DNA of 64,000 nt from Pseudorhodoplanes sp. (GTDB taxonomy: Bacteria > Pseudomonadota > Alphaproteobacteria > Rhizobiales > Xanthobacteraceae). The translations under genes were made by a program, and so were the position numbers. Under the pieces are notes generated by a model, which did not search any database, was not told the DNA's origin, and saw nothing but the letters and a program-made list of their open reading frames with translations. Below are positions 1-64,000 of this stretch, in pieces. The stretch lies in the NCBI GenBank assembly GCA_032027085.1, contig JAVSMS010000001.1, forward strand, positions 3,059,126 to 3,123,125, written 5' to 3'. The stretch's first letter is position 1; every line of letters begins with the position of its first letter.

Positions 1-303
1 GAACAGGGCTCCGACCCGCGCCTCGACGCGGGGACCGACGGTGGCGACGCCGCAGGCGAGCGCCGTCAGGCGGCCTGACTGCGGCAGCAGCTTCGGCGCA
101 TAAAATCTCTCGTCCCCGGCCCTCAGTGTTTCGGCGGCGGGCTCCTCAAGATCGACGATTGAGAAGCTGAGTGCCGGCTCGGCCAGCGACTCGCGCTCGA
201 TGAGCGCGAGCGCTTCGTCACGAAATCGCTGTTGCGATGAGCGCTTGGCGGACGCCTGTCCGGCGACCTCACGCAGCAGCGGTCCGGCCGGCAGGCTCGG
301 CAT
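1..303 (-). CDS. Vitamin B12-dependent methionine synthase activation-domain-like protein (partial, 3' end missing)
   Basis: The reading frame starts at an ATG (303-301) three bases after the stop of the methyltransferase gene and stays open to base 1, giving 101 residues. It ends in a stretch like the MetH activation domain: a GRLTALACGVATVGPRVE segment after YAPKLLPQ. In corrinoid methyltransferase operons such stand-alone proteins are thought to help handle or reactivate the corrinoid cofactor; that role is inferred from family and position. The C-terminal half lies outside the window. It is the last visible gene of the operon that begins near 3679. Confidence 0.6.
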   Translation of the reverse strand, partial: MPSLPAGPLLREVAGQASAKRSSQQRFRDEALALIERESLAEPALSFSIVDLEEPAAETLRAGDERFYAPKLLPQSGRLTALACGVATVGPRVEARVGALF

Positions 304-306
304 GGC

Positions 307-1578
307 TCACGCCCCGTACTTGCGTGCGGCCTTGTACATGGCCCGGGCGTTCTCGACCGGTGTCTCGTCCGGCAGGCCGAACGCCGCGTCGAGAATGAGC
401 TTGCCGCCTTTGTGGAAGACGTTCTCGGCGAGATGCCGGACTGCGGCGTCCACTTCGTCGGGCGTTCCGGTGGTCAGCAGCGAGGGCGAGATGTTGCCGC
501 GCAAGGCAACGACGTCGCCCAGCACCTCGAACGCCTTCACCATGTCGGTGCGCTCGAACCAGTAGATGCACTTGCCCGCCGGAATGTCCTTGATGATCTC
601 CAGCCGCTTGGTGCAGTCAGCCTCCCAAAGCGGCATCGGAATGATGCCGGCGTCGATCATATTGATCATCATCTTGCGGAATGACGGCCACCAGAAGGTC
701 TCGAACTGCTTCGGTGACATGAAGGCGTCCGGCGCCCAATGGATGGGAATAAACACAACTGGGTGGTTCGACCCCTTCGCCCAGTTGATCGTCTGCTTGC
801 TCAGAAAGATTGTGGCCTTGTCCAGTAGCTCCAGCAGCTTGTCCTTGTTGCGGAACAGGTCCTTCATCATTCCGGTAGCGCCGCGGAAATAGTCTGCGAC
901 GAAGTCATATGGCGCGATCGAGGTGCTGACATGCGAGTTGGGGAAGCCGAGCGTCGCCATGCGCTCGCTGAAGGCCACGCTGTGGGTGACCAGACGCTCC
1001 ACCTCTTCCGCGGCCTTGAACAGGCGCTCGAACGCCGCGCGCACGCGCGGTTTGGCGAAGGCGCGCATGCCGCCGACCAGCCGGAAGTAATGCAGACCGG
1101 GCAGGTAAGGCAGGTCCTCCAACCCTTCGAACACACCGGCGACGCGCGGCAGATACTTGTTCAGATAGAAGGCGGTCGGATCGAAGATGAAGTCGTCGTA
1201 TTCCTCCGGCTTCATGTATTCACGGTCGAGATACTGATAGGGCTGGTTGTCGCCGACCCCGTGCCCCGGCCAGATCAGCTGCTTGTAGTCCATGGCGTCG
1301 AGCACGGGACCGATGGCGGTGTTGAGCAGCAACGGGCTGCAGACATCAGGTTCGAGCTCGAGGACTACGCGCTCCGCGATCGCCGCAGTCCCTTCGTAGT
1401 CGTACATCAACTCGCGATTTGTGACGCCCGCGAACTTGGCCATCCAGAATGTACTGAACAGCGCCGTCGGCATGCGATCGGGCTGTTTCAGCGCGACGCA
1501 ATCCATCAGGCGCTGCCAGCGTGCATCGTAGGCCGCCTTTGCCTGGGGCGTTTGCACCGCCGTCTGTAGGGCGTTCAT
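307..1578 (-). CDS. Uroporphyrinogen-decarboxylase-family corrinoid methyltransferase (methyltransferase I type)
   Basis: A 423-residue protein of the UroD/MtaA-like fold. In this family a Zn-activated methyltransferase moves a methyl group between a substrate and a corrinoid protein. A histidine followed by an acidic patch (IHWAPDAFMSP) and an EADC...GKC segment in the C-terminal third fit a metal site. The ATG at 1578 overlaps the stop of the corrinoid protein as ATGA, so the two are translationally coupled; a longer frame running to 1662 lies inside the upstream gene and was not used. The neighbours (corrinoid protein, MetV-MetF) argue against true haem synthesis. The methyl donor (methoxylated aromatic, methylamine or other) cannot be read from sequence. 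Confidence 0.8.
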   Translation of the reverse strand: MNALQTAVQTPQAKAAYDARWQRLMDCVALKQPDRMPTALFSTFWMAKFAGVTNRELMYDYEGTAAIAERVVLELEPDVCSPLLLNTAIGPVLDAMDYKQLIWPGHGVGDNQPYQYLDREYMKPEEYDDFIFDPTAFYLNKYLPRVAGVFEGLEDLPYLPGLHYFRLVGGMRAFAKPRVRAAFERLFKAAEEVERLVTHSVAFSERMATLGFPNSHVSTSIAPYDFVADYFRGATGMMKDLFRNKDKLLELLDKATIFLSKQTINWAKGSNHPVVFIPIHWAPDAFMSPKQFETFWWPSFRKMMINMIDAGIIPMPLWEADCTKRLEIIKDIPAGKCIYWFERTDMVKAFEVLGDVVALRGNISPSLLTTGTPDEVDAAVRHLAENVFHKGGKLILDAAFGLPDETPVENARAMYKAARKYGA

Positions 1579-2237
1579 TGCACCGCTCCCGCCCAGCTCT
1601 TGCAGAGGGTCACCGCTTCGACCGCATTGATCCCGAAAGCATCGGCGCCGGTATAGTTGCACACCGCTTCGTCGATCTGACCACCGCCGATCATGATCTT
1701 GCGGTTCGCCCGCATGCCCTTGCTTTCGATCGCTTCGATCGTCTCCTTCATGGAATCGAAGGCGATGGTGAGGAAGCCTGAGAGGCCGATCACATCGGGC
1801 TTGTAGCTGTCGATCTCGTCGATGAAGGTCTGCACCGGCACGTCAACGCCAATGTCCTTCACCTCGAAGCCGTTGATGTCGAGCATGAACGATACGATGT
1901 TCTTGCCGATGTCATGCAGATCGCCGTGTACGGTTCCGATCAGCACCTTGGCGAGCTTCTTGGCCTGTTCGCCCGGCGCCTGCACGATCAGCGGCTTGGC
2001 GATGGCGCCGATATTTTCGAGCATCTCGCCGGCAAGGACCAGCTCGGGAAGGAAGTATTCGCCTTGCTCGAACCGTTTTCCGACAATGTCCATTGCCATG
2101 CGGCAGAGTTCGAGCACGCGCAACGGATTGGCTTTTTCCTCGAGTAGCATGCGCTTGGCGAGTGCAACCGCGTCGTCCTCGTTCATGTCGGCAAGCCAGT
2201 CGACCAGCTGCTGCTCTTGTGTCGTCATCTCGCTCAT
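1575..2237 (-). CDS. Methyltransferase corrinoid protein (MtbC/MtvC-like B12-binding)
   Basis: A 220-residue corrinoid protein with the usual two-domain layout: a helical cap in residues 1-90 and a Rossmann-like B12 domain after it. The cobalt-ligand motif is present as GTVHGDLHDIGKNIV, with the His of DxHxxG, and the C-terminal half has IGLSGFL and IGGGQ, expected for base-off/His-on cobalamin binding. The start at 2237 was chosen because GGAG precedes it at good spacing; an in-frame ATG at 2255 lacks one. It carries the methyl group between the UroD-type enzyme and tetrahydrofolate. Confidence 0.88.
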   Translation of the reverse strand: MSEMTTQEQQLVDWLADMNEDDAVALAKRMLLEEKANPLRVLELCRMAMDIVGKRFEQGEYFLPELVLAGEMLENIGAIAKPLIVQAPGEQAKKLAKVLIGTVHGDLHDIGKNIVSFMLDINGFEVKDIGVDVPVQTFIDEIDSYKPDVIGLSGFLTIAFDSMKETIEAIESKGMRANRKIMIGGGQIDEAVCNYTGADAFGINAVEAVTLCKSWAGAVQ

Positions 2238-2263
2238 GTTCGTACTCCGTGTCATCCAGTTGT

Positions 2264-3679
2264 TCAGGCTTGGAGCGCCACGTCCGCGCGTGTCGTGCGC
2301 AGCCCCGATTCGATGATGGCCTGCACGAGAACGTCTTCGTTGCGGTAGCCCATGAGATGGACGCCGCCGATGCCCTCGATTTCGGCAAGCTGCTGAATCG
2401 TCTCGACGAGAATAGTCTTCGCTTCCGCGCGCTGGTCGGCGGCGCTCTCAATTCGCTTGAGCAACGATTCAGGAATGTTGACGCCCGGCACGAGCTGCGC
2501 CATCCGGCGCAGGGCCTTGGCAGAGCTCAGCGTGCCGACACCGACGATGATGGTTGCGCGTTCATGCAGCCCGCGCGCACGCACGTCCTTCATAAAGTCG
2601 GACAAAGCCGCTACGTCGAAGCAGAACTGCGTCTGGATGAAACGCGCGCCGGCCGCGATCTTCTGGGCCAGGTTGGCGACACGGTCGCGGAACGGTGGCG
2701 CGAACGGATTGATCGTGGCTCCCAGAAAAAGGTTCGGCGGCGTCGCGATCTTGCGACCGGAATTGTAGGTACCGCCGTCGCGCATCTTGCGGGCGATGCG
2801 CAGCAGCGACACCGAATCGAGATCGAAGACGGGCTTCGCTTCCGGCTGGTCGCCCCGGCTCACATCGTCGCCCGTCAGACACAGGACATTGCGGATGCCG
2901 AGCGCGGCGGCGCCCAGGATCTCGCCCTGGATCGCAATGCGGTTGCGGTCGCGGCAGGCGACCTGCCAGACTGGCGTAAAGCCATGTTGCGTCAGAATGG
3001 CCGAGGCGGCGACGCTCGACATGTGGCAGTTGCCGCCGGCGCCGTCGGTGATGTTTATCGCATCTGCCAGTCCGGTGAAGCGCGTGGCGTGTTCGACCAG
3101 CACGGCAGGATCGGCGGAATCGGGTGGTGGCACCTCGACGGTCACGACGAAGCGACCGGAACGGCACGCCTGTTCGAAGGGGTGGATTTCACGCGGTGGC
3201 TCCGGGATTGCGGCTGTGGCCGGCGCTTGCGTCGACAGCGTGCCGTCGATGACCTGGATCCAAGTCGAGCGCCCGGCCCGGCGATGATCGAGCGGGGGGA
3301 GCGCCTTCGCGCCTTGATTGCTGTCCCAGCCTATGCGTTTGCGGCCTTCGGTCGCTTCCACCCAGACGCACCGCATCTGCGGCTTGACCTCGCACATGCC
3401 GGCCGGGCTGACGCCGCCGCAGGGGCCATTGCGCATGCGCTTGGCGCAATTGAGCGGGCAGGTCATGCCGGTCGACGAGAGCACGCATTGCCCGCACATC
3501 TTGCAGTCGAAGAAAAGGGCCTTGCTGGCGCTCTCGAGCGGCGTGAGCATTCGCTCCGCCCGGTCGGGACCTATGGCGCGCAGCGCGCCTCGGAGATGAG
3601 GTACATAGCGGGAGCAGGCGTCGTAGACACGCTTCAGGCCGAACGCGTGCCGCGTGCTCCAGTGCCGCAACGCCTCCAT
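2264..3679 (-). CDS. metF: MetV-MetF fusion: methylenetetrahydrofolate reductase with N-terminal cysteine-rich domain
   Basis: A 471-residue protein in two parts. Residues 1 to about 120 carry a cysteine-rich segment (FFDCKMCGQCVLSSTGMTC, then CAKRMRNGPCGG) like MetV, the iron-sulphur/zinc partner of MetF in acetogens. The rest is a MetF TIM barrel (VTVEVPPP, NITDGAG, CLTGDD, IQTQFCFD). It would interconvert methyl- and methylene-tetrahydrofolate; downstream of demethylation the oxidative direction is likely. The ATG at 3679 has GGGAG about 11 bases upstream; a start at 3715 is possible but weaker. It is the first gene of the C1 operon, 26 bp before the corrinoid gene. Confidence 0.85.
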   Translation of the reverse strand: MEALRHWSTRHAFGLKRVYDACSRYVPHLRGALRAIGPDRAERMLTPLESASKALFFDCKMCGQCVLSSTGMTCPLNCAKRMRNGPCGGVSPAGMCEVKPQMRCVWVEATEGRKRIGWDSNQGAKALPPLDHRRAGRSTWIQVIDGTLSTQAPATAAIPEPPREIHPFEQACRSGRFVVTVEVPPPDSADPAVLVEHATRFTGLADAINITDGAGGNCHMSSVAASAILTQHGFTPVWQVACRDRNRIAIQGEILGAAALGIRNVLCLTGDDVSRGDQPEAKPVFDLDSVSLLRIARKMRDGGTYNSGRKIATPPNLFLGATINPFAPPFRDRVANLAQKIAAGARFIQTQFCFDVAALSDFMKDVRARGLHERATIIVGVGTLSSAKALRRMAQLVPGVNIPESLLKRIESAADQRAEAKTILVETIQQLAEIEGIGGVHLMGYRNEDVLVQAIIESGLRTTRADVALQA

Positions 3680-3793
3680 CTTGTCGCTGCCTCCCGGCGC
3701 CCACAAAATCTGCAAGTAGCCGATCTTGTGTCGTCTCCGTATTCGGAAACCATTCGTTGACTTATCAACTAAATGGCCCGGACGGCCTCAACC

Positions 3794-3807
3794 TTGATTT
3801 CAATCAA
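3794..3807. promoter_or_regulatory. FNR/CRP-type box TTGATttcaATCAA
   Basis: A perfect TTGAT-N4-ATCAA palindrome in the divergent spacer between the C1 operon (start 3679) and the amidohydrolase (start 3892). Its centre is about 121 bp from the first start and 91 bp from the second, so it could serve either promoter. It matches the FNR/DNR consensus exactly. Confidence 0.75.
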
Positions 3808-3891
3808 GTGCGGGCGGGTAATCTGCGCTCAATTATGCTGCGAGGCGCTGGCTAATTTTACAGCGCAACCGGTGGGCAGGAGCCCATGAGA

Positions 3892-5145
3892 ATGGCGATT
3901 CGTCGTATCCGCGTGGAATCCTGGTTCGACGGCATCGCGCTCCATGTCGAAGGGCCGCACATGATCACGGTGGCAGACGGCACGATCACGTCAATCGTGC
4001 CAGCCTGCGAGACCGACCCTGCAGACATGTGCGGTGCTTTTGCCATGCCGGGGCTGTGCGACGCGCACGTCCATTTGTTCCTCGACGGCTCGAGGCTTGA
4101 TCAGGCTGAACGGAATGCGCAGGTCCGGTCGGGCCCGCCGGAAATGCTTGCGGTCGCGCGCAAGAATATCGACGAGAGCTTCCGCGCCGGCGTCACGCTG
4201 CTGCGCGATGCCGGCGATGCCTTCGGCATCAATCACACCATGCGCCGGGAGCTTGGCATAGATGGCATTGACGGCACTGTCACGCTGCGTTCGGCCGGCA
4301 CTGGATTGCGGCGTGCGGGCCGCTACGGCCGGCTTCTGGCGCGCGAGATTGGCGATGCCTGCGACATTGCGCAGGCTGTCGACGCTGCCGCGGAGACTGC
4401 CGACGATGTAAAAATTATCCTGACCGATATTGTAGATTTCGAAACGGGGGAGATGAAAGGTCCGCCTCAATTCGACCTGGATGAAATGCAGCTCATCGTT
4501 GCGCAAGCGCACCGGCTCGGACGCAAGGTCTTCGTCCATTGCAGCGGCGCAGATGGACTTGCCATTGCGGTTGCAGCCAAAGTGGACTCGATCGAGCACG
4601 GCTATTTCATGAACAGCGAAATTTTGAAGCGGATGGCCGATGCGCAGATCGCCTGGGTGCCGACCTTCGCCCCTGTTCGCTTTCAGCTCTCACGGCCGGA
4701 AATCGCCGGCTGGAGCCAGGCTGTAATCGCCAATCTCGACCGAATCCTGCGTTCGCATAGCGAGCAGGTGGTGCTCGCGCATGAACTCGGCGTGCCAATC
4801 ATGGCGGGCTCGGACGCGGGGAGCCCGGGGGTCCCCCACGGCAGCGGTTTGATCGACGAGCTAAGCTATATGCGTGAGGCAGGCCTTCCCCTTGCTGCGG
4901 TGATCCAGTCCGCAACCGGAGAACCGCGCAGGCATTGGGGAATCCCGGCCACCACTCTAGGCGTCGGACAAAAGGTGGATTTGGTGCTTCTAAAGACATC
5001 GCCGTTTCCCAACCTGGGTGCCCTGCGCGAAGTGCTCGCGATCGTCAAAGGCGACATGGCTCTCGACGTCATCGCCGGTGATCCTGCGCGGCGATCCTGC
5101 TCCTTGCCGCAGGAGGCCCCGGCGCAGAGCGCAACATGGACATGA
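3892..5145 (+). CDS. Metal-dependent amidohydrolase family protein
   Basis: A 417-residue amidohydrolase-superfamily enzyme. Visible metal-site motifs are GLCDAHVHL (first HxH), DDVKI (candidate bridging lysine), VHCSG, SIEHGYF and GSDAGSP (final Asp). This is the imidazolonepropionase/prolidase-like branch, which hydrolyses C-N bonds in cyclic or peptide-like substrates; the substrate here is unknown. The ATG at 3892 is preferred to 3886 because AGGAG at 3878-3882 then sits 9 bases upstream. The gene overlaps the MarR gene by 10 bp, so the two are probably co-transcribed from the FNR-box promoter. An aromatic amide or ester would fit the neighbourhood, but that is inference. Confidence 0.75.
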   Translation: MAIRRIRVESWFDGIALHVEGPHMITVADGTITSIVPACETDPADMCGAFAMPGLCDAHVHLFLDGSRLDQAERNAQVRSGPPEMLAVARKNIDESFRAGVTLLRDAGDAFGINHTMRRELGIDGIDGTVTLRSAGTGLRRAGRYGRLLAREIGDACDIAQAVDAAAETADDVKIILTDIVDFETGEMKGPPQFDLDEMQLIVAQAHRLGRKVFVHCSGADGLAIAVAAKVDSIEHGYFMNSEILKRMADAQIAWVPTFAPVRFQLSRPEIAGWSQAVIANLDRILRSHSEQVVLAHELGVPIMAGSDAGSPGVPHGSGLIDELSYMREAGLPLAAVIQSATGEPRRHWGIPATTLGVGQKVDLVLLKTSPFPNLGALREVLAIVKGDMALDVIAGDPARRSCSLPQEAPAQSATWT

Positions 5146-5690
5146 AGAGAAAGTCCAAACCGCCGCAAGTTCCAAGCCGTTCGCGCAACGTATCGCGCGC
5201 GTCCGCACAGGCTCTCGATTTCGGCACCTATATCCCGGCCTATCTGACCTTCCTCGCTGGCAAATTGTCGAGCGGTGCCTCCGCAGCCTATCGGCCGCGC
5301 TTCGGAATCGGCATCACCGACTGGCGGATCATGGCGCTACTCGCCGCCGAGCCGTGGGTCGTGGCAAGCCATATCTGCAATTCGACCGGCCTTGACAAGG
5401 CTGCAGTCAGTCGTTGCGTCCGCTCGCTGCATGGCCTCGGCCTCATCGACATTGCGCTGGACAGCCAGGATCAGCGCAAGCAGTTCATTGCGTTGACGCC
5501 CAAGGGCGTCGCTCTGCATGATCGCATCGTTGAGTTGGCCCTTGCCCGTGAACAGGCGCTTCTGGAAGGATTGTCGGAATCCGAGCGCAAGACTCTATTG
5601 CGGCTTCTGATCCATTTGGAGAAGCGGCTGCGCGCAGTCAACGCGGTGGGTGCCACACGCAAGCGAGTAAGAAAACCGTCGCCCTGTTGA
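5136..5690 (+). CDS. MarR-family transcriptional regulator
   Basis: A 184-residue regulator with a MarR winged helix: ITDWRIMALLAAEP, then the recognition helix region GLDKAAVSRCVRSLHGLGLI and a wing (DSQDQRKQFIALTPKG). The basic N-terminal 25 residues are an extension. It overlaps the end of the amidohydrolase gene. MarR proteins in aromatic catabolic clusters usually repress nearby genes and are released by aromatic acids or their CoA thioesters (for example HcaR, BadR). Which promoter it controls is not clear from sequence. Confidence 0.88.
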   Translation: MDMKRKSKPPQVPSRSRNVSRASAQALDFGTYIPAYLTFLAGKLSSGASAAYRPRFGIGITDWRIMALLAAEPWVVASHICNSTGLDKAAVSRCVRSLHGLGLIDIALDSQDQRKQFIALTPKGVALHDRIVELALAREQALLEGLSESERKTLLRLLIHLEKRLRAVNAVGATRKRVRKPSPC

Positions 5691-5845
5691 TCTAGGGTTG
5701 CGCGCAGCCACAGGCTGATCGACAGCTCCGCGAGCGGTTACTCGGCGCAGGATTTCGCAGAAGGTGTTCTCGCATTGATTAAGCCACTGGATGCGAGCCC
5801 GGGTCCTCATTCAGCATTGGCAAGATCGGGATAGGCGTGTGTCAG

Positions 5846-7123
5846 TTAGGCTGACGCTTGCGATCTCACCACGCGGTAAAGCACATCGAGTGTGAACCAG
5901 GCGAAAGCGATGGCGCCTATAATTGCCACCGCTGTGCCCGCGCGCACCAGGAGAGCGCTGTCGGCAAGGATTGCCGTTGACAGGATCGCAAGCGCCGCGA
6001 AATGGCAGCCTGCATGCAGTTTCAAGGACTGCGAGCCAGAAAGCTCCGACATCGCCGGCGGCGACTGTCCCTTTGTGCGCATCATGTGCATGGAGGCTAG
6101 GAATGGCACGATCCGCTGCAGGATTCCGAGCAGGAAAGTCAGGAGCCAGCCGAACAGGAACAGGAACCCGAACAGGGTCGCACCATTCGGGCCCGCCAAT
6201 CCGTGCAAGGCCGCGAGGCCGACGAGCAGCGTCAGCACCAGCATGACCCAGGACATGCGCACCAGCACGAACGACAATCCCAGTCGCTTTCGCATTCCGG
6301 TTCGCAGCACTTGCCACATCTGCGCAAGATGGATGGCTGTTGCGAAAAGACCTGACAGGGCGGCGGCGGTGAGCCACATCGTATCAGCGGCTAATGCGCC
6401 GGCGGATCCGGCAAGAAGGGCGGTTATTGCGAGAGCAAAGGCGGCGAACGACCAGTTCTGATGCGGTGCTCCCGAGAGTGCAAACATCGGGACCAGAACA
6501 TAACTGAAGCCGATGGCCAGGAAGCCCATGAAACCAAAGCCGGCCAGAATCAAATGGGCAAGAGCCACGGCGCCATGATCGGCCAGCACGCCATGCTGAT
6601 AATTGCTGGCCAGCACGAGCCCCAATGCGGTGACGGTGAGGAGCGAAGCCAGCGCCGCCCAGCCATAGGCCGCAACCACCGGCAGGCTAGCGGCGCGTCG
6701 CAGATTGTCGCCGAGCAGGATGGCAAGCAGGATGAGCGCGGCAGTGACGAGGGACGCGCCGACGATCAACCCCGTCGTCTGCGCCGCATACATGCCGAAT
6801 GCCTGCAATAGCAGGCCGGGCGCCAGCATCCAGAACAGAAGCTTGATTGGCCAGACGGCGGCCAGCGGACGGCGTGTGGCGACCGGCAGGAGCTGCACCG
6901 ATGCACCGGCGGCCGTCATCGTGAGAACTCCCAACGTGAACACGTGCACGGCTGCCAGAACGGGGCCCAATCCGCCACGGAAACCCGGGGCCATATCCGC
7001 GCCGATAAGAAGTACAATCCATCCCAGAACGTGGCAAACCGAAGCCATGGCGAAGAAACGGAGCGGTACCGACATCGGCAGGAGCCGGCTTTTCGCGCCG
7101 CCGAGGAAGGTCGCCATGGTCAT
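5846..7123 (-). CDS. Twelve-helix membrane protein, NnrS / heme-copper-subunit-like
   Basis: A 425-residue integral membrane protein with about 12 predicted helices. Histidines lie inside or next to helices (AAVHVFTLGVLTMTAAG in helix 2, LAHLILAGFGFMGFLAIG in helix 6, LHAGCHFAALAI in helix 11). Length, topology and helix histidines resemble NnrS, a haem- and copper-containing protein linked to nitric oxide stress. I do not see the classic NnrS start motif, so the call is tentative. It overlaps the DUF2249 gene as ATGA and ends the operon led by the hydroxybenzoyl-CoA reductase genes. It may be a new relative of the heme-copper fold. Confidence 0.5.
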   Translation of the reverse strand: MTMATFLGGAKSRLLPMSVPLRFFAMASVCHVLGWIVLLIGADMAPGFRGGLGPVLAAVHVFTLGVLTMTAAGASVQLLPVATRRPLAAVWPIKLLFWMLAPGLLLQAFGMYAAQTTGLIVGASLVTAALILLAILLGDNLRRAASLPVVAAYGWAALASLLTVTALGLVLASNYQHGVLADHGAVALAHLILAGFGFMGFLAIGFSYVLVPMFALSGAPHQNWSFAAFALAITALLAGSAGALAADTMWLTAAALSGLFATAIHLAQMWQVLRTGMRKRLGLSFVLVRMSWVMLVLTLLVGLAALHGLAGPNGATLFGFLFLFGWLLTFLLGILQRIVPFLASMHMMRTKGQSPPAMSELSGSQSLKLHAGCHFAALAILSTAILADSALLVRAGTAVAIIGAIAFAWFTLDVLYRVVRSQASA

Positions 7124-7410
7124 GGATGCAAGCGAACGATTTGCAGCCGGACCTCATGGTCGCATCCCGGGTCACCGCATTCTGACGGCAGGACCTCGTA
7201 GCTCCAGCCTCGTTCGTCCAACTCCGGATAGAGAAAGATTGGCTCGCGATCGAGATGGGCGATCACGCTCGATGTCTCTGGCGCATCAAGCAGCTTGAGA
7301 ATCTCTATCATCGGCTCGGGCGGATTCAGGCCGCGGACGTCGATGTGAAGGCCATCGGCGCTTTGCCAGACGCGCGTCGTATCGTCCCCATGATTATGGG
7401 CATGCGTCAA
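7120..7410 (-). CDS. DUF2249 protein (TusA-like fold), TTG start
   Basis: A 96-residue protein of the DUF2249 type: VRGLNPPEPMIEIL, a central LDREPIFLYPEL strand-turn and a CDHEV tail. DUF2249 proteins have a TusA-like fold and often sit beside hemerythrin, NnrS and denitrification genes; their biochemical role is unknown. The only sensible start is TTG at 7410, with GGAG 8 bases upstream. It lies two bases after the stop of the reductase beta gene and overlaps the next gene by ATGA, so it is part of the same operon. The N-terminus is His-rich (THAHNHGDD). Confidence 0.75.
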   Translation of the reverse strand: MTHAHNHGDDTTRVWQSADGLHIDVRGLNPPEPMIEILKLLDAPETSSVIAHLDREPIFLYPELDERGWSYEVLPSECGDPGCDHEVRLQIVRLHP

Positions 7411-7412
7411 GA

Positions 7413-8396
7413 CTACTGCTCCGATTCCAAAGCCAGCTCGTTGACAAGCTTGCGGGCTATCGCCGCCGCCGCCAGGCGGCGGTATTGCGCCGATATAACC
7501 GTGGTGCGCATCGGCTGCACCTGCTTTTGCACGAGCCGGTCGATTTGCGTCAAAGTATCGTCATTGACAGCTTTGCCTAGCAAGGCCTCGGTTCCCTCAA
7601 GCACGAAGGGGCGCGAATTGGTGCCGGTCAGCGCAATCCGGAGGCGTTGAATGTTCTTGCCATCCAGAGCCAATGCGACGGCAACGCCGGCCAGTGGATA
7701 GTCGATGGCGTCCCGCACGCGGACCTTGCGATAGGCCGATTTCAGGGTGGGGGGCGGGAGGCGGACGGCGATGATGATTTCGCCATCACGAAGACTGAGA
7801 TGAGCGCGCCCGTCCTCGACATAAAGGTCCGCGAGGGGCATCCACCGGCGGCCGTCAGGCCCGGCCACCTCAATTTCGGCACCGAACACGAGCAAGGCCG
7901 GAGCGAGATCGCCGGTAAAGGCGGCATGACAGCGATTTCCTTGCGGCGCCACATGGCAGACATCACCGCGGTGTTTCAGGCAATAGCCGTTGGCGTGCCG
8001 CCACCATTCGCTCTGATTGTAATAGACGCAGCGTGTATCCAGGCATAGATTGCCGCCAACGCTGCCCATCCGCCGCAGGCCCGGGCCGGCAATCGCCGCC
8101 GCGGCCTGCTGCACCGCGCGATAGAACTGCCCGACGGGGGCGTGCCCCTCCAGCTCGGCGATGGTGACGCCCGCACCAATTCTTGCGCCATTTTTCCCGA
8201 TTTCAAGGCCGCGTAGTTCGCTTACCTCGGAAAGGTCCACGAGCAGCGTTGGCGCCTCCAGGCCATGCCGCACGTTGACCATGAGGTCGGTGCCGCCGGC
8301 CAGCCAGGCGCTTTCGCCGTTTTCCCGCCGAGCGGCAATCGCCTCGTCAAGGGCGCGCGGACGCGCCAGCCGGAACTCGGGCATCAGCATGCTCAT
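7413..8396 (-). CDS. hcrB: 4-hydroxybenzoyl-CoA reductase, FAD / [4Fe-4S] beta subunit
   Basis: A 327-residue FAD-binding subunit of the xanthine-oxidase family (AGGTDLMVNVR near residues 33-43, GSVGGNLC near 111-118). The diagnostic feature is an inserted cysteine loop with C123, C139, C147 and C156. From memory this matches, with a one-residue offset, the extra [4Fe-4S] cluster of Thauera HcrB, which other family members lack. The enzyme removes the phenolic hydroxyl of 4-hydroxybenzoyl-CoA to give benzoyl-CoA, using ferredoxin electrons. The ATG at 8396 overlaps the stop of the alpha gene (ATGA); a longer frame to 8732 is inside that gene. In Rhodopseudomonas the gene is hbaD. Confidence 0.88.
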   Translation of the reverse strand: MSMLMPEFRLARPRALDEAIAARRENGESAWLAGGTDLMVNVRHGLEAPTLLVDLSEVSELRGLEIGKNGARIGAGVTIAELEGHAPVGQFYRAVQQAAAAIAGPGLRRMGSVGGNLCLDTRCVYYNQSEWWRHANGYCLKHRGDVCHVAPQGNRCHAAFTGDLAPALLVFGAEIEVAGPDGRRWMPLADLYVEDGRAHLSLRDGEIIIAVRLPPPTLKSAYRKVRVRDAIDYPLAGVAVALALDGKNIQRLRIALTGTNSRPFVLEGTEALLGKAVNDDTLTQIDRLVQKQVQPMRTTVISAQYRRLAAAAIARKLVNELALESEQ

Positions 8397-10723
8397 GACG
8401 CTTTCCTCCTGGCTCCGGCGAGCCGCGCCTCGCGCCGGCGTGCGACCAGCGCTTCCATGACGCGGTCGGGCGTCACAGGCAACTCGTTCAGTTCGAGGCC
8501 GAGCGCATTGGCGATGGCGTTGACGATAGCCGGCGGCAAGCTCGCCAACGCACCTTCGCTCGCCTCCTTCGCCCCGAACGGCCCGTTCGGATCGTTGCTC
8601 TCGACGATATGGATTTCGATGGGGGGCGATTCCGAGATGGTCGGCACGCGATATTCCAGCAAGCTGGCATGCAGCGGCAGACCGTCGGCGTAGCGGGTTT
8701 CTTCGCTGAGCGCCTGGCCCATGCCCATCCACACTGAGCCTTCGATTTGCCCCTCGACCGCCAGCGGATTGATCGCGTGACCGCAGTCGAGTGCGGTCCA
8801 GATCTTGTCAACCGTGACCTTGGCCGTGGTCTCGTCGACGGTCACCTCAACAACGCTCGCGCCATAGCTGAAGCCCATCGTCGATCCGACGGCGCCGCCG
8901 CGATGCTTGCCGCCCTGTGCCTCCGGCGGGCAGGTGAACGTGCCGGACACGGTGACCGGCCCGCGATCGACGAGCGCCGCCTCCACCACCTCGCCAAACG
9001 GCACGATGGATTGCGGCGAGTTGCCGATCCGGAAGGTCTCGCCCACGCATTCGATCATGTCGGGCGCCGCTTCGAGCTTGCGGGCGGCCGCCTCGGTCAG
9101 GATCGCCTTCAGTTTGCGCGCGGCATCGATCGTCGCATTGCCGACCATGAAGGTGACGCGAGACGAATAGGAGCCATTGTCCTTTGGCGTGATCGCGGTG
9201 TCGGCGGCGACAACCCGGATGCGCTCGAGCGAAATGTCGAGCGTTTCCGCAACGGCAATCGCGACCATGGTGGACGAACCCTGGCCGATATCGGTGGCGC
9301 CGGTGAAAGCGGTGACACCGCCGTCGTAATCGACGCGCAGATTGACCGTCGCATGCGGCTCGCCGGTGCGATGGATTGGCTTGGCCGAGCCGCTGACGTA
9401 ATGCGAGCAGGCCATGCCGAGTCCCTTGCCGGGCGGCATCTTGCCGATACGCTCATGCCAGCGGCTTGCCTGCTCGACCTTGTCCAGGCATTCGCCAAGC
9501 CCGTAACTGTTGACCATCAGGCCATTGAGCGTGAAGGTCGGCGCCTGCAGCAGGTTGGCGCGCCGCACGGCGAAAGGATCGAGGCCGAGCTCGCGCGCCA
9601 TGCGATCGATCAGGGATTCGAAGCCGTGGCGCGTGATGACGCCGCCGTGACCGCGCATCGCACCGCAGGGCGGCAGATTGGCGTAGACGCGGTAGCCGTC
9701 ATACTTCACCGCCGGAATGTCGTAGAGGCCCTGCAGCAGGGCGCCGGCATAGAGGATGGTGACGACGCCGTAGCCCGCGTAGGCGCCGCCGCGCTGCACA
9801 ACCTCGGCTTCGCAAGCCGTGATGCGACCGTCGCGCCGCATGCCGAGTTTCAGCTTGATCTCAGTCTGCGGCCGCGCGCGATGCGTGAGAAAGGTTTCCT
9901 CGCGGGTCAGCTGCATCATCACCTTGCCGCCGGCGGCCCGCGCCAGAAGCGCGTTGACGATCTCGAAATTCAGCACCTCGACGCGGGCGCCGAAGCCGCC
10001 GCCGATGAACGGCTTGATGATGCGGATGCGCGAGGCGTCGATGTCCATGCAGCGCGCCAGCATCAGATGCAGGTAATATATGACCTGCGACACGCTCTGC
10101 ACGAGCAGATGTCCGCTCACCGGATCGTATTCGGCAAGCGTCGCGTGCGGTTCGATCTGCGCGTGATTGACCTCGGCGCAACTGATGGTCTCTTCGCGAA
10201 TAAGGTCGGCGGCGGCAAAACCGGCGGCGAGGTCGCCGAATTCGTTATGCACCTCGCGTTCGATATTACCGGGCTTGTTGTCGTGCAGCAGGACCGCATC
10301 GGAGGCGCGAGCTTCCGCCGACGTGTAATAGGCCGGCAGTTCCTCGACCTCGAGTTCGATCAGGCCGAGCGCGCGCTCGGCCGTTTGGGCGTCGACGGCT
10401 GCCACCGCCGCAACCGGTTCGCCCCGATAGCGCACGCGGTCGCGCGCCAGCGGATATTCGTTCATCGCGATCGGCAGCACGCCATAGGTGAACGCGCAGT
10501 CGTCGCCGGTGATGACGGCGATCACTCCGTCGAGCGCCCGCGCCTTGGAGATGTCGAGGCGGATGATCCGTGCGTGGCTGTACGGGCTGCGGAAAATGCG
10601 CCCGACCATCGCATCGTCATGCTTGAGGTCGGCGGTATAGCGTGCGCGGCCGGTAACCTTTTCGACACCGTCGATAAGAGGGACGCGGCGGCGCTCTGCG
10701 AGCGGTTTGGTTGCGGTCGTCAT
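8393..10723 (-). CDS. hcrA: 4-hydroxybenzoyl-CoA reductase, molybdenum-binding alpha subunit
   Basis: A 776-residue molybdopterin subunit of the xanthine-oxidase family (GVEKVTGRARYTADL at the N-terminus, GGGFGARVE, PPCGAMRGHGG, DIGQGSSTM, GAKEASEG near the C-terminus). Length and motif order fit HcrA/HbaC. The ATG at 10723 overlaps the stop of the gamma gene (ATGA). The function call rests mainly on the beta subunit's extra cluster; this chain alone would only say xanthine-dehydrogenase family. Cytoplasmic; it forms a heterohexamer in characterised enzymes. Confidence 0.87.
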   Translation of the reverse strand: MTTATKPLAERRRVPLIDGVEKVTGRARYTADLKHDDAMVGRIFRSPYSHARIIRLDISKARALDGVIAVITGDDCAFTYGVLPIAMNEYPLARDRVRYRGEPVAAVAAVDAQTAERALGLIELEVEELPAYYTSAEARASDAVLLHDNKPGNIEREVHNEFGDLAAGFAAADLIREETISCAEVNHAQIEPHATLAEYDPVSGHLLVQSVSQVIYYLHLMLARCMDIDASRIRIIKPFIGGGFGARVEVLNFEIVNALLARAAGGKVMMQLTREETFLTHRARPQTEIKLKLGMRRDGRITACEAEVVQRGGAYAGYGVVTILYAGALLQGLYDIPAVKYDGYRVYANLPPCGAMRGHGGVITRHGFESLIDRMARELGLDPFAVRRANLLQAPTFTLNGLMVNSYGLGECLDKVEQASRWHERIGKMPPGKGLGMACSHYVSGSAKPIHRTGEPHATVNLRVDYDGGVTAFTGATDIGQGSSTMVAIAVAETLDISLERIRVVAADTAITPKDNGSYSSRVTFMVGNATIDAARKLKAILTEAAARKLEAAPDMIECVGETFRIGNSPQSIVPFGEVVEAALVDRGPVTVSGTFTCPPEAQGGKHRGGAVGSTMGFSYGASVVEVTVDETTAKVTVDKIWTALDCGHAINPLAVEGQIEGSVWMGMGQALSEETRYADGLPLHASLLEYRVPTISESPPIEIHIVESNDPNGPFGAKEASEGALASLPPAIVNAIANALGLELNELPVTPDRVMEALVARRREARLAGARRKAS

Positions 10724-11211
10724 GAGCCGGCTCCGGCCGCGGTCTTCACGGATTCGATGATCTTTATGTAGCCGGTGCAACGGCAGAGATTACCGGACAG
10801 CGCTTCGCGAATGTCGCCATCGGTCGGCTTCGGATTTTTTCGCAGCAGCGCCTCGGCCGCCATGATCATACCTGGAGTGCAGAAACCGCATTGTGCGCCC
10901 AGCGCCTCGTGAAATGCGCGCTGCAGACGACTCGGCCGTCCTTGGGTGGCGAGGCTTTCGATGGTCTCGACCGATCGACCTTCGCAGCGGGCCGCGAGAG
11001 TGATGCAGGCAGGCACCGCTTCTCCGTCAACCAGGACGAGGCAGGCTCCGCATTCGCCACCGTCACAGCCGGACTTCACGCCGGTCAGACCGGCGGTATT
11101 ACGGAGATAATCGATGAGGAGAAGATTGTCTGCGACGGCGTCTTCGCGCCAGCGACCATTGACCTGAATTCTGAGCAATCGTTTTGCGGGAACGGCCCCT
11201 GCAGTTTGCAT
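10720..11211 (-). CDS. hcrC: 4-hydroxybenzoyl-CoA reductase, [2Fe-2S] gamma subunit
   Basis: A 163-residue protein with two [2Fe-2S] clusters: a plant-type set C49, C54, C57, C69 ([10 protein letters not shown]) and a helical set C108, C111, C143, C145 ([15 protein letters not shown]). This is the standard small subunit of molybdenum hydroxylases. The ATG at 11211 has an AGGAG/GGAG region just upstream; a frame running to 11304 crosses the FNR-type box and was rejected. It is the first gene of a five-gene minus-strand operon (gamma, alpha, beta, DUF2249, membrane protein), every junction being an overlap or a two-base gap. Confidence 0.88.
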
Positions 11212-11290
11212 TGGCTCCTGCTCCAGTGTGGCTGAGCACGGCCACATTCGACCGTATTGGCCATGCAGCCGCGTTCGGCCCTGGCGCACC

Positions 11291-11304
11291 ATGACTAAAG
11301 TCAA
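11291..11304. promoter_or_regulatory. FNR/CRP-type box ATGACtaaaGTCAA
   Basis: A near-perfect dyad (TTGAC-N4-GTCAT on the minus strand) 86 bp upstream of hcrC by its centre and about 109 bp upstream of the badL-like gene on the other strand. The half-sites are identical to those of the box at 12499-12512. It probably activates the reductase operon under anaerobic or hydroxybenzoate-induced conditions. Confidence 0.65.
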
Positions 11305-11334
11305 TTTGGTAATGTCTTTGAGGCCATGCTGGTT

Positions 11335-11350
11335 ATTTCGGTACCGAAAT
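11335..11350. promoter_or_regulatory. Perfect 16-bp palindrome ATTTCGGTACCGAAAT, candidate operator
   Basis: An uninterrupted 16-base palindrome between the divergent hcr operon and the badL-badM pair, 56 bp before the badL start. Its size fits a dimeric repressor site. The Rrf2-family BadM-like protein encoded two genes away, or the MarR regulator, are the natural candidates. Confidence 0.5.
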
Positions 11351-11405
11351 GCCAGAATTGTCTGGTGGGCGTTCCTAGTCGGCCGACAGGGTAGAGGAGA
11401 AAGGC

Positions 11406-11945
11406 ATGAGCGAGCCGCGCAGACAGCGTTCCAGCCGACATGGCCGTCACGACGTCCCGAAGGGTTTAGCCGACCGTGTGTCAGAGGCGAGACGGCTTTC
11501 GTTGAAGATCCGTCGCGTAAGATCTGAAGACGTTCCCGCCATAATTGCGCTCGACAAGCGGATCACGGGATTGGCGAAGCCGGAGTATTGGGAAGACGTG
11601 TTCAAGCGATATGGTCGGCGGCGGTCGCGGGAGCGCTTCTTTTTTGTTGCCGAGCCGTTGGAGACGGATGGGTCGTTACTCGGGTTCATCATTGGCGAAA
11701 TTCGCGCGTGGGAGTTTGGATCGGGTCCATGCGGGTGGATTTTTGCGCTATCCGTCGAACCGAGTGCGCGGCTTCGCGGCACCGGAGAGGCATTGTTCAA
11801 CGCCATCTCGGCTCAGTTCAAAGCGGCGGGCGTGACCAAGCTGCGCACCATGGTCGCGCGCGACCACCCGCTCCCAATGCAGTTCTTCCGCGGAGAAGGG
11901 ATGGTGGCCGGCCCGTATATCCAACTCGAAAAGGAGCTCGGTTGA
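11406..11945 (+). CDS. badL: GNAT-family N-acetyltransferase (BadL-like)
   Basis: A 179-residue GNAT protein: IRRVRSEDVPAIIALD at the start of the domain, LSVEPSARLRGTGEALF as the acetyl-CoA loop (usual pattern R/QxxGxG/A, here RLRGTG), then FRGEGM. The first 40 residues are basic and look disordered. AGGAG precedes the ATG. In Rhodopseudomonas palustris an acetyltransferase gene, badL, lies next to badM in the benzoate cluster; the same pairing here supports the name, though the acetylated substrate is not shown by sequence. It is 49 bp from the downstream regulator gene. Confidence 0.65.
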   Translation: MSEPRRQRSSRHGRHDVPKGLADRVSEARRLSLKIRRVRSEDVPAIIALDKRITGLAKPEYWEDVFKRYGRRRSRERFFFVAEPLETDGSLLGFIIGEIRAWEFGSGPCGWIFALSVEPSARLRGTGEALFNAISAQFKAAGVTKLRTMVARDHPLPMQFFRGEGMVAGPYIQLEKELG

Positions 11946-11994
11946 TCATGATCACCGCGATCGTGAGTGAATCTTCCAGCCCCCGGGTCCGATC

Positions 11995-12450
11995 GTGAAA
12001 CTGCAGATCGCAAGCAGGATTGCCATCTTTGCTCTGCTTGAGCTGGCAGACGAATCCGATCGTCAATTGTCGGTTGCCGAAATTGGCCAGAAATACAGGC
12101 TGTCGAGTCATCACCTGGCCAAAGTCATGAACCAGCTCGGCCGGGCCGGGATGGTCAGTGCCGTGCGCGGGGCGGGCGGCGGTTATCAATTCTCCGGCAA
12201 TCCGCGACGCGTCACCTTGCTCGACGTCATCCAATTGTTCGAGCAGTTCGGATCGGAAGATGGCGAGGGGGCTGAACCGGGAGAGGGCACGTCGGAGGGT
12301 GCGATCCTGCGGCAGATCATGACTGAGATCGACGATATTGCCCGCGCAACCTTCGGGTCGATTACCATCGCCACGATGCTGAAGATGCGGGAGCGCCAAA
12401 AGAACGCGCAGCACACGCTCTCAAAACGACGCAGGCGGCAGAGCCGCTGA
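11995..12450 (+). CDS. badM: Rrf2-family transcriptional regulator (BadM-like)
   Basis: A 151-residue Rrf2 regulator starting at GTG (11995). The winged helix covers residues 1 to about 65 (LSVAEIGQKYRLSSHHLAKVMNQL, then GAGGGYQF). It contains no cysteine at all, so it cannot hold the [2Fe-2S] cluster of IscR/NsrR; this fits BadM, the Rrf2 repressor of benzoate degradation genes in R. palustris. Position beside a BadL-like gene and upstream of aromatic CoA genes supports the assignment. The C-terminal tail is basic. No strong ribosome-binding site precedes the GTG. Confidence 0.72.
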   Translation: MKLQIASRIAIFALLELADESDRQLSVAEIGQKYRLSSHHLAKVMNQLGRAGMVSAVRGAGGGYQFSGNPRRVTLLDVIQLFEQFGSEDGEGAEPGEGTSEGAILRQIMTEIDDIARATFGSITIATMLKMRERQKNAQHTLSKRRRRQSR

Positions 12451-12498
12451 GCGGCTCATTAGTGCCGCGCTGCGCCCACGGACGTGGGCTATCTCAAA

Positions 12499-12512
12499 AT
12501 GACCGAAGTCAA
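12499..12512. promoter_or_regulatory. FNR/CRP-type box ATGACcgaaGTCAA
   Basis: A dyad with the same half-sites as the box at 11291. Its centre is 72 bp upstream of the CoA ligase start, suitable for activation of the ligase-to-hydratase operon. Confidence 0.65.
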
Positions 12513-12577
12513 GGATCGCGTGGGATTCCTGCGCTCCATATTCATGCAAGGATGCTCGACTTCAACCTGATCGACTC

Positions 12578-14149
12578 ATGCTCACACAACGTACCTATAA
12601 CGCCGCCGTTGATTTCGTCGATCGCAATGTGCTCGAAGGGCGTGGCAACAAGACGGCCTTCGTCGATCCGTCGCGAAATATCACATATGCGGAACTGCTG
12701 GACGGAGTGGCGCGTGTTCGACCGCTGCTTGAGCGGTTTGGCGTCGAGCGTGAAAATCGAGTTGCCTTGATCCTGCTCGACACGGTGGACTTCCCGCTTC
12801 TGTTCTGGGGAGCCATTCGTGCCGGCGTTATTCCGGTTCTGCTCAATACACGATTGACGGCTGACCAATATCGATTCCTGCTGGAGGACTCCCGCGCCAA
12901 GGTCGCTTTTGTTTCGGCAGCGTTGCTGTCGGTGGTGCAGGAAGCGGCGCAGGGTCTCTCCACGTTGAAACAAATTGTCGTGGTTGGTGGCGGCCCGGAA
13001 AATATGCCGCGCCTTGATGTTTTGCTTGCCGGTGTGAATGCGCAGGCCGCGCCGGCAGAGACCTGCGCCGACGAGGTCGCCTACTGGCTCTATTCGTCCG
13101 GCACGACGGGCGCACCAAAAGGGGTGATGCATGTTCATGCGACCCCGCGAAACGTGTCGATGCTTGCCGGACAAGGCCGCATTGGAATTCGTGAGGACGA
13201 CGTTGTCTTTTCCGCAGCGAAAATGTTCTTTTCCTACGGCCTCGGCAACGCAGTCCTCTGCCCGATGTGGGTCGGTGCGACGACGGTCCTCTATCCCGAA
13301 CGGCCGACCCCGGCCACCGTCTTCGAGACATTGAGCGGCTATCAGCCGACCATGTTCTATGCCGTGCCGACCCTCTATGCGGCGATTCTCCAAGACCCTG
13401 AATGCATACGTGAACGCGGGTCGCAGCGACTGCGCCTCTGCTTTTCGGCGGGGGAGCCGTTGCCGGCGCATATCGGTGAAATGTGGCGGGCGCGCTTTGG
13501 CATCGACATCGTGAACGGCGTCGGCTCGACTGAAATGGGCCATCTGTTTCTCACCAACATTCCGGGCGCGGTGGAATATGGCACTTCAGGCGTTCCGGTG
13601 AACGGCTACGATTTGCGCCTGGTGGACGAAACTGGACGCGAAGTCGGCGACGATGAAATCGGCGAGCTGCTGGTGCGCGGGGAATCGGCGGCCGCGGGCT
13701 ACTGGAACCAGCTCGCGCGGTCACGCCGCACATTCGAGGGTGAATGGACCCGCACTGGCGACAAGTACATGCGGCGCGCGGACGGGGTCTACATCTACAT
13801 CGGCCGCGCAGATGACATGTTCAAAGTGAGCGGAATCTGGGTGTCGCCCTTCGAGGTGGAGGCTGCTCTCATTGCTCATGAATATGTGCTCGAGGCCGCG
13901 GTTGTTCCGGCGCAGGACGATCATGGATTGATCAAGCCGAGAGCCTTCGTTGTGCTCAAGGAGCAGCAGGAGGCGTCGCAGCGCTACATCTATGAGGAGC
14001 TGAAAGTCCACGTAAAGCGCACGATCGGTCCATGGAAATATCCGCGTTGGATCGAATTTGTCGACAGTCTGCCAAAGACGGCAACCGGCAAAGTCCAGCG
14101 CTACATGCTGCGCGATCGGCCGCTCAACGGGGGGCGTTCGCATGGCTGA
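12578..14149 (+). CDS. Benzoate-type CoA ligase (hydroxybenzoate or aminobenzoate CoA ligase)
   Basis: A 523-residue adenylate-forming enzyme. The P-loop is [14 protein letters not shown], followed by [18 protein letters not shown], which is typical of benzoate/4-hydroxybenzoate/2-aminobenzoate CoA ligases. Later motifs are [18 protein letters not shown] and the catalytic lysine in [10 protein letters not shown]. It would activate an aromatic (or alicyclic) acid with ATP and CoA. The neighbouring hydroxybenzoyl-CoA reductase makes 4-hydroxybenzoate a good guess; 2-aminobenzoate or cyclohexanecarboxylate are alternatives given the downstream genes. No strong ribosome-binding site is seen before the ATG. 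It overlaps the next gene by 8 bp and probably leads a five-gene operon. Confidence 0.85.
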
Positions 14150-15362
14150 ACCGAAAATCCGCGCGCCCGATCTTGCTCATCTGAACTGGCCTTTCTTCGA
14201 AGAGGCGCATCGGGAATTTGCGCGGGGGCTCAGTGACTGGTCAGCGAGCGAAATCGACAAGCACGTCGATCACGCGGACGTGGATCACTCCTGCCGTGCC
14301 CTGGTGCGCGCGCTCGGCGATGCGGGTTGGCTGCGCGCGATTGTGCCGGCGGCTTATGGCGGATTGTCCGAGCAGATCGATGTGCGCCGGCTTTGTCTCG
14401 CTCGCGAAATTCTCGCGTGGCACGACAGTCTCGCCGATTTTGCATTTGCCATGCAGGGGCTGGGCACCGGTTCGATCTCGTTGTTTGGATCGGAGGCTGT
14501 GAAGAAGCGCTATCTGACAGCGACCTGCAGCGGCAGACAGATTGCAGCCTTCGCGTTGTCCGAACCGGAGGCCGGTTCAGACGTCGCCGCGCTGGCTGCG
14601 ACAGCGAGCGCGGATGGGGCCACGCATGTCCGGTTGAATGGGAAAAAGACCTGGATTTCGAACGGGGGGATTGCCGACCATTACATTGTCTTTGCCCGGA
14701 CGGGCGAGGGACCCGGAGTCAAAGGCTTGTCCGCCTTCGTGGTTGATGCGGATACGCCGGGGCTGTCGATCGACGGCCGTATTGAAATCACCGCGCCGCA
14801 TCCGCTGGCCACGCTGAAATTTTCAGATTGCCGCGTTCCGCTCAGCCAGCGACTCGGCGCGCCGGGCGAGGGCTTCAAGGTCGCCATGGCGACGCTCGAT
14901 ATTTTCCGCGCGACTGTTGGCGCGTCGGCCTTGGGGATGGCGCGCCGTGCGCTCGATGAGGCGCTTTGGCGAGCGCGAACGCGAAGATTGTTTGGAGCGC
15001 CGCTCGGCGACCTGCAGCTTTCACAGTCCGCGCTGGCCGACAGCGCGGTGGATATCGATGCCGCGGCGCTGCTCGTCTACCGAGCCGCCTGGGTCAAGGA
15101 CAGCGGCAAATCCCGAATCACACGCGAATCCTCGAGCGCGAAACTATTTGCAACAGAAATGGCGCAGCGCGCGATTGACCGCGCTGTGCAGATGTTTGGC
15201 GGGCATGGCGTGCGCAAAGGCATCAAGGTCGAGGCGCTTTATCGCGAGATCCGGGCATTGCGGATCTATGAGGGCGCCAGCGAGGTGCAGAAGGTGATCA
15301 TAGCACGCGAGATGCTTAAGGCGGATTCGGCTGAAACGAGGATCGAGCAAGCGGCAGGTTGA
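14142..15362 (+). CDS. Acyl-CoA dehydrogenase
   Basis: A 406-residue FAD-dependent acyl-CoA dehydrogenase: [10 protein letters not shown] in the middle domain, KTWISNGG, then QMFGGHGV and the C-terminal catalytic Glu region [12 protein letters not shown]. It would oxidise the alpha-beta bond of a CoA thioester, probably an alicyclic or dicarboxylic intermediate. The ATG at 14142 lies inside the end of the ligase gene with GGGGG before it. Its gene partners point to a beta-oxidation-like path for a ring or ring-cleavage product rather than general fatty-acid oxidation. Confidence 0.87.
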
Positions 15363-15363
15363 C

Positions 15364-16206
15364 ATGGCACATAAAGTGAAGACGCGGCTCCGGCCGGCAG
15401 ACACCGGCAGTATGTTGCGGATGACAGTCGCAGATGGCGTGGCGATGATCACGCTGGATCGACCGCCGGTGAACGCGATCAGCGAGGAATGGCTCTGCCA
15501 GTTCAACGGATTGCTCGATGAACTCAACAACCGTTCCGATTGGAGAATTCTGCATCTGCGGTCGGAACAGAAGGTGTTTTGCGCCGGCGCCGATCTCAAT
15601 GAAATGCGTGATCGAATGGGCACACCGGACGGTCCGGACCGCATGTACTCGTATGTGGCGGCGATCCAGCGGCTGTTCGCGCGGATTGAAACCTTGCCGC
15701 AGGTCACGATCGCCGAAATCGGCGGAGCCGCGCTGGGGGGCGGACTTGAACTTGCGCTCGCCTGCGATCTGCGCATCGCGGCGAACGAGGCCAAGCTGGG
15801 GCTGCCGGAGGCGCGCCTCGGTCTCATTCCGGGGGCCGGCGGAACCCAGCGCCTGACCAAGCTGTGCGGTCGGCCGGTTGCGGAGCGGCTGATCCTGGGT
15901 GCCGAAATCATCGATGGCGCCAAAGCGCACGAACTGGGTCTTGTGCAATGGGCGGCACCGTCCGCCAAGCTACCCGAGCGTGCGCTCGAAATCATCCGCC
16001 GCGTATCATCATTGCCGGCCGGCGCGCTCATTGCGAGCAAGATGTGCATCGCCGCAGCCAGCGACGGCGGGCGCAACGGCTATTCAGAAGAACTTGAAGC
16101 GACACGCCGCCTGCTGGCGAGCACCGACACCCGTCAGCGCGTGGAGGCGTTTCTCGCCGGCGTGACGAATGACTGGGGACAGATCAAGAAAGGAAACGCG
16201 CGATGA
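15364..16206 (+). CDS. Enoyl-CoA hydratase/isomerase family protein (BadK-like)
   Basis: A 280-residue crotonase-fold protein. The oxyanion-hole segments are present (FCAGADLNEM and GGAALGGGLELALACD), and both catalytic acidic positions are in place (LGLPEARLGLIPGAGG). This is the true hydratase pattern, so water addition to an enoyl-CoA is likely. It starts one base after the dehydrogenase stop and ends with an ATGA overlap with the next gene. In the Rhodopseudomonas benzoate pathway BadK does this step on cyclohex-1-ene-carboxyl-CoA; an equivalent step here is inferred. Confidence 0.82.
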   Translation: MAHKVKTRLRPADTGSMLRMTVADGVAMITLDRPPVNAISEEWLCQFNGLLDELNNRSDWRILHLRSEQKVFCAGADLNEMRDRMGTPDGPDRMYSYVAAIQRLFARIETLPQVTIAEIGGAALGGGLELALACDLRIAANEAKLGLPEARLGLIPGAGGTQRLTKLCGRPVAERLILGAEIIDGAKAHELGLVQWAAPSAKLPERALEIIRRVSSLPAGALIASKMCIAAASDGGRNGYSEELEATRRLLASTDTRQRVEAFLAGVTNDWGQIKKGNAR

Positions 16207-16949
16207 GGCTCGAGGGAAAAACTGCTCTGATCACTGGCGGGGCGTCAGGGATCGGCCGCGCGACCGTCCTGGAGTTCGCCCGCAGCGGCGCGTCTGTGAT
16301 ATGTGCCGACGTGAACGACGAGCAGGGAATGGCTCTGCAGCGAGAGGCCGCCAGCACAAACTTCGCCGTGGAGTTCGTCCATGTCGATCTTTCCAGCTCC
16401 GAGTCCATTCACGATTGCGCCTCGAAAGTGCTGAACAAGCATCCGCGCGTCGATATTCTCGTCAATGCCGCCGGCTGGAACGACATTCAGCCGTTTATCG
16501 AGAACAAGCCCGGTTATATCGATCGGGTGATTGCGATCAATCTCGGCGGGACCGTGCATCTGACACATGCACTGCTGCCGTCGATGATCGCCGCCGGGAA
16601 AGGCAAGATTGTCAATGTATCGAGCGACGCCGGGCGCGTCGGCAGCAGCGGTGAGACGGCCTACGCCGCCGCCAAGGGCGGAGTCATCGCGTTCACAAAA
16701 TCGCTCGCGCGCGAGATGGCCCGCCATTCCATCAATGTGAACTGCGTCTGCCCAGGGCCGACCGACACGCCCATGCTGCAATCGCGGCCGGAGAAGCTCA
16801 AGGAGGCGTTCGTCCGCGCGATTCCCTTCAAGCGGTTCGCCGAGCCGCGCGAAATTGCAGACGCTGTCCTGTTTTTTGCCGGACCGCGTTCCGACTATGT
16901 CACCGGCCAGGTGCTGAGTGTGAGCGGTGGTCTCACGTTTGCGGGTTGA
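16203..16949 (+). CDS. Short-chain dehydrogenase, BadH-like (hydroxyacyl-CoA dehydrogenase)
   Basis: A 248-residue SDR: TGGASGIG cofactor loop, NAAGWNDIQPF, SSDAGRVGSSGETAY with the YxxxK catalytic pair, and CPGPTDTPML. The RVGSSGE and CPGPTDT segments strongly recall BadH, the 2-hydroxycyclohexanecarboxyl-CoA dehydrogenase of R. palustris (comparison from memory). It would oxidise the hydroxyl group placed by the preceding hydratase. Translationally coupled to it by ATGA. Confidence 0.82.
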   Translation: MRLEGKTALITGGASGIGRATVLEFARSGASVICADVNDEQGMALQREAASTNFAVEFVHVDLSSSESIHDCASKVLNKHPRVDILVNAAGWNDIQPFIENKPGYIDRVIAINLGGTVHLTHALLPSMIAAGKGKIVNVSSDAGRVGSSGETAYAAAKGGVIAFTKSLAREMARHSINVNCVCPGPTDTPMLQSRPEKLKEAFVRAIPFKRFAEPREIADAVLFFAGPRSDYVTGQVLSVSGGLTFAG

Positions 16950-16964
16950 AAGAGGAGATTGATG

Positions 16965-17870
16965 ATGTCGAAAGATAAGGCCGTTGCTGCGAAGTCAGGG
17001 AACGGATCAGCCGCGCCCGACACGAGCAAGCGCTTCCGCCCGCAGCGTGTTGATTTTGCAAACTTCAAGCCGCGTCACTTCCTCTGGCAGCGCGACGGCA
17101 AGGTTGCGACGATCACGCTCAACCGGCCCGAACGCAAGAACCCGCTGACGCTGGAATCCTATGCTGAGTTGCGGGACATGTTTCGCGATCTGGTCTATGC
17201 GGATGACATCAAGACGATCGTGGTGACAGGCGCGGGCGAAAATTTCTGCTCCGGCGGCGACGTGCACGAGATCATCGGCCCTCTGGTCGAGATGCAGCGT
17301 CGCGGTGACATGAGTGGACTCCTTGCATTCACCCGGATGACAGGTGATCTCGTCAAGGCGATGCGCGCCTGTCCGCAACCGATTGTCACGGCGATCGATG
17401 GCGTCTGTGCCGGCGCGGGAGCCATCCTCGCCATGGCCTCCGATCTGCGTTACGGCACCGCCCGCAGCAAGACCGCCTTTCTGTTCGTGCGTGTCGGCTT
17501 GGCCGGCGCCGATATGGGAGCGTGCAACATGCTGCCTCGGATCGTCGGCGTCGGCCGCGCTTCCGAGCTGCTGTATACGGGCCGCTCGATGGACGGGAAC
17601 GAAGCGGAGCGCTGGGGTTTCTTCAACAAACTCTGCGAGCCGAACCGCGTGCTCGAAGAAGCGCAGGCGATGGCAAAATCACTGGCGGACGGTCCGACCT
17701 TCGCCCATGCCATGACCAAGCGCTGCATCCATCAGGAATGGAACATGGGCGTCGATGAATCGATCGAAGCCGAAGCGCAGGCGCAAGCCATCTGCATGCA
17801 AACCAAGGATTATGAGCGAGCCTACGAGGCGTTTGTCGCCAAGGCCCGACCGGCCTTCGAGGGCAACTGA
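16965..17870 (+). CDS. Second enoyl-CoA hydratase/isomerase family protein
   Basis: A 301-residue crotonase-fold protein with a 35-residue N-terminal extension rich in Lys/Ser. Oxyanion-hole segments are [12 protein letters not shown] and [15 protein letters not shown]. At the catalytic region it reads [13 protein letters not shown]; the usual second Glu is replaced, so chemistry other than simple hydration (isomerisation, ring hydrolysis as in BadI, or C-C cleavage) is possible. AGGAG lies 7 bases before the ATG at 16965; ATG at 16962 is an alternative. Proteins of this longer type occur in 2-aminobenzoyl-CoA and salicylyl-CoA clusters. Last gene of the operon. Confidence 0.78.
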
Positions 17871-17887
17871 GATCGGGCAGGCTGTTT

Positions 17888-17913
17888 GATCCGGCAGGAC
17901 CTCCTGCCGGATC
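17888..17913. terminator. Stem-loop between convergent genes
   Basis: A perfect 11-bp stem (GATCCGGCAGG / CCTGCCGGATC) with a 4-base loop lies 17 bases after the last hydratase stop and 25 bases before the hemerythrin stop. There is no clear T-run, so termination would be weak or factor-assisted on either strand. Confidence 0.55.
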
Positions 17914-17938
17914 GTTCCGCAAGTATCAGGAGAAAGAT

Positions 17939-18358
17939 CTACTCGGCTGTCAGGCGATCGCGGGGCTCAGCGGAATCGGACGTGCGGATGGTCAAGACCG
18001 TGCACAGATCCATCGATACGATGTGCTCACGCATCATTTTCGCAAACCTGTTGCGAAGGTGAGACTGGGTCCTCCGCCAACTGCTCTGGTAGAGATGCGA
18101 CGCTTCCGCACATAGCCGCAACAGGGACTCATGCTCGGCCTGATGTTTGATGCACAAGGGTCGTCCGACCTCGGCCAGCAGCATCCTTTCGCGCTCGAAA
18201 TGCCCTTGCATGGCTTTTTTCAGCCGGGCGAGGTGAAGGGGAAATTCAAGCCGACTGCAGTTCACCGCCCGCAGCCAAAGGTCTCCGATAACCGCATGAT
18301 CGGCATCGATGTCCGGGTGACCCAGGCTGTGGCGGCGATCGATAAGAGGAGTGCTCAT
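17939..18358 (-). CDS. Hemerythrin-like di-iron protein
   Basis: A 139-residue four-helix protein with a full hemerythrin ligand set: HPDIDADH (H14, H21), H53 with E57 (HFERER), H72 and H76 (HQAEH), H112 and D117 (HIVSMD). Such proteins bind oxygen or NO at a di-iron site. It is divergent from the CRP/FNR gene with a perfect FNR-type box between them, so it probably belongs to the same regulon. A role in oxygen or NO scavenging for the oxygen-sensitive reductase nearby is plausible. Confidence 0.75.
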   Translation of the reverse strand: MSTPLIDRRHSLGHPDIDADHAVIGDLWLRAVNCSRLEFPLHLARLKKAMQGHFERERMLLAEVGRPLCIKHQAEHESLLRLCAEASHLYQSSWRRTQSHLRNRFAKMMREHIVSMDLCTVLTIRTSDSAEPRDRLTAE

Positions 18359-18460
18359 CCCGACGGTTCCGCCGCTAATATCTGTACTTTATCGTACGAT
18401 AACGAAAGCGGGAGAGGGAACCCCATTAAGGAAATTTATATAGACTAACGCCAATTGAGT

Positions 18461-18474
18461 TTGATCCAGATCAA
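18461..18474. promoter_or_regulatory. FNR/CRP-type box TTGATccagATCAA
   Basis: A perfect dyad between the hemerythrin gene (minus, start 18358) and the CRP/FNR-family gene (plus, start 18561). It suggests autoregulation of the regulator together with control of the hemerythrin. Confidence 0.75.
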
Positions 18475-18560
18475 AGCATGTGGCGGTATTCCGAAATCTT
18501 TTGTTGTATGGCTTCCACTAGGCTCGCCATTGAGAGATCGCTGGATTAGCAAAGACCCAG

Positions 18561-19286
18561 ATGAGCGCTCTGACCCCGGAAGACATTGAAATCGTCTCGC
18601 GTATTGCCGTTTTCGGCGGCTTGCAGCCGGAAACCCGGAGTCGATTGATTGCTCCTGCCACTATTGTCACGCTCAAACATGGCCATCCGCTGTTCCGACA
18701 GGGCGATCCGGGAACCGCCTTCTTCATCGTGGTCGAAGGCTGGATCAAGCTGTTCCGGATCACCATTGCCGGCGAAGAGGCGGTCATCCACGTCCTGACC
18801 AAGGGCGAAAGCTTTGCCGAGGCAGTCGCCTTTACCGGCAATCGATATCCGGCAACGGCCGAAGCGGTCAGCAACGCGCGCGTGGTGCGCATCCCGGCTG
18901 ATCATGTCGTGCGATGCATACGCGATACGCCAGACATCGCCCTGGCCATGATCGCCTCGACGTCATCGCATCTGCGCTTGCTGGTGCAGCAGATCGAGCA
19001 GCTCAAGGCACAAAGCGGCATACAGCGCGTCGCCGAATTTTTGGTGTCCCTGTGTCCGAGCGACTGCGGAACGCACACGATCGCGTTGCCTTACGACAAG
19101 ACACTGATCGCAGGACGTCTCGGCATCAAGCCCGAATCGCTGTCCCGCACCTTTGCCAAGCTGAGAGCGGTGGGCGTGGAAGTGCGCGCGTCGCATGTGA
19201 TCGTCAAGGAAGTGGCAAAACTTCGCGATCTTGCGGACAGCGAGCACATCAGGATTCCGAGTAACGGGGGCTGCGCGCGGCGCTAA
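18561..19286 (+). CDS. CRP/FNR-superfamily regulator without FNR cysteines (DNR/HbaR-like)
   Basis: A 241-residue regulator: cyclic-nucleotide-type beta barrel in residues 15-125 (GDPGTAFFIVVEG), a dimerisation helix, and an HTH ending in KPESLSRTFAKLRAVGV, whose SR..A recognition residues read TTGA-type half-sites. The N-terminal cysteine cluster that senses oxygen in FNR is absent, so it is not an Fe-S oxygen sensor. Two readings fit the context: a DNR-type haem/NO sensor serving the respiratory genes, or an HbaR-type activator of 4-hydroxybenzoate genes. It is the obvious reader of the six boxes in this window. Confidence 0.82.
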   Translation: MSALTPEDIEIVSRIAVFGGLQPETRSRLIAPATIVTLKHGHPLFRQGDPGTAFFIVVEGWIKLFRITIAGEEAVIHVLTKGESFAEAVAFTGNRYPATAEAVSNARVVRIPADHVVRCIRDTPDIALAMIASTSSHLRLLVQQIEQLKAQSGIQRVAEFLVSLCPSDCGTHTIALPYDKTLIAGRLGIKPESLSRTFAKLRAVGVEVRASHVIVKEVAKLRDLADSEHIRIPSNGGCARR

Positions 19287-19361
19287 TCGCGATGCCGTTG
19301 ATTGAGATGGCAGGTCCTGCGGAAGAGGGATGCATCCGCGTGATTTTTGGGAGGGTCGATA

Positions 19362-19763
19362 ATGTCTGCACGCGTTCTGCTGCCGGAAGGGTGGGCGCCG
19401 CCGATTGGCTATGCTAACGGCCTTGAGGTTCCCGCGGGCCGGATCGTATTCATTGCCGGCCAGGTCGGCTGGGATGCGCAGCAAAAATTCCAGACTGAAG
19501 AACTGGTGCCGCAATTCGAGCAGGCGCTGAAGAATATCCTGGCGATTCTTGCCGAAGCCGGCGGAAAGCCGGAGCATATCTGCCGCATGACGGCCTATTG
19601 CATCGACAAGCCCGAATACCTCAAACGCCGGTCCGAGCTGGGCGGCGTCTGGCGCCGGCTGATGGGCAAGCATTACCCCGCGATGAGCATGATCTTTGTC
19701 AGCGATTTGCTTGATGCGCCCGGAAAGATCGAGCTTGAGGCCACGGCTGTCCTGCCTCGCTGA
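19362..19763 (+). CDS. RidA/YjgF-family protein
   Basis: A 133-residue Rid-family protein (VFIAGQVGWDA, FEQALKNILAILAEAGG, CRMTAYC). RidA proteins hydrolyse reactive enamines and imines. The strictly conserved Arg near residue 100 of canonical RidA is not obvious here, so it may belong to another Rid subfamily. GGAGGG precedes the ATG at 19362. Rid-family genes are found in 2-aminobenzoate degradation clusters, where an imine or enamine must be deaminated; that link is suggestive only. Confidence 0.78.
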   Translation: MSARVLLPEGWAPPIGYANGLEVPAGRIVFIAGQVGWDAQQKFQTEELVPQFEQALKNILAILAEAGGKPEHICRMTAYCIDKPEYLKRRSELGGVWRRLMGKHYPAMSMIFVSDLLDAPGKIELEATAVLPR

Positions 19764-19799
19764 GAGGCTTGGCCATGCGAATGGCCAGCCGGAAAGCCG

Positions 19800-20216
19800 T
19801 CAGCGCAACAGTGACCTGATCTTTGGCAGTACGGCGGCCTGCCAGCGGCTGGCGCCGGACTGCTGTTCGACAATTTCTCCGTCGGCGACAACGAGCCAGA
19901 GTGGAACCCCCGTGCCGGGGCTGAGGCGGTCGCGGAAAGCGCGAAGATCAGCCGGCCAATATTCGTCCTTGAGGAGATCGAACAACGCCGGAGACTTCAC
20001 TTCGCGGTAGGTGATTCTCTGGAATTCCGCTCCCGCCTGGAAAAGCGCGCCGTCCTCGCGCTGCCATTTGCGGCAGGGCGCACAATCTTCCGCGCCAACG
20101 TAGAGAAGGGTGACGTCGTGCGCGCCGGGTGATGGGGAATTGCTTGTGGCAATGACCCACGTGGTCACGATGCCCGCGATTGCAAATCCAGCGATCACAC
20201 TCTTCCGGCTGCGCAT
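19800..20216 (-). CDS. Membrane-anchored thioredoxin-fold protein
   Basis: A 138-residue protein with an N-terminal membrane segment (SVIAGFAIAGIVTTWVIA) and a thioredoxin-like domain carrying CAPC in the context GAEDCAPCRKWQ. Probably a periplasmic thiol reductase or a copper/haem assembly helper. The ATG at 20216 has GGAG 9 bases upstream; the longer frame to 20333 runs through the FNR-type box and was rejected. It is divergent from the heme-copper operon and shares its box, so a role in maturing the CuA or cytochrome c centres is a reasonable guess. Confidence 0.6.
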   Translation of the reverse strand: MRSRKSVIAGFAIAGIVTTWVIATSNSPSPGAHDVTLLYVGAEDCAPCRKWQREDGALFQAGAEFQRITYREVKSPALFDLLKDEYWPADLRAFRDRLSPGTGVPLWLVVADGEIVEQQSGASRWQAAVLPKIRSLLR

Positions 20217-20280
20217 CAGCCGCGTCTCCGGCGTCTTGTCCCCATCTTGAAAATGATCTTTGACCGGCCACCAAGGTGCC

Positions 20281-20294
20281 TTGACTGATGTCAA
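20281..20294. promoter_or_regulatory. FNR/CRP-type box TTGACtgatGTCAA
   Basis: A perfect dyad 58 bp (centre) before the first gene of the heme-copper operon and 71 bp before the divergent thioredoxin-like gene. The spacing suits a class II activator site if transcription starts near 20329. Confidence 0.75.
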
Positions 20295-20345
20295 GTACGC
20301 ATCGCGCGAGGAGGAGTTAGTTTTAGCAAACAATAGAGGTTTGCC

Positions 20346-20525
20346 ATGACGACGAAGGATTCAAGTCCGGCTGCGGCTCACCAAGATGAGAGTGAACCCA
20401 TCCCGCTGATGCAGCGGATCCTCGACAACCCGCTTCTGCTGCTTTTCCTCGGCGTAGCGATTCCAACGCTGCTCTATCATTTGTGGGCCGTGATGGAGAT
20501 CGTGGCCATACCGCTCGCGAAATAA
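20346..20525 (+). CDS. Small one-helix protein, possible oxidase subunit IIa-like
   Basis: A 59-residue ORF (ATG 20346, TAA 20523-20525) with a polar N-terminus and one hydrophobic helix (NPLLLLFLGVAIPTLLYHLW). It opens the heme-copper operon, 24 bp before subunit II, directly after an FNR-type box. B-family (ba3-type) oxidases have a similar one-helix subunit IIa/CbaD, and that is the proposed role; sequence alone is too short to prove it. Confidence 0.6.
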   Translation: MTTKDSSPAAAHQDESEPIPLMQRILDNPLLLLFLGVAIPTLLYHLWAVMEIVAIPLAK

Positions 20526-20549
20526 CCTAGGCAGTCAAGGGGAAACATT

Positions 20550-21131
20550 ATGGCCGTCGCACCGCCCGAACACCGAATCTGGTGGAAGGAGCCTATCGAA
20601 AAGGTCGAGCTGATCTGGATCGGTCTCGCCTTCCTGTGGTGCCTGTTCATGTTCGGCTTCATGATCGCGTGGCACTTCATCGGCCAGCAGAATCTCAGCC
20701 CCGAAGCCTACAGAATTTCGCCTTCGGCCTATGAACAGAAGGTCGACGAGTTCACCAAGAAGCACCAGGTGCGCGAGGAGCAGGGCGTGCCGGTGGTGAA
20801 GCCGCCGGCGGGTTCGGACATCTATATTCTCGGCAGACTCTGGCAATGGTGGCCGATCCTGGAATTGGAACAGGGGCAGAGCTACCGCTTCCATATTTCG
20901 TCGATCGACTGGCAGCACGGCTTTTCGCTGCAACCGATCAATATCAATCTTTCCGTTCATCCAAACTATGAGCATGTGCTTACCCTGACGCCGACTGACG
21001 TTGGCGAATTCGGCATCATCTGCAACGAGTTTTGTGGGATCGGCCATCACCAGATGACCGGCAAGGTTTACGTCGTTCAAAAGAAGGCCGAAACGGGGTC
21101 ACGCATGGCTGAAGGGGAGAAGCGGCAATGA
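20550..21131 (+). CDS. Heme-copper enzyme subunit II with CuA site
   Basis: A 193-residue subunit II with one N-terminal helix (residues 20-45) and a periplasmic cupredoxin domain. All CuA ligands are present: H123 (DWQHGFS), then C158, E160, C162, H166 and M169 in CNEFCGIGHHQM. The single anchor and short length match the B-family (ba3) type. It takes electrons from cytochrome c and passes them to subunit I. AAGGGGA precedes the ATG, and the stop overlaps the subunit I start as ATGA. Confidence 0.88.
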   Translation: MAVAPPEHRIWWKEPIEKVELIWIGLAFLWCLFMFGFMIAWHFIGQQNLSPEAYRISPSAYEQKVDEFTKKHQVREEQGVPVVKPPAGSDIYILGRLWQWWPILELEQGQSYRFHISSIDWQHGFSLQPININLSVHPNYEHVLTLTPTDVGEFGIICNEFCGIGHHQMTGKVYVVQKKAETGSRMAEGEKRQ

Positions 21132-22849
21132 CAGCGGAAACCACCGTTGGCGTCGCCAGAGCGCCGTCCGAGTCGCGGACCTGCCAGTTCACCGGACTGC
21201 GCGTCGACATCGCCGCGCAGACTTTGATCAAGGCAAACGCCGTCGCTGCGGTCATTTTTCTTGCGATAGGAGGTTTGATGGGCCTCCTGGTCGCGCTCAC
21301 GCGCTGGCCCGCCGTGCACCTTCTGCCGGCGGAATGGTTCTATCTCGTGCTCACCGGACATGGAGCCAACGTTCTCCTGTTCTGGATCATCTTCTTTGAG
21401 ATGGCGGTGCTTATCTTTGCATCCACCATTCTGTTGAATGCCAGACAGGTAATGCCGAAACTCGCCTGGCTCGGTTTTGTCCTCATGGTCGTTGGCGCGC
21501 TGATGACGAATGTCTCGGTGCTGCAGGGCGAATCAACGGTGATGTTCACCTCCTATCCGCCGATGATGGCCAAGCCGCATTTCTATCTGGGCTTGATCCT
21601 GTTCGCCGTCGGCGCGCTCATCGTCACCGGATTGTTCTTCGCTAACCTGATCGTGGCGAAAGAGGAGGGCGCATTCCAGGGCTCGATGCCGCTGGTGACC
21701 TTCGGGGCGATGACCGCGGCCATCATCGCCGTGTGGACGATCTTGTCAGGCGCGGCGATCCTGCTTCCGACATTGCTGTGGTCAATGGGGTGGATTTCTG
21801 ACGTCGATACGCTGCTCTACAAGGTGGTGTGGTGGGGCATGGGCCACGCATCGCAGCAGGTCAACGTGTCGGCCCATGTGTCGCTGTGGTATCTGGTCGG
21901 CGCGCTGGTCCTGGGAGCGAAGCCGCTGTCGGAAAAGGTCAGCCGGACCGCATTCTTTCTCTACATTCTCTTCCTGCAGCTTGCCTCGGCGCACCACCTG
22001 CTTGCAGAGCCGGGCTTGTCCGTCAGCTGGAAGATCGTGAACACCAGCTACATGATGTACCTCGCCGTGCTCGGGTCGATGATCCACGGTCTCACGGTGC
22101 CGGGATCATTTGAAGCCGCGCAGCGCAAGAACGGCTATGACAAGGGCGTGTTCGAGTGGCTGCGCAAATGCCCGTGGGGGAATCCGGCCTTTTCCGGAAC
22201 ATTCCTCTCGCTCGTGATGTTCGGGTTCATCGGCGGTATTTCCGGTGTTGTGCTCGGCACAGAGCAGCTCAATGTGCTCATGCACAACACGATCTACGTG
22301 CCCGGCCATTTTCACGGCACGGTGGTCACCGGCACGACGCTCGCCTTCATGGCGGCAACCTATCTGGTTCTGCCGTTGATCTTCCAGCGCGAAATCATCT
22401 GGCCGAAGCTGGCCAAGATCCAACCCTATCTGTTCGGGATCGGAGCTGCCGGGATTTCGCTGTTCATGATGGGGGCTGGCACGCTGGGCGTTCCGCGCCG
22501 TCACTGGGACATCACGTTCAGTGATGCGGAGCTGTCTTTCGCACACTCGGCCGGCGCTTTCCTGATGATGGGGCTCAACGGTATCTTCGCCATCATCGCG
22601 GCTCTCGGCGGTATCCTCTATGTGCTGATCGTAGTCGGCACGGTATTGTGGGGGCAGAAGATCACGAGCGGTCACAAGCTGACCTTCCCGCTGCATGCGG
22701 GTGGTGGCGCCGTTGCCTCGCATTACGGCAGCTACATGCCGCCCAAGCTGCCTGGGACGATTGTGCTGGTGGCGATCTTCTTCGTCTCCTTCGTGCTCTA
22801 CTACTTCATCAACTGGAAGTATCTCTCTGAACTCTGGCTGTTCCGGTAA
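21128..22849 (+). CDS. Heme-copper oxidoreductase subunit I lacking the active-site Tyr (NO-reductase-like)
   Basis: A 573-residue B-family-like subunit I. The six histidine ligands are present: H78 (TGHGANVL) and H396 for the low-spin haem, H394 for the high-spin haem (VPGHFHGTVV), H240, H289 and H290 for the active-site metal. Aligned by eye with Thermus ba3 (WWTGHPIVY), this protein reads WWGMGHASQQV, so the Tyr four residues after the ligand is Gln244. Without that Tyr oxygen reduction by the usual mechanism is not expected, and groups such as eNOR and sNOR are described as NO reductases with this change. Operon with heme o synthase, SCO, hemerythrin and cytochrome c supports a real respiratory enzyme. 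Confidence 0.82.
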   Translation: MTAETTVGVARAPSESRTCQFTGLRVDIAAQTLIKANAVAAVIFLAIGGLMGLLVALTRWPAVHLLPAEWFYLVLTGHGANVLLFWIIFFEMAVLIFASTILLNARQVMPKLAWLGFVLMVVGALMTNVSVLQGESTVMFTSYPPMMAKPHFYLGLILFAVGALIVTGLFFANLIVAKEEGAFQGSMPLVTFGAMTAAIIAVWTILSGAAILLPTLLWSMGWISDVDTLLYKVVWWGMGHASQQVNVSAHVSLWYLVGALVLGAKPLSEKVSRTAFFLYILFLQLASAHHLLAEPGLSVSWKIVNTSYMMYLAVLGSMIHGLTVPGSFEAAQRKNGYDKGVFEWLRKCPWGNPAFSGTFLSLVMFGFIGGISGVVLGTEQLNVLMHNTIYVPGHFHGTVVTGTTLAFMAATYLVLPLIFQREIIWPKLAKIQPYLFGIGAAGISLFMMGAGTLGVPRRHWDITFSDAELSFAHSAGAFLMMGLNGIFAIIAALGGILYVLIVVGTVLWGQKITSGHKLTFPLHAGGGAVASHYGSYMPPKLPGTIVLVAIFFVSFVLYYFINWKYLSELWLFR

Positions 22850-22879
22850 TCGGCACCGCCGGACTAAAAGGAAGGAATT

Positions 22880-23752
22880 ATGCTCGCCGCGCTTCGCATC
22901 ACCTGCTCGCTCCTGAAGCTCAGGATCGGTGTTGCGATCGCGGCGAGTGCACTTGCGGGTATTGCAGCGGCGGAGGGACCACATCTGTCCCTGATTCAGG
23001 CGTCAGCACTGACATTGGCGGTGCTTGGGGCCTCCGGCGCTGCTGGCGCGTTCAATCACTATTATGAACGCGAGACAGACCGCCAGATGACGCGCACGCG
23101 GTCGCGGCCCTTTGCCAGCGGTCTTCTGCGGCCGAGCATAGGGTGGCCGATCTCCTTTGCTGTTTTGCTGATCGCGTCGCTGGCGCTTGCGGCTGCTGCA
23201 GGCGGCCTTGTGTCGTCGTTGTATGTATTCCTTGGCGCCTTTACCTATGGCGTCGTCTATACGGTGTGGCTCAAGCGACGCAGCGTCTGGAACATTGTAT
23301 TGGGCGGCTTGGCCGGAAGTTTCGCGGTGCTGGCCGGTGCGGCCGCTGTGAATCCCACATTGCAGCTTTATCCGGTGGTGCTGGCGCTCGTGCTGTTCCT
23401 GTGGACGCCGCCGCATTTCTGGAGCCTGGCAGCGGCCAAGGCGGACGACTATGCCAAGGCTGGCGTGCCGATGCTGCCGGTTCGGGTCCCGGAGCGGGTC
23501 TGGACGCTCGCCATTCTGCTGCACACGGCGGCTCTCGTCGCAATCTCCCTGATTCCGCTCTGGTATGGGAGAGGCCCGATCTACGGCATCGGTGCAGGTC
23601 TGGGCGGAGCCTGGTTTCTCTGGAAGAGCGTTGAGCTCTACCTGCGGCCCAACCGGCAGACAGCGATTAGCAATTTCTTCGCCTCGCTGATCCAGTTGGT
23701 GCTTCTCGTTCTCGGGGTGGTGCTCGACTCGGTCCTGCAACCCTTCGGTTAG
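22880..23752 (+). CDS. ctaB: Protoheme IX farnesyltransferase (heme o synthase)
   Basis: A 290-residue UbiA-superfamily membrane enzyme with about 8 helices. Both Asp-rich regions are present: NHYYERETDRQMTRTRSRP near residue 60 and the second loop KADDYAKAGVPMLPV. It adds a farnesyl group to haem b, giving haem O, the precursor of haem A. Lying 30 bp after subunit I, it says the heme-copper enzyme probably carries haem O or A. It may be a second, dedicated copy; whether a general ctaB exists elsewhere cannot be seen. Confidence 0.87.
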   Translation: MLAALRITCSLLKLRIGVAIAASALAGIAAAEGPHLSLIQASALTLAVLGASGAAGAFNHYYERETDRQMTRTRSRPFASGLLRPSIGWPISFAVLLIASLALAAAAGGLVSSLYVFLGAFTYGVVYTVWLKRRSVWNIVLGGLAGSFAVLAGAAAVNPTLQLYPVVLALVLFLWTPPHFWSLAAAKADDYAKAGVPMLPVRVPERVWTLAILLHTAALVAISLIPLWYGRGPIYGIGAGLGGAWFLWKSVELYLRPNRQTAISNFFASLIQLVLLVLGVVLDSVLQPFG

Positions 23753-23755
23753 GCC

Positions 23756-24559
23756 ATGCGCAGAACCGCGCTTCTTGCCCTCTGGATAGCTGCGTCGCTC
23801 GCGGCGCCGTCGGCGGCGGCAGCAGATACGGCGGCGGGCCGACTCGATCCGCAGCGCGTCATCGAGCGGAGCGAGGCGGCCATCGGGCGCAGCATGGGCG
23901 CCTATTCGCTGACCGCCACGACCGGACAGACCATTTCGCTTGCGGCGCTGCGGGACAAGCCGCTCGTCGTGAGCATCGTCTATTCCGCCTGCAGTTCAGT
24001 CTGCCCAATCACAACGCAGCATCTGATCAGCGCCGTGGAGCAGGCGAACCAGCTGTTCGGCCCGGACCGATTCAATGTGCTCACCATCGGCTTTGATGCG
24101 CGCAACGACACACCTGCGCGGATGGCGCATTTCGCTTCGACCCAGGGCATCACGGCCCCGAACTGGAAAGTCGCGAGCGCCGACGCCGGGACCATCAGCG
24201 CCGTGCTTCGGGACTTGGGCTTCAGCTATGCAAGCGTTGCCGGTGGTTTCGACCATATCACGCAGACCACCATTCTGGACCGGGACGCCAAAATCTATCG
24301 TCATGTCTATGGCGACGAATTTCCAATTCGCATGTTCATGGAACCGCTGCGCGATGTCGTCCATGGCAGATCGGCGCCTCTGACAGTCTCCGGGTTTGTG
24401 GACCGGCTCAAGTACATCTGCACAACCTATGATCCGGGGGCAGGCCGCTACAAAACCGACTATGGGCTGGTATTCGGGAGCGCAATGGGCGGCATTTTGC
24501 TGTTGATGTTCGGCCTTGTGATTCTGCGGGAGTGGCGCAAGACGTGTCGCAGCGCATGA
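23756..24559 (+). CDS. SCO1/SenC-family copper chaperone with C-terminal membrane anchor
   Basis: A 267-residue protein with a cleavable-looking signal peptide (residues 1-23), a thioredoxin-like SCO domain with the copper ligands C79 and C83 (CSSVC) and H167 (GGFDHITQT), and a C-terminal helix (residues about 240-258). SCO proteins load the CuA centre of subunit II. It starts 3 bp after ctaB. The C-terminal anchor is less usual than the N-terminal anchor of most SCO proteins. Confidence 0.85.
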   Translation: MRRTALLALWIAASLAAPSAAAADTAAGRLDPQRVIERSEAAIGRSMGAYSLTATTGQTISLAALRDKPLVVSIVYSACSSVCPITTQHLISAVEQANQLFGPDRFNVLTIGFDARNDTPARMAHFASTQGITAPNWKVASADAGTISAVLRDLGFSYASVAGGFDHITQTTILDRDAKIYRHVYGDEFPIRMFMEPLRDVVHGRSAPLTVSGFVDRLKYICTTYDPGAGRYKTDYGLVFGSAMGGILLLMFGLVILREWRKTCRSA

Positions 24560-24633
24560 GTGTTGGTTGTCCCTTGACAAAGACGGTGCCTCTCCGACCG
24601 TTATGCTTATACTAACGATAAGGAGAGACTGAT

Positions 24634-26241
24634 GTGATCGGCGCAGTGCGGGCCGTCTTACGGCGAGGATTCGAACTGATCGAACAGCCGTTCGACGCGG
24701 TATTTGGGCCGTCGCTCAATCCCTTGAAGCAGCTCGGCGCTCTCGGCTTTTTTTTCTTTTGGATCGTCGCCGTCAGCGGCATCTATCTGTTCATTTTTTT
24801 CGATACCGGCATCGAGCAGGCATATTCATCCGTCCAGTATATGACGGTGGATCACTGGTATCATGCCGGCGTGATGCGCAGCCTGCATCGTTACGCCTCA
24901 GACCTGATGGTCGTGATGGTGGCGACTCATCTGCTGCGTGAATTTGCATACGACCATTATCGCGGAGCGCGCTGGTTCTCCTGGTTCACCGGACTGCCGA
25001 TCATTTGGCTGCTCTATGCGAGCGGCATTACCGGCTATTGGCTGGTCTGGGACCGGCTCGCCCAGTATGTCGCCGTCGTGTCATCCGAACTGCTCGACTG
25101 GCTGCCGATCTTCGGCGAGCCGATCGCGCGCAATTTCATATCGACCGGCACACTCACCAGCCGCTTCTTCACGCTGATGGTGTTCATGCATGTCGCCGTT
25201 CCGCTGTTCCTGCTGTTTATCATGTGGGTTCACATCATCCGGATTTCGCGTCCGAAGGTGAATCCGCCGCGCATGCTCGCCGGCCTTTCGCTCGCGGCCC
25301 TGATCGCCGTGTCGCTCTGGAAGCCGGCGGTGTCGCAAGGCCCGGTGGATCTCAGCAAGGTGACGGCTGAAATCGGCCTCGACTGGTTCTTTCTGCCGCT
25401 CTATCCGTTGACCGATATCTGGGGAAATGGGAGTGTGTGGGCCTTTCTCGCTGCGTTTTCGGTGATGATCGGCTTGATGCCATGGCTGCCGCCGCTGCGG
25501 CGAAGCAAGGTGGCAGAGGTCAATCTTGATCACTGCAACGGCTGCACCCGCTGCGTCGAGGACTGCCCCTACGAAGCCATCAGGATGGTTCCGCGCACCG
25601 ACGGGTTGCCGTTCCCGGCGCAGGCGCAGGTGAATCCGTCGCTGTGCGTTTCGTGCGGCATCTGTGCGGGCGCGTGCCCATCGTCGACGCCATTCCGGCG
25701 CACCGAAGATCTGGTCACGGGCATTGATCTGCCGGACTATTCCATCAAGATGCTGCGCGAGCGGACAATCGCGGCCTGTCAGGCGTTGCAGGGCCCCACC
25801 AAGGTCCTCGTTTTTGCATGCGAGCACGGAGGCGCCGCAGGACGCGTCGATGGTACGGTTCACCTGCCGTGTGTGGCCATGGCGCCGCCTTCGCTGATCG
25901 ACTTTGTGCTGAGCCGCAAGCTGGCCGACGGTGTGGTGATGGCCGGTTGCGCGGAATCGGCGGGCTTCAACCGTCTCGGCATTGAGTGGACGAAGCAGCG
26001 CTTCGCCGGCGCGCGTGATCCCTATTTGCGGGCGCGGGTTCCGCGCGAGCGCGTAGGCACGGTCTGGGCGTCGGCGCTGGCACAGAGCAAGGCCAATTCT
26101 GAAATCGCCGCCTTCACCGAGCGGGTCGCGGCCCTGCCGCCCGTGACATTGCAGTCGCCGCTGCCGCCGAGCAGCCCTTCGCCACGGCTGCGGTCGCAGC
26201 CTGCGCGTGTTTCGGAACCGGCGGAGGTGGCGGATGACTAG
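24634..26241 (+). CDS. Cytochrome b / 2x[4Fe-4S] ferredoxin / MvhD-like fusion protein
   Basis: A 535-residue fusion starting at GTG with AGGAG 8 bases upstream. Residues 30-285 are a cytochrome b N-terminal domain with two H-x13-H pairs (H85/H99, H186/H200) for two b haems. Residues 295-350 hold two [4Fe-4S] sites (C301, C304, C307, C311; C338, C341, C344, C348). Residues 385-465 resemble MvhD/FrhD, the electron-transfer subunit of hydrogenase-heterodisulfide reductase complexes, with C396, C413 and C439 but not the full five-Cys set. The tail is Pro/Ser-rich. It could move electrons between a soluble donor and the quinone pool or cytochrome c. It lacks the cytochrome b C-terminal domain and Qo motif. 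Confidence 0.8.
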   Translation: MIGAVRAVLRRGFELIEQPFDAVFGPSLNPLKQLGALGFFFFWIVAVSGIYLFIFFDTGIEQAYSSVQYMTVDHWYHAGVMRSLHRYASDLMVVMVATHLLREFAYDHYRGARWFSWFTGLPIIWLLYASGITGYWLVWDRLAQYVAVVSSELLDWLPIFGEPIARNFISTGTLTSRFFTLMVFMHVAVPLFLLFIMWVHIIRISRPKVNPPRMLAGLSLAALIAVSLWKPAVSQGPVDLSKVTAEIGLDWFFLPLYPLTDIWGNGSVWAFLAAFSVMIGLMPWLPPLRRSKVAEVNLDHCNGCTRCVEDCPYEAIRMVPRTDGLPFPAQAQVNPSLCVSCGICAGACPSSTPFRRTEDLVTGIDLPDYSIKMLRERTIAACQALQGPTKVLVFACEHGGAAGRVDGTVHLPCVAMAPPSLIDFVLSRKLADGVVMAGCAESAGFNRLGIEWTKQRFAGARDPYLRARVPRERVGTVWASALAQSKANSEIAAFTERVAALPPVTLQSPLPPSSPSPRLRSQPARVSEPAEVADD

Positions 26242-26737
26242 TTGGCTGCGACATGCCGGCCAGTTCATATTGATCGCCGCGCTGTTTGCGGCTGTCGCGG
26301 CCTTTTCGAACTGGCCGACCTACCGGACCATTCCTGAGGGACATGCGGTGATCATGCTCAGCTTCGTGCACGGCTCTGATCGACGCGCGGAATGCCGCCG
26401 CCTCAGTCCCCAGGAGATTGCAAAGCTGCCTCCCAACATGCGGCGTGTGCAGGATTGCCCGCGCGGCCGGCGGCCGATCTATATTGAGCTGGATCTGGGA
26501 GGGCAGACGGCATTCAAGGCCAGCCTGGCCCCGACCGGCATCGCCGGCGACGGTCCCTCGAAAGTCTACGAGCGCTTCGTTGTCCCCGCTGGCGAACACG
26601 ACATTGCGGTACGTATGCGTGATACATCTCGTGCCGAGGGTTTTGATCACGCCCGCAAGGAGCGGGTGACGCTTGCCGCCGAGCAGATGCTTGTGGTCGA
26701 CTTCCGGGCTGAGAGCGGTGAATTCGTATTCCGCTGA
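26234..26737 (+). CDS. Membrane-anchored protein of unknown function
   Basis: A 167-residue protein with one N-terminal membrane helix (FILIAALFAAVAAFSNW) and a soluble domain, presumably periplasmic, with two cysteines (ECRRL, QDCPRG) and a beta-rich C-terminus (VPAGEHDIAVRMRD). I do not recognise the family. It overlaps the cytochrome b fusion gene by 8 bp (ATGACTAG), so it is translationally coupled to it and probably part of the same complex. An in-frame upstream start at 26207 is inside the previous gene and unlikely. Confidence 0.65.
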   Translation: MTSWLRHAGQFILIAALFAAVAAFSNWPTYRTIPEGHAVIMLSFVHGSDRRAECRRLSPQEIAKLPPNMRRVQDCPRGRRPIYIELDLGGQTAFKASLAPTGIAGDGPSKVYERFVVPAGEHDIAVRMRDTSRAEGFDHARKERVTLAAEQMLVVDFRAESGEFVFR

Positions 26738-26749
26738 GAGGCGAGGGTC

Positions 26750-27154
26750 ATGGCGCTGTTGCAATGGAAAGACCAGTACAGTGTCGGCATCGAGGCCGTC
26801 GATCATGAGCATCGCGAGCTGATTGACCTGATCAACCGCTTGCATGAGGAGTTCACAACCAAGCGCTCAAAAGATACGGTTGAGGCGTTCTTCGGCGATC
26901 TGTTCCGAGGCATTTCCGCTCACTTTGCGCTCGAGGAGCGGTTCATGCGTGAGCAGCGCTACGGCGAATTACCTCAGCACAAGGCGGATCACGAGCGCCT
27001 GCTCGACGAAATCCGCGACATCATGGAAATGACGCGGGAGAACGATAGCCTCGGCCAGGCCGAACTGGCCAGGCGGCTTGATGCATGGTTCTCGCGGCAT
27101 TTCGAAACCCACGACGCGGCCCTGCACAAGGCGCTTGGTACGCATCCGCATTGA
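26750..27154 (+). CDS. Bacteriohemerythrin
   Basis: A 134-residue hemerythrin: WKDQYSVGIEAVDHEHREL at the N-terminus (H21), H58 and E62 (HFALEERF), H77 and H81 (HKADH), H117 and a later His/Asp (HFETHD). Complete di-iron ligand set. It is 12 bp after the unknown membrane-anchored gene, in the respiratory operon. Oxygen or nitric oxide binding and delivery is the likely role. It is the second hemerythrin in the window, less divergent than the one at 17939. Confidence 0.88.
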   Translation: MALLQWKDQYSVGIEAVDHEHRELIDLINRLHEEFTTKRSKDTVEAFFGDLFRGISAHFALEERFMREQRYGELPQHKADHERLLDEIRDIMEMTRENDSLGQAELARRLDAWFSRHFETHDAALHKALGTHPH

Positions 27155-27252
27155 CGGCGGTGACGTGAAGATCGCAGGCGTCGTACAAAATTCTCCGTTG
27201 AGTTTGCCCCATAGCAAACTATAGCTCGGCTTTTGCTCATGCAGAGATGGGC

Positions 27253-27266
27253 TTGATTGAAGTCAA
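27253..27266. promoter_or_regulatory. FNR/CRP-type box TTGATtgaaGTCAA
   Basis: A dyad with one T/C difference between arms, 119 bp (centre) upstream of the cytochrome c start. It implies a separate promoter for the cytochrome c gene, under the same regulator as the other boxes. Confidence 0.65.
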
Positions 27267-27377
27267 GGCACTTCAGCTGCGTCATGGGGGATAGCTTCTC
27301 TCAAACGAATGCCGTCACTGCCGCATGAGAAGCGGGAGAGGTCGGCAGGGGACGTGAACATCAACGCGGGGCTGAGC

Positions 27378-27767
27378 ATGGTGACGATCAGACTTTTGGC
27401 GGCTTTCTCTGTGATTGCGCTCGCACCGAGCCTCGCTTTCGCGGACGACCTTGCGGCCGGTGCAAAAAGTTTCAAGAAATGCACGGCGTGCCACGATGTT
27501 GGCCCGTCGGCGAAGAACAAGGTCGGCCCGCTCCTGAACAATCTGGACGGCCGCAAGTCCGGTACGGTTGAAGGCTATAATTATTCGGCCGCCAACAAGA
27601 ATTCCGGCATCGTCTGGAACAACGAGACATTCCTTGAATACATCAAGGACCCGAAGGCCAAGATTCCCGGCACCAAAATGGTGTTTGCTGGCATCAAGAA
27701 CGAAACGGAAGCGCGCGATCTCTGGGCCTATATCAAGCAGTTCGGTTCGGACGGGCAGAAGAAATAG
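27378..27767 (+). CDS. Class I cytochrome c (c2/c550 type)
   Basis: A 129-residue protein with a signal peptide (residues 1-22, ending AFA), one haem site C35-T-A-C38-H39, and the axial Met at M101 (IPGTKMVFAGI), as in mitochondrial-type cytochromes c2/c550. It is a soluble periplasmic electron carrier and the natural donor to the CuA subunit encoded 6 kb upstream. The ATG at 27378 was chosen because it starts the signal peptide; an upstream in-frame start at 27309 would add 23 non-hydrophobic residues. A terminator follows. Confidence 0.87.
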   Translation: MVTIRLLAAFSVIALAPSLAFADDLAAGAKSFKKCTACHDVGPSAKNKVGPLLNNLDGRKSGTVEGYNYSAANKNSGIVWNNETFLEYIKDPKAKIPGTKMVFAGIKNETEARDLWAYIKQFGSDGQKK

Positions 27768-27810
27768 AAGCTGCGAAAAGGTCGAGGAACGGGCCCCGCA
27801 GGCAGCAAAA

Positions 27811-27838
27811 AAACGCCCGTCCGAAAAGACGGGCGTTT
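27811..27838 (+). terminator. Rho-independent terminator after cytochrome c
   Basis: An 11-bp perfect stem (AAACGCCCGTC / GACGGGCGTTT) with a 6-base loop and flanking A and T runs, 44 bases after the cytochrome c stop. It closes the respiratory region; the rest of the spacer up to 28065 shows no gene. Confidence 0.85.
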
Positions 27839-28065
27839 TCGTTGCAATATCAAATTCAAACGATTGCAGACCATTGAAGTTCGATCCGATATCATCAGCA
27901 CCTACCGCGCAGCCGTCGTCAAACGCGCTGCAAAGGGGGCAGGTGCTGGATGTGAGCGCATGAAAGATAGTCGGAAGAGTCAGCAAACTCATCTCGCTGC
28001 ACGTCCACTCTCTGGTGTCAGAACAGCCTGACAGTTCCCACGCGCTGAACGATAGGCAGCGCGCC

Positions 28066-28704
28066 TCACGCCTGCCCGCGTTTGGCAACAGGCCTTAGCA
28101 AGCCGACCAATCCGACCATCATAATAAGGCCCGCCCACACAATAGATGCTTCTTGTTGCTGTTCCGCCAAGTGCATTCCGGCGGCGCAAACGAGCCATCC
28201 GTACAGAGCCAGAAAGCCCATTCCGGATATGGCGACCTTGATGAACATGCCGAGCGACAGGGACGTGAGGGCGGCCTTGTGGAATATATAAGAGCCGGCA
28301 GCATTCGGGTGAAAGCCCATAAGCCACGGCGCCCAGCGGCCGAGCCAATGGGTTGCGGAAGCTCGGCTGGCACGGGCTCCAATGATTGATCCGGCCGCGA
28401 AGCTCACGAACAGTCCCGCCGTCGAGCCGAGCCACACCGCCAGGAGCAGAGGTGTCAATTGTGCGGCCGAACAGCTGGTGGACAACAGCACCCCCAGGAT
28501 CAGAAAGGTGCCGGGAAAATAGAAGCCGATCAGATAGATCGCTTCCAGTGCGGATGCGACAAAGACAAAATAATTATTCGGAGCGAGATAGAGCCTGATG
28601 AAATCGAGAGGCCGAAAATCCGTGCCGAGAATGAGTGCGATGCAAAGCGCGCCGCCGAACAGATGAATCCAGTAAACTAGGCGCGAGGGCGGCGTGTCGT
28701 TCAT
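28066..28704 (-). CDS. Multi-helix membrane protein, distant DedA-like
   Basis: A 212-residue protein with about 5 hydrophobic segments. The stretch EAIYLIGFYFPGTFLILGVLL resembles the Glu and Pro-Gly start of DedA/SNARE-associated proteins, and a later YIFHKAALTSLSLGMFIKV segment fits the second half of that fold, but the match is weak. No neighbour helps: nrdJ is upstream on the same strand beyond a terminator. Possible role in lipid scrambling or membrane homeostasis if truly DedA-like. Confidence 0.5.
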   Translation of the reverse strand: MNDTPPSRLVYWIHLFGGALCIALILGTDFRPLDFIRLYLAPNNYFVFVASALEAIYLIGFYFPGTFLILGVLLSTSCSAAQLTPLLLAVWLGSTAGLFVSFAAGSIIGARASRASATHWLGRWAPWLMGFHPNAAGSYIFHKAALTSLSLGMFIKVAISGMGFLALYGWLVCAAGMHLAEQQQEASIVWAGLIMMVGLVGLLRPVAKRGQA

Positions 28705-28762
28705 ACGGCACGCCTACCGGCGCAGTATGGTCGCAAAATGTCGCTTCGGCTTCGACCAAAGG

Positions 28763-28790
28763 AAAGGCCGGTTCCAAGGTACCGGCCTTT
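28763..28790. terminator. Rho-independent terminator after nrdJ
   Basis: A 10-bp perfect stem (AAAGGCCGGT / ACCGGCCTTT) with an 8-base loop, 50 bases beyond the nrdJ stop on the minus strand. It is symmetrical with A and T ends, so it could act in both directions. Confidence 0.75.
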
Positions 28791-28839
28791 CTGAATCACG
28801 ATGTGTGAGCTGCCTGCTCCTGCTGCCAATTCCTAGACT

Positions 28840-31800
28840 CTACGAACACCCCGTCGTCGATCCGCAGGTATCGCACTTCATGCAGGTGCCGTTGCGCACC
28901 AGTGTGTAGTTTTGGCATTCGCTGCAGGGATCGCCTTCATAGCCCTTGGCTTTCGCCTCCGCGCGTTTTTCGGCGGCGGCCGCTTTCGCGGTTGCGGCCG
29001 GCGTCTGCCAGGGCAGGTTCTCCAGCGCCTGCGCGGGGGACAGTTTCTGCTCCGGCTCGGCCTTGAGCGCCACCGCGCCCGAGAAGGCGGTCACGTTGCC
29101 GGTGGGCTGCGGCGCGGCGGCCGCCTGCTGGCCGGAACCGCCCGACATGACAACGAGCTTGTCGGTGCGCGAGCGGGTGAGACCCTTTGACAGATATTTG
29201 GTTGCGGGATTGGAGGGCGCCTTGCCTTCCTCCACGCCCTTGCCGAGCGCGTCGAACTGGCCTTCGGTCGGATCGACATGGGCGAGATCGAAGCGGCCCA
29301 TATAGCTCACCGCGAGTTCGCGGAAGACATAGTCGAGGATCGAGGTCGCGAACTTGATCGAGTCGTTGCCCTGCACCGGGCCCGAGGGCTCGAAGCGGGT
29401 GAAGGTGAAGGCATCGACATATTCGTCGAGCGGCACGCCATATTGCAGGCCGAGCGAGACCGCGATCGCGAAGTTGTTGATGAAGGAGCGCAAGGCCGCG
29501 CCTTCCTTGTGCATGTCGATGAAGATTTCGCCGAGGCGCCCGTCATCGTATTCGCCGGTACGCAAATAGACCTTGTGGCCGCCGACCACGGCTTTCTGGG
29601 TATAGCCCTTGCGCCGATCCGGCATGCGCTCGCGCTCGCGGATCACGGTGACGCGTTCGACCACCTTCTCGATCACACGCTCGGCGAGCGCCGAGGTGCG
29701 CGCCGCCATCGGCTTGTCGAGGAAGCTCTCGACATCTTCGTCCTCATCCTCCTCGTCGGCGATGAGCTGGCTCTGCAGCGGCTGGCTGAGTTTCGATCCG
29801 TCGCGGTAGAGCGCGTTGGCCTTCAGCGCCAGCTTCCAGGACAGCATGTAAGCCGACTTGCAGTCCTCGACCGAGGCCTCGTTCGGCATGTTGATGGTCT
29901 TGGAGATCGCGCCGGAGATGAAGGGCTGCGCCGCCGCCATCATGCGGATGTGGCTCTCCACCGACAGATAGCGCTTGCCGGTGCGCCCACAGGGATTGGC
30001 GCAGTCGAACACCGCGTAATGCGCAGGCTTCAGGTGCGGGGCGCCTTCGACCGTCATCGCGCCGCAGACATGGATGTTGGCGGCCTCGATCTCGCGCTTG
30101 GTGAAGCCGAGATGGGTGAGGAGATCGAAGTTCGGATTGGCGAGGTCGGCCGGCGAGACGGAGAGGGCGTCGCGCAGGAACTGCTCGCCAAGCGTCCACT
30201 TGTTGAACACGAACTTGATGTCGAAAGCCTTCGGCAAGGCCTGTTCGACGAGTTCGAGCGCATCCTTAGTGAAGCCCTTGGCCTTCAGCGTCGAGTGATT
30301 GATCGCCGGCGCGTTGGAGAGATTGCCGTGACCGACGGCATAGGCCTCGATCTCGGCGATCTCGGCTTCGCCGTAGCCGAGCGCTCGCAGCGCCTCGGGA
30401 ACGGCGCGGTTGATGATCTTGAAGTAACCGCCGCCGGCAAGCTTCTTGAATTTCACCAGCGCGAAGTCGGGCTCGATGCCGGTGGTGTCGCAATCCATGA
30501 CAAGGCCGATCGTGCCGGTCGGCGCGATCACAGTCGCCTGCGCGTTGCGATAGCCGTGCTCTTCGCCGAGCGACAGTGCCTTGTCCCAGGCGAACTTGGC
30601 GTGCGCGACGAGCTTGGGATCGGGACAATGCGCGGCTTCGAGCGGCACCGGCGCGACCGAGACATGCTCATAGCCGACGGCAGCTCCATAAGCCGCGCGG
30701 CGGTGGTTGCGCATCACCCGCAGCATATGCTCGCGGTTCTTCTCATAACCGGGAAAGGTACCGAGCTCGGAGGCCATTTCCGCCGAGGTGGCGTAGGAAA
30801 TGCCGGTCATGATCGCGGTCAGTGCGGCGCAGATGGCGCGGCCGGCATCGGAGTCATAGGGAATACCCGACGACATCAGGAGCCCGCCGATATTGGCGTA
30901 GCCGAGACCGAGCGTGCGGAATTCGTACGAGAGCTGGGCGATTTCCTTGGACGGGAATTGCGCCATCAGCACCGAGATTTCGAGCACGATGGTCCACAGC
31001 CGCACCGCGTGCTCGTAACCCTCGACGTCGAACTGCTTGGATTGCTCGTCACGGAAGGTGAGCAGGTTCAGCGAGGCGAGATTGCAGGCCGTGTCGTCCA
31101 GGAACATGTATTCCGAGCACGGATTGCTGGCCCGGATCTCGCCCGAGGCTGGGCAGGTGTGCCAGTCGTTGACGGTCGTATGGTATTGCAGGCCGGGATC
31201 GGCGCAGGCCCAGGCCGCATAGCCGATCTTCTCCCACAGCGCGCGCGCCTTCAGCGTCTTAGCGACGCCCTTCTTATTGCGCCAGGTGAGGTCCCAGTCG
31301 CCGTCGCTCTCGACCGCCTTTAGGAAGTCGTCGGTGACGCGCACCGAGTTGTTTGAATTCTGGCCGGAGACGGTGAGATAGGCCTCCGAGTCCCAGTCGG
31401 TATCATAGACCGGGAATTCGATGTCCTTGTAGCCCTGGCGTGCGAACTGGATCACGCGCTGGATGTAATTGTCCGGCACGAACATCTTGCGCGCCGCCTT
31501 GATCTCGCGGCGGAGGGCAGGGTTCTTCTCCGGATCAAAGCAATCGTCGTCCGAACCCTCGCAATTGACGCAGGCCTTCAGGATCGCCTTCAGGTGCTTC
31601 TGGTTGATCCTGGAGCCGGTGACGAGGGAGGCGACCTTCTGCTCCTCCTTCACCTTCCAGTCGATATATTGCTCGATGTCCGGATGGTCGGCATCAACCA
31701 CAACCATCTTCGCCGCGCGGCGCGTGGTGCCGCCCGACTTGATCGCGCCGGCGGCGCGGTCGCCGATCTTCAGGAAGCTCATCAGGCCGGACGACTTGCC

Positions 31801-32544
31801 GCCGCCCGACAGCTTCTCGCCTTCGCCGCGCAGGCGCGAGAAGTTCGAGCCGGTGCCGGAGCCGTATTTGAACAGGCGCGCTTCGCGCACCCACAGATCC
31901 ATGATGCCGCCTTCATTCACCAGATCGTCGCTGATGCTCTGAATGAAGCAGGCATGCGGCTGCGGATGCTCGTAGGCCGAGTCGGACTTCATCAGCTCGC
32001 CGGTCTCGTGGTCGACGTAATAGTGACCCTGCGAGGGGCCGTCGATGCCATAGGCCCAGTGCAGGCCGGTGTTGAACCATTGCGGCGAATTCGGCGCGCA
32101 CATCTGCATCGCCAGCATGTAGCGCAGCTCGTCATAGAAGGCCTGCGCGTCGGCCTCGCTGTCGAAATAGTGTCCCTTCCAGCCCCAATAGGCCCAGGTG
32201 CCGGCAAGACGGTCGAACACCTGCTTGGAGGAATGCTCACCGACAAAGCGCTCGCCTTCGGGCATCTCGGCGAGCGCCGACTCGTCGGCCACCGCGCGCC
32301 ACAGGAAGGAGGGAACAGAATTCTCTTCGATCTTCTTCAGGCGCGCGGGCACGCCAGCCTTACGGAAATATTTCTGTGCCAGAACATCGGACGCCACCTG
32401 CGACCAGAATTCGGGGACCTCGACATTGTCGAGCCGAAACACGACGGAGCCGTCCGGATTCTTGATCTCGCTCGTGGTCAGACGGAATTCGATCTCCGCG
32501 TAGGGAGACTGACCCTCTTTGGTGTAGCGCCGCTCGATCTTCAT
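28840..32544 (-). CDS. nrdJ: Vitamin B12-dependent (class II) ribonucleotide reductase
   Basis: A 1234-residue class II reductase that makes deoxyribonucleotides with adenosylcobalamin. Visible family motifs are [25 protein letters not shown] and [20 protein letters not shown], plus a C-terminal cysteine-rich zinc-ribbon-like tail ([10 protein letters not shown]...[14 protein letters not shown]). The long form with an insertion before the C-terminus is usual in alphaproteobacteria. The ATG at 32544 begins MKIERRY; an upstream frame to 32595 is in the leader. Oxygen-independent DNA precursor synthesis fits a facultative anaerobe and ties the organism to B12, as do the corrinoid genes at the left end. 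Confidence 0.95.
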
Positions 32545-32893
32545 CGTCTTCTTTCGTCCCGTTCTTGCGCCGGCATTATTGCACCGGCCCTGCACCGTGG
32601 CGCGGGTCCTGTCCGCTGCGCCGCCCGGCCCGTTTCTCTGTTGTCAGTCTCATCCTGTACGCAACGCGGGGAACCGTTGTTTCGGCCACCCCTTTCTCTC
32701 CCGCGGCGGTAATTAGCCACCGCAGGTCACGCAAAACCCAGCCCCGCCAAGGTCATCCCGGCAGGAGTCCAGTCTCTCCAAGCTGTTGTTGAAGCCGCGG
32801 CCGGAGACTTCGGACTACTTCCGCCGAGGTGGACGCAAAACCTAGGACAGACTCGCCAGATACGTCAAGTAATAGTCGGAGAGTCTGAATCAA

Positions 32894-32909
32894 ACACTAA
32901 ATCTGGTGT
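32894..32909. promoter_or_regulatory. Candidate NrdR box ACACTAAATCTGGTGT
   Basis: A 16-base site with ACAC / GTGT arms around an AT-rich core, close to the NrdR consensus as I remember it; the outer flanks extend the symmetry to AAACAC / GTGTTT. It is about 350 bp upstream of nrdJ. NrdR boxes normally come in pairs and I did not find a clear second copy 31-32 bp away. Confidence 0.5.
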
Positions 32910-33025
32910 TTCGCCTGTTAATTCCGGGGACGACTCGTCCGCCGGTGAGCCGAGTATCGGCGCGGTTTTCCGGATTCGCCAAGCGCAAAAACGGATCCCC
33001 TGTGGCTTGCGGTTATAAGTTCGGA

Positions 33026-33047
33026 GAGGCCCCAAAAATGGGGCCTC
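33026..33047. terminator. GC hairpin without T-run
   Basis: A perfect 9-bp stem (GAGGCCCCA / TGGGGCCTC) with an AAAA loop in the nrdJ-dodecin spacer, about 150 bases beyond the dodecin stop on the minus strand. There is no T-run, so termination is uncertain; it may be the end of the dodecin transcript or part of a small RNA. Confidence 0.35.
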
Positions 33048-33196
33048 GGAGCCTTGCTTGATCCAAGGCAGGGCGGCAGGGCGCAGGTATCCCGGTCGCT
33101 GCGCGCGGCTGTGCCGATCCGATCGCGCACCGATTCTCATCGTGCTTTCATTGGCTTACGGCAGGACAATGCAGCAAATATCCGGGACCGGGCCGT

Positions 33197-33400
33197 TTAT
33201 TCCTGAAGAATGAAGGTCACCTTCAAATTCACCCGATATTCGTCGATCTTGCCGTCCTTGATGACGCATTTCTGGTTCGCGACCCAGACGCCCTCGACAT
33301 TCTTCAGGGTCTGCACCGCCCGTGTGATGCCAACCTGGATGGCGTCTTCAAAGCTCTTCTTGGATGCGGAAATGAGTTCGGTGACGCGGGCGACAGCCAT
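33197..33400 (-). CDS. Dodecin
   Basis: A 67-residue dodecin: VARVTELISASKKSFEDAI at the N-terminus and KIDEYRVNLKVTFIL at the C-terminus, with the flavin-stacking Trp in EGVWV. Dodecins form 12-mers that store and buffer flavins. GGGAGGA lies 6 bases before the ATG at 33400, so the longer frame to 33538 was rejected. Confidence 0.92.
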   Translation of the reverse strand: MAVARVTELISASKKSFEDAIQVGITRAVQTLKNVEGVWVANQKCVIKDGKIDEYRVNLKVTFILQE

Positions 33401-33566
33401 GAAATCCTCCCGGGAAATAGCTGGAAATGAAGCTGTTGGGCCGACGGCTTGAGCAACGACAAAACAAGTTGTTTTGGGGCCGGGCGGTTCCATGCGGGCC
33501 TGTTGGCCGCGCTGGACATCAGCGAGGGCAGGTGGCATTCAACCCGCAGTAAACGGACGGACAGCG

Positions 33567-33977
33567 ATGAAAAGCCTGCTGCTGAAAATCTTTACCTGGT
33601 GGAACGGCCAGACGCTCAATACCCAGGTCTGGACCTGGCTCTATGGCGAGCTCGTCGGCACCGATGAATTCGCCAACCGCTATTACCGCACCAAGGGCGG
33701 CAAGATCGATCCGGTACTCGGTTTCGAGCGGCGCTGGGTCATCTACAACGGCTATGCCGAGGCCTCGACCATTCCGCCGGCCTGGCATGGCTGGATCCAT
33801 CACATCGTCGATGTGCCGCCCACAGAAGAACAGTACACGCCGCGCGCCTGGCAGAAGCCGCATCGTCAGAACATGACTGGCACGCCCGGGGCTTATCGGC
33901 CGTCAGGTTCCACGTTGGTGCATGGTCGCCGCCCGAAGGCGACGGGCGACTACAAGGCCTGGACGCCGGGGCGTTGA
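33567..33977 (+). CDS. NADH:ubiquinone oxidoreductase subunit NDUFA12-like (B17.2)
   Basis: A 136-residue NDUFA12 family protein, a supernumerary complex I subunit shared by mitochondria and alphaproteobacteria. Motifs GTDEFANRYYRT, RRWVIYNGYAEAS and PPAWHGWIHH are typical. It is peripheral, on the cytoplasmic arm. GGACGG precedes the ATG at 33567. It is a good marker of alphaproteobacterial origin. A terminator follows. Confidence 0.93.
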   Translation: MKSLLLKIFTWWNGQTLNTQVWTWLYGELVGTDEFANRYYRTKGGKIDPVLGFERRWVIYNGYAEASTIPPAWHGWIHHIVDVPPTEEQYTPRAWQKPHRQNMTGTPGAYRPSGSTLVHGRRPKATGDYKAWTPGR

Positions 33978-33996
33978 TCGGCACAAACCGCAAATA

Positions 33997-34025
33997 AAAA
34001 CGCGGCGCCATCGGCGCCGCGTTTT
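33997..34025. terminator. Rho-independent terminator
   Basis: A strong stem (AAAACGCGGCGCC / GGCGCCGCGTTTT) with a 3-base loop, between the convergent NDUFA12 and TctC-like genes; its A/T ends make it usable in both directions. Confidence 0.85.
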
Positions 34026-34049
34026 GCTTATGGGAGCCTGCGCTCGCGC

Positions 34050-35039
34050 CTACATCGTCCCGGCAAGGCCCAGCTGCTTCACGAGAGAGCCCCATTTCTC
34101 GCGTTCGGAGGCGAGATATGTCTGGATACCGGCGACATCAGGCGTGTCGACCGGAATGAGGCCGATCTTTTCCGTGAGCTTGATCATCTCCGGGTCGGCC
34201 ATGATCTTCTTCATTTCCTTGTGCAGCCGTTCGACGACGGGCTTCGGGGTGGCGGCCGGCGCAAACAACATATGCCAGGACACCGCTTCGAAATCCGGCG
34301 CCTTGGCCGCTTCCGCGAAAGGCGGCACGTCCGGCAGGGACGGAATGCGCGTTGTCGCGGAGACCGCGAGCGCGCGCAGCTTGCCGTCGCGGATCAGCGG
34401 CAGCGAGGCGCCGGCTTCGGCGAAGCCGAGCTGCACATGTCCGGCGGCGATGTCCTGGATGGATTGCGGCGTGTTCTTGTAGGGCACATGCGTGAGCTCG
34501 AGCCCGAACCTCTTCTTCATGTATTCGATGGAGAGATGCTGGGCGACGCCGGCGCCGGGCGAGGAATAGCTCGGCGGCGTCTTGCTCTCTTTCACATATT
34601 TGATGAGCTCGGAAACCGACTTGGCGGGCAGATCGGGATTCACCACCAGAATGAAGGGCGACTTTACGTAGAAGGAGATCGGCACGAAATCCTTCACGTG
34701 ATCATAGTTCACCTTCTTGTAGAGGACCGGGTTGATCGCCATCGCCGACGAGGTCGAGACCAGGAGCGTGTAGCCATCCGCAGGCGCGGTCGCGACCGCG
34801 GCGGCGGCGAGCATCAGCGCGGCGCCGGGGCGATTCTCGACCACGACCGGCTTGCCGAGCGCGCCCTGCAGCTTGTCGGCATAGATCCGCACCAGCGAAT
34901 CCATGCCGGAGCCGGCGGCGAGCGGGACCACAATGGTCACGGGTTTGGTTGGATAGTCCTGCGCCCGCGCGGGCAAGCTGACCGTAGCGGTCATCGCCAA
35001 CGCGCCGACAAGCGCGCAGCGGACGTGTGTCCATGTCAT
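34050..35039 (-). CDS. Tripartite tricarboxylate transporter substrate-binding protein (Bug/TctC family)
   Basis: A 329-residue periplasmic binding protein with a signal peptide (residues 1-27, ending ARA). Bug-family landmarks: YPTKPVTIVVPLAAGSGMD, VVENRPGAALMLAAAAVA, AINPVLYKK and YSSPGAGVAQHLSIEY. These proteins bind small carboxylates or aromatic acids and usually outnumber their membrane partners; no TctAB genes are adjacent. GGGAGGG precedes the ATG at 35039; an upstream ATG at 35055 is possible but would spoil the signal peptide start. Confidence 0.88.
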   Translation of the reverse strand: MTWTHVRCALVGALAMTATVSLPARAQDYPTKPVTIVVPLAAGSGMDSLVRIYADKLQGALGKPVVVENRPGAALMLAAAAVATAPADGYTLLVSTSSAMAINPVLYKKVNYDHVKDFVPISFYVKSPFILVVNPDLPAKSVSELIKYVKESKTPPSYSSPGAGVAQHLSIEYMKKRFGLELTHVPYKNTPQSIQDIAAGHVQLGFAEAGASLPLIRDGKLRALAVSATTRIPSLPDVPPFAEAAKAPDFEAVSWHMLFAPAATPKPVVERLHKEMKKIMADPEMIKLTEKIGLIPVDTPDVAGIQTYLASEREKWGSLVKQLGLAGTM

Positions 35040-35301
35040 TTGAAACCCTCCCATCATCGCACCGCCGCGGCGGCACCTATCGTCTTCTCGGCATCCAGGC
35101 CGGGACGATTTGTTGCACGTAACAATGCGCGCTAGAAAACGCGCCGGCAAGGCGGACTTTGGAACCCATGTCCCGTGTGGCAGGACAGCCGGCGGCAACC
35201 CAAGGTTCCGGCTTCGCCGGCATCGCCCTTCCGCCGCCGCATTCGGCGTGTTAACCGGACACCACCATCCGCGGGGCCAGCGGTTTGACCGGGACTTTTC
35301 C

Positions 35302-36240
35302 ATGCATTCTGCGCTGAAACGACTGACCGGGGCAGGCCGGACTGCCGTCGCTTCGGCTGCGATTCTGGCCGGCTGCTCACTGCCGGTTTTGGCTCAGTTC
35401 GGCACCATTTTTGGCGATCCACCGCCGCGGCCGCCGGCCAACGTGCCCAGCCGTCCGCCGGTAGCGGACCCGCGCGACGACCAGTTTTTCGAAAGGCGGC
35501 AGCAGCCGCTTCCGCCGCGCTCTCAGCAGGACCCCTCCGGCCGAATTGGCCCGGGCCGGCCGCCATCGCAGGCGATCCAGAGCGAGCCGCTGGCACCGCC
35601 GCCCGGCGGCATCGCCGCGCCGGAACCCTCGCGCCAGGCGACGCCGTCCCCGACGCCCGGTCTGCCGCCGGGCGTGCGTCAGCCGCGCGGTACGCCGCAG
35701 CCGGCCAACACCGCCCCGCAGCCGGGCGACGAAATCATTTCCGAGCCGCCGACGCAAAAGATCGAGAACCAGCAGGCGGTGTTCTCCGGTCTCGACAAGA
35801 TCACCGGCCGCATCATCTCGTTCGATGTGGCGATCGGGGAGACGGTGCAGTTCGGTGCGCTGCAGGTGGTGCCGCGCGTCTGCTATACGCGTCCGCCGAC
35901 CGAGACGCCGAACACCGACGCCTTCATTGAAGTCAGTGAAGTGACCCTGCAGGGCGAGGTGCGCCGCATCTTCACCGGCTGGATGTTTGCAGCGAGTCCG
36001 GGCCTGCATGCGGTGGAGCATCCGATCTACGACATCTGGCTCACCGATTGTAAGCAGCCGCTGACCAAGGTGGCGGAAGATCCGCCGCCTGCGCCGGCGC
36101 CGCAACCCGCGCCGCAACGTCAGCAGCCACAGCCGCGTGCCCCGCAGCAATCGCAGCCGCCGGCACAGCAGCGTCCACAGCCGCGGCCCCAACAACAACC
36201 GAGTTCGCTCGAGCGCGCCTTCCCGACGCCGATCCGGTAG
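35302..36240 (+). CDS. DUF2155 domain protein, proline-rich, secreted
   Basis: A 312-residue protein with a signal peptide (residues 1-32, ending VLAQ), a long Pro/Gln/Arg-rich region, a compact DUF2155 domain (KITGRIISFDVAIGETVQFGALQVVPRVCY to HPIYDIWLTDC, quoted ends only) with two cysteines likely in a disulphide, and a second Pro/Gln-rich tail. The family is restricted to alphaproteobacteria and lies near aat and complex I accessory genes; function unknown, probably periplasmic. The in-frame start at 35110 would precede the signal peptide and is rejected. Confidence 0.82.
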   Translation: MHSALKRLTGAGRTAVASAAILAGCSLPVLAQFGTIFGDPPPRPPANVPSRPPVADPRDDQFFERRQQPLPPRSQQDPSGRIGPGRPPSQAIQSEPLAPPPGGIAAPEPSRQATPSPTPGLPPGVRQPRGTPQPANTAPQPGDEIISEPPTQKIENQQAVFSGLDKITGRIISFDVAIGETVQFGALQVVPRVCYTRPPTETPNTDAFIEVSEVTLQGEVRRIFTGWMFAASPGLHAVEHPIYDIWLTDCKQPLTKVAEDPPPAPAPQPAPQRQQPQPRAPQQSQPPAQQRPQPRPQQQPSSLERAFPTPIR

Positions 36241-36268
36241 ATTTTTCGCTGCAACAACGGGAACGCAA

Positions 36269-36946
36269 TTACGCGATGTGGTCGAGCGTTTGCGCGCCGG
36301 TCACGGGGCCGTCGCCGATCGCAAAGAAATCGCCTTCGCCAGTGAGTGCCGTTTCCAGCATCCTGTGATAGCGGAGCTTGGAGATTTCGACGGCGCCAAA
36401 CGTCTTCAGGTGATCGGTGACAAACTGGGTGTCGAGCAGAATGAATCCGCCCACCCGCAGCCGCGCCACCAGATGCACCAGCGCAACCTTCGATGCGTCG
36501 CGCGCGGTATGGAACATGCTCTCGCCGAAAAAGGCGCGACCGAGCCGCACGCCATACAATCCGCCGACCAGGGTGTCGCCGTCATATGTCTCGACCGAGT
36601 GGCAATGCCCGATCTCGGCTAGCCGGAGATAAAGCGACCGGATGCGGCGGTTAATCCAGGTGCGGGTGCGATCGGCGGCCGGCGAGGCGCAGCCGTCAAT
36701 CACGGCCTCGATATCGCGATCGACGTGGACGGTGTAGCGGTCACTGCGGATGGTGCGGGTGAGCCGCTTGGGAACATGGAACCTGTCCAGCGGAATGATC
36801 CCACGCTCGTCCGGCTCGATCCAATAGATCGAGGGGTCTTCTGCGCTTTCCGCCATCGGGAAAATGCCGCAGGCATAGGCCTTCAGCAGCACCTCCGGGG
36901 TGATCTCGACAAAGCCGGTATCTCGCGCGGTTTCGCGGCTGGCCAT
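36269..36946 (-). CDS. aat: Leucyl/phenylalanyl-tRNA--protein transferase
   Basis: A 225-residue L/F transferase that adds Leu or Phe from aminoacyl-tRNA to proteins with N-terminal Arg or Lys, marking them for ClpAP degradation. Landmarks: [54 protein letters not shown] and LLDTQF. Length is standard for alphaproteobacteria. It is convergent with the DUF2155 gene, the usual arrangement in Hyphomicrobiales. Confidence 0.95.
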
Positions 36947-37193
36947 TTTTTTTATGTAACCCTCCGGGACGGGGAAGGGAATTGGCGATTAGGCCGCAAC
37001 CGGCAGCGCTTGAATGTTCCGGAAGTGGACATCCCGGAACTGAGTTCCCGCGTCCCCTGGGGGCACGGAACTGCCGCCCCGGGATTGCCGGTTAACACGC
37101 GGTTATCCATGCTCCCGTTAAATTCTCGACACTTTAAGAACAAATGAGCCCGACAGCCTTTTTCCCCTAGTAGCGTTGCGTATGGGGAAGTCC

Positions 37194-37628
37194 ATGGACG
37201 GGGTCCAATTTGACGAGTCTGGAATGGACGAGTCCAGTCAATCTGTCTGTGTCCTGCTGGTTGAGGATGAAGGACTGATCGCAGAAATGATCAGCCTTGC
37301 TCTGGAAGACCGGGGCTACCGCGTCTGCATTTCCGACAACGCCGACGATGCGCTGCGACTTCTCGCTTCCGATGAGCCAATCGATATCCTGTTCACCGAT
37401 ATCAATCTGCCGGGCAACATGGACGGCGCCGTCCTCGCCGTGAAAGCGCGTGAGATACGGCCGGATCTGCCCGTCATCTTCGCATCCGGTCGTTGGAGCC
37501 TTTTGGACAAGCTGCAGACAATTCCGCATTCTGCCATTCTGCCGAAGCCGTACAGCGTCACCCGCGCCTGCGAGGCGGTGAAACTCCTGCTTGATGGCGC
37601 GCGTCCGGCGGAGTCGCTATCCGTTTAG
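37194..37628 (+). CDS. Single-domain response regulator
   Basis: A 144-residue CheY-like receiver with no output domain: acidic pocket LLVEDEGL, phosphorylation Asp in FTDINLPG, Ser/Thr switch replaced by FASGR, and the conserved Lys in LPKPYS. It would take phosphate from a histidine kinase not in the window. GGGGA lies before the ATG at 37194; TTG at 37176 and ATG at 37182 are alternatives without a good ribosome-binding site. The spacer holds a TTAA-N7-TTAT pattern (37092-37106), weakly like a CtrA site. Confidence 0.85.
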   Translation: MDGVQFDESGMDESSQSVCVLLVEDEGLIAEMISLALEDRGYRVCISDNADDALRLLASDEPIDILFTDINLPGNMDGAVLAVKAREIRPDLPVIFASGRWSLLDKLQTIPHSAILPKPYSVTRACEAVKLLLDGARPAESLSV

Positions 37629-37811
37629 CTTGTCCATGAAGTCCAAGGGCAGCGGGAACACGATCGTCGACGAGCGTTCGCTTTGGCGATAGCAATCGCT
37701 ACATAGGTGGCAAAACGCCATTCCCAACGAAAGAGGAAATTCACTGGCCGGTCATCACAAGGGCGGTGGGATCACGGGTCCGGGCTATGATCTCCTCCTG
37801 CATGCTTCGCC

Positions 37812-38282
37812 ATGAGTGACCCTGCAGACACCGCCAATGTTATCATTCGGCCGCCGATCGCGTGGGCGCTTGCGGTGCTCGTGGGGCTCGCCCTGCAATG
37901 GGTCGCGTCCTTGCCGTTCCTGCCGGCCTCAGTACCCGCAGGCTGGGTCGGCGGGATGGTGTTCGTCCTTGCGCTGGCGCTGCTCGCCTGGGGGATCGCT
38001 ACCATCACCAGGGCCGGCTCGAACGTGCCCACCAACATGCCGGCCACCACCATCGTCCAGACCGGACCCTACCGCTTCACGCGCAATCCTATCTACCTCG
38101 GCATGTTTCTTGGGCTTGTCGGTCTCGCCATTGCCTTCGACAGTCTTTGGCTGCTCGGGACGCTCGTGGCCTTCGTCCTCGTCATTCGCTACGGCGTGGT
38201 CGCCCGCGAGGAAGCCTATCTCGAGCGCAAGTTCGGCGATGTCTATCGCCACTACCGCACGCGCGTACGGCGCTGGCTGTAG
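37812..38282 (+). CDS. Isoprenylcysteine carboxyl methyltransferase-family membrane protein
   Basis: A 156-residue ICMT/PEMT-like protein with about four helices and the conserved C-terminal SAM-binding core: TGPYRFTRNPIYLGMFLG, then EEAYLERKFGDVYRHY and a terminal VRRW. It methylates an unknown lipid or small membrane substrate. No operon partner; convergent with accC. Confidence 0.87.
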   Translation: MSDPADTANVIIRPPIAWALAVLVGLALQWVASLPFLPASVPAGWVGGMVFVLALALLAWGIATITRAGSNVPTNMPATTIVQTGPYRFTRNPIYLGMFLGLVGLAIAFDSLWLLGTLVAFVLVIRYGVVAREEAYLERKFGDVYRHYRTRVRRWL

Positions 38283-38298
38283 GGGCGATTGACGGGCC

Positions 38299-39657
38299 CT
38301 AGCTCAAGTTGTCCATGCCGCCTTGCGCGAGGAAATGCTCGAGCCAGTGGATCGAGTAATTGCCGTCGAGAATGTCCTGGTTGCGCACCAGGGTGCGGAA
38401 CAGCGGCAGGGTGGTTTCGACGCCGTCGACGACGAATTCATCGAGCGCACGCTTCAGCCGCGCCAAACATTCCTGCCGCGTCTTGCCGTGCACGATCAGC
38501 TTGCCGACCATTGAGTCGTAATGCGGCGGGATCTTGTAGCCCTGATAGGCGGCGGAATCGACGCGCACACCCATGCCGCCGGGCGGATGATAATGCAGGA
38601 TGGTGCCGGGCGAGGGACGGAAGTTAAACGGATTTTCCGCGTTGATCCGGCACTCGATGGCATGGCCGTGAAACTCCACGTCGGCCTGTTTGCAGGGCAG
38701 ATCGCCGCCGGCCGCAACCCGGATCTGTTCCAGGATCAGGTCGATATCGGTGATCATCTCGGTCACTGGATGCTCGACCTGGATGCGGGTGTTCATCTCG
38801 ATGAAATAGAACTCGCCGTCCTCGTAGAGAAACTCCACGGTGCCGACGCCGAGATACTTCACGTCGCGCATCGCCTTTGCGACGATCTCGCCGATGCGGT
38901 CGCGCTGCGCAGTGTTGAGCGCAGGAGATGGGCTTTCCTCCAGCACCTTCTGGTGTCGCCGCTGCAACGAGCAATCGCGCTCGCCGAGATGGATGGCGCC
39001 GCCGCGTCCGTCGCCCAGCACCTGGATTTCAATGTGGCGCGGTTTCTGCAGGTATTTTTCGAGATACACGGCGTCATCGCCGAAGGCGGCCTTCGCTTCC
39101 GAGCGCGCGGTCGAGAGCGCAACGCTCAATTCCTGCTCTGAATAGGCGACCTTCATGCCGCGTCCGCCGCCGCCGGCGGCGGCTTTCACCAGCACCGGAT
39201 AGCCGATCTCCTTTCCGATGCGCAAAGCCTCATCGTCCGAGGTGACGCCGCCTTCCGAGCCGGGCACGACCGGAATGCCAAGCCGCTTGGCCGTGCGCTT
39301 GGCCTCGATCTTGTCGCCCATCAGGCGGATGTGTTCGGCCTTGGGACCGATAAAACCGATATTGTGCTCGGCGAGAATTTCCGCAAAGCGCGCATTCTCC
39401 GACAGGAAGCCGTAGCCGGGATGCACCGCGTCGGCGCCGGTGATCTCGCAGGCCGCGAGCAGGGAAGGGATATTCAGATAGCTGTCGCGTGCGGCAGGCG
39501 GCCCGATGCAGACGCTCTCGTCGGCGAGGCGTACATGCATGGCGTCGGCATCGGCGGTGGAATGCACGGCCACCGTCGGGATGCCGAGTTCCTTGCAGGC
39601 GCGCAGCACTCGGAGCGCAATCTCGCCGCGATTGGCGATGAGGATCTTGTCGAACAT
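38299..39657 (-). CDS. accC: Acetyl-CoA carboxylase, biotin carboxylase subunit
   Basis: A 452-residue biotin carboxylase: [19 protein letters not shown] start, ATP-grasp GGGGRGMKV loop, [15 protein letters not shown] and IECRINAE. It carboxylates the biotin on AccB, the first step of fatty-acid synthesis. The ATG at 39657 matches the family start exactly; the longer frame to 39786 crosses a palindromic repeat and was rejected. It follows accB on the same strand with 150 bp between, unusually long for this pair because of the inserted repeat. Confidence 0.96.
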
Positions 39658-39676
39658 CGTTATTTGTACCCTCGCA

Positions 39677-39783
39677 CCGTCATCCTGAGGTGCCCGCGCG
39701 GTGCGGACCTCGAAGGAAGGCGGCAACGGACGGGCCGTCGTCCGTGGAGGCTCGGGCGTCGACCGAGTGCCTCCGGGTGACGG
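39677..39783. repeat. Imperfect palindromic repeat between accB and accC
   Basis: About 107 bases beginning CCGTCATCCTGAGGTGC and ending GTGCCTCCGGGTGACGG, so the ends are imperfect inverted copies. The 'GTCATCCTGAGG' type of element is, from memory, widely dispersed in Bradyrhizobium/Rhodopseudomonas-like genomes. It sits inside an operon that must be read through. Confidence 0.65.
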
Positions 39784-39807
39784 CAAAAGTTCGCGAGCGA
39801 CGAAGCA

Positions 39808-40290
39808 TCACTCAATAATCACCAGCGGCTCGCCGAATTCGACCGGCTGACCATCCTCGACCAGGATCTGCGTGACGGTGCCGGCGCGCGGCGCCGGAAT
39901 CTGGTTCATGGTCTTCATCGCTTCGACGATCAGCAGCGTGTCGCCGGCTTTCACCACGGTGCCGACGTCGACGAAGGGCTTGGCGCCGGGCGAGGGCGCG
40001 AGATAAGCGGTGCCGACCATCGGTGAGGGCACGGCGCCCGGATGCTTTGCCAGGTCATTGGTCGCCGTCACGACATGCGCGGGTGCCGCCGCCACGGGCG
40101 CCGCGACCACCGGCGCCGCCGCAACCATGCGTCCGCCGCCGCGGCCGACACGAATGCGCGTTCCATCCTGCTCGATCTCGATCTCCGACAAGTTGGTCTC
40201 GTCGAGCAGCTTGGCCAGATCTCGGATCGCATCCTGGTCGATCGCGAGCCTGCTCTTCGGTTTGTCGTCTTTCTGCGGACCGCGTGCCAC
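39808..40290 (-). CDS. accB: Acetyl-CoA carboxylase, biotin carboxyl carrier protein
   Basis: A 160-residue BCCP: a short N-terminal helix region ([19 protein letters not shown]), an Ala/Pro/Val-rich linker, and the biotinyl domain with the target lysine in EAMKTMNQI. It shuttles carboxybiotin from AccC to the carboxyltransferase. The start is uncertain: GTG at 40290 matches the family N-terminus, with GGGG 9 bases upstream; GTG at 40305 is another option. It follows aroQ by 16 bp. Confidence 0.92.
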
Positions 40291-40306
40291 GTCCTTCAAC
40301 CCCACA

Positions 40307-40759
40307 TTATTTTTTCGATTGTTCGATGATCGTCGCAAGACCATTGATCGCGAGCGCGTAACCGTTGACACCGAAGCCCGTCAATACCGCCTTTGCGACC
40401 TTCGAGATCAGCGAATGCTGGCGAAATTCCTCGCGGGCGTAGATGTTGGTGATGTGAATCTCGATCACCGGCAGATTGGACGCGATCAGCGCATCAAGGA
40501 TGGCGACCGACGTCGTGGTGTAGCCGGCCGGATTGATGATGATGCCCGCGGCCTGCTTCGCCATCGCTTCCTGGACGGCATTGACGATTTCGCCCTCGAG
40601 ATTGGATTGCCGGAACTCGACGGCGAGGCCATGCGCCTTGGCAGCCTCCCGGCAGAGTGCTTCCACATCCGCCAGGGTCGTGCGGCCATAGATGTCGGGC
40701 TCACGGGTACCGAGCAGATTCAGGTTGGGCCCGTTGAGGACGTAGATCGTCTTGGCCAT
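40307..40759 (-). CDS. aroQ: 3-dehydroquinate dehydratase, type II
   Basis: A 150-residue type II dehydroquinase of the shikimate pathway. Landmarks: [19 protein letters not shown] with the catalytic Tyr, [22 protein letters not shown] and [15 protein letters not shown]. Forms dodecamers. It begins the aroQ-accB-accC operon typical of alphaproteobacteria. Confidence 0.96.
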
Positions 40760-40933
40760 TAGGCTTGGAGCGTCGGACTGGCGAAAACCGGGATTGGGGC
40801 GGGGCGCCGCCGTCCCGCGGGGCCCGTTATAGGGGGCTCCCCGCGTCAGGGGAAGCCTGAACGCGGAAGCCCTGCCGGCGGTCTGGCCAGCTGAAAAACA
40901 TAGTTAAAACGCGGTCCGGCGGGGTTTCCGGGC

Positions 40934-41704
40934 CTAACAGGTGGCCTTGCCGCAGCGGGCGGTGTTGATCTTTTCCTTGAGGCTCGCAAGGCCCACGGCG
41001 CCGATCACCACGTCGTCGTTGATGACATAGCTCGGGGTGCCGTTCAGCCCCAGCGTCTCGGCGAGCTTGAAGCTTTCCTCGAGCGCCGCGCGCACCTCGG
41101 GACTGTTCATATCCTTCTCCAGCCGCGCCATGTCGGCGCCAGCCTCCTTCGCCGCGGCGAGGGCCCGCGTCTTGTCGGCCTGGCCGCGGCTGCCGAGCAG
41201 CTTCTGATGGAAGTCGAGATATTTCTTGCCACTCTTGTCCTGCAGGGAGAGCGCGGCGGCGACCTGCGCGGCCTGCACTGAACCTTCGCCGAGTACCGGG
41301 AATTCCTTCAGCACGATCTTCAGATTCGGATCGGTCTTCAAAAGATCCATCATGTCGGCCATGGCGCGTTTGCAATAGCCGCAATTGTAGTCGAAGAACT
41401 CGACCATGGTGACATCGCCCTTCGGATTGCCGAGCGTGACCTGGCGCGGCGAATTGAAGATCGCTTCCTTGTTGGCCGCGATAGCGCCCTTGGCCTTTTC
41501 GGTTTCCGCGATGGCCTGGCGCTTCTCCAGTTCCTGCATGACGTCCTGCAGCACTTCGGGATTCTTCAGCAGGTAGTTCTTGATGATGGCTTCGATTTCG
41601 GCGCGTTGCGCCGGGTTGAAGTTCTGCGCCTGAGCCGCGTGCAGCGACATGATGAGGGCGCCGGACATCACGGCCCCGGCAATAAGGCGAAGAGGGAAAA
41701 TCAT
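40934..41704 (-). CDS. DsbA-family (Com1-like) periplasmic thiol-disulphide oxidoreductase
   Basis: A 256-residue protein with a signal peptide (ends AQAQ), a helical N-terminal region (residues 30-75) and a DsbA thioredoxin domain with the active site FDYNCGYCKRAM and the cis-Pro loop NGTPSYVI. It introduces or isomerises disulphides in exported proteins. Two extra C-terminal cysteines (ARCGKATC) are present. AGGA lies 8 bases before the ATG at 41704. It directly follows the M48 protease gene. Confidence 0.9.
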   Translation of the reverse strand: MIFPLRLIAGAVMSGALIMSLHAAQAQNFNPAQRAEIEAIIKNYLLKNPEVLQDVMQELEKRQAIAETEKAKGAIAANKEAIFNSPRQVTLGNPKGDVTMVEFFDYNCGYCKRAMADMMDLLKTDPNLKIVLKEFPVLGEGSVQAAQVAAALSLQDKSGKKYLDFHQKLLGSRGQADKTRALAAAKEAGADMARLEKDMNSPEVRAALEESFKLAETLGLNGTPSYVINDDVVIGAVGLASLKEKINTARCGKATC

Positions 41705-41724
41705 GACATCATCCTTTTGGAGCG

Positions 41725-43140
41725 TCAGCGGCGACGCATCTGCGCTGACTCGGGAAGTTTGGTCGATACAATGTCGTCGGCTTTCACCCATCCTGGCGTA
41801 CCGACCGGAAAACGGGTCTTGGCGCGCGCGGCAAGTTCGCGCGCGGTCTTGATGTCGCCGCGATAGAAGGCGGCCTGGGCGGACGCGAGATCGGCCTGCG
41901 CCAGGTCGCCCTTGCGGCCATAGGCCATGGCGAGCTGCTGGTAGCCGGCAGGCGCTTCCGGCTCCCGCGCCAGCGCGTTGCGAAGCATGTTGACGGCTTC
42001 GTCGGCGTTGGCCGGATTGTTGGTGCCGACCAGCGCCTGCCCGAGCATGATCTGGATCAGCGGCGCATTCGGAACCATCTGCACGGCACGGCGCAGCGGG
42101 GCGACGGCCTCCGCGGCGCGGCCCGACTCCATCAGGGCCTGACCCTTGAGTTCATGGAAATAGGGATTGCTCGGGTGCTGCGCGATCAGCGCGTCGATAT
42201 GCTGCACCGCCGTCTGCAGATTGCCGTGCTTGTAGGTGGAGATGGCGCGCGCATAGCGGGCGGGCAGCGAGCTGTCGTTCTGTGGATAGCGCCGCATCAC
42301 CGTCGCCGGCGGCTCCATGAACCCGGAAATCTTCGCCCGCATCATGTCGTGACGCAATTGCAGTTCGGCCGGATCCTTCTTGTCCCAGAACTTGCTGTCC
42401 TTGGCGATCTGGGTGAGGGCGGCGACGCGTTCGGCCGGCATCGGATGCGACTGCGCATAGGGGTCGGCATGGCGCGCAGTGAACATCATCTGGTCGGCCA
42501 TGCGCTTGAAGGTATCGTACATGCCCTTGGCTGATTGGCCGGTGGCGTTGAGGAATTTCACCGCCGCGCGGTCGGCCTGCTCTTCCTGGCTGCGCTGATA
42601 GGAGAGAACGGTGCGCAGCGCTGCATGTTGCGATCCGGCGATTGCCGCCGCGCCCGCCTGACCGGCACCGCTGCCGCCGCCGCCCGCGACGATGGCGCCG
42701 ATGCCCAGCAGCATGCCGATGATCGCCATCGTCTGCGCATTGGCAAGTTCGTCACGCAGGCGCGACAAGTGCCCGCCGGCAATGTGTCCGGTTTCATGTG
42801 CCAGCACGCCGATAATCTGATTCGGCGTTTCCGATTCCATCAATGCGCCGGTGTTCACAAAGATGCGCTTGCCGTCCATGACGAAGGCATTGAAGGCGCG
42901 GTTGTTGATGATGACGACCTTGATGTTCTGGTTGCTGAGACCGGCCGTGCGCAGGATCGGCTGCGTATAGTCGCGCAGGAGCTGCTCGATCTCGGTATCG
43001 CGGATGACCGGCATGTTGCCCTGCGCCGCGGCCGGTTGCGGCAAGCTCGTGGCGGCGAGCGCGGCGGCGGTGAAAACCGAGACGGCGCGGGACGCTGGCC
43101 TAAGGCGGCGCGTCCTGATAGGGAAATCCACGGCTGTCAT
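41725..43140 (-). CDS. M48-family metalloprotease with TPR repeats (BepA-like)
   Basis: A 471-residue periplasmic protease: signal peptide (ends AAAQ), the zinc motif LAHETGHIAGGH with the downstream Glu in SQEEQADRAAVKFL, and a C-terminal half of TPR-like repeats (residues about 300-450). BepA (YfgC) degrades or chaperones misfolded outer-membrane proteins such as LptD. The ATG at 43140 was chosen to give a normal signal peptide. It is 20 bp before the DsbA-like gene, and both serve envelope protein quality. Confidence 0.9.
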   Translation of the reverse strand: MTAVDFPIRTRRLRPASRAVSVFTAAALAATSLPQPAAAQGNMPVIRDTEIEQLLRDYTQPILRTAGLSNQNIKVVIINNRAFNAFVMDGKRIFVNTGALMESETPNQIIGVLAHETGHIAGGHLSRLRDELANAQTMAIIGMLLGIGAIVAGGGGSGAGQAGAAAIAGSQHAALRTVLSYQRSQEEQADRAAVKFLNATGQSAKGMYDTFKRMADQMMFTARHADPYAQSHPMPAERVAALTQIAKDSKFWDKKDPAELQLRHDMMRAKISGFMEPPATVMRRYPQNDSSLPARYARAISTYKHGNLQTAVQHIDALIAQHPSNPYFHELKGQALMESGRAAEAVAPLRRAVQMVPNAPLIQIMLGQALVGTNNPANADEAVNMLRNALAREPEAPAGYQQLAMAYGRKGDLAQADLASAQAAFYRGDIKTARELAARAKTRFPVGTPGWVKADDIVSTKLPESAQMRRR

Positions 43141-43298
43141 GTCGCTGAATAGGACCTTTCGGGGCAACCTAGAGAGGCGTCCAGATGACGTCAAATCACG
43201 GCTAGGGTCATGTCCTGGTTAGGCGACAAGAGCCGCGCGAATACGGCAACAGCGGGGCGAAAGGCGCGGTCCCGGCGCGTCAAAACGAACCAAATCAG

Positions 43299-44471
43299 AT
43301 GCTGGATCGAGCCAAATCCTTGTTGATACCCGCCGCACGCAGTGACGTGCCGCCTTTCATGGTGATGGATGTCATCGCCGCGGCGACGCGGCTTGAGGCT
43401 CAGGGCCACCACATTATTCACATGGAGGTCGGTCAGCCGGCTGCGGCGGCGCCACGTACGGCGATCGAGGCCGCGCGGCGCGGGCTCGACGGGCCGCTGC
43501 GCTACACCGAGGCGCTCGGATTCGGTTCGCTGCGGGCGCGGATCGCGCGGCATTATGGCGAGAGTTACGGCGTGACGGTCGATCCGGGGCGGGTGATCGT
43601 TACAACCGGCTCATCCGCCGGATTCATTCTCGCCTTCCTGGCGATGTTCCAGCCGGGCGACCGCGTCGGCATCGCCAATCCCGGTTATCCGCCGTACCGG
43701 CACATTCTCACCGCGCTCGGCTGCGAGCCGGTGCTGATCGAAACTGACGCATCTACGCGCTGGGCGATCACACCGGAGACGCTACTCGCCGCGCATCGGA
43801 AGTCGCCGCTGGCCGGTGTGCTGGTTGCAAGCCCGGCCAATCCGACCGGCACCATGATGACAGCCGAGGCATTGGAGGAATTGATCCGCGCCGCGGAAGA
43901 CGCCGGCATCCGCTTCATTTCAGATGAGATCTATCACGGACTCGATTACGCGTTTCCGGCGGCGACCGCGCTCGCAATTTCGGATTCGACTCTCGTCATC
44001 AATTCCTTCTCCAAATATTTCTGCATGACCGGCTGGCGGATTGGCTGGATCGTGGCGCCGGAGCCGCTGGTCCGTCCGATCGAACGCCTGCAGGGCAATC
44101 TTGCGATCTCGGCGCCGACGCTGGCGCAGATCGCGGCAGAAGCGGCCTTCGAGGGGCGCGAGGAGATGGAAGCTGTGAAACACGGCTACGAAGAGAACCG
44201 CCGCATCCTGATCGAAGGTCTGCCGAAAATCGGCGTCGACAAGTTCCTGCCGGTCGATGGCGCCTTCTATCTCTATGCCGATGTCTCGCGCTTTTCGGAC
44301 AACTCGTTCGATTTCGCGCGCCGCATGCTGGATGAAGCGCATGTTGCCGCAACGCCCGGCGTCGATTTTGATCCGGTCAACGGACATCATTTCATCCGCT
44401 TCTGCTATGCCGGCTCGCAGGCCGATATTCATGACGCGGTGGCGCGGATCGGGACGTGGCTGCATACCTGA
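43299..44471 (+). CDS. PLP-dependent class I/II aminotransferase
   Basis: A 390-residue fold type I aminotransferase: GQPAAAAP at the substrate loop, TTGSSAGFILAFL, ASPANPTGTMM, FISDEIYHGLDY and the PLP lysine in INSFSKYFCMTGWRIGW with the later Arg in FIRFCYAG. Probably acts on an amino acid/keto acid pair such as Asp, Ala or an aromatic amino acid; specificity cannot be read. Its end overlaps the LssY-like gene by 16 bp. Confidence 0.9.
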   Translation: MLDRAKSLLIPAARSDVPPFMVMDVIAAATRLEAQGHHIIHMEVGQPAAAAPRTAIEAARRGLDGPLRYTEALGFGSLRARIARHYGESYGVTVDPGRVIVTTGSSAGFILAFLAMFQPGDRVGIANPGYPPYRHILTALGCEPVLIETDASTRWAITPETLLAAHRKSPLAGVLVASPANPTGTMMTAEALEELIRAAEDAGIRFISDEIYHGLDYAFPAATALAISDSTLVINSFSKYFCMTGWRIGWIVAPEPLVRPIERLQGNLAISAPTLAQIAAEAAFEGREEMEAVKHGYEENRRILIEGLPKIGVDKFLPVDGAFYLYADVSRFSDNSFDFARRMLDEAHVAATPGVDFDPVNGHHFIRFCYAGSQADIHDAVARIGTWLHT

Positions 44472-45265
44472 GACCGGCGTTCCGCCGGATCATCGTCACC
44501 GCGCTCTTCATCGCCGCGGTCTACGGTCTGCTTGCCTATGTCGTTCTCCCCGCGGCTTGGACGCATTACGAACATCAGCGGGGTCTAGCCGGACGCCCGA
44601 TGGTGACGCAGACCGCGCAGGGCATTCCGGGCGATGCGCTCAATGTCGGATTGGTGGGCACGCGTGAGGATGTCATCCGCGCCATGCATGCGGCAGGCTG
44701 GTATCCGGCCGATCCGATTACGTTGAAGACGAGCATCGCGATCATCGGCAGCGTGTTGCTCGATCGTGCCTACAAGACTGCGCCGGTCAGCCCGCTTTAT
44801 TACGACAAGCGCAAGGAAGATCTTGCGTTCGAGAAGCCGGACGGCAAGAGCGCCGACCGACGGCATCACGTGCGGTTCTGGCAGGTGCTGGAGAAGGGCG
44901 AGGAGGGGCGGCCGGTCTGGCTCGGCGCGGTGACGTTCGATCGCAGCGTGGGTCTCAGTCGCTACACGGGGCAGGTGACGCATCACATCGCACCGGACAT
45001 CGACGATGAGCGCGACGGTCTGATCGCCGATCTGGTCAAGGCCGGCATGGTGACCGCGATCTATCAGGTCACCGGTGTCGGGCCGACGCTGAACGGCCGC
45101 AATGGCGAAGGCGATTTCTATTACACCGACGGAGAGATCAAGATCGCGCGACTGGTCGTGGACGGACAAAAGGTGGAGACGCCGCCGGTCACGCTGGATT
45201 CGCCTGCGCTGGTGCAATGGAAGGACGCGCTCTGGCGCGGCGTCAACAGCGCGGTCTCGCCCTGA
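44456..45265 (+). CDS. LssY C-terminal domain protein, membrane-anchored
   Basis: A 269-residue protein starting at GTG inside the aminotransferase gene. One N-terminal helix (residues 11-33) is followed by an LssY_C domain (GDALNVGLVGTREDVIRAM, GWYPAD, RRHHVRFWQ, TFDRSVGLS, THHIAPDIDDERDGL). In Legionella, LssY is attached to PAP2 phosphatases in the lss secretion locus; the isolated domain has no known function. An upstream start within the aminotransferase was not considered. Probably periplasmic. Confidence 0.72.
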   Translation: MAAYLRPAFRRIIVTALFIAAVYGLLAYVVLPAAWTHYEHQRGLAGRPMVTQTAQGIPGDALNVGLVGTREDVIRAMHAAGWYPADPITLKTSIAIIGSVLLDRAYKTAPVSPLYYDKRKEDLAFEKPDGKSADRRHHVRFWQVLEKGEEGRPVWLGAVTFDRSVGLSRYTGQVTHHIAPDIDDERDGLIADLVKAGMVTAIYQVTGVGPTLNGRNGEGDFYYTDGEIKIARLVVDGQKVETPPVTLDSPALVQWKDALWRGVNSAVSP

Positions 45266-45325
45266 CGGGGCACGCAACCATCTCCGTCTCCGCGCGTTGA
45301 ATCTTGCCTGACACAGGAAATTCCC

Positions 45326-46441
45326 ATGCAAATTGGATTGGGTCGGCTCGTCCTGCTGGTTGCGGCGATCGCTGCAGCCATTTTTGTCTTCCAGCCGCAG
45401 ATCCGTCAGGCATTGTATTCCGACACAACGCCGCGAGCGGTGGAGGCGCGCGGCAACCTTTCGGAAGCCGAACAATCCACCATCGCATTGTTCGAACGCG
45501 TCTCGCCCTCGGTGGTGCAGGTCGTCGTGGCGCAGGGCAGCGGCTTGCTGCTTGATCGCGATAGCCTGCCGGAGGATTCGATGCCGGGCCACCTCGGCAC
45601 CGGCACCGGCTTCATCTGGGACGACGCCGGACATGTGGTGACGAACGCGCATGTCGCCGGCAATGCGAAGCGGGTGGCCATCCGGCTGACCTCGGGCGAA
45701 ATCCTGCAGGCGGACGTGGTCGGAATCGCGCCGAACTACGATCTGGCGGTGGTGCGGATCAACACGCGCGGAAAACTGCCGCCCCCGGTTGCCATCGGCA
45801 GTTCCGGCGATCTGAAGGTCGGGCAACATGCCTTCGCCATCGGCAACCCCTTCGGGCTGGACCAGTCGCTCACCACCGGCGTCATCAGCGCGTTGAAGCG
45901 GCGCATGCCGACCTCCGCCGGCCGCGAGATATCCAACGTCATCCAGACTGACGCCGCCATCAATCCCGGAAATTCCGGCGGACCGCTGCTGGATTCGGCA
46001 GGCCGGGTGATCGGGGTCAACACCGCCATTATTTCGCCCTCCGGCACCAGCGCTGGCATCGGATTTGCGATCCCGATCGACGTCGTCAACCGGATCGTGC
46101 CGGAACTGATCCGCAACGGCCGCGTGCCGACACCGGGCATAGGCATCGTGACCGCGAGCGAGGAAATCTCCGCGCGCACCGGGGTGGAGGGAGTCATCAT
46201 CGTTCGCACCGCGCCGGGCTCTCCGGCGCAGGAGGCGGGGCTGCGCGGCGTCGATATGCGCACTGGCCAACTCGGCGACGTCATCGTCGCTGTCGACGGC
46301 AAGCCGGTGCGCCGCCTGTTTGATCTCACCGACCTGCTTGAACAGAAAGGTGTCGGCGGAGAAGTCGAACTGACGCTGCTGCGCGAGGGCTCGCGCCGCA
46401 CGGTCTCGGTCAAGATCGTCGATATCAGCCGCAGCAGCTAG
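45326..46441 (+). CDS. HtrA/DegP-like serine protease with PDZ domain, membrane-anchored
   Basis: A 371-residue S1C protease with an N-terminal signal-anchor (residues 6-24), a trypsin domain with the triad H109 (VTNAHVAG), D139 (NYDLAV) and S217 (NPGNSGGP), and one C-terminal PDZ domain. This DegS-like architecture suggests periplasmic proteolysis or stress sensing. AGGA precedes the ATG by 8 bases. It is the first of two HtrA-like genes within 5 kb. Confidence 0.9.
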   Translation: MQIGLGRLVLLVAAIAAAIFVFQPQIRQALYSDTTPRAVEARGNLSEAEQSTIALFERVSPSVVQVVVAQGSGLLLDRDSLPEDSMPGHLGTGTGFIWDDAGHVVTNAHVAGNAKRVAIRLTSGEILQADVVGIAPNYDLAVVRINTRGKLPPPVAIGSSGDLKVGQHAFAIGNPFGLDQSLTTGVISALKRRMPTSAGREISNVIQTDAAINPGNSGGPLLDSAGRVIGVNTAIISPSGTSAGIGFAIPIDVVNRIVPELIRNGRVPTPGIGIVTASEEISARTGVEGVIIVRTAPGSPAQEAGLRGVDMRTGQLGDVIVAVDGKPVRRLFDLTDLLEQKGVGGEVELTLLREGSRRTVSVKIVDISRSS

Positions 46442-46468
46442 GTTGCCCATCGGGCGGCGCGATAGCTG

Positions 46469-47473
46469 TCACTCGCGCAATGCAACGTCATGATGGTCGA
46501 GCCCCTGTTCGGGGATCGACCATTGCCTGCGCAAATCCGTCAGCGTCGTTTCGACATGCCGCCAGAAATCCCAGTCCGGAGCGAAGGTGTCGACGGTGCA
46601 GGTCTTGCCGGCCGCCCAGGCGTGCCAGAATTGATCCGGATCGAACGCGCCCTGCGCCGATTTCGCCACCGGATTGATCTGGATGTCGAGATGCCATGAG
46701 AAGATGACCGGCAGGATGTGCCCGGCCATCGGCTGATGCGGGTGCATGCCCGCCGTGAACGTCGATACCAGCAATTCGCCTCGCGCAGTGGTGTTGTAGC
46801 CGCTCAGCACGTGCGCGGAATCATGCGGCACCCCGAAGGCGAAATTCAGTCCGTTGGGCGCGCCCGGGAAGTCGTAGCCGTTGCTGCGATAATGCTCATA
46901 GAAGGCATGGCCGAAGGTTCCCGGCGTGAGCTGCGCCAGTTGCTCGAAGCGCGCGACCAGGCTCGGCTCCGGCTTGTCCTTGTAGGGGACGAGCCAGGCC
47001 GTTTCGTCGGCATCCGCACCCCAGTCCTTGCCGGTGATGCTTTCCAGATTGGAGCGCACCATGTGGGCGAGGGCCTCTTGCACATGGCCCTGTGCGGCTT
47101 CAGCGATGTCGTCGATATACCCTTCACGCAGGCTGAACGCGTTCGCGTAGTCAACAACCTTGGCGATTTTCGCCTTGTCCAGCCTGCCGTCGACGAAGGC
47201 CATAATGGTCACGAATTTCAATGCGTTCTCGCGCAGGGTGGGGTCGGGGATCACCGTTGCGAGCGCCGGAGGGGTGACCGCAATCAGGTTTGCGACATCG
47301 GGCGGCTGCTCCTGCCCAAACAGATAGAGCGACGCGCCGGCAAGGGTGCGCTTATCGGCCTCGCTCAGCGCGCCACCGGTTTCCGCCACCGCGCGCATCG
47401 CGCCGAGAATGGCGGCAATCTGCGCCGGTGTTGCGCCGGCGATGAAGGGATTGACATCGGAGCGGTCGGGCAT
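46469..47473 (-). CDS. TerB-like / Coq4-like two-domain protein
   Basis: A 334-residue protein I could not assign to a named family at first sight. Residues about 80-130 look like a TerB-type helical domain (FVTIMAFVDGRLDKAKI). The C-terminal part has H217-D218-x2-H221-x11-E233, which is exactly the HDxxHx11E zinc motif of COQ4, the ubiquinone biosynthesis factor, in the context FGVPHDSAHVLSGYNTT. A ubiquinone-related role is therefore plausible. Convergent with the HtrA gene; no operon partner. Confidence 0.6.
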   Translation of the reverse strand: MPDRSDVNPFIAGATPAQIAAILGAMRAVAETGGALSEADKRTLAGASLYLFGQEQPPDVANLIAVTPPALATVIPDPTLRENALKFVTIMAFVDGRLDKAKIAKVVDYANAFSLREGYIDDIAEAAQGHVQEALAHMVRSNLESITGKDWGADADETAWLVPYKDKPEPSLVARFEQLAQLTPGTFGHAFYEHYRSNGYDFPGAPNGLNFAFGVPHDSAHVLSGYNTTARGELLVSTFTAGMHPHQPMAGHILPVIFSWHLDIQINPVAKSAQGAFDPDQFWHAWAAGKTCTVDTFAPDWDFWRHVETTLTDLRRQWSIPEQGLDHHDVALRE

Positions 47474-47606
47474 GCCGGAAACATCCTTCAGAGATCGTCG
47501 CGACGCCAGACTTGCTAAACAATCATATCACGTTCCCCGAGGCGTTGGAATTTACGGGCTGCTTTGTGATTGCGGGCGGGCGGGGAGTCACCCATGATCG
47601 CCCCGC

Positions 47607-48128
47607 ATGCATTACCTTCACGAAAGCTATTCCTGGCTGGTCCCGCATATCGCCGCCTATGGCGCGATTGCGATCTTCGTTATCATCTATTTCGAATCCT
47701 TCGGCGCTCCCCTGCCGGGTGAGACCGGGGTGATCGCGGCAGCGTTGCTCGCCTCCCAGGGCGAATTGTCCGTCGTCGCGGTTTATGTCGCCGTGTTGTG
47801 CGCCGCCATCCTCGGTGATTCCACCGGCTTTCTGGTCGGCCATTTCGGTGGCCGCCGCCTGCTGCAGACATTCGGCCCTTACATCAAGCTCACGCCTGAC
47901 CGTCTCGATATGCTGGAAAAAAAATTCCGCAAGGGCGGTCTCTGGTTTGTTGCGGTGGCGCGCTTTCTGCCGCTCTGCCGCCAGCTCAACGGAGTCATTG
48001 CGGGATCGATGGCGATGCCCTGGCATCTGTTTCTCGCCGCCAATGCGACGGGCGCCTTCGCCTGGACCACGATCTACGTGCTGGGCCCGTATTTCTTCGG
48101 CCATCTGTTTCACCATGCGGCGCGCTAG
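47607..48128 (+). CDS. DedA-family membrane protein
   Basis: A 173-residue DedA/VTT protein: FESFGAPLPGETGVIAAALLA near the N-terminus, GDSTGFLVGHFGGRRLL, and the signature ARFLPLCRQLNGVIAGSMAM. About five hydrophobic segments. DedA proteins are linked to undecaprenyl-phosphate or phospholipid translocation and membrane potential maintenance. Monocistronic as far as seen. Confidence 0.92.
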   Translation: MHYLHESYSWLVPHIAAYGAIAIFVIIYFESFGAPLPGETGVIAAALLASQGELSVVAVYVAVLCAAILGDSTGFLVGHFGGRRLLQTFGPYIKLTPDRLDMLEKKFRKGGLWFVAVARFLPLCRQLNGVIAGSMAMPWHLFLAANATGAFAWTTIYVLGPYFFGHLFHHAAR

Positions 48129-48219
48129 CCCGCATGCGTCACACCACATCGGGCGCGCTTGCCTTTGCGGAACGCCGGTCTAAACAGGGCGGCAATACGT
48201 GCGACTGCGGGAGAAAACG

Positions 48220-49377
48220 ATGAGCGATGCAAGCGCGCCGGTGCTGTTGTCATCGAGCGGCGATCACATCCAGCGCGGCAAGGCGCCGTCCGATACGCTG
48301 TTGATTGGCACGGCCGACGGCGTGTTCATTCTCAAGCATGACGAAAAGGGCGACTGGACGCTGGCCCATCGTGCACTGCAGGGCGTGCCGCTGGCGGCTC
48401 TCACGCGCCTGCAGAACGGCGCGCTGATTGCGGGCTCGCACGGCGTGGGCGTCGCGCGCAGCGATGATGGCGGTGTCACCTGGCAATGGAAGAACAAGGG
48501 CCTCACGCAATTTGATATCTGGTCAGTGCGCGCCGGCCCGCTCAACGGCCGCGAGCTTCTCTATGCCGGTGCCATGCCGGCGCATCTCTTTGTCAGCGAG
48601 GATGCCGGCGAGAGCTGGCGCGATTTGCCGGCGTTGCGCGAGGTGCCGGGGCGCGAGCACTGGTTCTTTCCGCCGGCGCCGCATCTCGGGCACGTGAAGG
48701 ACATCGTGGTTGACGGCAATAGGCTGTACGTCGGCATCGAGGTCGGCGCGCTCCTGGTGTCGGAGGACGAGGGCAGGAGCTTCACTGCGCTGCCGGTTGA
48801 TCCCGATCCGCGCGAGGTTGACCTGCATCGCGTGCTGATCCACCCGAAAAAGCCCGACCGTATCCTGATCTCCAACGGGCTCGCGGGCACCATGGTCAGC
48901 GAAGACCGCGGCCAGACTTGGCAGCGCGGATTGAATCCGCCCGGCATCGATTATCCTGACCCGCTGGTGATGCATCCGGACGATCCGGAACTTCTTTTCA
49001 TGGCCGGCGCGGTCGGCTGGCCGCCGCACTGGTACAAGATCGGCCGCGCCCGCAGCAAGATCGCGCGCAGCCGCGATGGCGGGCATACGTGGGAGCGTTT
49101 GCTGGGCGGATTGCCGGACGGCCAGCGCGCCATCTTCGGCGGGCTGACGCTGGAGGCCTGGGACGGCGGCTTTGCTCTCTATGCCGCCGACAGCGACGGT
49201 CAGGTCTTTGAAAGCCGCGACGGCGGCGACCATTGGCAGATGATTGCCGAGGTTGGGCCGGTGTCGAAGGGCGATTTCTACAAGGCGCTGGCGAAGGGCC
49301 GCCCGCCGATCGCCAATCTCGACGGCATGACCTTCGGCGACAAGGCGAAGGCTCGCATCGCAGCGGCGAAAGTGTAG
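48220..49377 (+). CDS. BNR-repeat / sialidase-like beta-propeller glycosidase-fold protein
   Basis: A 385-residue beta-propeller of the exo-sialidase/VPS10 type, with repeated Asp-box-like turns (SDDGGVTWQW, SEDAGESWRD, SEDRGQTWQR, SRDGGHTWER, SRDGGDHWQ). No signal peptide, so probably cytoplasmic; enzymatic sialidase residues are not evident. Such genes are common in Bradyrhizobium-like genomes with unknown function. GGGAG lies 6 bases before the ATG at 48220. Confidence 0.82.
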   Translation: MSDASAPVLLSSSGDHIQRGKAPSDTLLIGTADGVFILKHDEKGDWTLAHRALQGVPLAALTRLQNGALIAGSHGVGVARSDDGGVTWQWKNKGLTQFDIWSVRAGPLNGRELLYAGAMPAHLFVSEDAGESWRDLPALREVPGREHWFFPPAPHLGHVKDIVVDGNRLYVGIEVGALLVSEDEGRSFTALPVDPDPREVDLHRVLIHPKKPDRILISNGLAGTMVSEDRGQTWQRGLNPPGIDYPDPLVMHPDDPELLFMAGAVGWPPHWYKIGRARSKIARSRDGGHTWERLLGGLPDGQRAIFGGLTLEAWDGGFALYAADSDGQVFESRDGGDHWQMIAEVGPVSKGDFYKALAKGRPPIANLDGMTFGDKAKARIAAAKV

Positions 49378-49458
49378 GGATGACGCGCAGGGCAGCCCTG
49401 GCTTCTTTTTATAGCGCGCACACCTACATAAATTCTCCGAACAACCGGAGTGCGCCTG

Positions 49459-50487
49459 ATGCTGGATGTCTCCGCAGCATCCCTGACCGATTTCGAAGAG
49501 CAGGATAGTCCGCGAACCGCGCCGCCTGAGGACGGCGACGCGGCGATTCTCGATGCCTATTCGAATGCCGTGATTTCCGTCGCCGACAAGGTCGGCCCAG
49601 CCGTCGTGCGCGTGGAAACCCGCCGCGCCGACGCCAAGGGCAATGGGCGGGGCGGCGTCGGTTCCGGCGTCATCATCTCACCCGATGGCCTGGTGCTGAC
49701 CAACAGCCACGTCGTCGACGGCGGTCGCGAGGTGCTGCTCACCGATTCCGAAGGCCGCGAGATGGAAGGGCGCGTCCTTGGCAATGACCGCGACACCGAT
49801 CTGGCCCTGTTGCGCGCCAATGCCGGCGACAATCTGCCGTTCGCTCTGCTTGGCAATTCGAAGAAGCTCAGGCGCGGCCAGCTTGTGGTCGCGATCGGCA
49901 ATCCGCTCGGCTTTGAATCGACGGTCACGGCGGGCGTGATCTCCGCGCTCGGCCGTACTTTGCGCGCGCAGAGCGGGCGGCTGATCGAGGACGTGATCCA
50001 GACCGATGCCGCGCTCAATCCTGGCAATTCCGGAGGTCCGCTGGTCTCCTCGCATGGCGAGGTTGTCGGCATCAACACCGCCATCATTCTCGGCGCGCAG
50101 GGCATCTGTTTTGCCGTGGCGAGCAACACCGCGGAATTCGTACTCAGCGAACTGATCCGGCATGGCAGGGTGCGGCGCGGCTTCATCGGCGTCGCCGGCC
50201 AGACCGCGGCGATCCCGCGGGCGCAGGCACGGGCGGCGGAGATCGAGAACAGGTCGGGCGCGATGATCGCGGGTCTTGAGGCTGGCGCTCCGGCTAATGT
50301 CGCGGGCTTGCAGACGCTCGACGTGATCGTGTGCGTCGATGGCGCGCCGGTGACCGGTGTCGATGATCTGATCCGCCTGCTGAATACCGATCGCATCGGC
50401 CGCGATGTCACCTTCGATGTCCTGCGGCGTGGGCGGCTACGCACGTTCAACGTGAGGCCGGAGGAGCGTAAAGTCGTCAAATCCTGA
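49459..50487 (+). CDS. HtrA-like serine protease without signal peptide, with PDZ domain
   Basis: A 342-residue S1C protease with full triad H84 (LTNSHVVDG), D114 (DTDLALL) and S191 (NPGNSGGP) and a C-terminal PDZ domain. The N-terminus is polar and acidic with no signal peptide or helix, so it is probably cytoplasmic, unlike the membrane-anchored paralogue at 45326. GGAG lies 8 bases before the ATG at 49459; GTG at 49450 would add three residues. It may act in cytoplasmic quality control. Confidence 0.87.
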   Translation: MLDVSAASLTDFEEQDSPRTAPPEDGDAAILDAYSNAVISVADKVGPAVVRVETRRADAKGNGRGGVGSGVIISPDGLVLTNSHVVDGGREVLLTDSEGREMEGRVLGNDRDTDLALLRANAGDNLPFALLGNSKKLRRGQLVVAIGNPLGFESTVTAGVISALGRTLRAQSGRLIEDVIQTDAALNPGNSGGPLVSSHGEVVGINTAIILGAQGICFAVASNTAEFVLSELIRHGRVRRGFIGVAGQTAAIPRAQARAAEIENRSGAMIAGLEAGAPANVAGLQTLDVIVCVDGAPVTGVDDLIRLLNTDRIGRDVTFDVLRRGRLRTFNVRPEERKVVKS

Positions 50488-50508
50488 CACCGTGCGAGGT
50501 TGTGAGCC

Positions 50509-50724
50509 ATGACGAGCGCATTCAAGGTCGGAGACCATGTGACATGGAATTCCGAAGCCGGGCGCGTCAGCGGCAGGATCGTCAGGGTGCACAGGAAAGA
50601 CGTGATCTGGAAAGGCTACACGCATCATGCGAGCCGTGACGAGCCACAATATGAAATCCAGAGCGACAGGACCGACCACGTCGCGTTGCACAAGGGATCG
50701 GCGCTGAAACGCAAGCGGTCGTGA
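50509..50724 (+). CDS. DUF2945 (hypervirulence-associated, Tudor-like) protein
   Basis: A 71-residue protein of the DUF2945/HVA1 type: FKVGDHVTWNSEAGRVSGRIV and YEIQSDRTDHVALHKGSAL. The small beta-barrel is found in bacteria and fungi; function unknown. It follows the HtrA-like gene by 21 bp and may be co-transcribed. Confidence 0.87.
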   Translation: MTSAFKVGDHVTWNSEAGRVSGRIVRVHRKDVIWKGYTHHASRDEPQYEIQSDRTDHVALHKGSALKRKRS

Positions 50725-50735
50725 CTCCTTCATCG

Positions 50736-50817
50736 TCATGCCCCCGCAAGCGGGGCATCCAGTAAACTATTGAAGAGAGTGTGTTACGGGATCGCCCGCT
50801 TCGGCGGGCGATGACAA
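50736..50817. repeat. REP-like double palindrome
   Basis: Two hairpins 30-40 bases apart: ATGCCCC / GGGGCAT (50738-50758) and ATCGCCCGC-TTCG-GCGGGCGAT (50791-50812), the outer ends reading TCATGCCC and GGGCGATGA. This is the layout of the dispersed intergenic palindromes of Bradyrhizobium-like genomes. It lies in the spacer between the DUF2945 and DUF488 genes and may protect the upstream mRNA end. Confidence 0.65.
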
Positions 50818-50864
50818 CGCGTTTAGAATAATTTTTCCAAGCCATCCCGCTCTAACGTAGGACC

Positions 50865-51401
50865 ATGGCACATCCGTTCTTCACCATCGGCCATTCCACG
50901 CGCTCCATCGCCGACTTTGTGGGGCTGCTGCAGGGCGCGGAGGTGCGCCTGGTTGTGGATGTGCGAACGGTTCCCCGGTCGCGCACCAATCCGCAATTTA
51001 ACCGCGACGTGCTGCCGGACACGCTCGCCGCATTCCAGATCGGATATGAGCATGTCGCCGCGCTCGGCGGCCTGCGCGGGCACAAGCACGATGTGCCGCC
51101 GGAGACGAATGCCTTCTGGACCAACCGGAGCTTTCACAATTATGCCGACTACGCCATGACCGAGGCCTTCCGCGCCGGTCTTGCCAGGCTGCGCGTGCTC
51201 GGGCGGGAACGGCGCTGCGCCATCATGTGCGCTGAGGCGGTGTGGTGGCGCTGCCATCGCCGCATCATCGCCGATTATCTGATCCAGGCCGGCGAGACGG
51301 TGCTGCACATCCTCTCGGCCGACCGCATCGTGCCCGCGACCCTGACGCCGGGTGCCCGACCCGAAGCGGACGGGACGCTGGTCTATCCCGCCGCGGCCTG
51401 A
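50865..51401 (+). CDS. DUF488 family protein
   Basis: A 178-residue DUF488 protein: FFTIGHSTRSIADFVGLL, VVDVRTVPRSR, YEHVAALGG and CAEAVWWRCHRRIIADYL, with the conserved Cys and His pair of the C-terminal motif. The family is widespread and of unknown function, possibly nucleic-acid or thiol related. A shared terminator separates it from the cold-shock gene. Confidence 0.88.
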   Translation: MAHPFFTIGHSTRSIADFVGLLQGAEVRLVVDVRTVPRSRTNPQFNRDVLPDTLAAFQIGYEHVAALGGLRGHKHDVPPETNAFWTNRSFHNYADYAMTEAFRAGLARLRVLGRERRCAIMCAEAVWWRCHRRIIADYLIQAGETVLHILSADRIVPATLTPGARPEADGTLVYPAAA

Positions 51402-51448
51402 AGGCTCCTCCCGGCAGGCGTGGTTTCTCAGCGTCGTCCTGGAATCAG

Positions 51449-51480
51449 AAAGCCGTCACGCGCTCAGTCGTGACGGCTTT
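51449..51480. terminator. Bidirectional rho-independent terminator
   Basis: A 12-bp perfect stem (AAAGCCGTCACG / CGTGACGGCTTT) with an 8-base loop between the convergent DUF488 and cold-shock genes. Confidence 0.85.
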
Positions 51481-51526
51481 CCGTGTTGCCGGCAGATCAG
51501 CTTGGAGGAAAACCTGCCGGCTGATC

Positions 51527-51727
51527 TCAGACCTTGAGGTTTTCCGCAGATTCTTTGCCGCGATTTGCGACAATCTCGTACTCGACCGTCTGTCCCTCAT
51601 TGAGAGTGCTCAGACCCGCGCGTTCGACCGCAGAAATATGGACGAACACATCCTTCCCGCCACCCTGCGGTTGGATAAAGCCATAGCCTTTGGTCGGGTT
51701 GAACCACTTCACAGTACCTTTAGCCAC
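51527..51727 (-). CDS. Cold-shock domain protein (CspA family), GTG start
   Basis: A 66-residue cold-shock protein: [17 protein letters not shown] (RNP1) and [10 protein letters not shown] (RNP2). It binds single-stranded RNA/DNA as a chaperone. The GTG at 51727 has GGAG 7-8 bases upstream and matches the family N-terminus; a longer frame to 51886 runs into the leader. The roughly 290 bases between this gene and the broken gene at 52021 hold only its promoter and leader as far as I can see. Confidence 0.93.
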
Positions 51728-52020
51728 TCGATTTCTCCGCTTCGATGAACATTCCTTTATAGCACGATGGCCAAGACATCGCGAGGACCAATATCTAGGC
51801 AATTGAAATATAATGTCGTGCGAGACAGCGGACGAACGATCCCAATACCGCCGCAATTGTCCCTTCGCCCGGCGACCGAGTATCATTGCTATATAGTCGG
51901 TATCGACCGTCGGAATCCGCCGAAAACGAGCTTTTCCTTCAGCGTGGACACCTGGACCCGGTGAGGGGGCGGTGCGGAACGTTATCTCTTTGGGGCTTCC
52001 TCCACTGAAGGAATGCGCTG

Positions 52021-52423
52021 ATGACCAAGGACCTCATCGTGCGCGCGCCGCCGCCATCCGATCATCTGCATCCGCTGGTCCATGTCGCGATCGTGGGCCT
52101 TGTGCTCGTGTTCACCGGGTCCGCTTTTGTCGCTTTTCCGACAATGGCGACGCCGGTTATCTGCTCGCGGTGGTGACGGATTTCTTTACCGTCGCGGTGG
52201 CGATTCCCTATTTGCTGTGGCGTATCTGGCTGAAACTCACTGGCGCGGAGCCAGGTGCGGAAGAATCGCTGCATGACTGGGCGGTCGCCGAATGCCACAC
52301 GTGGCAAGCCGGCTCAAGGGCCGTGACGCAGCGAGCCAGACATTGCTCCCGATCGCGGCGGCGGCCTTCGGCATGACGGCCATCGGTGCGGTGCTGCTGC
52401 TGGTCGCGCATCACATCGTCTAA
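52021..52423 (+). pseudogene. Small membrane protein gene broken by two frameshifts
   Basis: Three frames in a row make one sensible membrane protein. The first runs from ATG 52021 ([17 protein letters not shown], then a helix to FTGSAFVAF). The second picks up near 52138 after the TTTT run (SDNGDAGYLLAVVTDFFTV to VAECHTWQ), one base out of phase. The third picks up at 52310 (RLKGRDAASQTLL to a final helix and TAA at 52421-52423), again out of phase. Each shift equals one missing base. The intact protein would be about 135 residues with three hydrophobic segments. It may be a pseudogene or two sequencing errors, the first in a homopolymer. Confidence 0.65.
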
Positions 52424-52470
52424 GGCACGATGCGATCAGCTGAACGGTTGCGGCGAAGGGCAGCAGCCGC

Positions 52471-53304
52471 TCAGAAGAAGGCGAGGGTACGGATTTCGAT
52501 GCTCTCGCGCGGCCGCGCATGCGGCGGCGCCGTCGGATCGTCGAAGGCGGTGTGTGCGCTCCAGCGTGCGCGGCCGTCTTTCAGGGAATCATAGACCTTG
52601 AACACAATCGCCTCATCGCGCCGCATCAGCGGGAACCAGTACCATTGATGCGCCGGATTGTAGGTGACGGCGTAGGTCTGACCAATCCGGTTCGGATAGC
52701 GGCGCTCGGAGATAACAAGGTCGTCGGGCGAGATCGTGCGGGCGTCGCACAAAGCCAGCGGGAAACTTTCGACCGGATGCCGAATCGGCCGCCACACCTG
52801 GATGATGGCAAAGCGGCGCGACAGAAGATCGTCGGCTTCATCGGGGAGGATATCGCGCACCCGCTGCGGTCCCGACCATTCAGTGTAATCGTTGTGCACG
52901 CGCGGCACGACCTCGCGAATTTTTCGCGCTTCGCGTTCGGCGTGATCCGCGGTGCGCAAGGTATGGTCGAACACAACAACGCGCCTGGCGCCGCTCTCGG
53001 CTTTGATCAGCGCCTCCATCTCAGGGTAATAGACCTGCCGCACTTCGTCTTCGCTGAAGAAATCCGCGACCTTGGTGGCGTGATCGACGAAACGGAATCC
53101 CTCGCGGTCCAGTGTGAACCCCTTCGCGTAGGGCCGTCCGTTCCGGATCAGCACGCGGCGGGAGTCCCTGGTGCCGCCGGAACGCGCGTCAGTCGAGCCC
53201 GGACCGCCGGTCTCGGTGAAGATTTTCTCGCCATTGTCGACAATGTAATTGAGTGTCGCTTCGAGGTCTTCGGCTTGTGTTTCCTGTCGCGCAAGCTGGG
53301 CCAC
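52471..53304 (-). CDS. CmcJ/NvfI-family oxidoreductase-like protein
   Basis: A 277-residue protein of the CmcJ/NvfI (AsaB) family. Landmarks: VVVFDHTLR, VPRVHNDYTEWSGPQRV, IQVWRPIRHPVESFPLALCD, WYWFPLMRRDEAIVFKVYDS and a C-terminal RESIEIRTL. Relatives act in cephamycin C-7 methoxylation and fungal metabolite synthesis, and are thought to be 2-oxoglutarate/Fe-dependent-like; in bacteria the role is unknown. GTG at 53304 has AGGAG 8 bases upstream. No biosynthetic neighbours. Confidence 0.82.
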   Translation of the reverse strand: MAQLARQETQAEDLEATLNYIVDNGEKIFTETGGPGSTDARSGGTRDSRRVLIRNGRPYAKGFTLDREGFRFVDHATKVADFFSEDEVRQVYYPEMEALIKAESGARRVVVFDHTLRTADHAEREARKIREVVPRVHNDYTEWSGPQRVRDILPDEADDLLSRRFAIIQVWRPIRHPVESFPLALCDARTISPDDLVISERRYPNRIGQTYAVTYNPAHQWYWFPLMRRDEAIVFKVYDSLKDGRARWSAHTAFDDPTAPPHARPRESIEIRTLAFF

Positions 53305-53453
53305 GGGATTGCTCCTCTGCTTGAATGCGGGAGCTGTATCTAGGCACGCGCCGCAAAGCACAACAGAGGCGCAACTGGCACGAAAAATCTATTGTTGCGC
53401 CGACCGAGAGATCGGATGCAGCGCACAACACCGCCGCTGAGGAAAGAAAAACT

Positions 53454-55514
53454 CTACCGCAAAGCCGCGGCAATATTGCCGCCATCGACTGTCGTCACAT
53501 CGGCGGTGGTCTTCAGCGCCAGCGCCTGATGGAGGAAGGCCTGCGCGACGTCTTCAGCGGTGACTTCGCGGGCGAGCAGGTTGCCGGACATATAATCCTT
53601 TTCCGTCAGTCCGCGCGCCTTCGAGCGCGAGGTGATCATCTCGTCGGTAAGCAGGCCCGAGCGCACGCGGTCGGCATTCACCGCATTGGCGCGGATGCCG
53701 TCGCTGCCATAGTCGAGCGCATATTGACGGACGAGGAAGAGGGTGGCGGCTTTCGGCAGGCCATAGGGACCGAAATTTGGCCCCGGATTGATCGCCTGTT
53801 TGGAGGTGTTGAACAGGAGGCACCCGCCGGTGCCCTGTGCCAGCATGATTTTCGTCGCCGCCTGCGCCACACGCTGATGGCCATAGAAGTTCAGTTCGAA
53901 GCTCTTGTGCAACACGGCTTCATCGACCTCGCCGATCCTGCCCTGCCAGGCGGCGCCGGCATTCGAGACGACGATGTCAACACCACCGAAATGTTCGACC
54001 ACATTCTGAATAGCGCGTTTCACGGATGCGGGATCGGTCACGTCACAATGCACGGCGAGCGCGGCGCCGCCGATCGCCTTGGCCTTTTCCTTGGCCGCAT
54101 GCTCGTCAAGATCGAGCAGGGCAACTTCGGCGCCCGCCGCGGCAAAAGCCTTGGCTGTGGCAAAACCGATCGCGCCGGCCGCACCTGTAATGACGGCAAC
54201 TTGTCCGGCCAGCGGCGGCTCCTTCGCCGAACCGAGCTTGGCCTGTTCCAGCGACCAGTATTCGCAGTCGAACATGTCCTCTTCGGCGATCGGGGAGAAG
54301 GTGCCGATCGCTTCCGCATCGGTAATGCCTTCGACGGCGGCTTCGGCAAGGTCGGCGGCGATGCGCGCGTCCTTTTTCGTGCGGCCGAGCCCGAAGAGGC
54401 CCAGACCGGGCACGAGGATCACGCGCGGCAGCGGATCGAGCATGGTCTTTGTGCCGCCGACGCGTTCGTTATTGCGGTAAAAATAGACCTTGTAGTTTTC
54501 GATGAATTTGGTCGCGGCCTCATGGGCGGCGCGGCGGAATTCGTCGAGCTTGCCGTCTTCCGGCGCGGGCGCGATCATCGGCCAGTCCTTGGTGCGAATG
54601 GTGTGATCGGGGGTGATCACGCCGGCCTGGCTGTAGCGCGCAATGTCGGCGCCGTTGACGAAATTCAGGATGGCTTCGCTCGCGCGGAAATCGAGGATCA
54701 GCCGCCGCCAGGCGCCTTCGATCTTCTCGTCCTTGAGCGACGCCGCGCCGCGCAGGATCGGCGCAACGTCGGCAAGCGAGGCCGCGCGCTGCGGCAATTG
54801 CGCGGTGACGAAAACGGCCTTGCGGTTCTTCTGCAGCCGGTCTTCGGCGCGCGTGACCATCTCGATCATGCGCTCATAGGCCTCCTGCGCGCTTGCGCCG
54901 AAGGTGAAGATGCCGTGCTTGTCGAGGATCAGACCTTCGACCTTGAGATTTGTGTCGAATACGGCAGCGGCTTCCTTGGCAAGGCCGAAGCCGGGCATGA
55001 TGTAGCGCACAAAGCCCATGCGGCTGTTGTAAATCTCCTCGCAGAGCTCGCGGCTGTTGGGCTGGTCGACAATGCCGAGCACGGCCGTGGAATGCGTGTG
55101 ATCGACGAATTTGTGCGGCACGAAGGCGTGCAGCAGGGTTTCCACCGACGGGTTGGGCGCCATCGGATCGAGCAGGTTGGCGCGCTGGACTTTCACCATG
55201 TCCTCGTCGGACAGCGTGTCGAGATCGCGCAGCTTCTTGAGATTGTTAAGCCGCACCGCGGGCAGGCCGGCCGGCTCGATTGTGCCCATGTCCCAGCCTG
55301 AGCCCTTCACGCAGAGCACGTCGGTCTCTTCGCCCTGCAGGTCCTTCACGCGCGTCTTCACCGAGGTGTTGCCGCCGCCATGAAGCACCAGCCTGGGATC
55401 GCGGCCGAGCAGACGCGTGGTGTAGACGCGCAAGGCGAGGTCCTCGTTGATGCCCTTGCGCGCATAGTGATCGATGGCGGCCTTCGCGTCGGCGGCGACA
55501 AATGCACTTTTCAT
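53454..55514 (-). CDS. Bifunctional class II aldolase / short-chain dehydrogenase (RhaD-AldA-type fusion)
   Basis: A 686-residue fusion. Residues 1 to about 400 are a class II aldolase/adducin domain (VLHGGGNTSVKT, HTHSTAVLGIVD as metal-binding region). From about residue 425 there is an SDR domain (VITGAAGAIGFATAKAFA, then SNAGAAWQG and the YxxxK pair in FGPYGLPKAATLF). In rhizobia such fusions cleave rhamnulose-1-phosphate and oxidise the lactaldehyde formed. No rhamnose uptake or isomerase genes are near, so the substrate may differ. AGGAG lies 7 bases before the ATG at 55514. Confidence 0.9.
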   Translation of the reverse strand: MKSAFVAADAKAAIDHYARKGINEDLALRVYTTRLLGRDPRLVLHGGGNTSVKTRVKDLQGEETDVLCVKGSGWDMGTIEPAGLPAVRLNNLKKLRDLDTLSDEDMVKVQRANLLDPMAPNPSVETLLHAFVPHKFVDHTHSTAVLGIVDQPNSRELCEEIYNSRMGFVRYIMPGFGLAKEAAAVFDTNLKVEGLILDKHGIFTFGASAQEAYERMIEMVTRAEDRLQKNRKAVFVTAQLPQRAASLADVAPILRGAASLKDEKIEGAWRRLILDFRASEAILNFVNGADIARYSQAGVITPDHTIRTKDWPMIAPAPEDGKLDEFRRAAHEAATKFIENYKVYFYRNNERVGGTKTMLDPLPRVILVPGLGLFGLGRTKKDARIAADLAEAAVEGITDAEAIGTFSPIAEEDMFDCEYWSLEQAKLGSAKEPPLAGQVAVITGAAGAIGFATAKAFAAAGAEVALLDLDEHAAKEKAKAIGGAALAVHCDVTDPASVKRAIQNVVEHFGGVDIVVSNAGAAWQGRIGEVDEAVLHKSFELNFYGHQRVAQAATKIMLAQGTGGCLLFNTSKQAINPGPNFGPYGLPKAATLFLVRQYALDYGSDGIRANAVNADRVRSGLLTDEMITSRSKARGLTEKDYMSGNLLAREVTAEDVAQAFLHQALALKTTADVTTVDGGNIAAALR

Positions 55515-55587
55515 GCAACTCTCCTCGCGCGCCGATGCCACGGGGCGCGTCGCAATTCCAATATCAATCACCCGAAACCAGCGGGGC

Positions 55588-55642
55588 GGATTTGACATTC
55601 GCTCCCCGCTGGCCGCGAGTCATGTCAGCGAATGTCAAATCC
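55588..55642. repeat. 16-bp perfect inverted repeat with 23-bp spacer
   Basis: Arms GGATTTGACATTCGCT (55588-55603) and AGCGAATGTCAAATCC (55627-55642) are exact reverse complements. The element lies between the rne stop and the aldolase gene start and could fold into a long hairpin. The arm sequence looks like a dispersed palindromic element of Bradyrhizobium-like genomes, a recollection I cannot verify here. Confidence 0.7.
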
Positions 55643-55736
55643 AAAGCTCCACTAGGATTTTTTCTTTGCTGCTGGTCCCTCCAACATTTGCATAAGAACC
55701 CGCCGAAACGGGGATGCAAATTTTGGAATTGGACCG

Positions 55737-58694
55737 CTAGCCGCGTCTCGACCACCAGCCGAAGCGGCGCGGCTTTTCGGCCTGTCCGGCCTCGTCTGTC
55801 GCGGCCGGGGTTTCTGCAGGCGCTGGAGCCGGAGGCAGGGCAGAAGGCGTGTCGTCGGAGCCGCTGCTGAAGATTGGCGCCGGCTCGCGCACCGTCGAAC
55901 GGCGGCGCGGCTTCTCCTCCGTTTCGGCAGCCGGCGGCGCACTCGTCACCGGTTCGGCCGGCGGGGCTTCGTAAGGCGGCTGCTCGTCGTTCACGGCCTC
56001 CTCATAGGGCCGGATTTCGCGCGGCTGCGCGTCAGCCTGGTAGGCGGGGCTTTCTGCCTGGCCCTCGCGTTCCACGGGCTGCGGATGGCCATTGCCGTTC
56101 TCGTCGCGGCCGCGGCGATTGCGGCGTCCGCCGCGGCGCCCGCGCCGCCGGCGGCGGCCTTCGCCGTCGCCACGCAACTCCCGGCCGTCCTCGTCGAGAC
56201 CGGGCGCCTCGATCTCGCGGCCGTCATCCTCGACGGCATCCTCGCCATGCTCAACGCTGTGTTCGGCAACGGTCTCACGCGGTTCGCTGTCGCGCCCGCC
56301 GCGACCGCGCCGTCCGCGCCGGCGCCGGCGGCCTTTGCGTTCGCCACCGGGCTGCTCGGCATCCGCGGCCTCCGCTTCGCCTTCCGCCTCGACGGCTTCT
56401 TCCATTTCCTCTTCGAGAATCTCGTCTTCCTCTTCCTCCTCGGCATAGGGCATGACGCTGTCGGGCTTGACCGTGATCAGCGCCTTGGCCTGTTCGAGCG
56501 TCATCACCTGCTCGCCGCGGTCGATGGCGAATGGCGGATGGCCGGTGAGGGTGGGATCGGTCGTGACCGTGATGGCGACCCGGAAGCGCTCCTCCAGCGT
56601 GCGCAGATGCGCCCGCTTGTGATTGAGCACGTAGATAGCGACATCCGAGCGCGTCCGCGCGATGAGATTGTGTGTCGCGCCCTTGAGCAGAGTTTCCTCC
56701 AGCGAGCGCACGAGCTGTAGCGCGACCGAGGAGACCGACCGCACATGACCGGTGCCGCCGCAATGCGGGCAGATATCGGTCGAACTTTCCAGCATCGAGG
56801 AGCGGATGCGCTGGCGCGACATTTCGAGGAGACCGAAATGCGAGATGCGGCCTACCTGGATGCGGGCGCGGTCGCTCTTCAGTGCTTCCTTCAATTTGCG
56901 CTCGACCGCGCGATTGTTGCGGTTCTCGTCCATGTCGATGAAATCGATGACGATCAGGCCCGCAAGGTCGCGCAGACGAAGCTGCCGCGCAATTTCGGCG
57001 GCGGCTTCCGAATTGGTCTTGAGCGCCGTCTCCTCGATCGAATGCTCGCGCGTCGCGCGGCCCGAATTCACGTCGATCGCAACCAGCGCTTCCGCCTGGT
57101 TGATGACGATATAGCCGCCCGACTTGAGTTGCACCGTCGAGGAGAACATCGCATCAAGCTGCGGCTCGATGCCGTAGCGTGTGAAGATCGGCTGCGCATC
57201 GTGGTAGAGATGGACGTTCTTGGCATGACTCGGCATGAGCATGCGCATGAAGTCCTTGGCTTCACGATAGGCATTCTCGCCCTCGACGATGATGTCGTCG
57301 ATGTCGCTGTGATAAAGGTCGCGGATTGAGCGCTTCACCAGCGAGCCTTCCTCGTAGACGAGGGTGGGGGCGGTGGATTTCAGCGTCAGGTCGCGCACAT
57401 TCTCCCACAGCCGCAGCAGATACTCGAAGTCGCGCTTGATCTCGGTCTTGGTGCGGCTCGCGCCCGCCGTGCGCAGGATCACGCCCATGCCCTCCGGCAC
57501 GTCGAGCCCCTCCGCTACCTCCTTCATCTTCTTGCGGTCTTCGGCGCTCGTCACCTTGCGGCTGATGCCGCCGCCGCGCGCGGTGTTGGGCATCAGCACG
57601 GAATAGCGGCCGGCGAGCGAGAGATAGGTGGTCAGCGCCGCGCCCTTGGTGCCACGCTCTTCCTTCACCACCTGTACCAGCATCACTTGGCGGCGCTTGA
57701 TGACTTCCTGGATCTTGTAGTGGCGGCGATAGCGGGGCGCGCGCTCCTGCACTTCTTCCAGCGCGTCGCCGCCGACGGATTCAACGACCTCTTCTTCCTC
57801 TTCGTCGCCGTTCTCCTCCTCCTCGTCGTCGTCTTCGTCCTCGTCCTCGTCCTCGTCGTCGTCATCATCATCATCGTCGCCGTTTTCACCGCTGCCATTG
57901 CCGTTCTCTTCGGCCTTGGCGTCGACGTCGGCTTCGACATCGGCCGCGTCGGCGGAAGCTTCCACAGTCACGTCAGGCTGAGCGGACGTATCTTGGCTGG
58001 CTTCTTCAACGGGCAGCGGAACCTCTTCCGAAGTCGGAAGCGGTACGACAACGTCTTGCGCGGCTGCTGACTGCGCCAGCTCTTCGATAACGGATGTGGT
58101 TTCGTCCGCTAACGGCTGTTCGGGAGACGCTTCGCCGGCGGTCTCCTGAGATAACGGTGCGGTGTCTTCGCTTACAACGACAGCGTCGCTGTTGTCCTGC
58201 TGCGGATCAGCGAATGGATTGGGGATCGTCTCATGCGGCTGATCTTCGCCTGCAGGTTCAATGGCGGTTGTCGTCTCGTCCGTGAGCGGGGCGCTGCGCA
58301 TGACGTCACGATGACGATTTCGGTCGGCACCACGACGACGATGCCGATGGCGTCCGCGCCGGCGTCCGCCGCGGCTTTCGCCATTGCCGTTCTCGTCGTC
58401 CTCGCGCGACAGGCGCTCTTCCTCGAGTAGCGCCTGACGGTCCGCGACCGGGATCTGGTAGTAATCCGGATGGATTTCCGAAAAGGCGAGAAAGCCGTGG
58501 CGGTTGCCGCCGTAATCGACGAAGGCCGCCTGCAGGGACGGCTCGACGCGGGTGACTTTCGCTAGGTAGATGTTGCCGCGCAGTTGTTTGCGCGACGCCG
58601 ATTCAAAGTCGAATTCCTCGACACGATTGCCGCGCAGCACGACCACCCGGGTCTCCTCCGGATGGGTCGCATCGATAAGCATTTTGTTGGGCAT
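55737..58694 (-). CDS. rne: Ribonuclease E
   Basis: A 985-residue RNase E, the main endonuclease of mRNA decay. The start is typical (NKMLIDATHPEETRVVVLRG). The S1 domain is split: its first half (AAFVDYGGNRHGFLAFSEIH) is followed by an insertion of roughly 240 residues, Arg-rich then strongly acidic (long Asp/Glu runs encoded around 57770-57880), before the second half (QEVIKRRQVMLVQVVKEERG). The catalytic DNase-I-like part has VAIDVNSG and IDFIDMDENRN, and the zinc link is CPHCGGTGH. The C-terminal scaffold is Glu/Arg/Pro-rich. The acidic S1 insertion is a known alphaproteobacterial trait. Confidence 0.95.
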   Translation of the reverse strand: MPNKMLIDATHPEETRVVVLRGNRVEEFDFESASRKQLRGNIYLAKVTRVEPSLQAAFVDYGGNRHGFLAFSEIHPDYYQIPVADRQALLEEERLSREDDENGNGESRGGRRRGRHRHRRRGADRNRHRDVMRSAPLTDETTTAIEPAGEDQPHETIPNPFADPQQDNSDAVVVSEDTAPLSQETAGEASPEQPLADETTSVIEELAQSAAAQDVVVPLPTSEEVPLPVEEASQDTSAQPDVTVEASADAADVEADVDAKAEENGNGSGENGDDDDDDDDEDEDEDEDDDEEEENGDEEEEEVVESVGGDALEEVQERAPRYRRHYKIQEVIKRRQVMLVQVVKEERGTKGAALTTYLSLAGRYSVLMPNTARGGGISRKVTSAEDRKKMKEVAEGLDVPEGMGVILRTAGASRTKTEIKRDFEYLLRLWENVRDLTLKSTAPTLVYEEGSLVKRSIRDLYHSDIDDIIVEGENAYREAKDFMRMLMPSHAKNVHLYHDAQPIFTRYGIEPQLDAMFSSTVQLKSGGYIVINQAEALVAIDVNSGRATREHSIEETALKTNSEAAAEIARQLRLRDLAGLIVIDFIDMDENRNNRAVERKLKEALKSDRARIQVGRISHFGLLEMSRQRIRSSMLESSTDICPHCGGTGHVRSVSSVALQLVRSLEETLLKGATHNLIARTRSDVAIYVLNHKRAHLRTLEERFRVAITVTTDPTLTGHPPFAIDRGEQVMTLEQAKALITVKPDSVMPYAEEEEEDEILEEEMEEAVEAEGEAEAADAEQPGGERKGRRRRRGRRGRGGRDSEPRETVAEHSVEHGEDAVEDDGREIEAPGLDEDGRELRGDGEGRRRRRGRRGGRRNRRGRDENGNGHPQPVEREGQAESPAYQADAQPREIRPYEEAVNDEQPPYEAPPAEPVTSAPPAAETEEKPRRRSTVREPAPIFSSGSDDTPSALPPAPAPAETPAATDEAGQAEKPRRFGWWSRRG

Positions 58695-59491
58695 AGAAAG
58701 GTCTCTCGGACCGCGCAGCTTGCGTCCATGACCGCAATGAATGCGGATTGCGACGCTGTGACGCGCGGCCGCTTGTCATGATTGAATGAGGGAAGGGAAT
58801 TGCGTTCTGGCTGCTGGCGCGAACGGCAATACCGCGGCTTGCGCGGCGGCATTGTGCAAGCTTGAAAAGCCCCGATGGCGCGTATGCCATAAATTCAAAA
58901 CCCGTGCGGGCGGCTGCAGCATCGAGGCGCAACCGCAGTTAGTCATTGCTCACGGCTCAGTCGAAACGACGCTCCTGAGAGCGCCGGGACCGGTCGTCCT
59001 TCGACTCAAAACTTAAATCCCGGGCATTGGCCGATCAGGTCGTCCGCCGCCTGCCCTTGCAGGGGGTCGGTACCGACCGTGGCGCCCGCCGCCTCTGCTG
59101 CCGGACCTCTCCGGAGCCTTCGTCGAGGCGGGCGTGCCGGATGCCCGAACGCGGTACAACCGGACCAGTAAACCGTCAGCACATCCTTATTAGGGGGCAG
59201 GGGCCGGAATGGCAACGGCCAAATCCGGCCCGCCTCCTGAACACTCAAGCTATTGTTACTGCGCGCTAAATCAAGAGGACACAGCCGCTCGCTGCAGCTT
59301 CGCTGGCGGCCTGCGCCCCGCCGCCAACATTAATGTGACGCGAATGTGAATCGCTTTGCCCCGATTTCCGACCCCGCGTCTCGAACATGTCCGCATCAGG
59401 GGGCTAAAGTCGGGCCGTCCTTGGAGCACCTGGTCGGTGAGAACTTGGGTTCGCAGGCGACACGCGAGTTGCATTCAATGTGGAGGCATTC
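58695..59491. other. Gene-free stretch between divergent rne and DUF3597 genes
   Basis: About 800 bases with no frame that looks like a protein (all candidates are short, Arg/Pro-rich and without ribosome-binding sites). Expected contents are the rne leader, important for its autoregulation, and promoters for both genes. A GTCGGTACCGAC palindrome lies near 59068-59079. No small RNA could be recognised. Confidence 0.5.
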
Positions 59492-59887
59492 ATGAGCATT
59501 TTCGGGAAAATCATGTCGGCCATTTTCGGCTCCAGTGAAGCCAAGGCGGCGGGCGGTCAAGCGGCGGCTCCGGCCGAGGGGACGACAGGTGCCGGCGGCG
59601 CGGCCGCCGCCACCGCGGCGCCGATGGCGCAGGTCGATGTCGAGAAGGTCGTGTCCGAGATGGCTGCGAAGAAGAAAGAGAAGCTCGACTGGCGCAAATC
59701 GATCGTCGACCTGATGAAGGTCCTTGATCTCGATTCGGGTCTCGGAGCCCGCAAGGAACTCGCCAAGGAACTTGGCTATACGGGCGATATGAACGATTCT
59801 GCCAAGATGAATATCTGGCTGCACAAGCAGGTGATGAACAAGCTTGCGGCCAATGGCGGCAAGGTGCCGGCGGATCTGAGGGACTGA
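59492..59887 (+). CDS. DUF3597 domain protein
   Basis: A 131-residue DUF3597 protein: SIFGKIMSAIFGS, an Ala/Gly-rich linker, then the conserved domain (KEKLDWRKSIVDLMKVLDLD, GARKELAKELGYTGD, NIWLHKQVM). Small protein of unknown function, common in proteobacteria. GGAGG lies just before the ATG at 59492. A terminator follows. Confidence 0.9.
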   Translation: MSIFGKIMSAIFGSSEAKAAGGQAAAPAEGTTGAGGAAAATAAPMAQVDVEKVVSEMAAKKKEKLDWRKSIVDLMKVLDLDSGLGARKELAKELGYTGDMNDSAKMNIWLHKQVMNKLAANGGKVPADLRD

Positions 59888-59904
59888 TCGCGCAGCAGCC
59901 AACG

Positions 59905-59939
59905 CCGCCCCGCAAGGATTTGCGGGGCGGTTTTGTTTT
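59905..59939 (+). terminator. Rho-independent terminator after DUF3597
   Basis: A 10-bp perfect stem (CCGCCCCGCA / TGCGGGGCGG), 6-base loop and a TTTTGTTTT tail, 17 bases after the stop and just before the convergent HAD gene end. Confidence 0.92.
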
Positions 59940-59944
59940 GTCGC

Positions 59945-60970
59945 TCAGCGCGGCGCCGCGCCCACCGCGCCGCCGCCGCTGGTTGGCGGAAAGATCGTCT
60001 TCCAGTCGTTCTTCATGCTGATCAGCGGCCAGCCTTTCGACTTGGCCTCATCGAGGCCCTTGTCGAGCCGTCCGATCTGCGAATTGCGGTCATAGGCATA
60101 TTCGCGCTCGGCGTCGTCGTGATGGACGTAGAGCGCAAGCCGCGCGCCGTCGCCGGCTGCCACATATTGCAGCATCTGCAGATCGCCGTCGGAATTGCCG
60201 AAGGCGATGATCGGGCGGCGGCCAATGAAGCGATGAATGCCGACCGGCTTGCCTGGCCCGTCGTCGATGAATTCAACTTTGGTTTCCTTTAGCAATTCGG
60301 GCTTGCCGTCCTTCAGTTCGAATTTCGTGACGCCGGAGGAGCCGACAACCTGTTCGGGCGGAATGCCGTAGACCTGTTCCGTCCAGGGCCGCATGAAATC
60401 GATTCCGCCGCCGGAGACGATGAAGGTCTTGAAGCCGTTGGCGCGCAGATATTGCATCACCTCAAGCATCGGCTGGTAGATCAGGTCGGTGTAGCGTCGG
60501 TGGAAGCGCGGATGCTTGGCGGTCGCCAGCCAGTCCTTCACCGAGGCCTCGAACTGTTCCGTGGTCATGCCGCCATGCGTTGCGGCGATCACCTCAAGCA
60601 ATCCTTTTTCGCCGGCCGTCGCTGCCGTTTTCACGTCGCCTTCGAGCAGCGCCTTGAACGGCTGCTGCGTTTTCCATTCCGGATGCCGCGGGGCCATTGC
60701 GCGGATGCGGTCAAACGCAAACGCCATCTGGAAATAGAACGGCTGCTCGCACCACAGGGTGCCGTCATTGTCGAAAGCGGCGATGCGCGCTTCGGGCGGC
60801 ACATAGCCCATATTGCCCTCGCGCGTGACGCGGGCAACAAAATCGATGATCGCTTTCTTCGTTGCGCCATCGTTCCATGAGGGCAGGGGATCGGTCTGCG
60901 CGAGGCTGATCCCCGGCGACATGCCGAACATGACGAGTGCCAGAAACAATAAATGGAGAATGCGTTGCAT
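59945..60970 (-). CDS. Secreted HAD-family phosphatase
   Basis: A 341-residue protein with a signal peptide (residues 1-24, ends SLAQ) and a HAD phosphatase fold: motif I AAFDNDGTLW, motif II IVSGGGIDF, motif III region GIHRFIGRRP and motif IV FGNSDGD. Similar to phosphoserine-phosphatase-like secreted HAD enzymes. It is the last gene of a minus-strand envelope cluster that begins at 63678. Confidence 0.85.
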   Translation of the reverse strand: MQRILHLLFLALVMFGMSPGISLAQTDPLPSWNDGATKKAIIDFVARVTREGNMGYVPPEARIAAFDNDGTLWCEQPFYFQMAFAFDRIRAMAPRHPEWKTQQPFKALLEGDVKTAATAGEKGLLEVIAATHGGMTTEQFEASVKDWLATAKHPRFHRRYTDLIYQPMLEVMQYLRANGFKTFIVSGGGIDFMRPWTEQVYGIPPEQVVGSSGVTKFELKDGKPELLKETKVEFIDDGPGKPVGIHRFIGRRPIIAFGNSDGDLQMLQYVAAGDGARLALYVHHDDAEREYAYDRNSQIGRLDKGLDEAKSKGWPLISMKNDWKTIFPPTSGGGAVGAAPR

Positions 60971-61025
60971 GAGCTTGTCTCCACGTTGATCCAGTCGTTT
61001 ACGTTGCGCGTTCGCCGTCGGGCTC

Positions 61026-61994
61026 CTATCGCTTCGCCTTTGGCAGTTCCTTTTCGGATTCCGCGAGCCCCTGCGCCGGAGCGATCATGGTCGCCGCTGC
61101 AGGAGAATCGAAGTGGAACCAGGTCTTGGCCAGCACCTGTTGCCTGAGGGGCTGGTCGATATAGGGCGCGATCAGCGTCTCGAACGCGAATTCGTTGGTC
61201 CGGTACTCGTAGCGGCAGCGTTTGGCCCGGCCCTCGGGAAGCTTGCCGGTGGACGTGGCGTCGGCGAACAGCGCGGGATCCATCCCATAGGCCAGACACC
61301 AGCGATTGAAATAGCGCTGGGCTGGCAGGTCATGCGTGTCGGCGATCAGTCGCAATTCCGGGGCTTTGCTCTGCTCCTCCAGGGCCTCGTCGCCGGCGAC
61401 GATCGACGCGCCGAGGATGAGCCGCCGTGCATCGGCTTTGCCGAAATGCAGCAGGATATAGGTCGCGATGTAGTCGGCGACTTCTTCCTCTCGGCCGAAG
61501 AAGGGAATGTCCAGCACCTCGACGAGCGCGTGGCCAAGCTCGTGCAGGAACACCTCGACCGTCGGGCCGATCATGACGTCGTGTGGTGTGAGGCCCTGAA
61601 GCACTCCCTTCGGCGTGTATTTCTGGATGTACTCGAAATATTCGTAGCAAACCTTGATTGCGTCTTCCCAGAAATACGCATTCGCCACGCCGTTGCATCC
61701 CTCAACCTTGAGCGTGATCCTTTCGGGCAGGCAGATGGGGCTGAGAAATTCCTGCAGGTGTTCGAGGAGACGGCGATTTTTCAGCATCGCCTGGAGTGGC
61801 AGATGCGCCGAATTTTTCGGCTCCACATACTGATAGTCGAACTGGCCGGTCTTGAGGCCCGTCTGTTGCTTCGCCCATGCGGGCGGCATGCACGATGGCG
61901 CCGGTGACGGCTGCGCGGAAGCGGGCACAACGTATGCAGCCAGTCCGATCAGGGCCGCCACCAACGAGACTCTCGATATGCAACACTTCGACAT
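61026..61994 (-). CDS. DUF4344 putative zinc metallopeptidase, secreted
   Basis: A 322-residue protein with a signal peptide (ends ASAQ) and a zinc-peptidase motif HELGHALVEVLD with a later acidic stretch (EEEVADYIATYIL) supplying the third ligand. Four or more cysteines (SPICLPE, EGCNGVANAYF, KVCYEYF, NRWCLAYG) suggest disulphides. DUF4344 proteins are uncharacterised. The ATG at 61994 uses GAGGTGA that overlaps the stop of the upstream gene; GTG at 62006 is an alternative. Confidence 0.85.
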   Translation of the reverse strand: MSKCCISRVSLVAALIGLAAYVVPASAQPSPAPSCMPPAWAKQQTGLKTGQFDYQYVEPKNSAHLPLQAMLKNRRLLEHLQEFLSPICLPERITLKVEGCNGVANAYFWEDAIKVCYEYFEYIQKYTPKGVLQGLTPHDVMIGPTVEVFLHELGHALVEVLDIPFFGREEEVADYIATYILLHFGKADARRLILGASIVAGDEALEEQSKAPELRLIADTHDLPAQRYFNRWCLAYGMDPALFADATSTGKLPEGRAKRCRYEYRTNEFAFETLIAPYIDQPLRQQVLAKTWFHFDSPAAATMIAPAQGLAESEKELPKAKR

Positions 61995-62007
61995 TCGGGC
62001 GCTCACC

Positions 62008-63051
62008 TCACTTGCGCATCATGGCGGACTGTGCCGGAGACTGCTTCTGCGCCGGCGAGAAGTTGAGTACGACCCAGAAGTTCCAGCCTTCCGGCCGGTT
62101 CTCGGCCTCGAATTCCCAGTAGCTTTTCACGTTCAGCAGACCCTGAATGTCAGTGCCGACCGGAAAGATATATCCGATCTGCGGTCCGATGCCGCCTACG
62201 CGCGACTTGAACGGGCCGAGCGTCGCGCCGGCGCCGCTGTCGCCGGTGATCTGTTGGTACCAGTAACCGACCGCGCCGACGAAGAACTGCTTGTTGAGGA
62301 ATTGCGAAATGCCCCAGTCGGTATGCCAGTCGATGCCGTTCTTGTAGTCGATATGCGTGTTTTCGAAATTGTAGGTGAAGCCGGTGACGACGGAGAATTC
62401 ATGTCCCTTCGTTGGATCGAAATAGGTGTAGCCGGCGCCACCATCCAGCGCCCAATGCCCAAACCCGAGATTGACCAGCCGATGGGCTTCGTAGGAACCA
62501 ACCGGCAAATTTGTCATGCCGTAAACCATGTAATTGTGAACGCCATGATTCCACCGGAGCGACGGCCACAGCAGAACATCGCCGAAGGCGTCCAGCGACT
62601 GGCTGACGCTGCGCGACGTGGCAAAGCCGATCGGGCCCAGCGCGCCGGTGATGTTCGCGTTGACCTCCGCCTGTTGCCGGCCATAGGCGGCGATCAGGGC
62701 GATCGAGAACTGGCCGCCCAGGATCGGCTCCGCCGCCGTGTAGCTCGGGCCGCTGAGCACAAGATCGGCCTTCGCATCCATGGTGGCGTTCAGGCTGACG
62801 TTCAGATTTGCCGTCTGGTTGCCGAAGCGGATCGACCGTGAGGCTGCGACATTGCCGCCGGCCGACACGTCCGTGTGATAGTAAATCGTCGCCCAGCTCC
62901 AGCCCGCCGTCAGCGGCGCCGCGGCCAGACTTCCATACGCTCCGGGCAGCCAGAAACTGACGCCGCCCTGGTCGGCGGACGCGGGCGCACCGCTTGCTAC
63001 CAGCATCATGAGTCCGAGAACACGTCCCAGCGTCCTGCTCTTGCGTCTCAT
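62008..63051 (-). CDS. Outer-membrane MetA-pathway-type / SphA-like transporter
   Basis: A 347-residue protein with a signal peptide (ends ASA) and an alternating beta-barrel pattern ending in aromatic residues (WNFWVVLNF). It resembles the 'phenol MetA degradation' family, with FWLPGAYGSLAA near the mature N-terminus and GIGPQIGYIFPVG late. These are predicted outer-membrane channels for hydrophobic compounds. It lies 1 bp after the DUF3302 gene and probably in one operon with it. Confidence 0.75.
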   Translation of the reverse strand: MRRKSRTLGRVLGLMMLVASGAPASADQGGVSFWLPGAYGSLAAAPLTAGWSWATIYYHTDVSAGGNVAASRSIRFGNQTANLNVSLNATMDAKADLVLSGPSYTAAEPILGGQFSIALIAAYGRQQAEVNANITGALGPIGFATSRSVSQSLDAFGDVLLWPSLRWNHGVHNYMVYGMTNLPVGSYEAHRLVNLGFGHWALDGGAGYTYFDPTKGHEFSVVTGFTYNFENTHIDYKNGIDWHTDWGISQFLNKQFFVGAVGYWYQQITGDSGAGATLGPFKSRVGGIGPQIGYIFPVGTDIQGLLNVKSYWEFEAENRPEGWNFWVVLNFSPAQKQSPAQSAMMRK

Positions 63052-63052
63052 A

Positions 63053-63283
63053 CTATGCCCCCCTGTTGTTCGAATCGACTTCCTGGAAGTTTCCCTCAGA
63101 ACGGATTGAGACAAAGCCGAAGAAGAATGTCACCCAGCCCGCTACGTTGACTCTCTGCGCGAAAGGATGATTGCGGCGCCTGACGATGATACCCGGCAGC
63201 ATCGCCATGAAGACGATGACGAAGATCGTGCTCGCCGCCAGCACGATCAGGACGATCCCGGCGACGATGTCGAGGCCGGTCAT
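63053..63283 (-). CDS. DUF3302-like small inner-membrane protein
   Basis: A 76-residue protein with two hydrophobic segments and the family signature RRRNHPFAQRVNVAGWVTFF (20 residues), close to the RNHP...GW pattern of DUF3302 (YiaW-like) proteins. Start ATG 63283 overlaps the DUF1622 stop as ATGA. Function unknown. Confidence 0.7.
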   Translation of the reverse strand: MTGLDIVAGIVLIVLAASTIFVIVFMAMLPGIIVRRRNHPFAQRVNVAGWVTFFFGFVSIRSEGNFQEVDSNNRGA

Positions 63284-63678
63284 GATGCCGTTCCCACGCT
63301 GCCGGATTTCGCGGGCTCGCGTTCGCGCTCCCGTTCGCGCATCTCGCCGATATCCTTTTCCAGGAAATAGTTGAGCAGCGTGCGGATGATCGCGATCACC
63401 GCGAGGCGCCCGACATCGTCCCACGTCGGCGCGATCGAGGTCTCGATGATGTCGGCACCGAGCTGAAAGGTGAGGGCGGCGACCAGCCAGCGTCCGAAGC
63501 GCAGCCAGACCGCGCGCTTTTCGTGGCCGTCCGGCTCGCCGAATATCAGCCTGAGGCCGCCGATGGCCGCCTCGATCGTGCCGATGATGACAATCAGCAG
63601 CGCGATCGCGTCGATGATCGTTGCCGCAAACTCGGTCGCGAGCGCCAGCCACCCCTTCATGAGTTCAAGCGTGGTCAA
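63280..63678 (-). CDS. DUF1622 family membrane protein, TTG start
   Basis: A 132-residue protein with two to three helices and the DUF1622 pattern: RFGRWLVAALTFQLGADIIET, APTWDDVGRLAVIAIIRTLLNYFLEKD (quoted ends only). A charged coil follows (EREREREPAK). The start is TTG at 63678 with GGAGGA 6-7 bases upstream; an ATG at 63660 lacks one. First gene of the envelope cluster. Confidence 0.82.
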   Translation of the reverse strand: MTTLELMKGWLALATEFAATIIDAIALLIVIIGTIEAAIGGLRLIFGEPDGHEKRAVWLRFGRWLVAALTFQLGADIIETSIAPTWDDVGRLAVIAIIRTLLNYFLEKDIGEMREREREREPAKSGSVGTAS

Positions 63679-63877
63679 AGACTTTCCTCCGGTCGTTCAC
63701 CGCGAGTTCCGATGGAACTTGCGAGCGTCGGGAGTTCCCGCGTGTCCCAAAAGACACGTCACCTCGAGATGAGAGGCATTTTCTCCTGCTGGTTGAGGCG
63801 TGCGGCGAAAAGTGTATTGGCCCGGCCGCGCCGAGGTGACAGCGTGATGACAGGGCGATTCTTATCTGGGGGAAGAC

Positions 63878-64000
63878 TTGGCTTTCGATCCGATGCCGGC
63901 GGGCGGCAGTGGCCCGCATGGACCATTCTGCACGAGTTGCCGTGAGCCCATCGCCGAAGGGCAGCGCAGCATCCGCATCGACTTCGGCCACGATCCGCAG
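63878..64000 (+). CDS. Small CxxC protein, partial (3' end missing)
   Basis: Forty-one codons remain open to the window end, reading AFDPMPAGGSGPHGPFCTSC and then REPIAEGQRSIRIDF. The CxxC and the PIAEG segment look like one half of a zinc-ribbon. I recall similar short proteins in Bradyrhizobium-like genomes but cannot name the family. The likely start is TTG at 63878 with GGGGGA 4 bases before it; the ATG at 63893 lacks a ribosome-binding site. Confidence 0.6.
   Translation, partial: MAFDPMPAGGSGPHGPFCTSCREPIAEGQRSIRIDFGHDPQ

Follow-up and report, generated by a model that had tools for sequence, protein, structure and literature searches.

We have analysed a stretch of 64,000 nucleotides (the window) in which one operon very probably, with a likelihood that we put at roughly 90%, encodes a nitric oxide reductase of the eNOR type that serves a denitrifying alphaproteobacterium, a prediction drawn from the residues of the catalytic subunit, its clade and its gene context. 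The original prediction was of a NO reductase and not an oxygen reductase, and this is supported, by homology and context, by the glutamine found at the tyrosine position, by the tree and by the association and linkage with nirS. PMC8879329 already reports eNOR from Alphaproteobacteria, so that the enzyme of the window would belong to a known type. The features are listed in Table 1.

Table 1. Features of the eNOR operon and its surroundings (positions within the window)
Feature	Position	Strand	Observation
CRP/FNR-family regulator, candidate operon regulator	18561..19286	+	matched in 33/80 loci, either strand
FNR/NnrR-type palindrome TTGACTGATGTCAA	20281..20294	.	51 bases before first gene
Small subunit, 59 aa, a single hydrophobic segment	20346..20525	+	76/77 loci with enough flank
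Subunit II: cupredoxin domain with CuA, plus a single hydrophobic segment	20550..21131	+	79/79 loci
Subunit I, predicted catalytic haem-copper subunit of eNOR	21128..22849	+	intact ORF, 573 aa
Gln244 codon, replacing the cross-linked Tyr	21857..21859	+	alignment with ba3 oxidase
CtaB, haem o synthase	22880..23752	+	TIGR01473, 253.6 vs cut-off 210.3 bits; 75/78 loci
SCO1/SenC copper chaperone	23756..24559	+	PF02630, 44.6 vs cut-off 22.8; 75/75 loci
Fusion protein: b6-like dihaem cytochrome b, ferredoxin with 2x[4Fe-4S], FlpD/MvhD-like domain	24634..26241	+	73/73 loci
176-aa protein, N-terminal hydrophobic segment, conserved His55, Cys63, Cys84	26207..26737	+	68/68 loci
Bacteriohemerythrin (right)	26750..27154	+	NF033749 above cut-off; 65/66 loci of the 80-locus scan set
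Cytochrome c-550 (CycA-like), possible electron donor	27309..27767	+	NF043008 below cut-off; matched in 20/80 loci

Subunit I is matched by the Pfam COX1 model (210.8 bits, above cut-off), none of the NCBIfam oxidase models reaches its own cut-off with it, and its top solved structure is the ba3 oxidase of T. thermophilus (phmmer, E = 1.2e-41). The six histidine ligands are all at the predicted places (His78, His240, His289, His290, His394 and His396) and recur in 80/80 relatives, i.e., those kept from one scan; by homology with ba3 they would bind the haems and CuB. Four residues past the first CuB histidine, Gln244 aligns with the ba3 tyrosine, Tyr237, which is cross-linked in the Thermus enzyme, and on the strength of this alignment it is expected to face the active site. 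The replacement of the cross-linked tyrosine had also been noted, and glutamine occupies the position in 80/80 relatives. In the tree set all 30 eNOR rows have it, the 14 B-family and three A-family rows have Tyr and the seven cNOR/qNOR rows have Glu. As the pair Gln-Gln at 243-244 is kept in 80/80 homologues, it is neither chance nor a sequencing error. At the C-family cross-link position (presumably six residues before the histidine pair) both C-family rows from the window genome carry Tyr, which none of the 80 relatives has there, all of them having Leu283.

The tree set includes eNOR-like, A-family, B-family and cNOR/qNOR rows, with no sNOR, bNOR or characterised eNOR sequence (the last presumably from Rhodothermus marinus), and in it the Gln sequences form a single clade (support 100/99, 30 rows), sister to the B-family oxygen reductases, which make up a separate 100/99 clade (n = 14). 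Phylogeny had been proposed at the outset as a check, and it puts subunit I beside and not inside these oxygen reductases. The Gln homologues of Thermus and Thermomicrobium, 43-46% identical to the window sequence, fall in the same clade. According to PMC8756737 (Table A4), the mark at the Tyr position is Gln in eNOR, Asn in sNOR and CuANOR and Asp in gNOR; PMC3475470 also gives Asn for the CuANOR of Bacillus azotoformans. Both eNOR and sNOR had been named originally as groups lacking the tyrosine; a Tyr-less NOR stands, and because sNOR has Asn at this position (PMC8756737), the assignment is refined to eNOR. Other families were rejected: gNOR (Asp expected, Gln found in the window and its relatives), cNOR/qNOR (Glu expected at the aligned position, and the window sequence lies outside them in the tree), the A and B families of oxygen reductases (Gln244 where Tyr is expected four residues after the first CuB histidine) and the C family (Leu283 where Tyr is expected).

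The class sample comprised 240 Alphaproteobacteria genomes, with a limited number of candidates per genome scored in the first pass, and eNOR was found in 15 of them, 14 of which carry a NirS-like gene (the exception being G124). With the genome of the window left out, NirS is present in 13/14 eNOR carriers vs 3/225 others (p = 8e-18), a NirS call being a match to the Pfam cytochrome d1 family at E<1e-140 (E<1e-110 where stated), in which NirN and NirF score too. In one of the three genomes with NirS and without eNOR (G171), the match is interrupted by an internal stop. The two genes lie 1.8-13.0 kb apart on the same contig in 8/13 carriers and on different contigs in the remaining five, one of these being an 8-contig assembly; only 5/80 scan stretches, with a flank of about 6 kb at most, contain a nirS-like ORF. 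Of the 17 NirS genomes in the class sample, 14 have eNOR and five a cNOR/qNOR match, which makes eNOR the commoner NirS partner there, and 11 of the 14 with both NirS and eNOR, own genome included, are without a cNOR/qNOR match. The association of cNOR/qNOR with NirS is weaker (4/16 vs 12/223, p = 0.015), and eNOR carriers do not avoid cNOR/qNOR (2/14 vs 14/225), as judged by NorB searches of which one used the divergent NorB of the window genome, which may miss genes, and another a canonical NorB. Among 49 genomes drawn by choice from the 80 scan loci, mainly the longer ones, 35 have NirS (E<1e-140), 11 NirK above cut-off and 38 either of them, and seven, in a set with many draft assemblies, have neither NirS (E<1e-110) nor NirK above cut-off. 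One of the two T. thermophilus plasmid homologues examined is ca. 3 kb from nirS. The window genome itself has NirS, NirK, NosZ and a second NOR-like (NorB-like) gene, with nirS 1.7 Mb away from eNOR.

There are two other ways to read the enzyme itself. One would be a high-affinity oxygen reductase that cleaves the O-O bond without a cross-linked tyrosine and reduces NO as a side reaction, something possible for B-family oxidases; the nearest solved relative is indeed the ba3 oxygen reductase, and a similar case is argued for the Nitrosomonas sNOR in PMC6967387. We consider this very unlikely, given the lack of Tyr at both the A/B and the C cross-link positions in the 80 relatives, the skewed distribution of nirS described above, and the six A- or C-type oxidases that the genome already has; moreover, PMC8879329 and PMC11388526 state that NO reduction by eNOR has been demonstrated. 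The other alternative is an sNOR or bNOR (CuANOR), whose layout of CuA subunit II, B-like subunit I and SenC/SCO is alike, with ctaB adjoining one B. bataviensis CuANOR cluster (PMC3475470). Asn would then be expected, however, where 80/80 sequences have Gln, and we hold this identity to be extremely improbable; as neither group is represented in the tree, its exclusion rests on residue 244.

The eNOR type is credited to Hemp and Gennis (2008) in PMC8756737; its alphaproteobacterial form is ‘ba3-a1’. The window operon resembles it in the Gln for Tyr, the six histidines, the CuA subunit II, the separate clade near the B oxidases and the operonic SCO, as well as in its occurrence in Alphaproteobacteria with a cd1 nitrite reductase (PMC8879329 and PMC6431628), and no difference was found for subunits I and II. 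With the B-family (ba3) oxygen reductase it shares the fold, the ligands, the CuA subunit and the positions of Tyr255 and Ser317 (or Thr), but it has Gln244 for Tyr, Gln243 for Val, Asn246 for Trp and His320 for Thr. The sNOR system (norSY-senC) is similar in its B-like subunit I, CuA and SenC and differs in the Asn already mentioned (PMC8756737) and in its accessory genes, of which PMC6967387 names senC.

The genes run in the order small transmembrane protein, subunit II, subunit I, CtaB, SCO, fusion, 176-aa protein and hemerythrin. The originally delimited unit (20346-24559) was right from its start to SCO and wrong in its end, since the operon continues to 27154. Subunit II scores below the cut-offs of its Pfam and NCBIfam matches; even so, the full CuA site claimed for it is complete by motif (CNEFCGIGHHQM starting at residue 158, plus His123). 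The ctaB and SCO genes that had been recognized are confirmed, above NCBIfam and Pfam cut-offs, respectively. A conserved set of accessory genes accompanies eNOR in Alphaproteobacteria. The fusion has FlpD, Fer4 and Cytochrome_B domains in 27/27 members, is similar to structurally solved MvhD, ferredoxin and cytochrome b6 proteins, and occurs in the same 15/240 genomes as eNOR. All four haem-b histidines are kept in 99/99 rows of its alignment, in which some genomes enter twice (e.g., L077 and L190, which look alike by coordinates), and of its FlpD cysteines Cys444 is found in 96/99, with a Gly at one of the four in the window protein. The 176-aa protein has no Pfam or NCBIfam family above cut-off. 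In other classes the fusion gene is absent near eNOR in 4/14 stretches with enough flank and the right hemerythrin gene in all 20 stretches. In the fetched eNOR stretches of Thermus and Thermomicrobium, unlike in the window, nothing matches the fusion gene, the 176-aa gene or the hemerythrin gene, so eNOR can manage without the first two. Literature searched at the title and abstract level, which left the main eNOR paper (doi 10.1073/pnas.2316422121) uncovered, gave no account of an eNOR operon with this fusion. A table in PMC8756737 lists a cytochrome b6 - Fe-S - FlpD protein (RME88945.1), whose architecture, as given there, unites these three domain types in a single chain.

The eNOR-linked fusion raises a testable question, namely how the enzyme is fed or assembled. 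Our tentative reading, to which we give somewhat less than even odds, is an electron-input branch in which a cytosolic reductant feeds FlpD/ferredoxin and the electrons then cross two haems b to reach either quinone or eNOR itself, as suggested by the domains of the fusion, its solved relatives and its shared distribution with eNOR. Against this, the CuA retained by eNOR implies that its donor is a cytochrome c, the window protein has Gly in place of one FlpD cysteine, the fusion is missing in the stretches from other classes just mentioned, and its topology comes from hydropathy and homology only. The alternative, possible although we rather doubt it, is an assembly device in which the fusion would act as a membrane Cu(II)/thiol reductase and the 176-aa protein as its periplasmic partner, feeding SCO and the CuA/CuB sites. 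CcoG, which serves the cbb3 oxidase, offers a parallel, and the two genes directly downstream of SCO, together with the single hydrophobic segment and the conserved His and Cys residues of the 176-aa protein, would fit. However, a dihaem b with an FlpD domain exceeds what a copper reductase needs, and the Thermus and Thermomicrobium stretches match neither gene. It is unlikely that the alphaproteobacterial eNOR forms the catalytic part of a larger complex that always includes the fusion as a subunit, and in which cytosolic low-potential or bifurcated electrons drive NO reduction independently of bc1-cytochrome c; such a reading is limited to Alphaproteobacteria by the four fusion-free stretches.

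For the eNOR enzyme we propose that a periplasmic cytochrome c would hand electrons to the CuA of subunit II, from where they would pass to a low-spin haem (His78/His396) and on to the haem-CuB site, with His394 as proximal ligand and His240, His289 and His290 holding CuB. There 2 NO + 2e- + 2H+ would give N2O + H2O, a coupling that should not need the O-O cleavage donor that Tyr provides in oxygen reductases and that Gln244 replaces. Sequence comparison finds conserved polar residues at the K-type channel positions, with Glu20 of subunit II in 120/120 rows, and the protons are probably cytoplasmic, entering through a modified channel of this type (Glu20 of subunit II; Tyr255, Ser317 and His320 of subunit I). 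Haem O (or A) would come from CtaB, and copper from SCO.

The setting of NO chemistry originally described around the operon holds in part. The right hemerythrin belongs to the operon; the NnrS-like gene (17.7 vs a Pfam cut-off of 28 bits, ca. 13 kb off, matched in 1/80 homologous loci) and the left hemerythrin (22.3 vs 25.3, matched in 2/80) are unconserved and were rejected as parts of it. The cytochrome c-550 gene is not a fixed member either (Table 1). An FNR/NnrR-type regulator probably makes transcription respond to NO or to scarce oxygen, and a box of the form TTG[AC][CT]N4[AG][GT]CAA is found within 250 bp upstream in 44/76 loci vs 2.8% of random 250-bp stretches, drawn from the same loci with one random seed.

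The operon put forward in the original prediction is real, and its subunit I is an intact reading frame with the six histidines and Gln244 at the positions claimed. Subunit I matches the COX1 family with 210.8 bits, and the closest solved chains are those of the Thermus thermophilus ba3 oxidase, to which His240 aligns with the first CuB histidine and Gln244 with the tyrosine that we take to be the cross-linked one. The CuA motif of subunit II is also complete, though the family models score this protein under their cut-offs. A contig scan gave 480 stretches encoding relatives, and in all of the best 80 of these 480 the six histidines and Gln-Gln at 243-244 are kept. Gln-Gln is likewise invariant in the 30 eNOR rows of the tree set (16 from the window and the best-80 loci, 11 from other classes and three from Thermus and Thermomicrobium), where the B-family (14/14) and A (3/3) rows have Val-Tyr and the cNOR/qNOR rows (7/7) Val-Glu. 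The C-family tyrosine presumably lies six residues ahead of the His pair; both C rows from the window's own genome have Tyr there, and the eNOR relatives Leu (80/80 of the best 80). Neither known cross-linked tyrosine is therefore present in these sequences, with Gln at the A/B position and Leu at the C position. At the position aligned with His396 (HFH), a ligand of the low-spin haem, both Thermus homologues have Lys, an unusual haem ligand for a haem-copper enzyme.

In a maximum-likelihood tree of 56 rows, which covers eNOR, A, B, C, cNOR and qNOR but no sNOR, bNOR, gNOR or nNOR sequence, the window's subunit I falls inside a clade of 30 Gln rows (support 100/99), outside the B-family oxygen reductases; this clade is sister to the 14 B-family rows (100/99; 98/94 for the pair), and A, C, cNOR and qNOR are separate from both. 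Long-branch warnings concern, among others, the Thermomicrobium row, the genome's own NorB and the A, cNOR and qNOR stems; the window's terminal branch is short. According to PMC8756737, the residue at the Tyr position is Gln in eNOR, Asn in sNOR and CuANOR, Asp in gNOR and Glu in cNOR and qNOR, and eNOR occurs in Alpha- and other Proteobacteria. PMC8879329 equates the alphaproteobacterial "ba3-a1" with eNOR, with cytochrome c as donor; PMC6431628 had classed ba3-a1 as a degenerate B oxidase that has lost the Tyr and whose operon includes SCO. PMC11388526 counts eNOR among the biochemically characterised NORs. We consider it very probable (about 90%) that the window enzyme is an eNOR, which is a known kind, previously reported from Alphaproteobacteria.

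Glu20 of subunit II (120/120 rows) and Tyr255 and Ser317 of subunit I (both 80/80) occupy, with His320, what we take to be the ba3 K-channel positions; His320 is found in 80/80 eNOR rows, whereas the B family has Thr (7/7 rows). Judged from sequence, these residues would agree with, but do not prove, the single proton channel predicted for eNOR in PMC8756737.

Of the operon limits proposed, 20346-24559, the start stood and the end did not, the conserved unit reaching 27154. Among the best-80 loci with enough flank we found the small protein in 76/77, subunit II in 79/79, CtaB in 75/78, SCO in 75/75, the cytochrome b-ferredoxin-FlpD fusion in 73/73, the 176-aa protein in 68/68 and the hemerythrin in 65/66. 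In other classes of the phylum eNOR was found in 30/398 genomes; of 20 stretches compared, 10 have the fusion and the 176-aa gene, six end too early, and four with enough flank (L175, L178, L182, L183) have no match to either near eNOR. The hemerythrin gene is absent from all 20 (L169-L188), and the fusion and 176-aa genes from the Thermus and Thermomicrobium eNOR stretches. A protein encoded divergently to the operon has one hydrophobic segment and, by eye, a CxxC motif; it has a match in 15/80 loci, all Pfam families scoring under cut-off.

It is the fusion accompanying eNOR that merits specialist attention. Within one set of 240 Alphaproteobacteria genomes, over which four gene searches were run, eNOR was found in 15 (13 family codes), and the full-length fusion in exactly these 15, matches dropping from 556 to 65 bits at the next one. 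Its four haem-ligand histidines (13 residues separate the two of each pair), its eight ferredoxin cysteines, Cys396 and Cys413 are kept in 99/99 rows, Cys439 in 98/99 and Cys444 in 96/99 (the window has Gly444, and L022 and L047 likewise lack this Cys). A profile search gave cytochrome b6, ferredoxins and MvhD as its solved-structure relatives. Hydropathy marks four hydrophobic segments; b6 homology suggests six helices, so that the Fe-S part would be cytoplasmic. The fusion may serve in electron input or cofactor assembly.

The partner of ba3-a1 in two genomes would be cd1 nitrite reductase, according to PMC8879329. In the same 240 genomes NirS-like proteins (E<1e-140) were found in 17, 14 of them with eNOR; leaving out the window's genome, NirS is present in 13/14 eNOR carriers vs. 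3/225 others (Fisher p = 8e-18), the two genes lying 1.8-13.0 kb apart on one contig in 8/13 and on separate contigs in 5/13. A cNOR/qNOR match is absent from 11 of the 14 genomes with both, and two of the three NirS genomes without eNOR have another NOR. cNOR/qNOR is enriched with NirS too (4/16 vs. 12/223, p = 0.015) and is no rarer among eNOR carriers (2/14 vs. 14/225 others). Among 49 genomes of the best-80 loci, NirS was found in 35 at E<1e-140 (39 at E<1e-110), NirK above cut-off in 11 and neither in seven; 41 lack a match to NorB, the query being the window genome's own. A nirS-like ORF lies in 5/80 best-80 stretches and in 2/20 from other classes (L177 and L180, two further NirS-linked eNOR copies), and one of two T. 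thermophilus plasmid eNOR copies compared lies next to nirS.

The sequence TTGACTGATGTCAA ahead of the operon is a box of the kind that presumably belongs to FNR/NnrR-type regulators; 44/76 loci have such a box in the 250 bp preceding the first gene vs. 2.8% of random stretches.

The window's genome (one contig, 4.97 Mb) encodes, besides eNOR, NirS, NirK, NosZ, a NorB-like gene and six A- or C-type oxidases. NirK (above cut-off) and the NirS-like gene occur together there (G000:C1, at 623673 and 1403901). The NorB-like protein has 33% identity to canonical NorB and a long tree branch. By eye, genes on both strands of the window encode putative 4-hydroxybenzoyl-CoA reductase subunits, benzoate-CoA ligase and beta-oxidation enzymes, and look like a setting for anoxic breakdown of aromatics.

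Coordinates of the features discussed (in the window unless a locus or contig is named)
Feature	Position	Remark
Putative aromatics genes	7413-11304 (-), 12578-17870 (+)	
Divergent protein	19800-20333 (-)	
Box TTGACTGATGTCAA	20281-20294	
Subunit II	20550-21131	CuA motif
Subunit I	21128-22849	573 aa, intact ORF
Cytochrome b-ferredoxin-FlpD fusion	24634-26241	Gly444
Divergent NorB-like protein (L008)	G000:C1:850512-851786	
T. thermophilus plasmid eNOR homologue	L090 9986-11671	HFK
T. thermophilus plasmid eNOR homologue	L091 7986-9668	HFK
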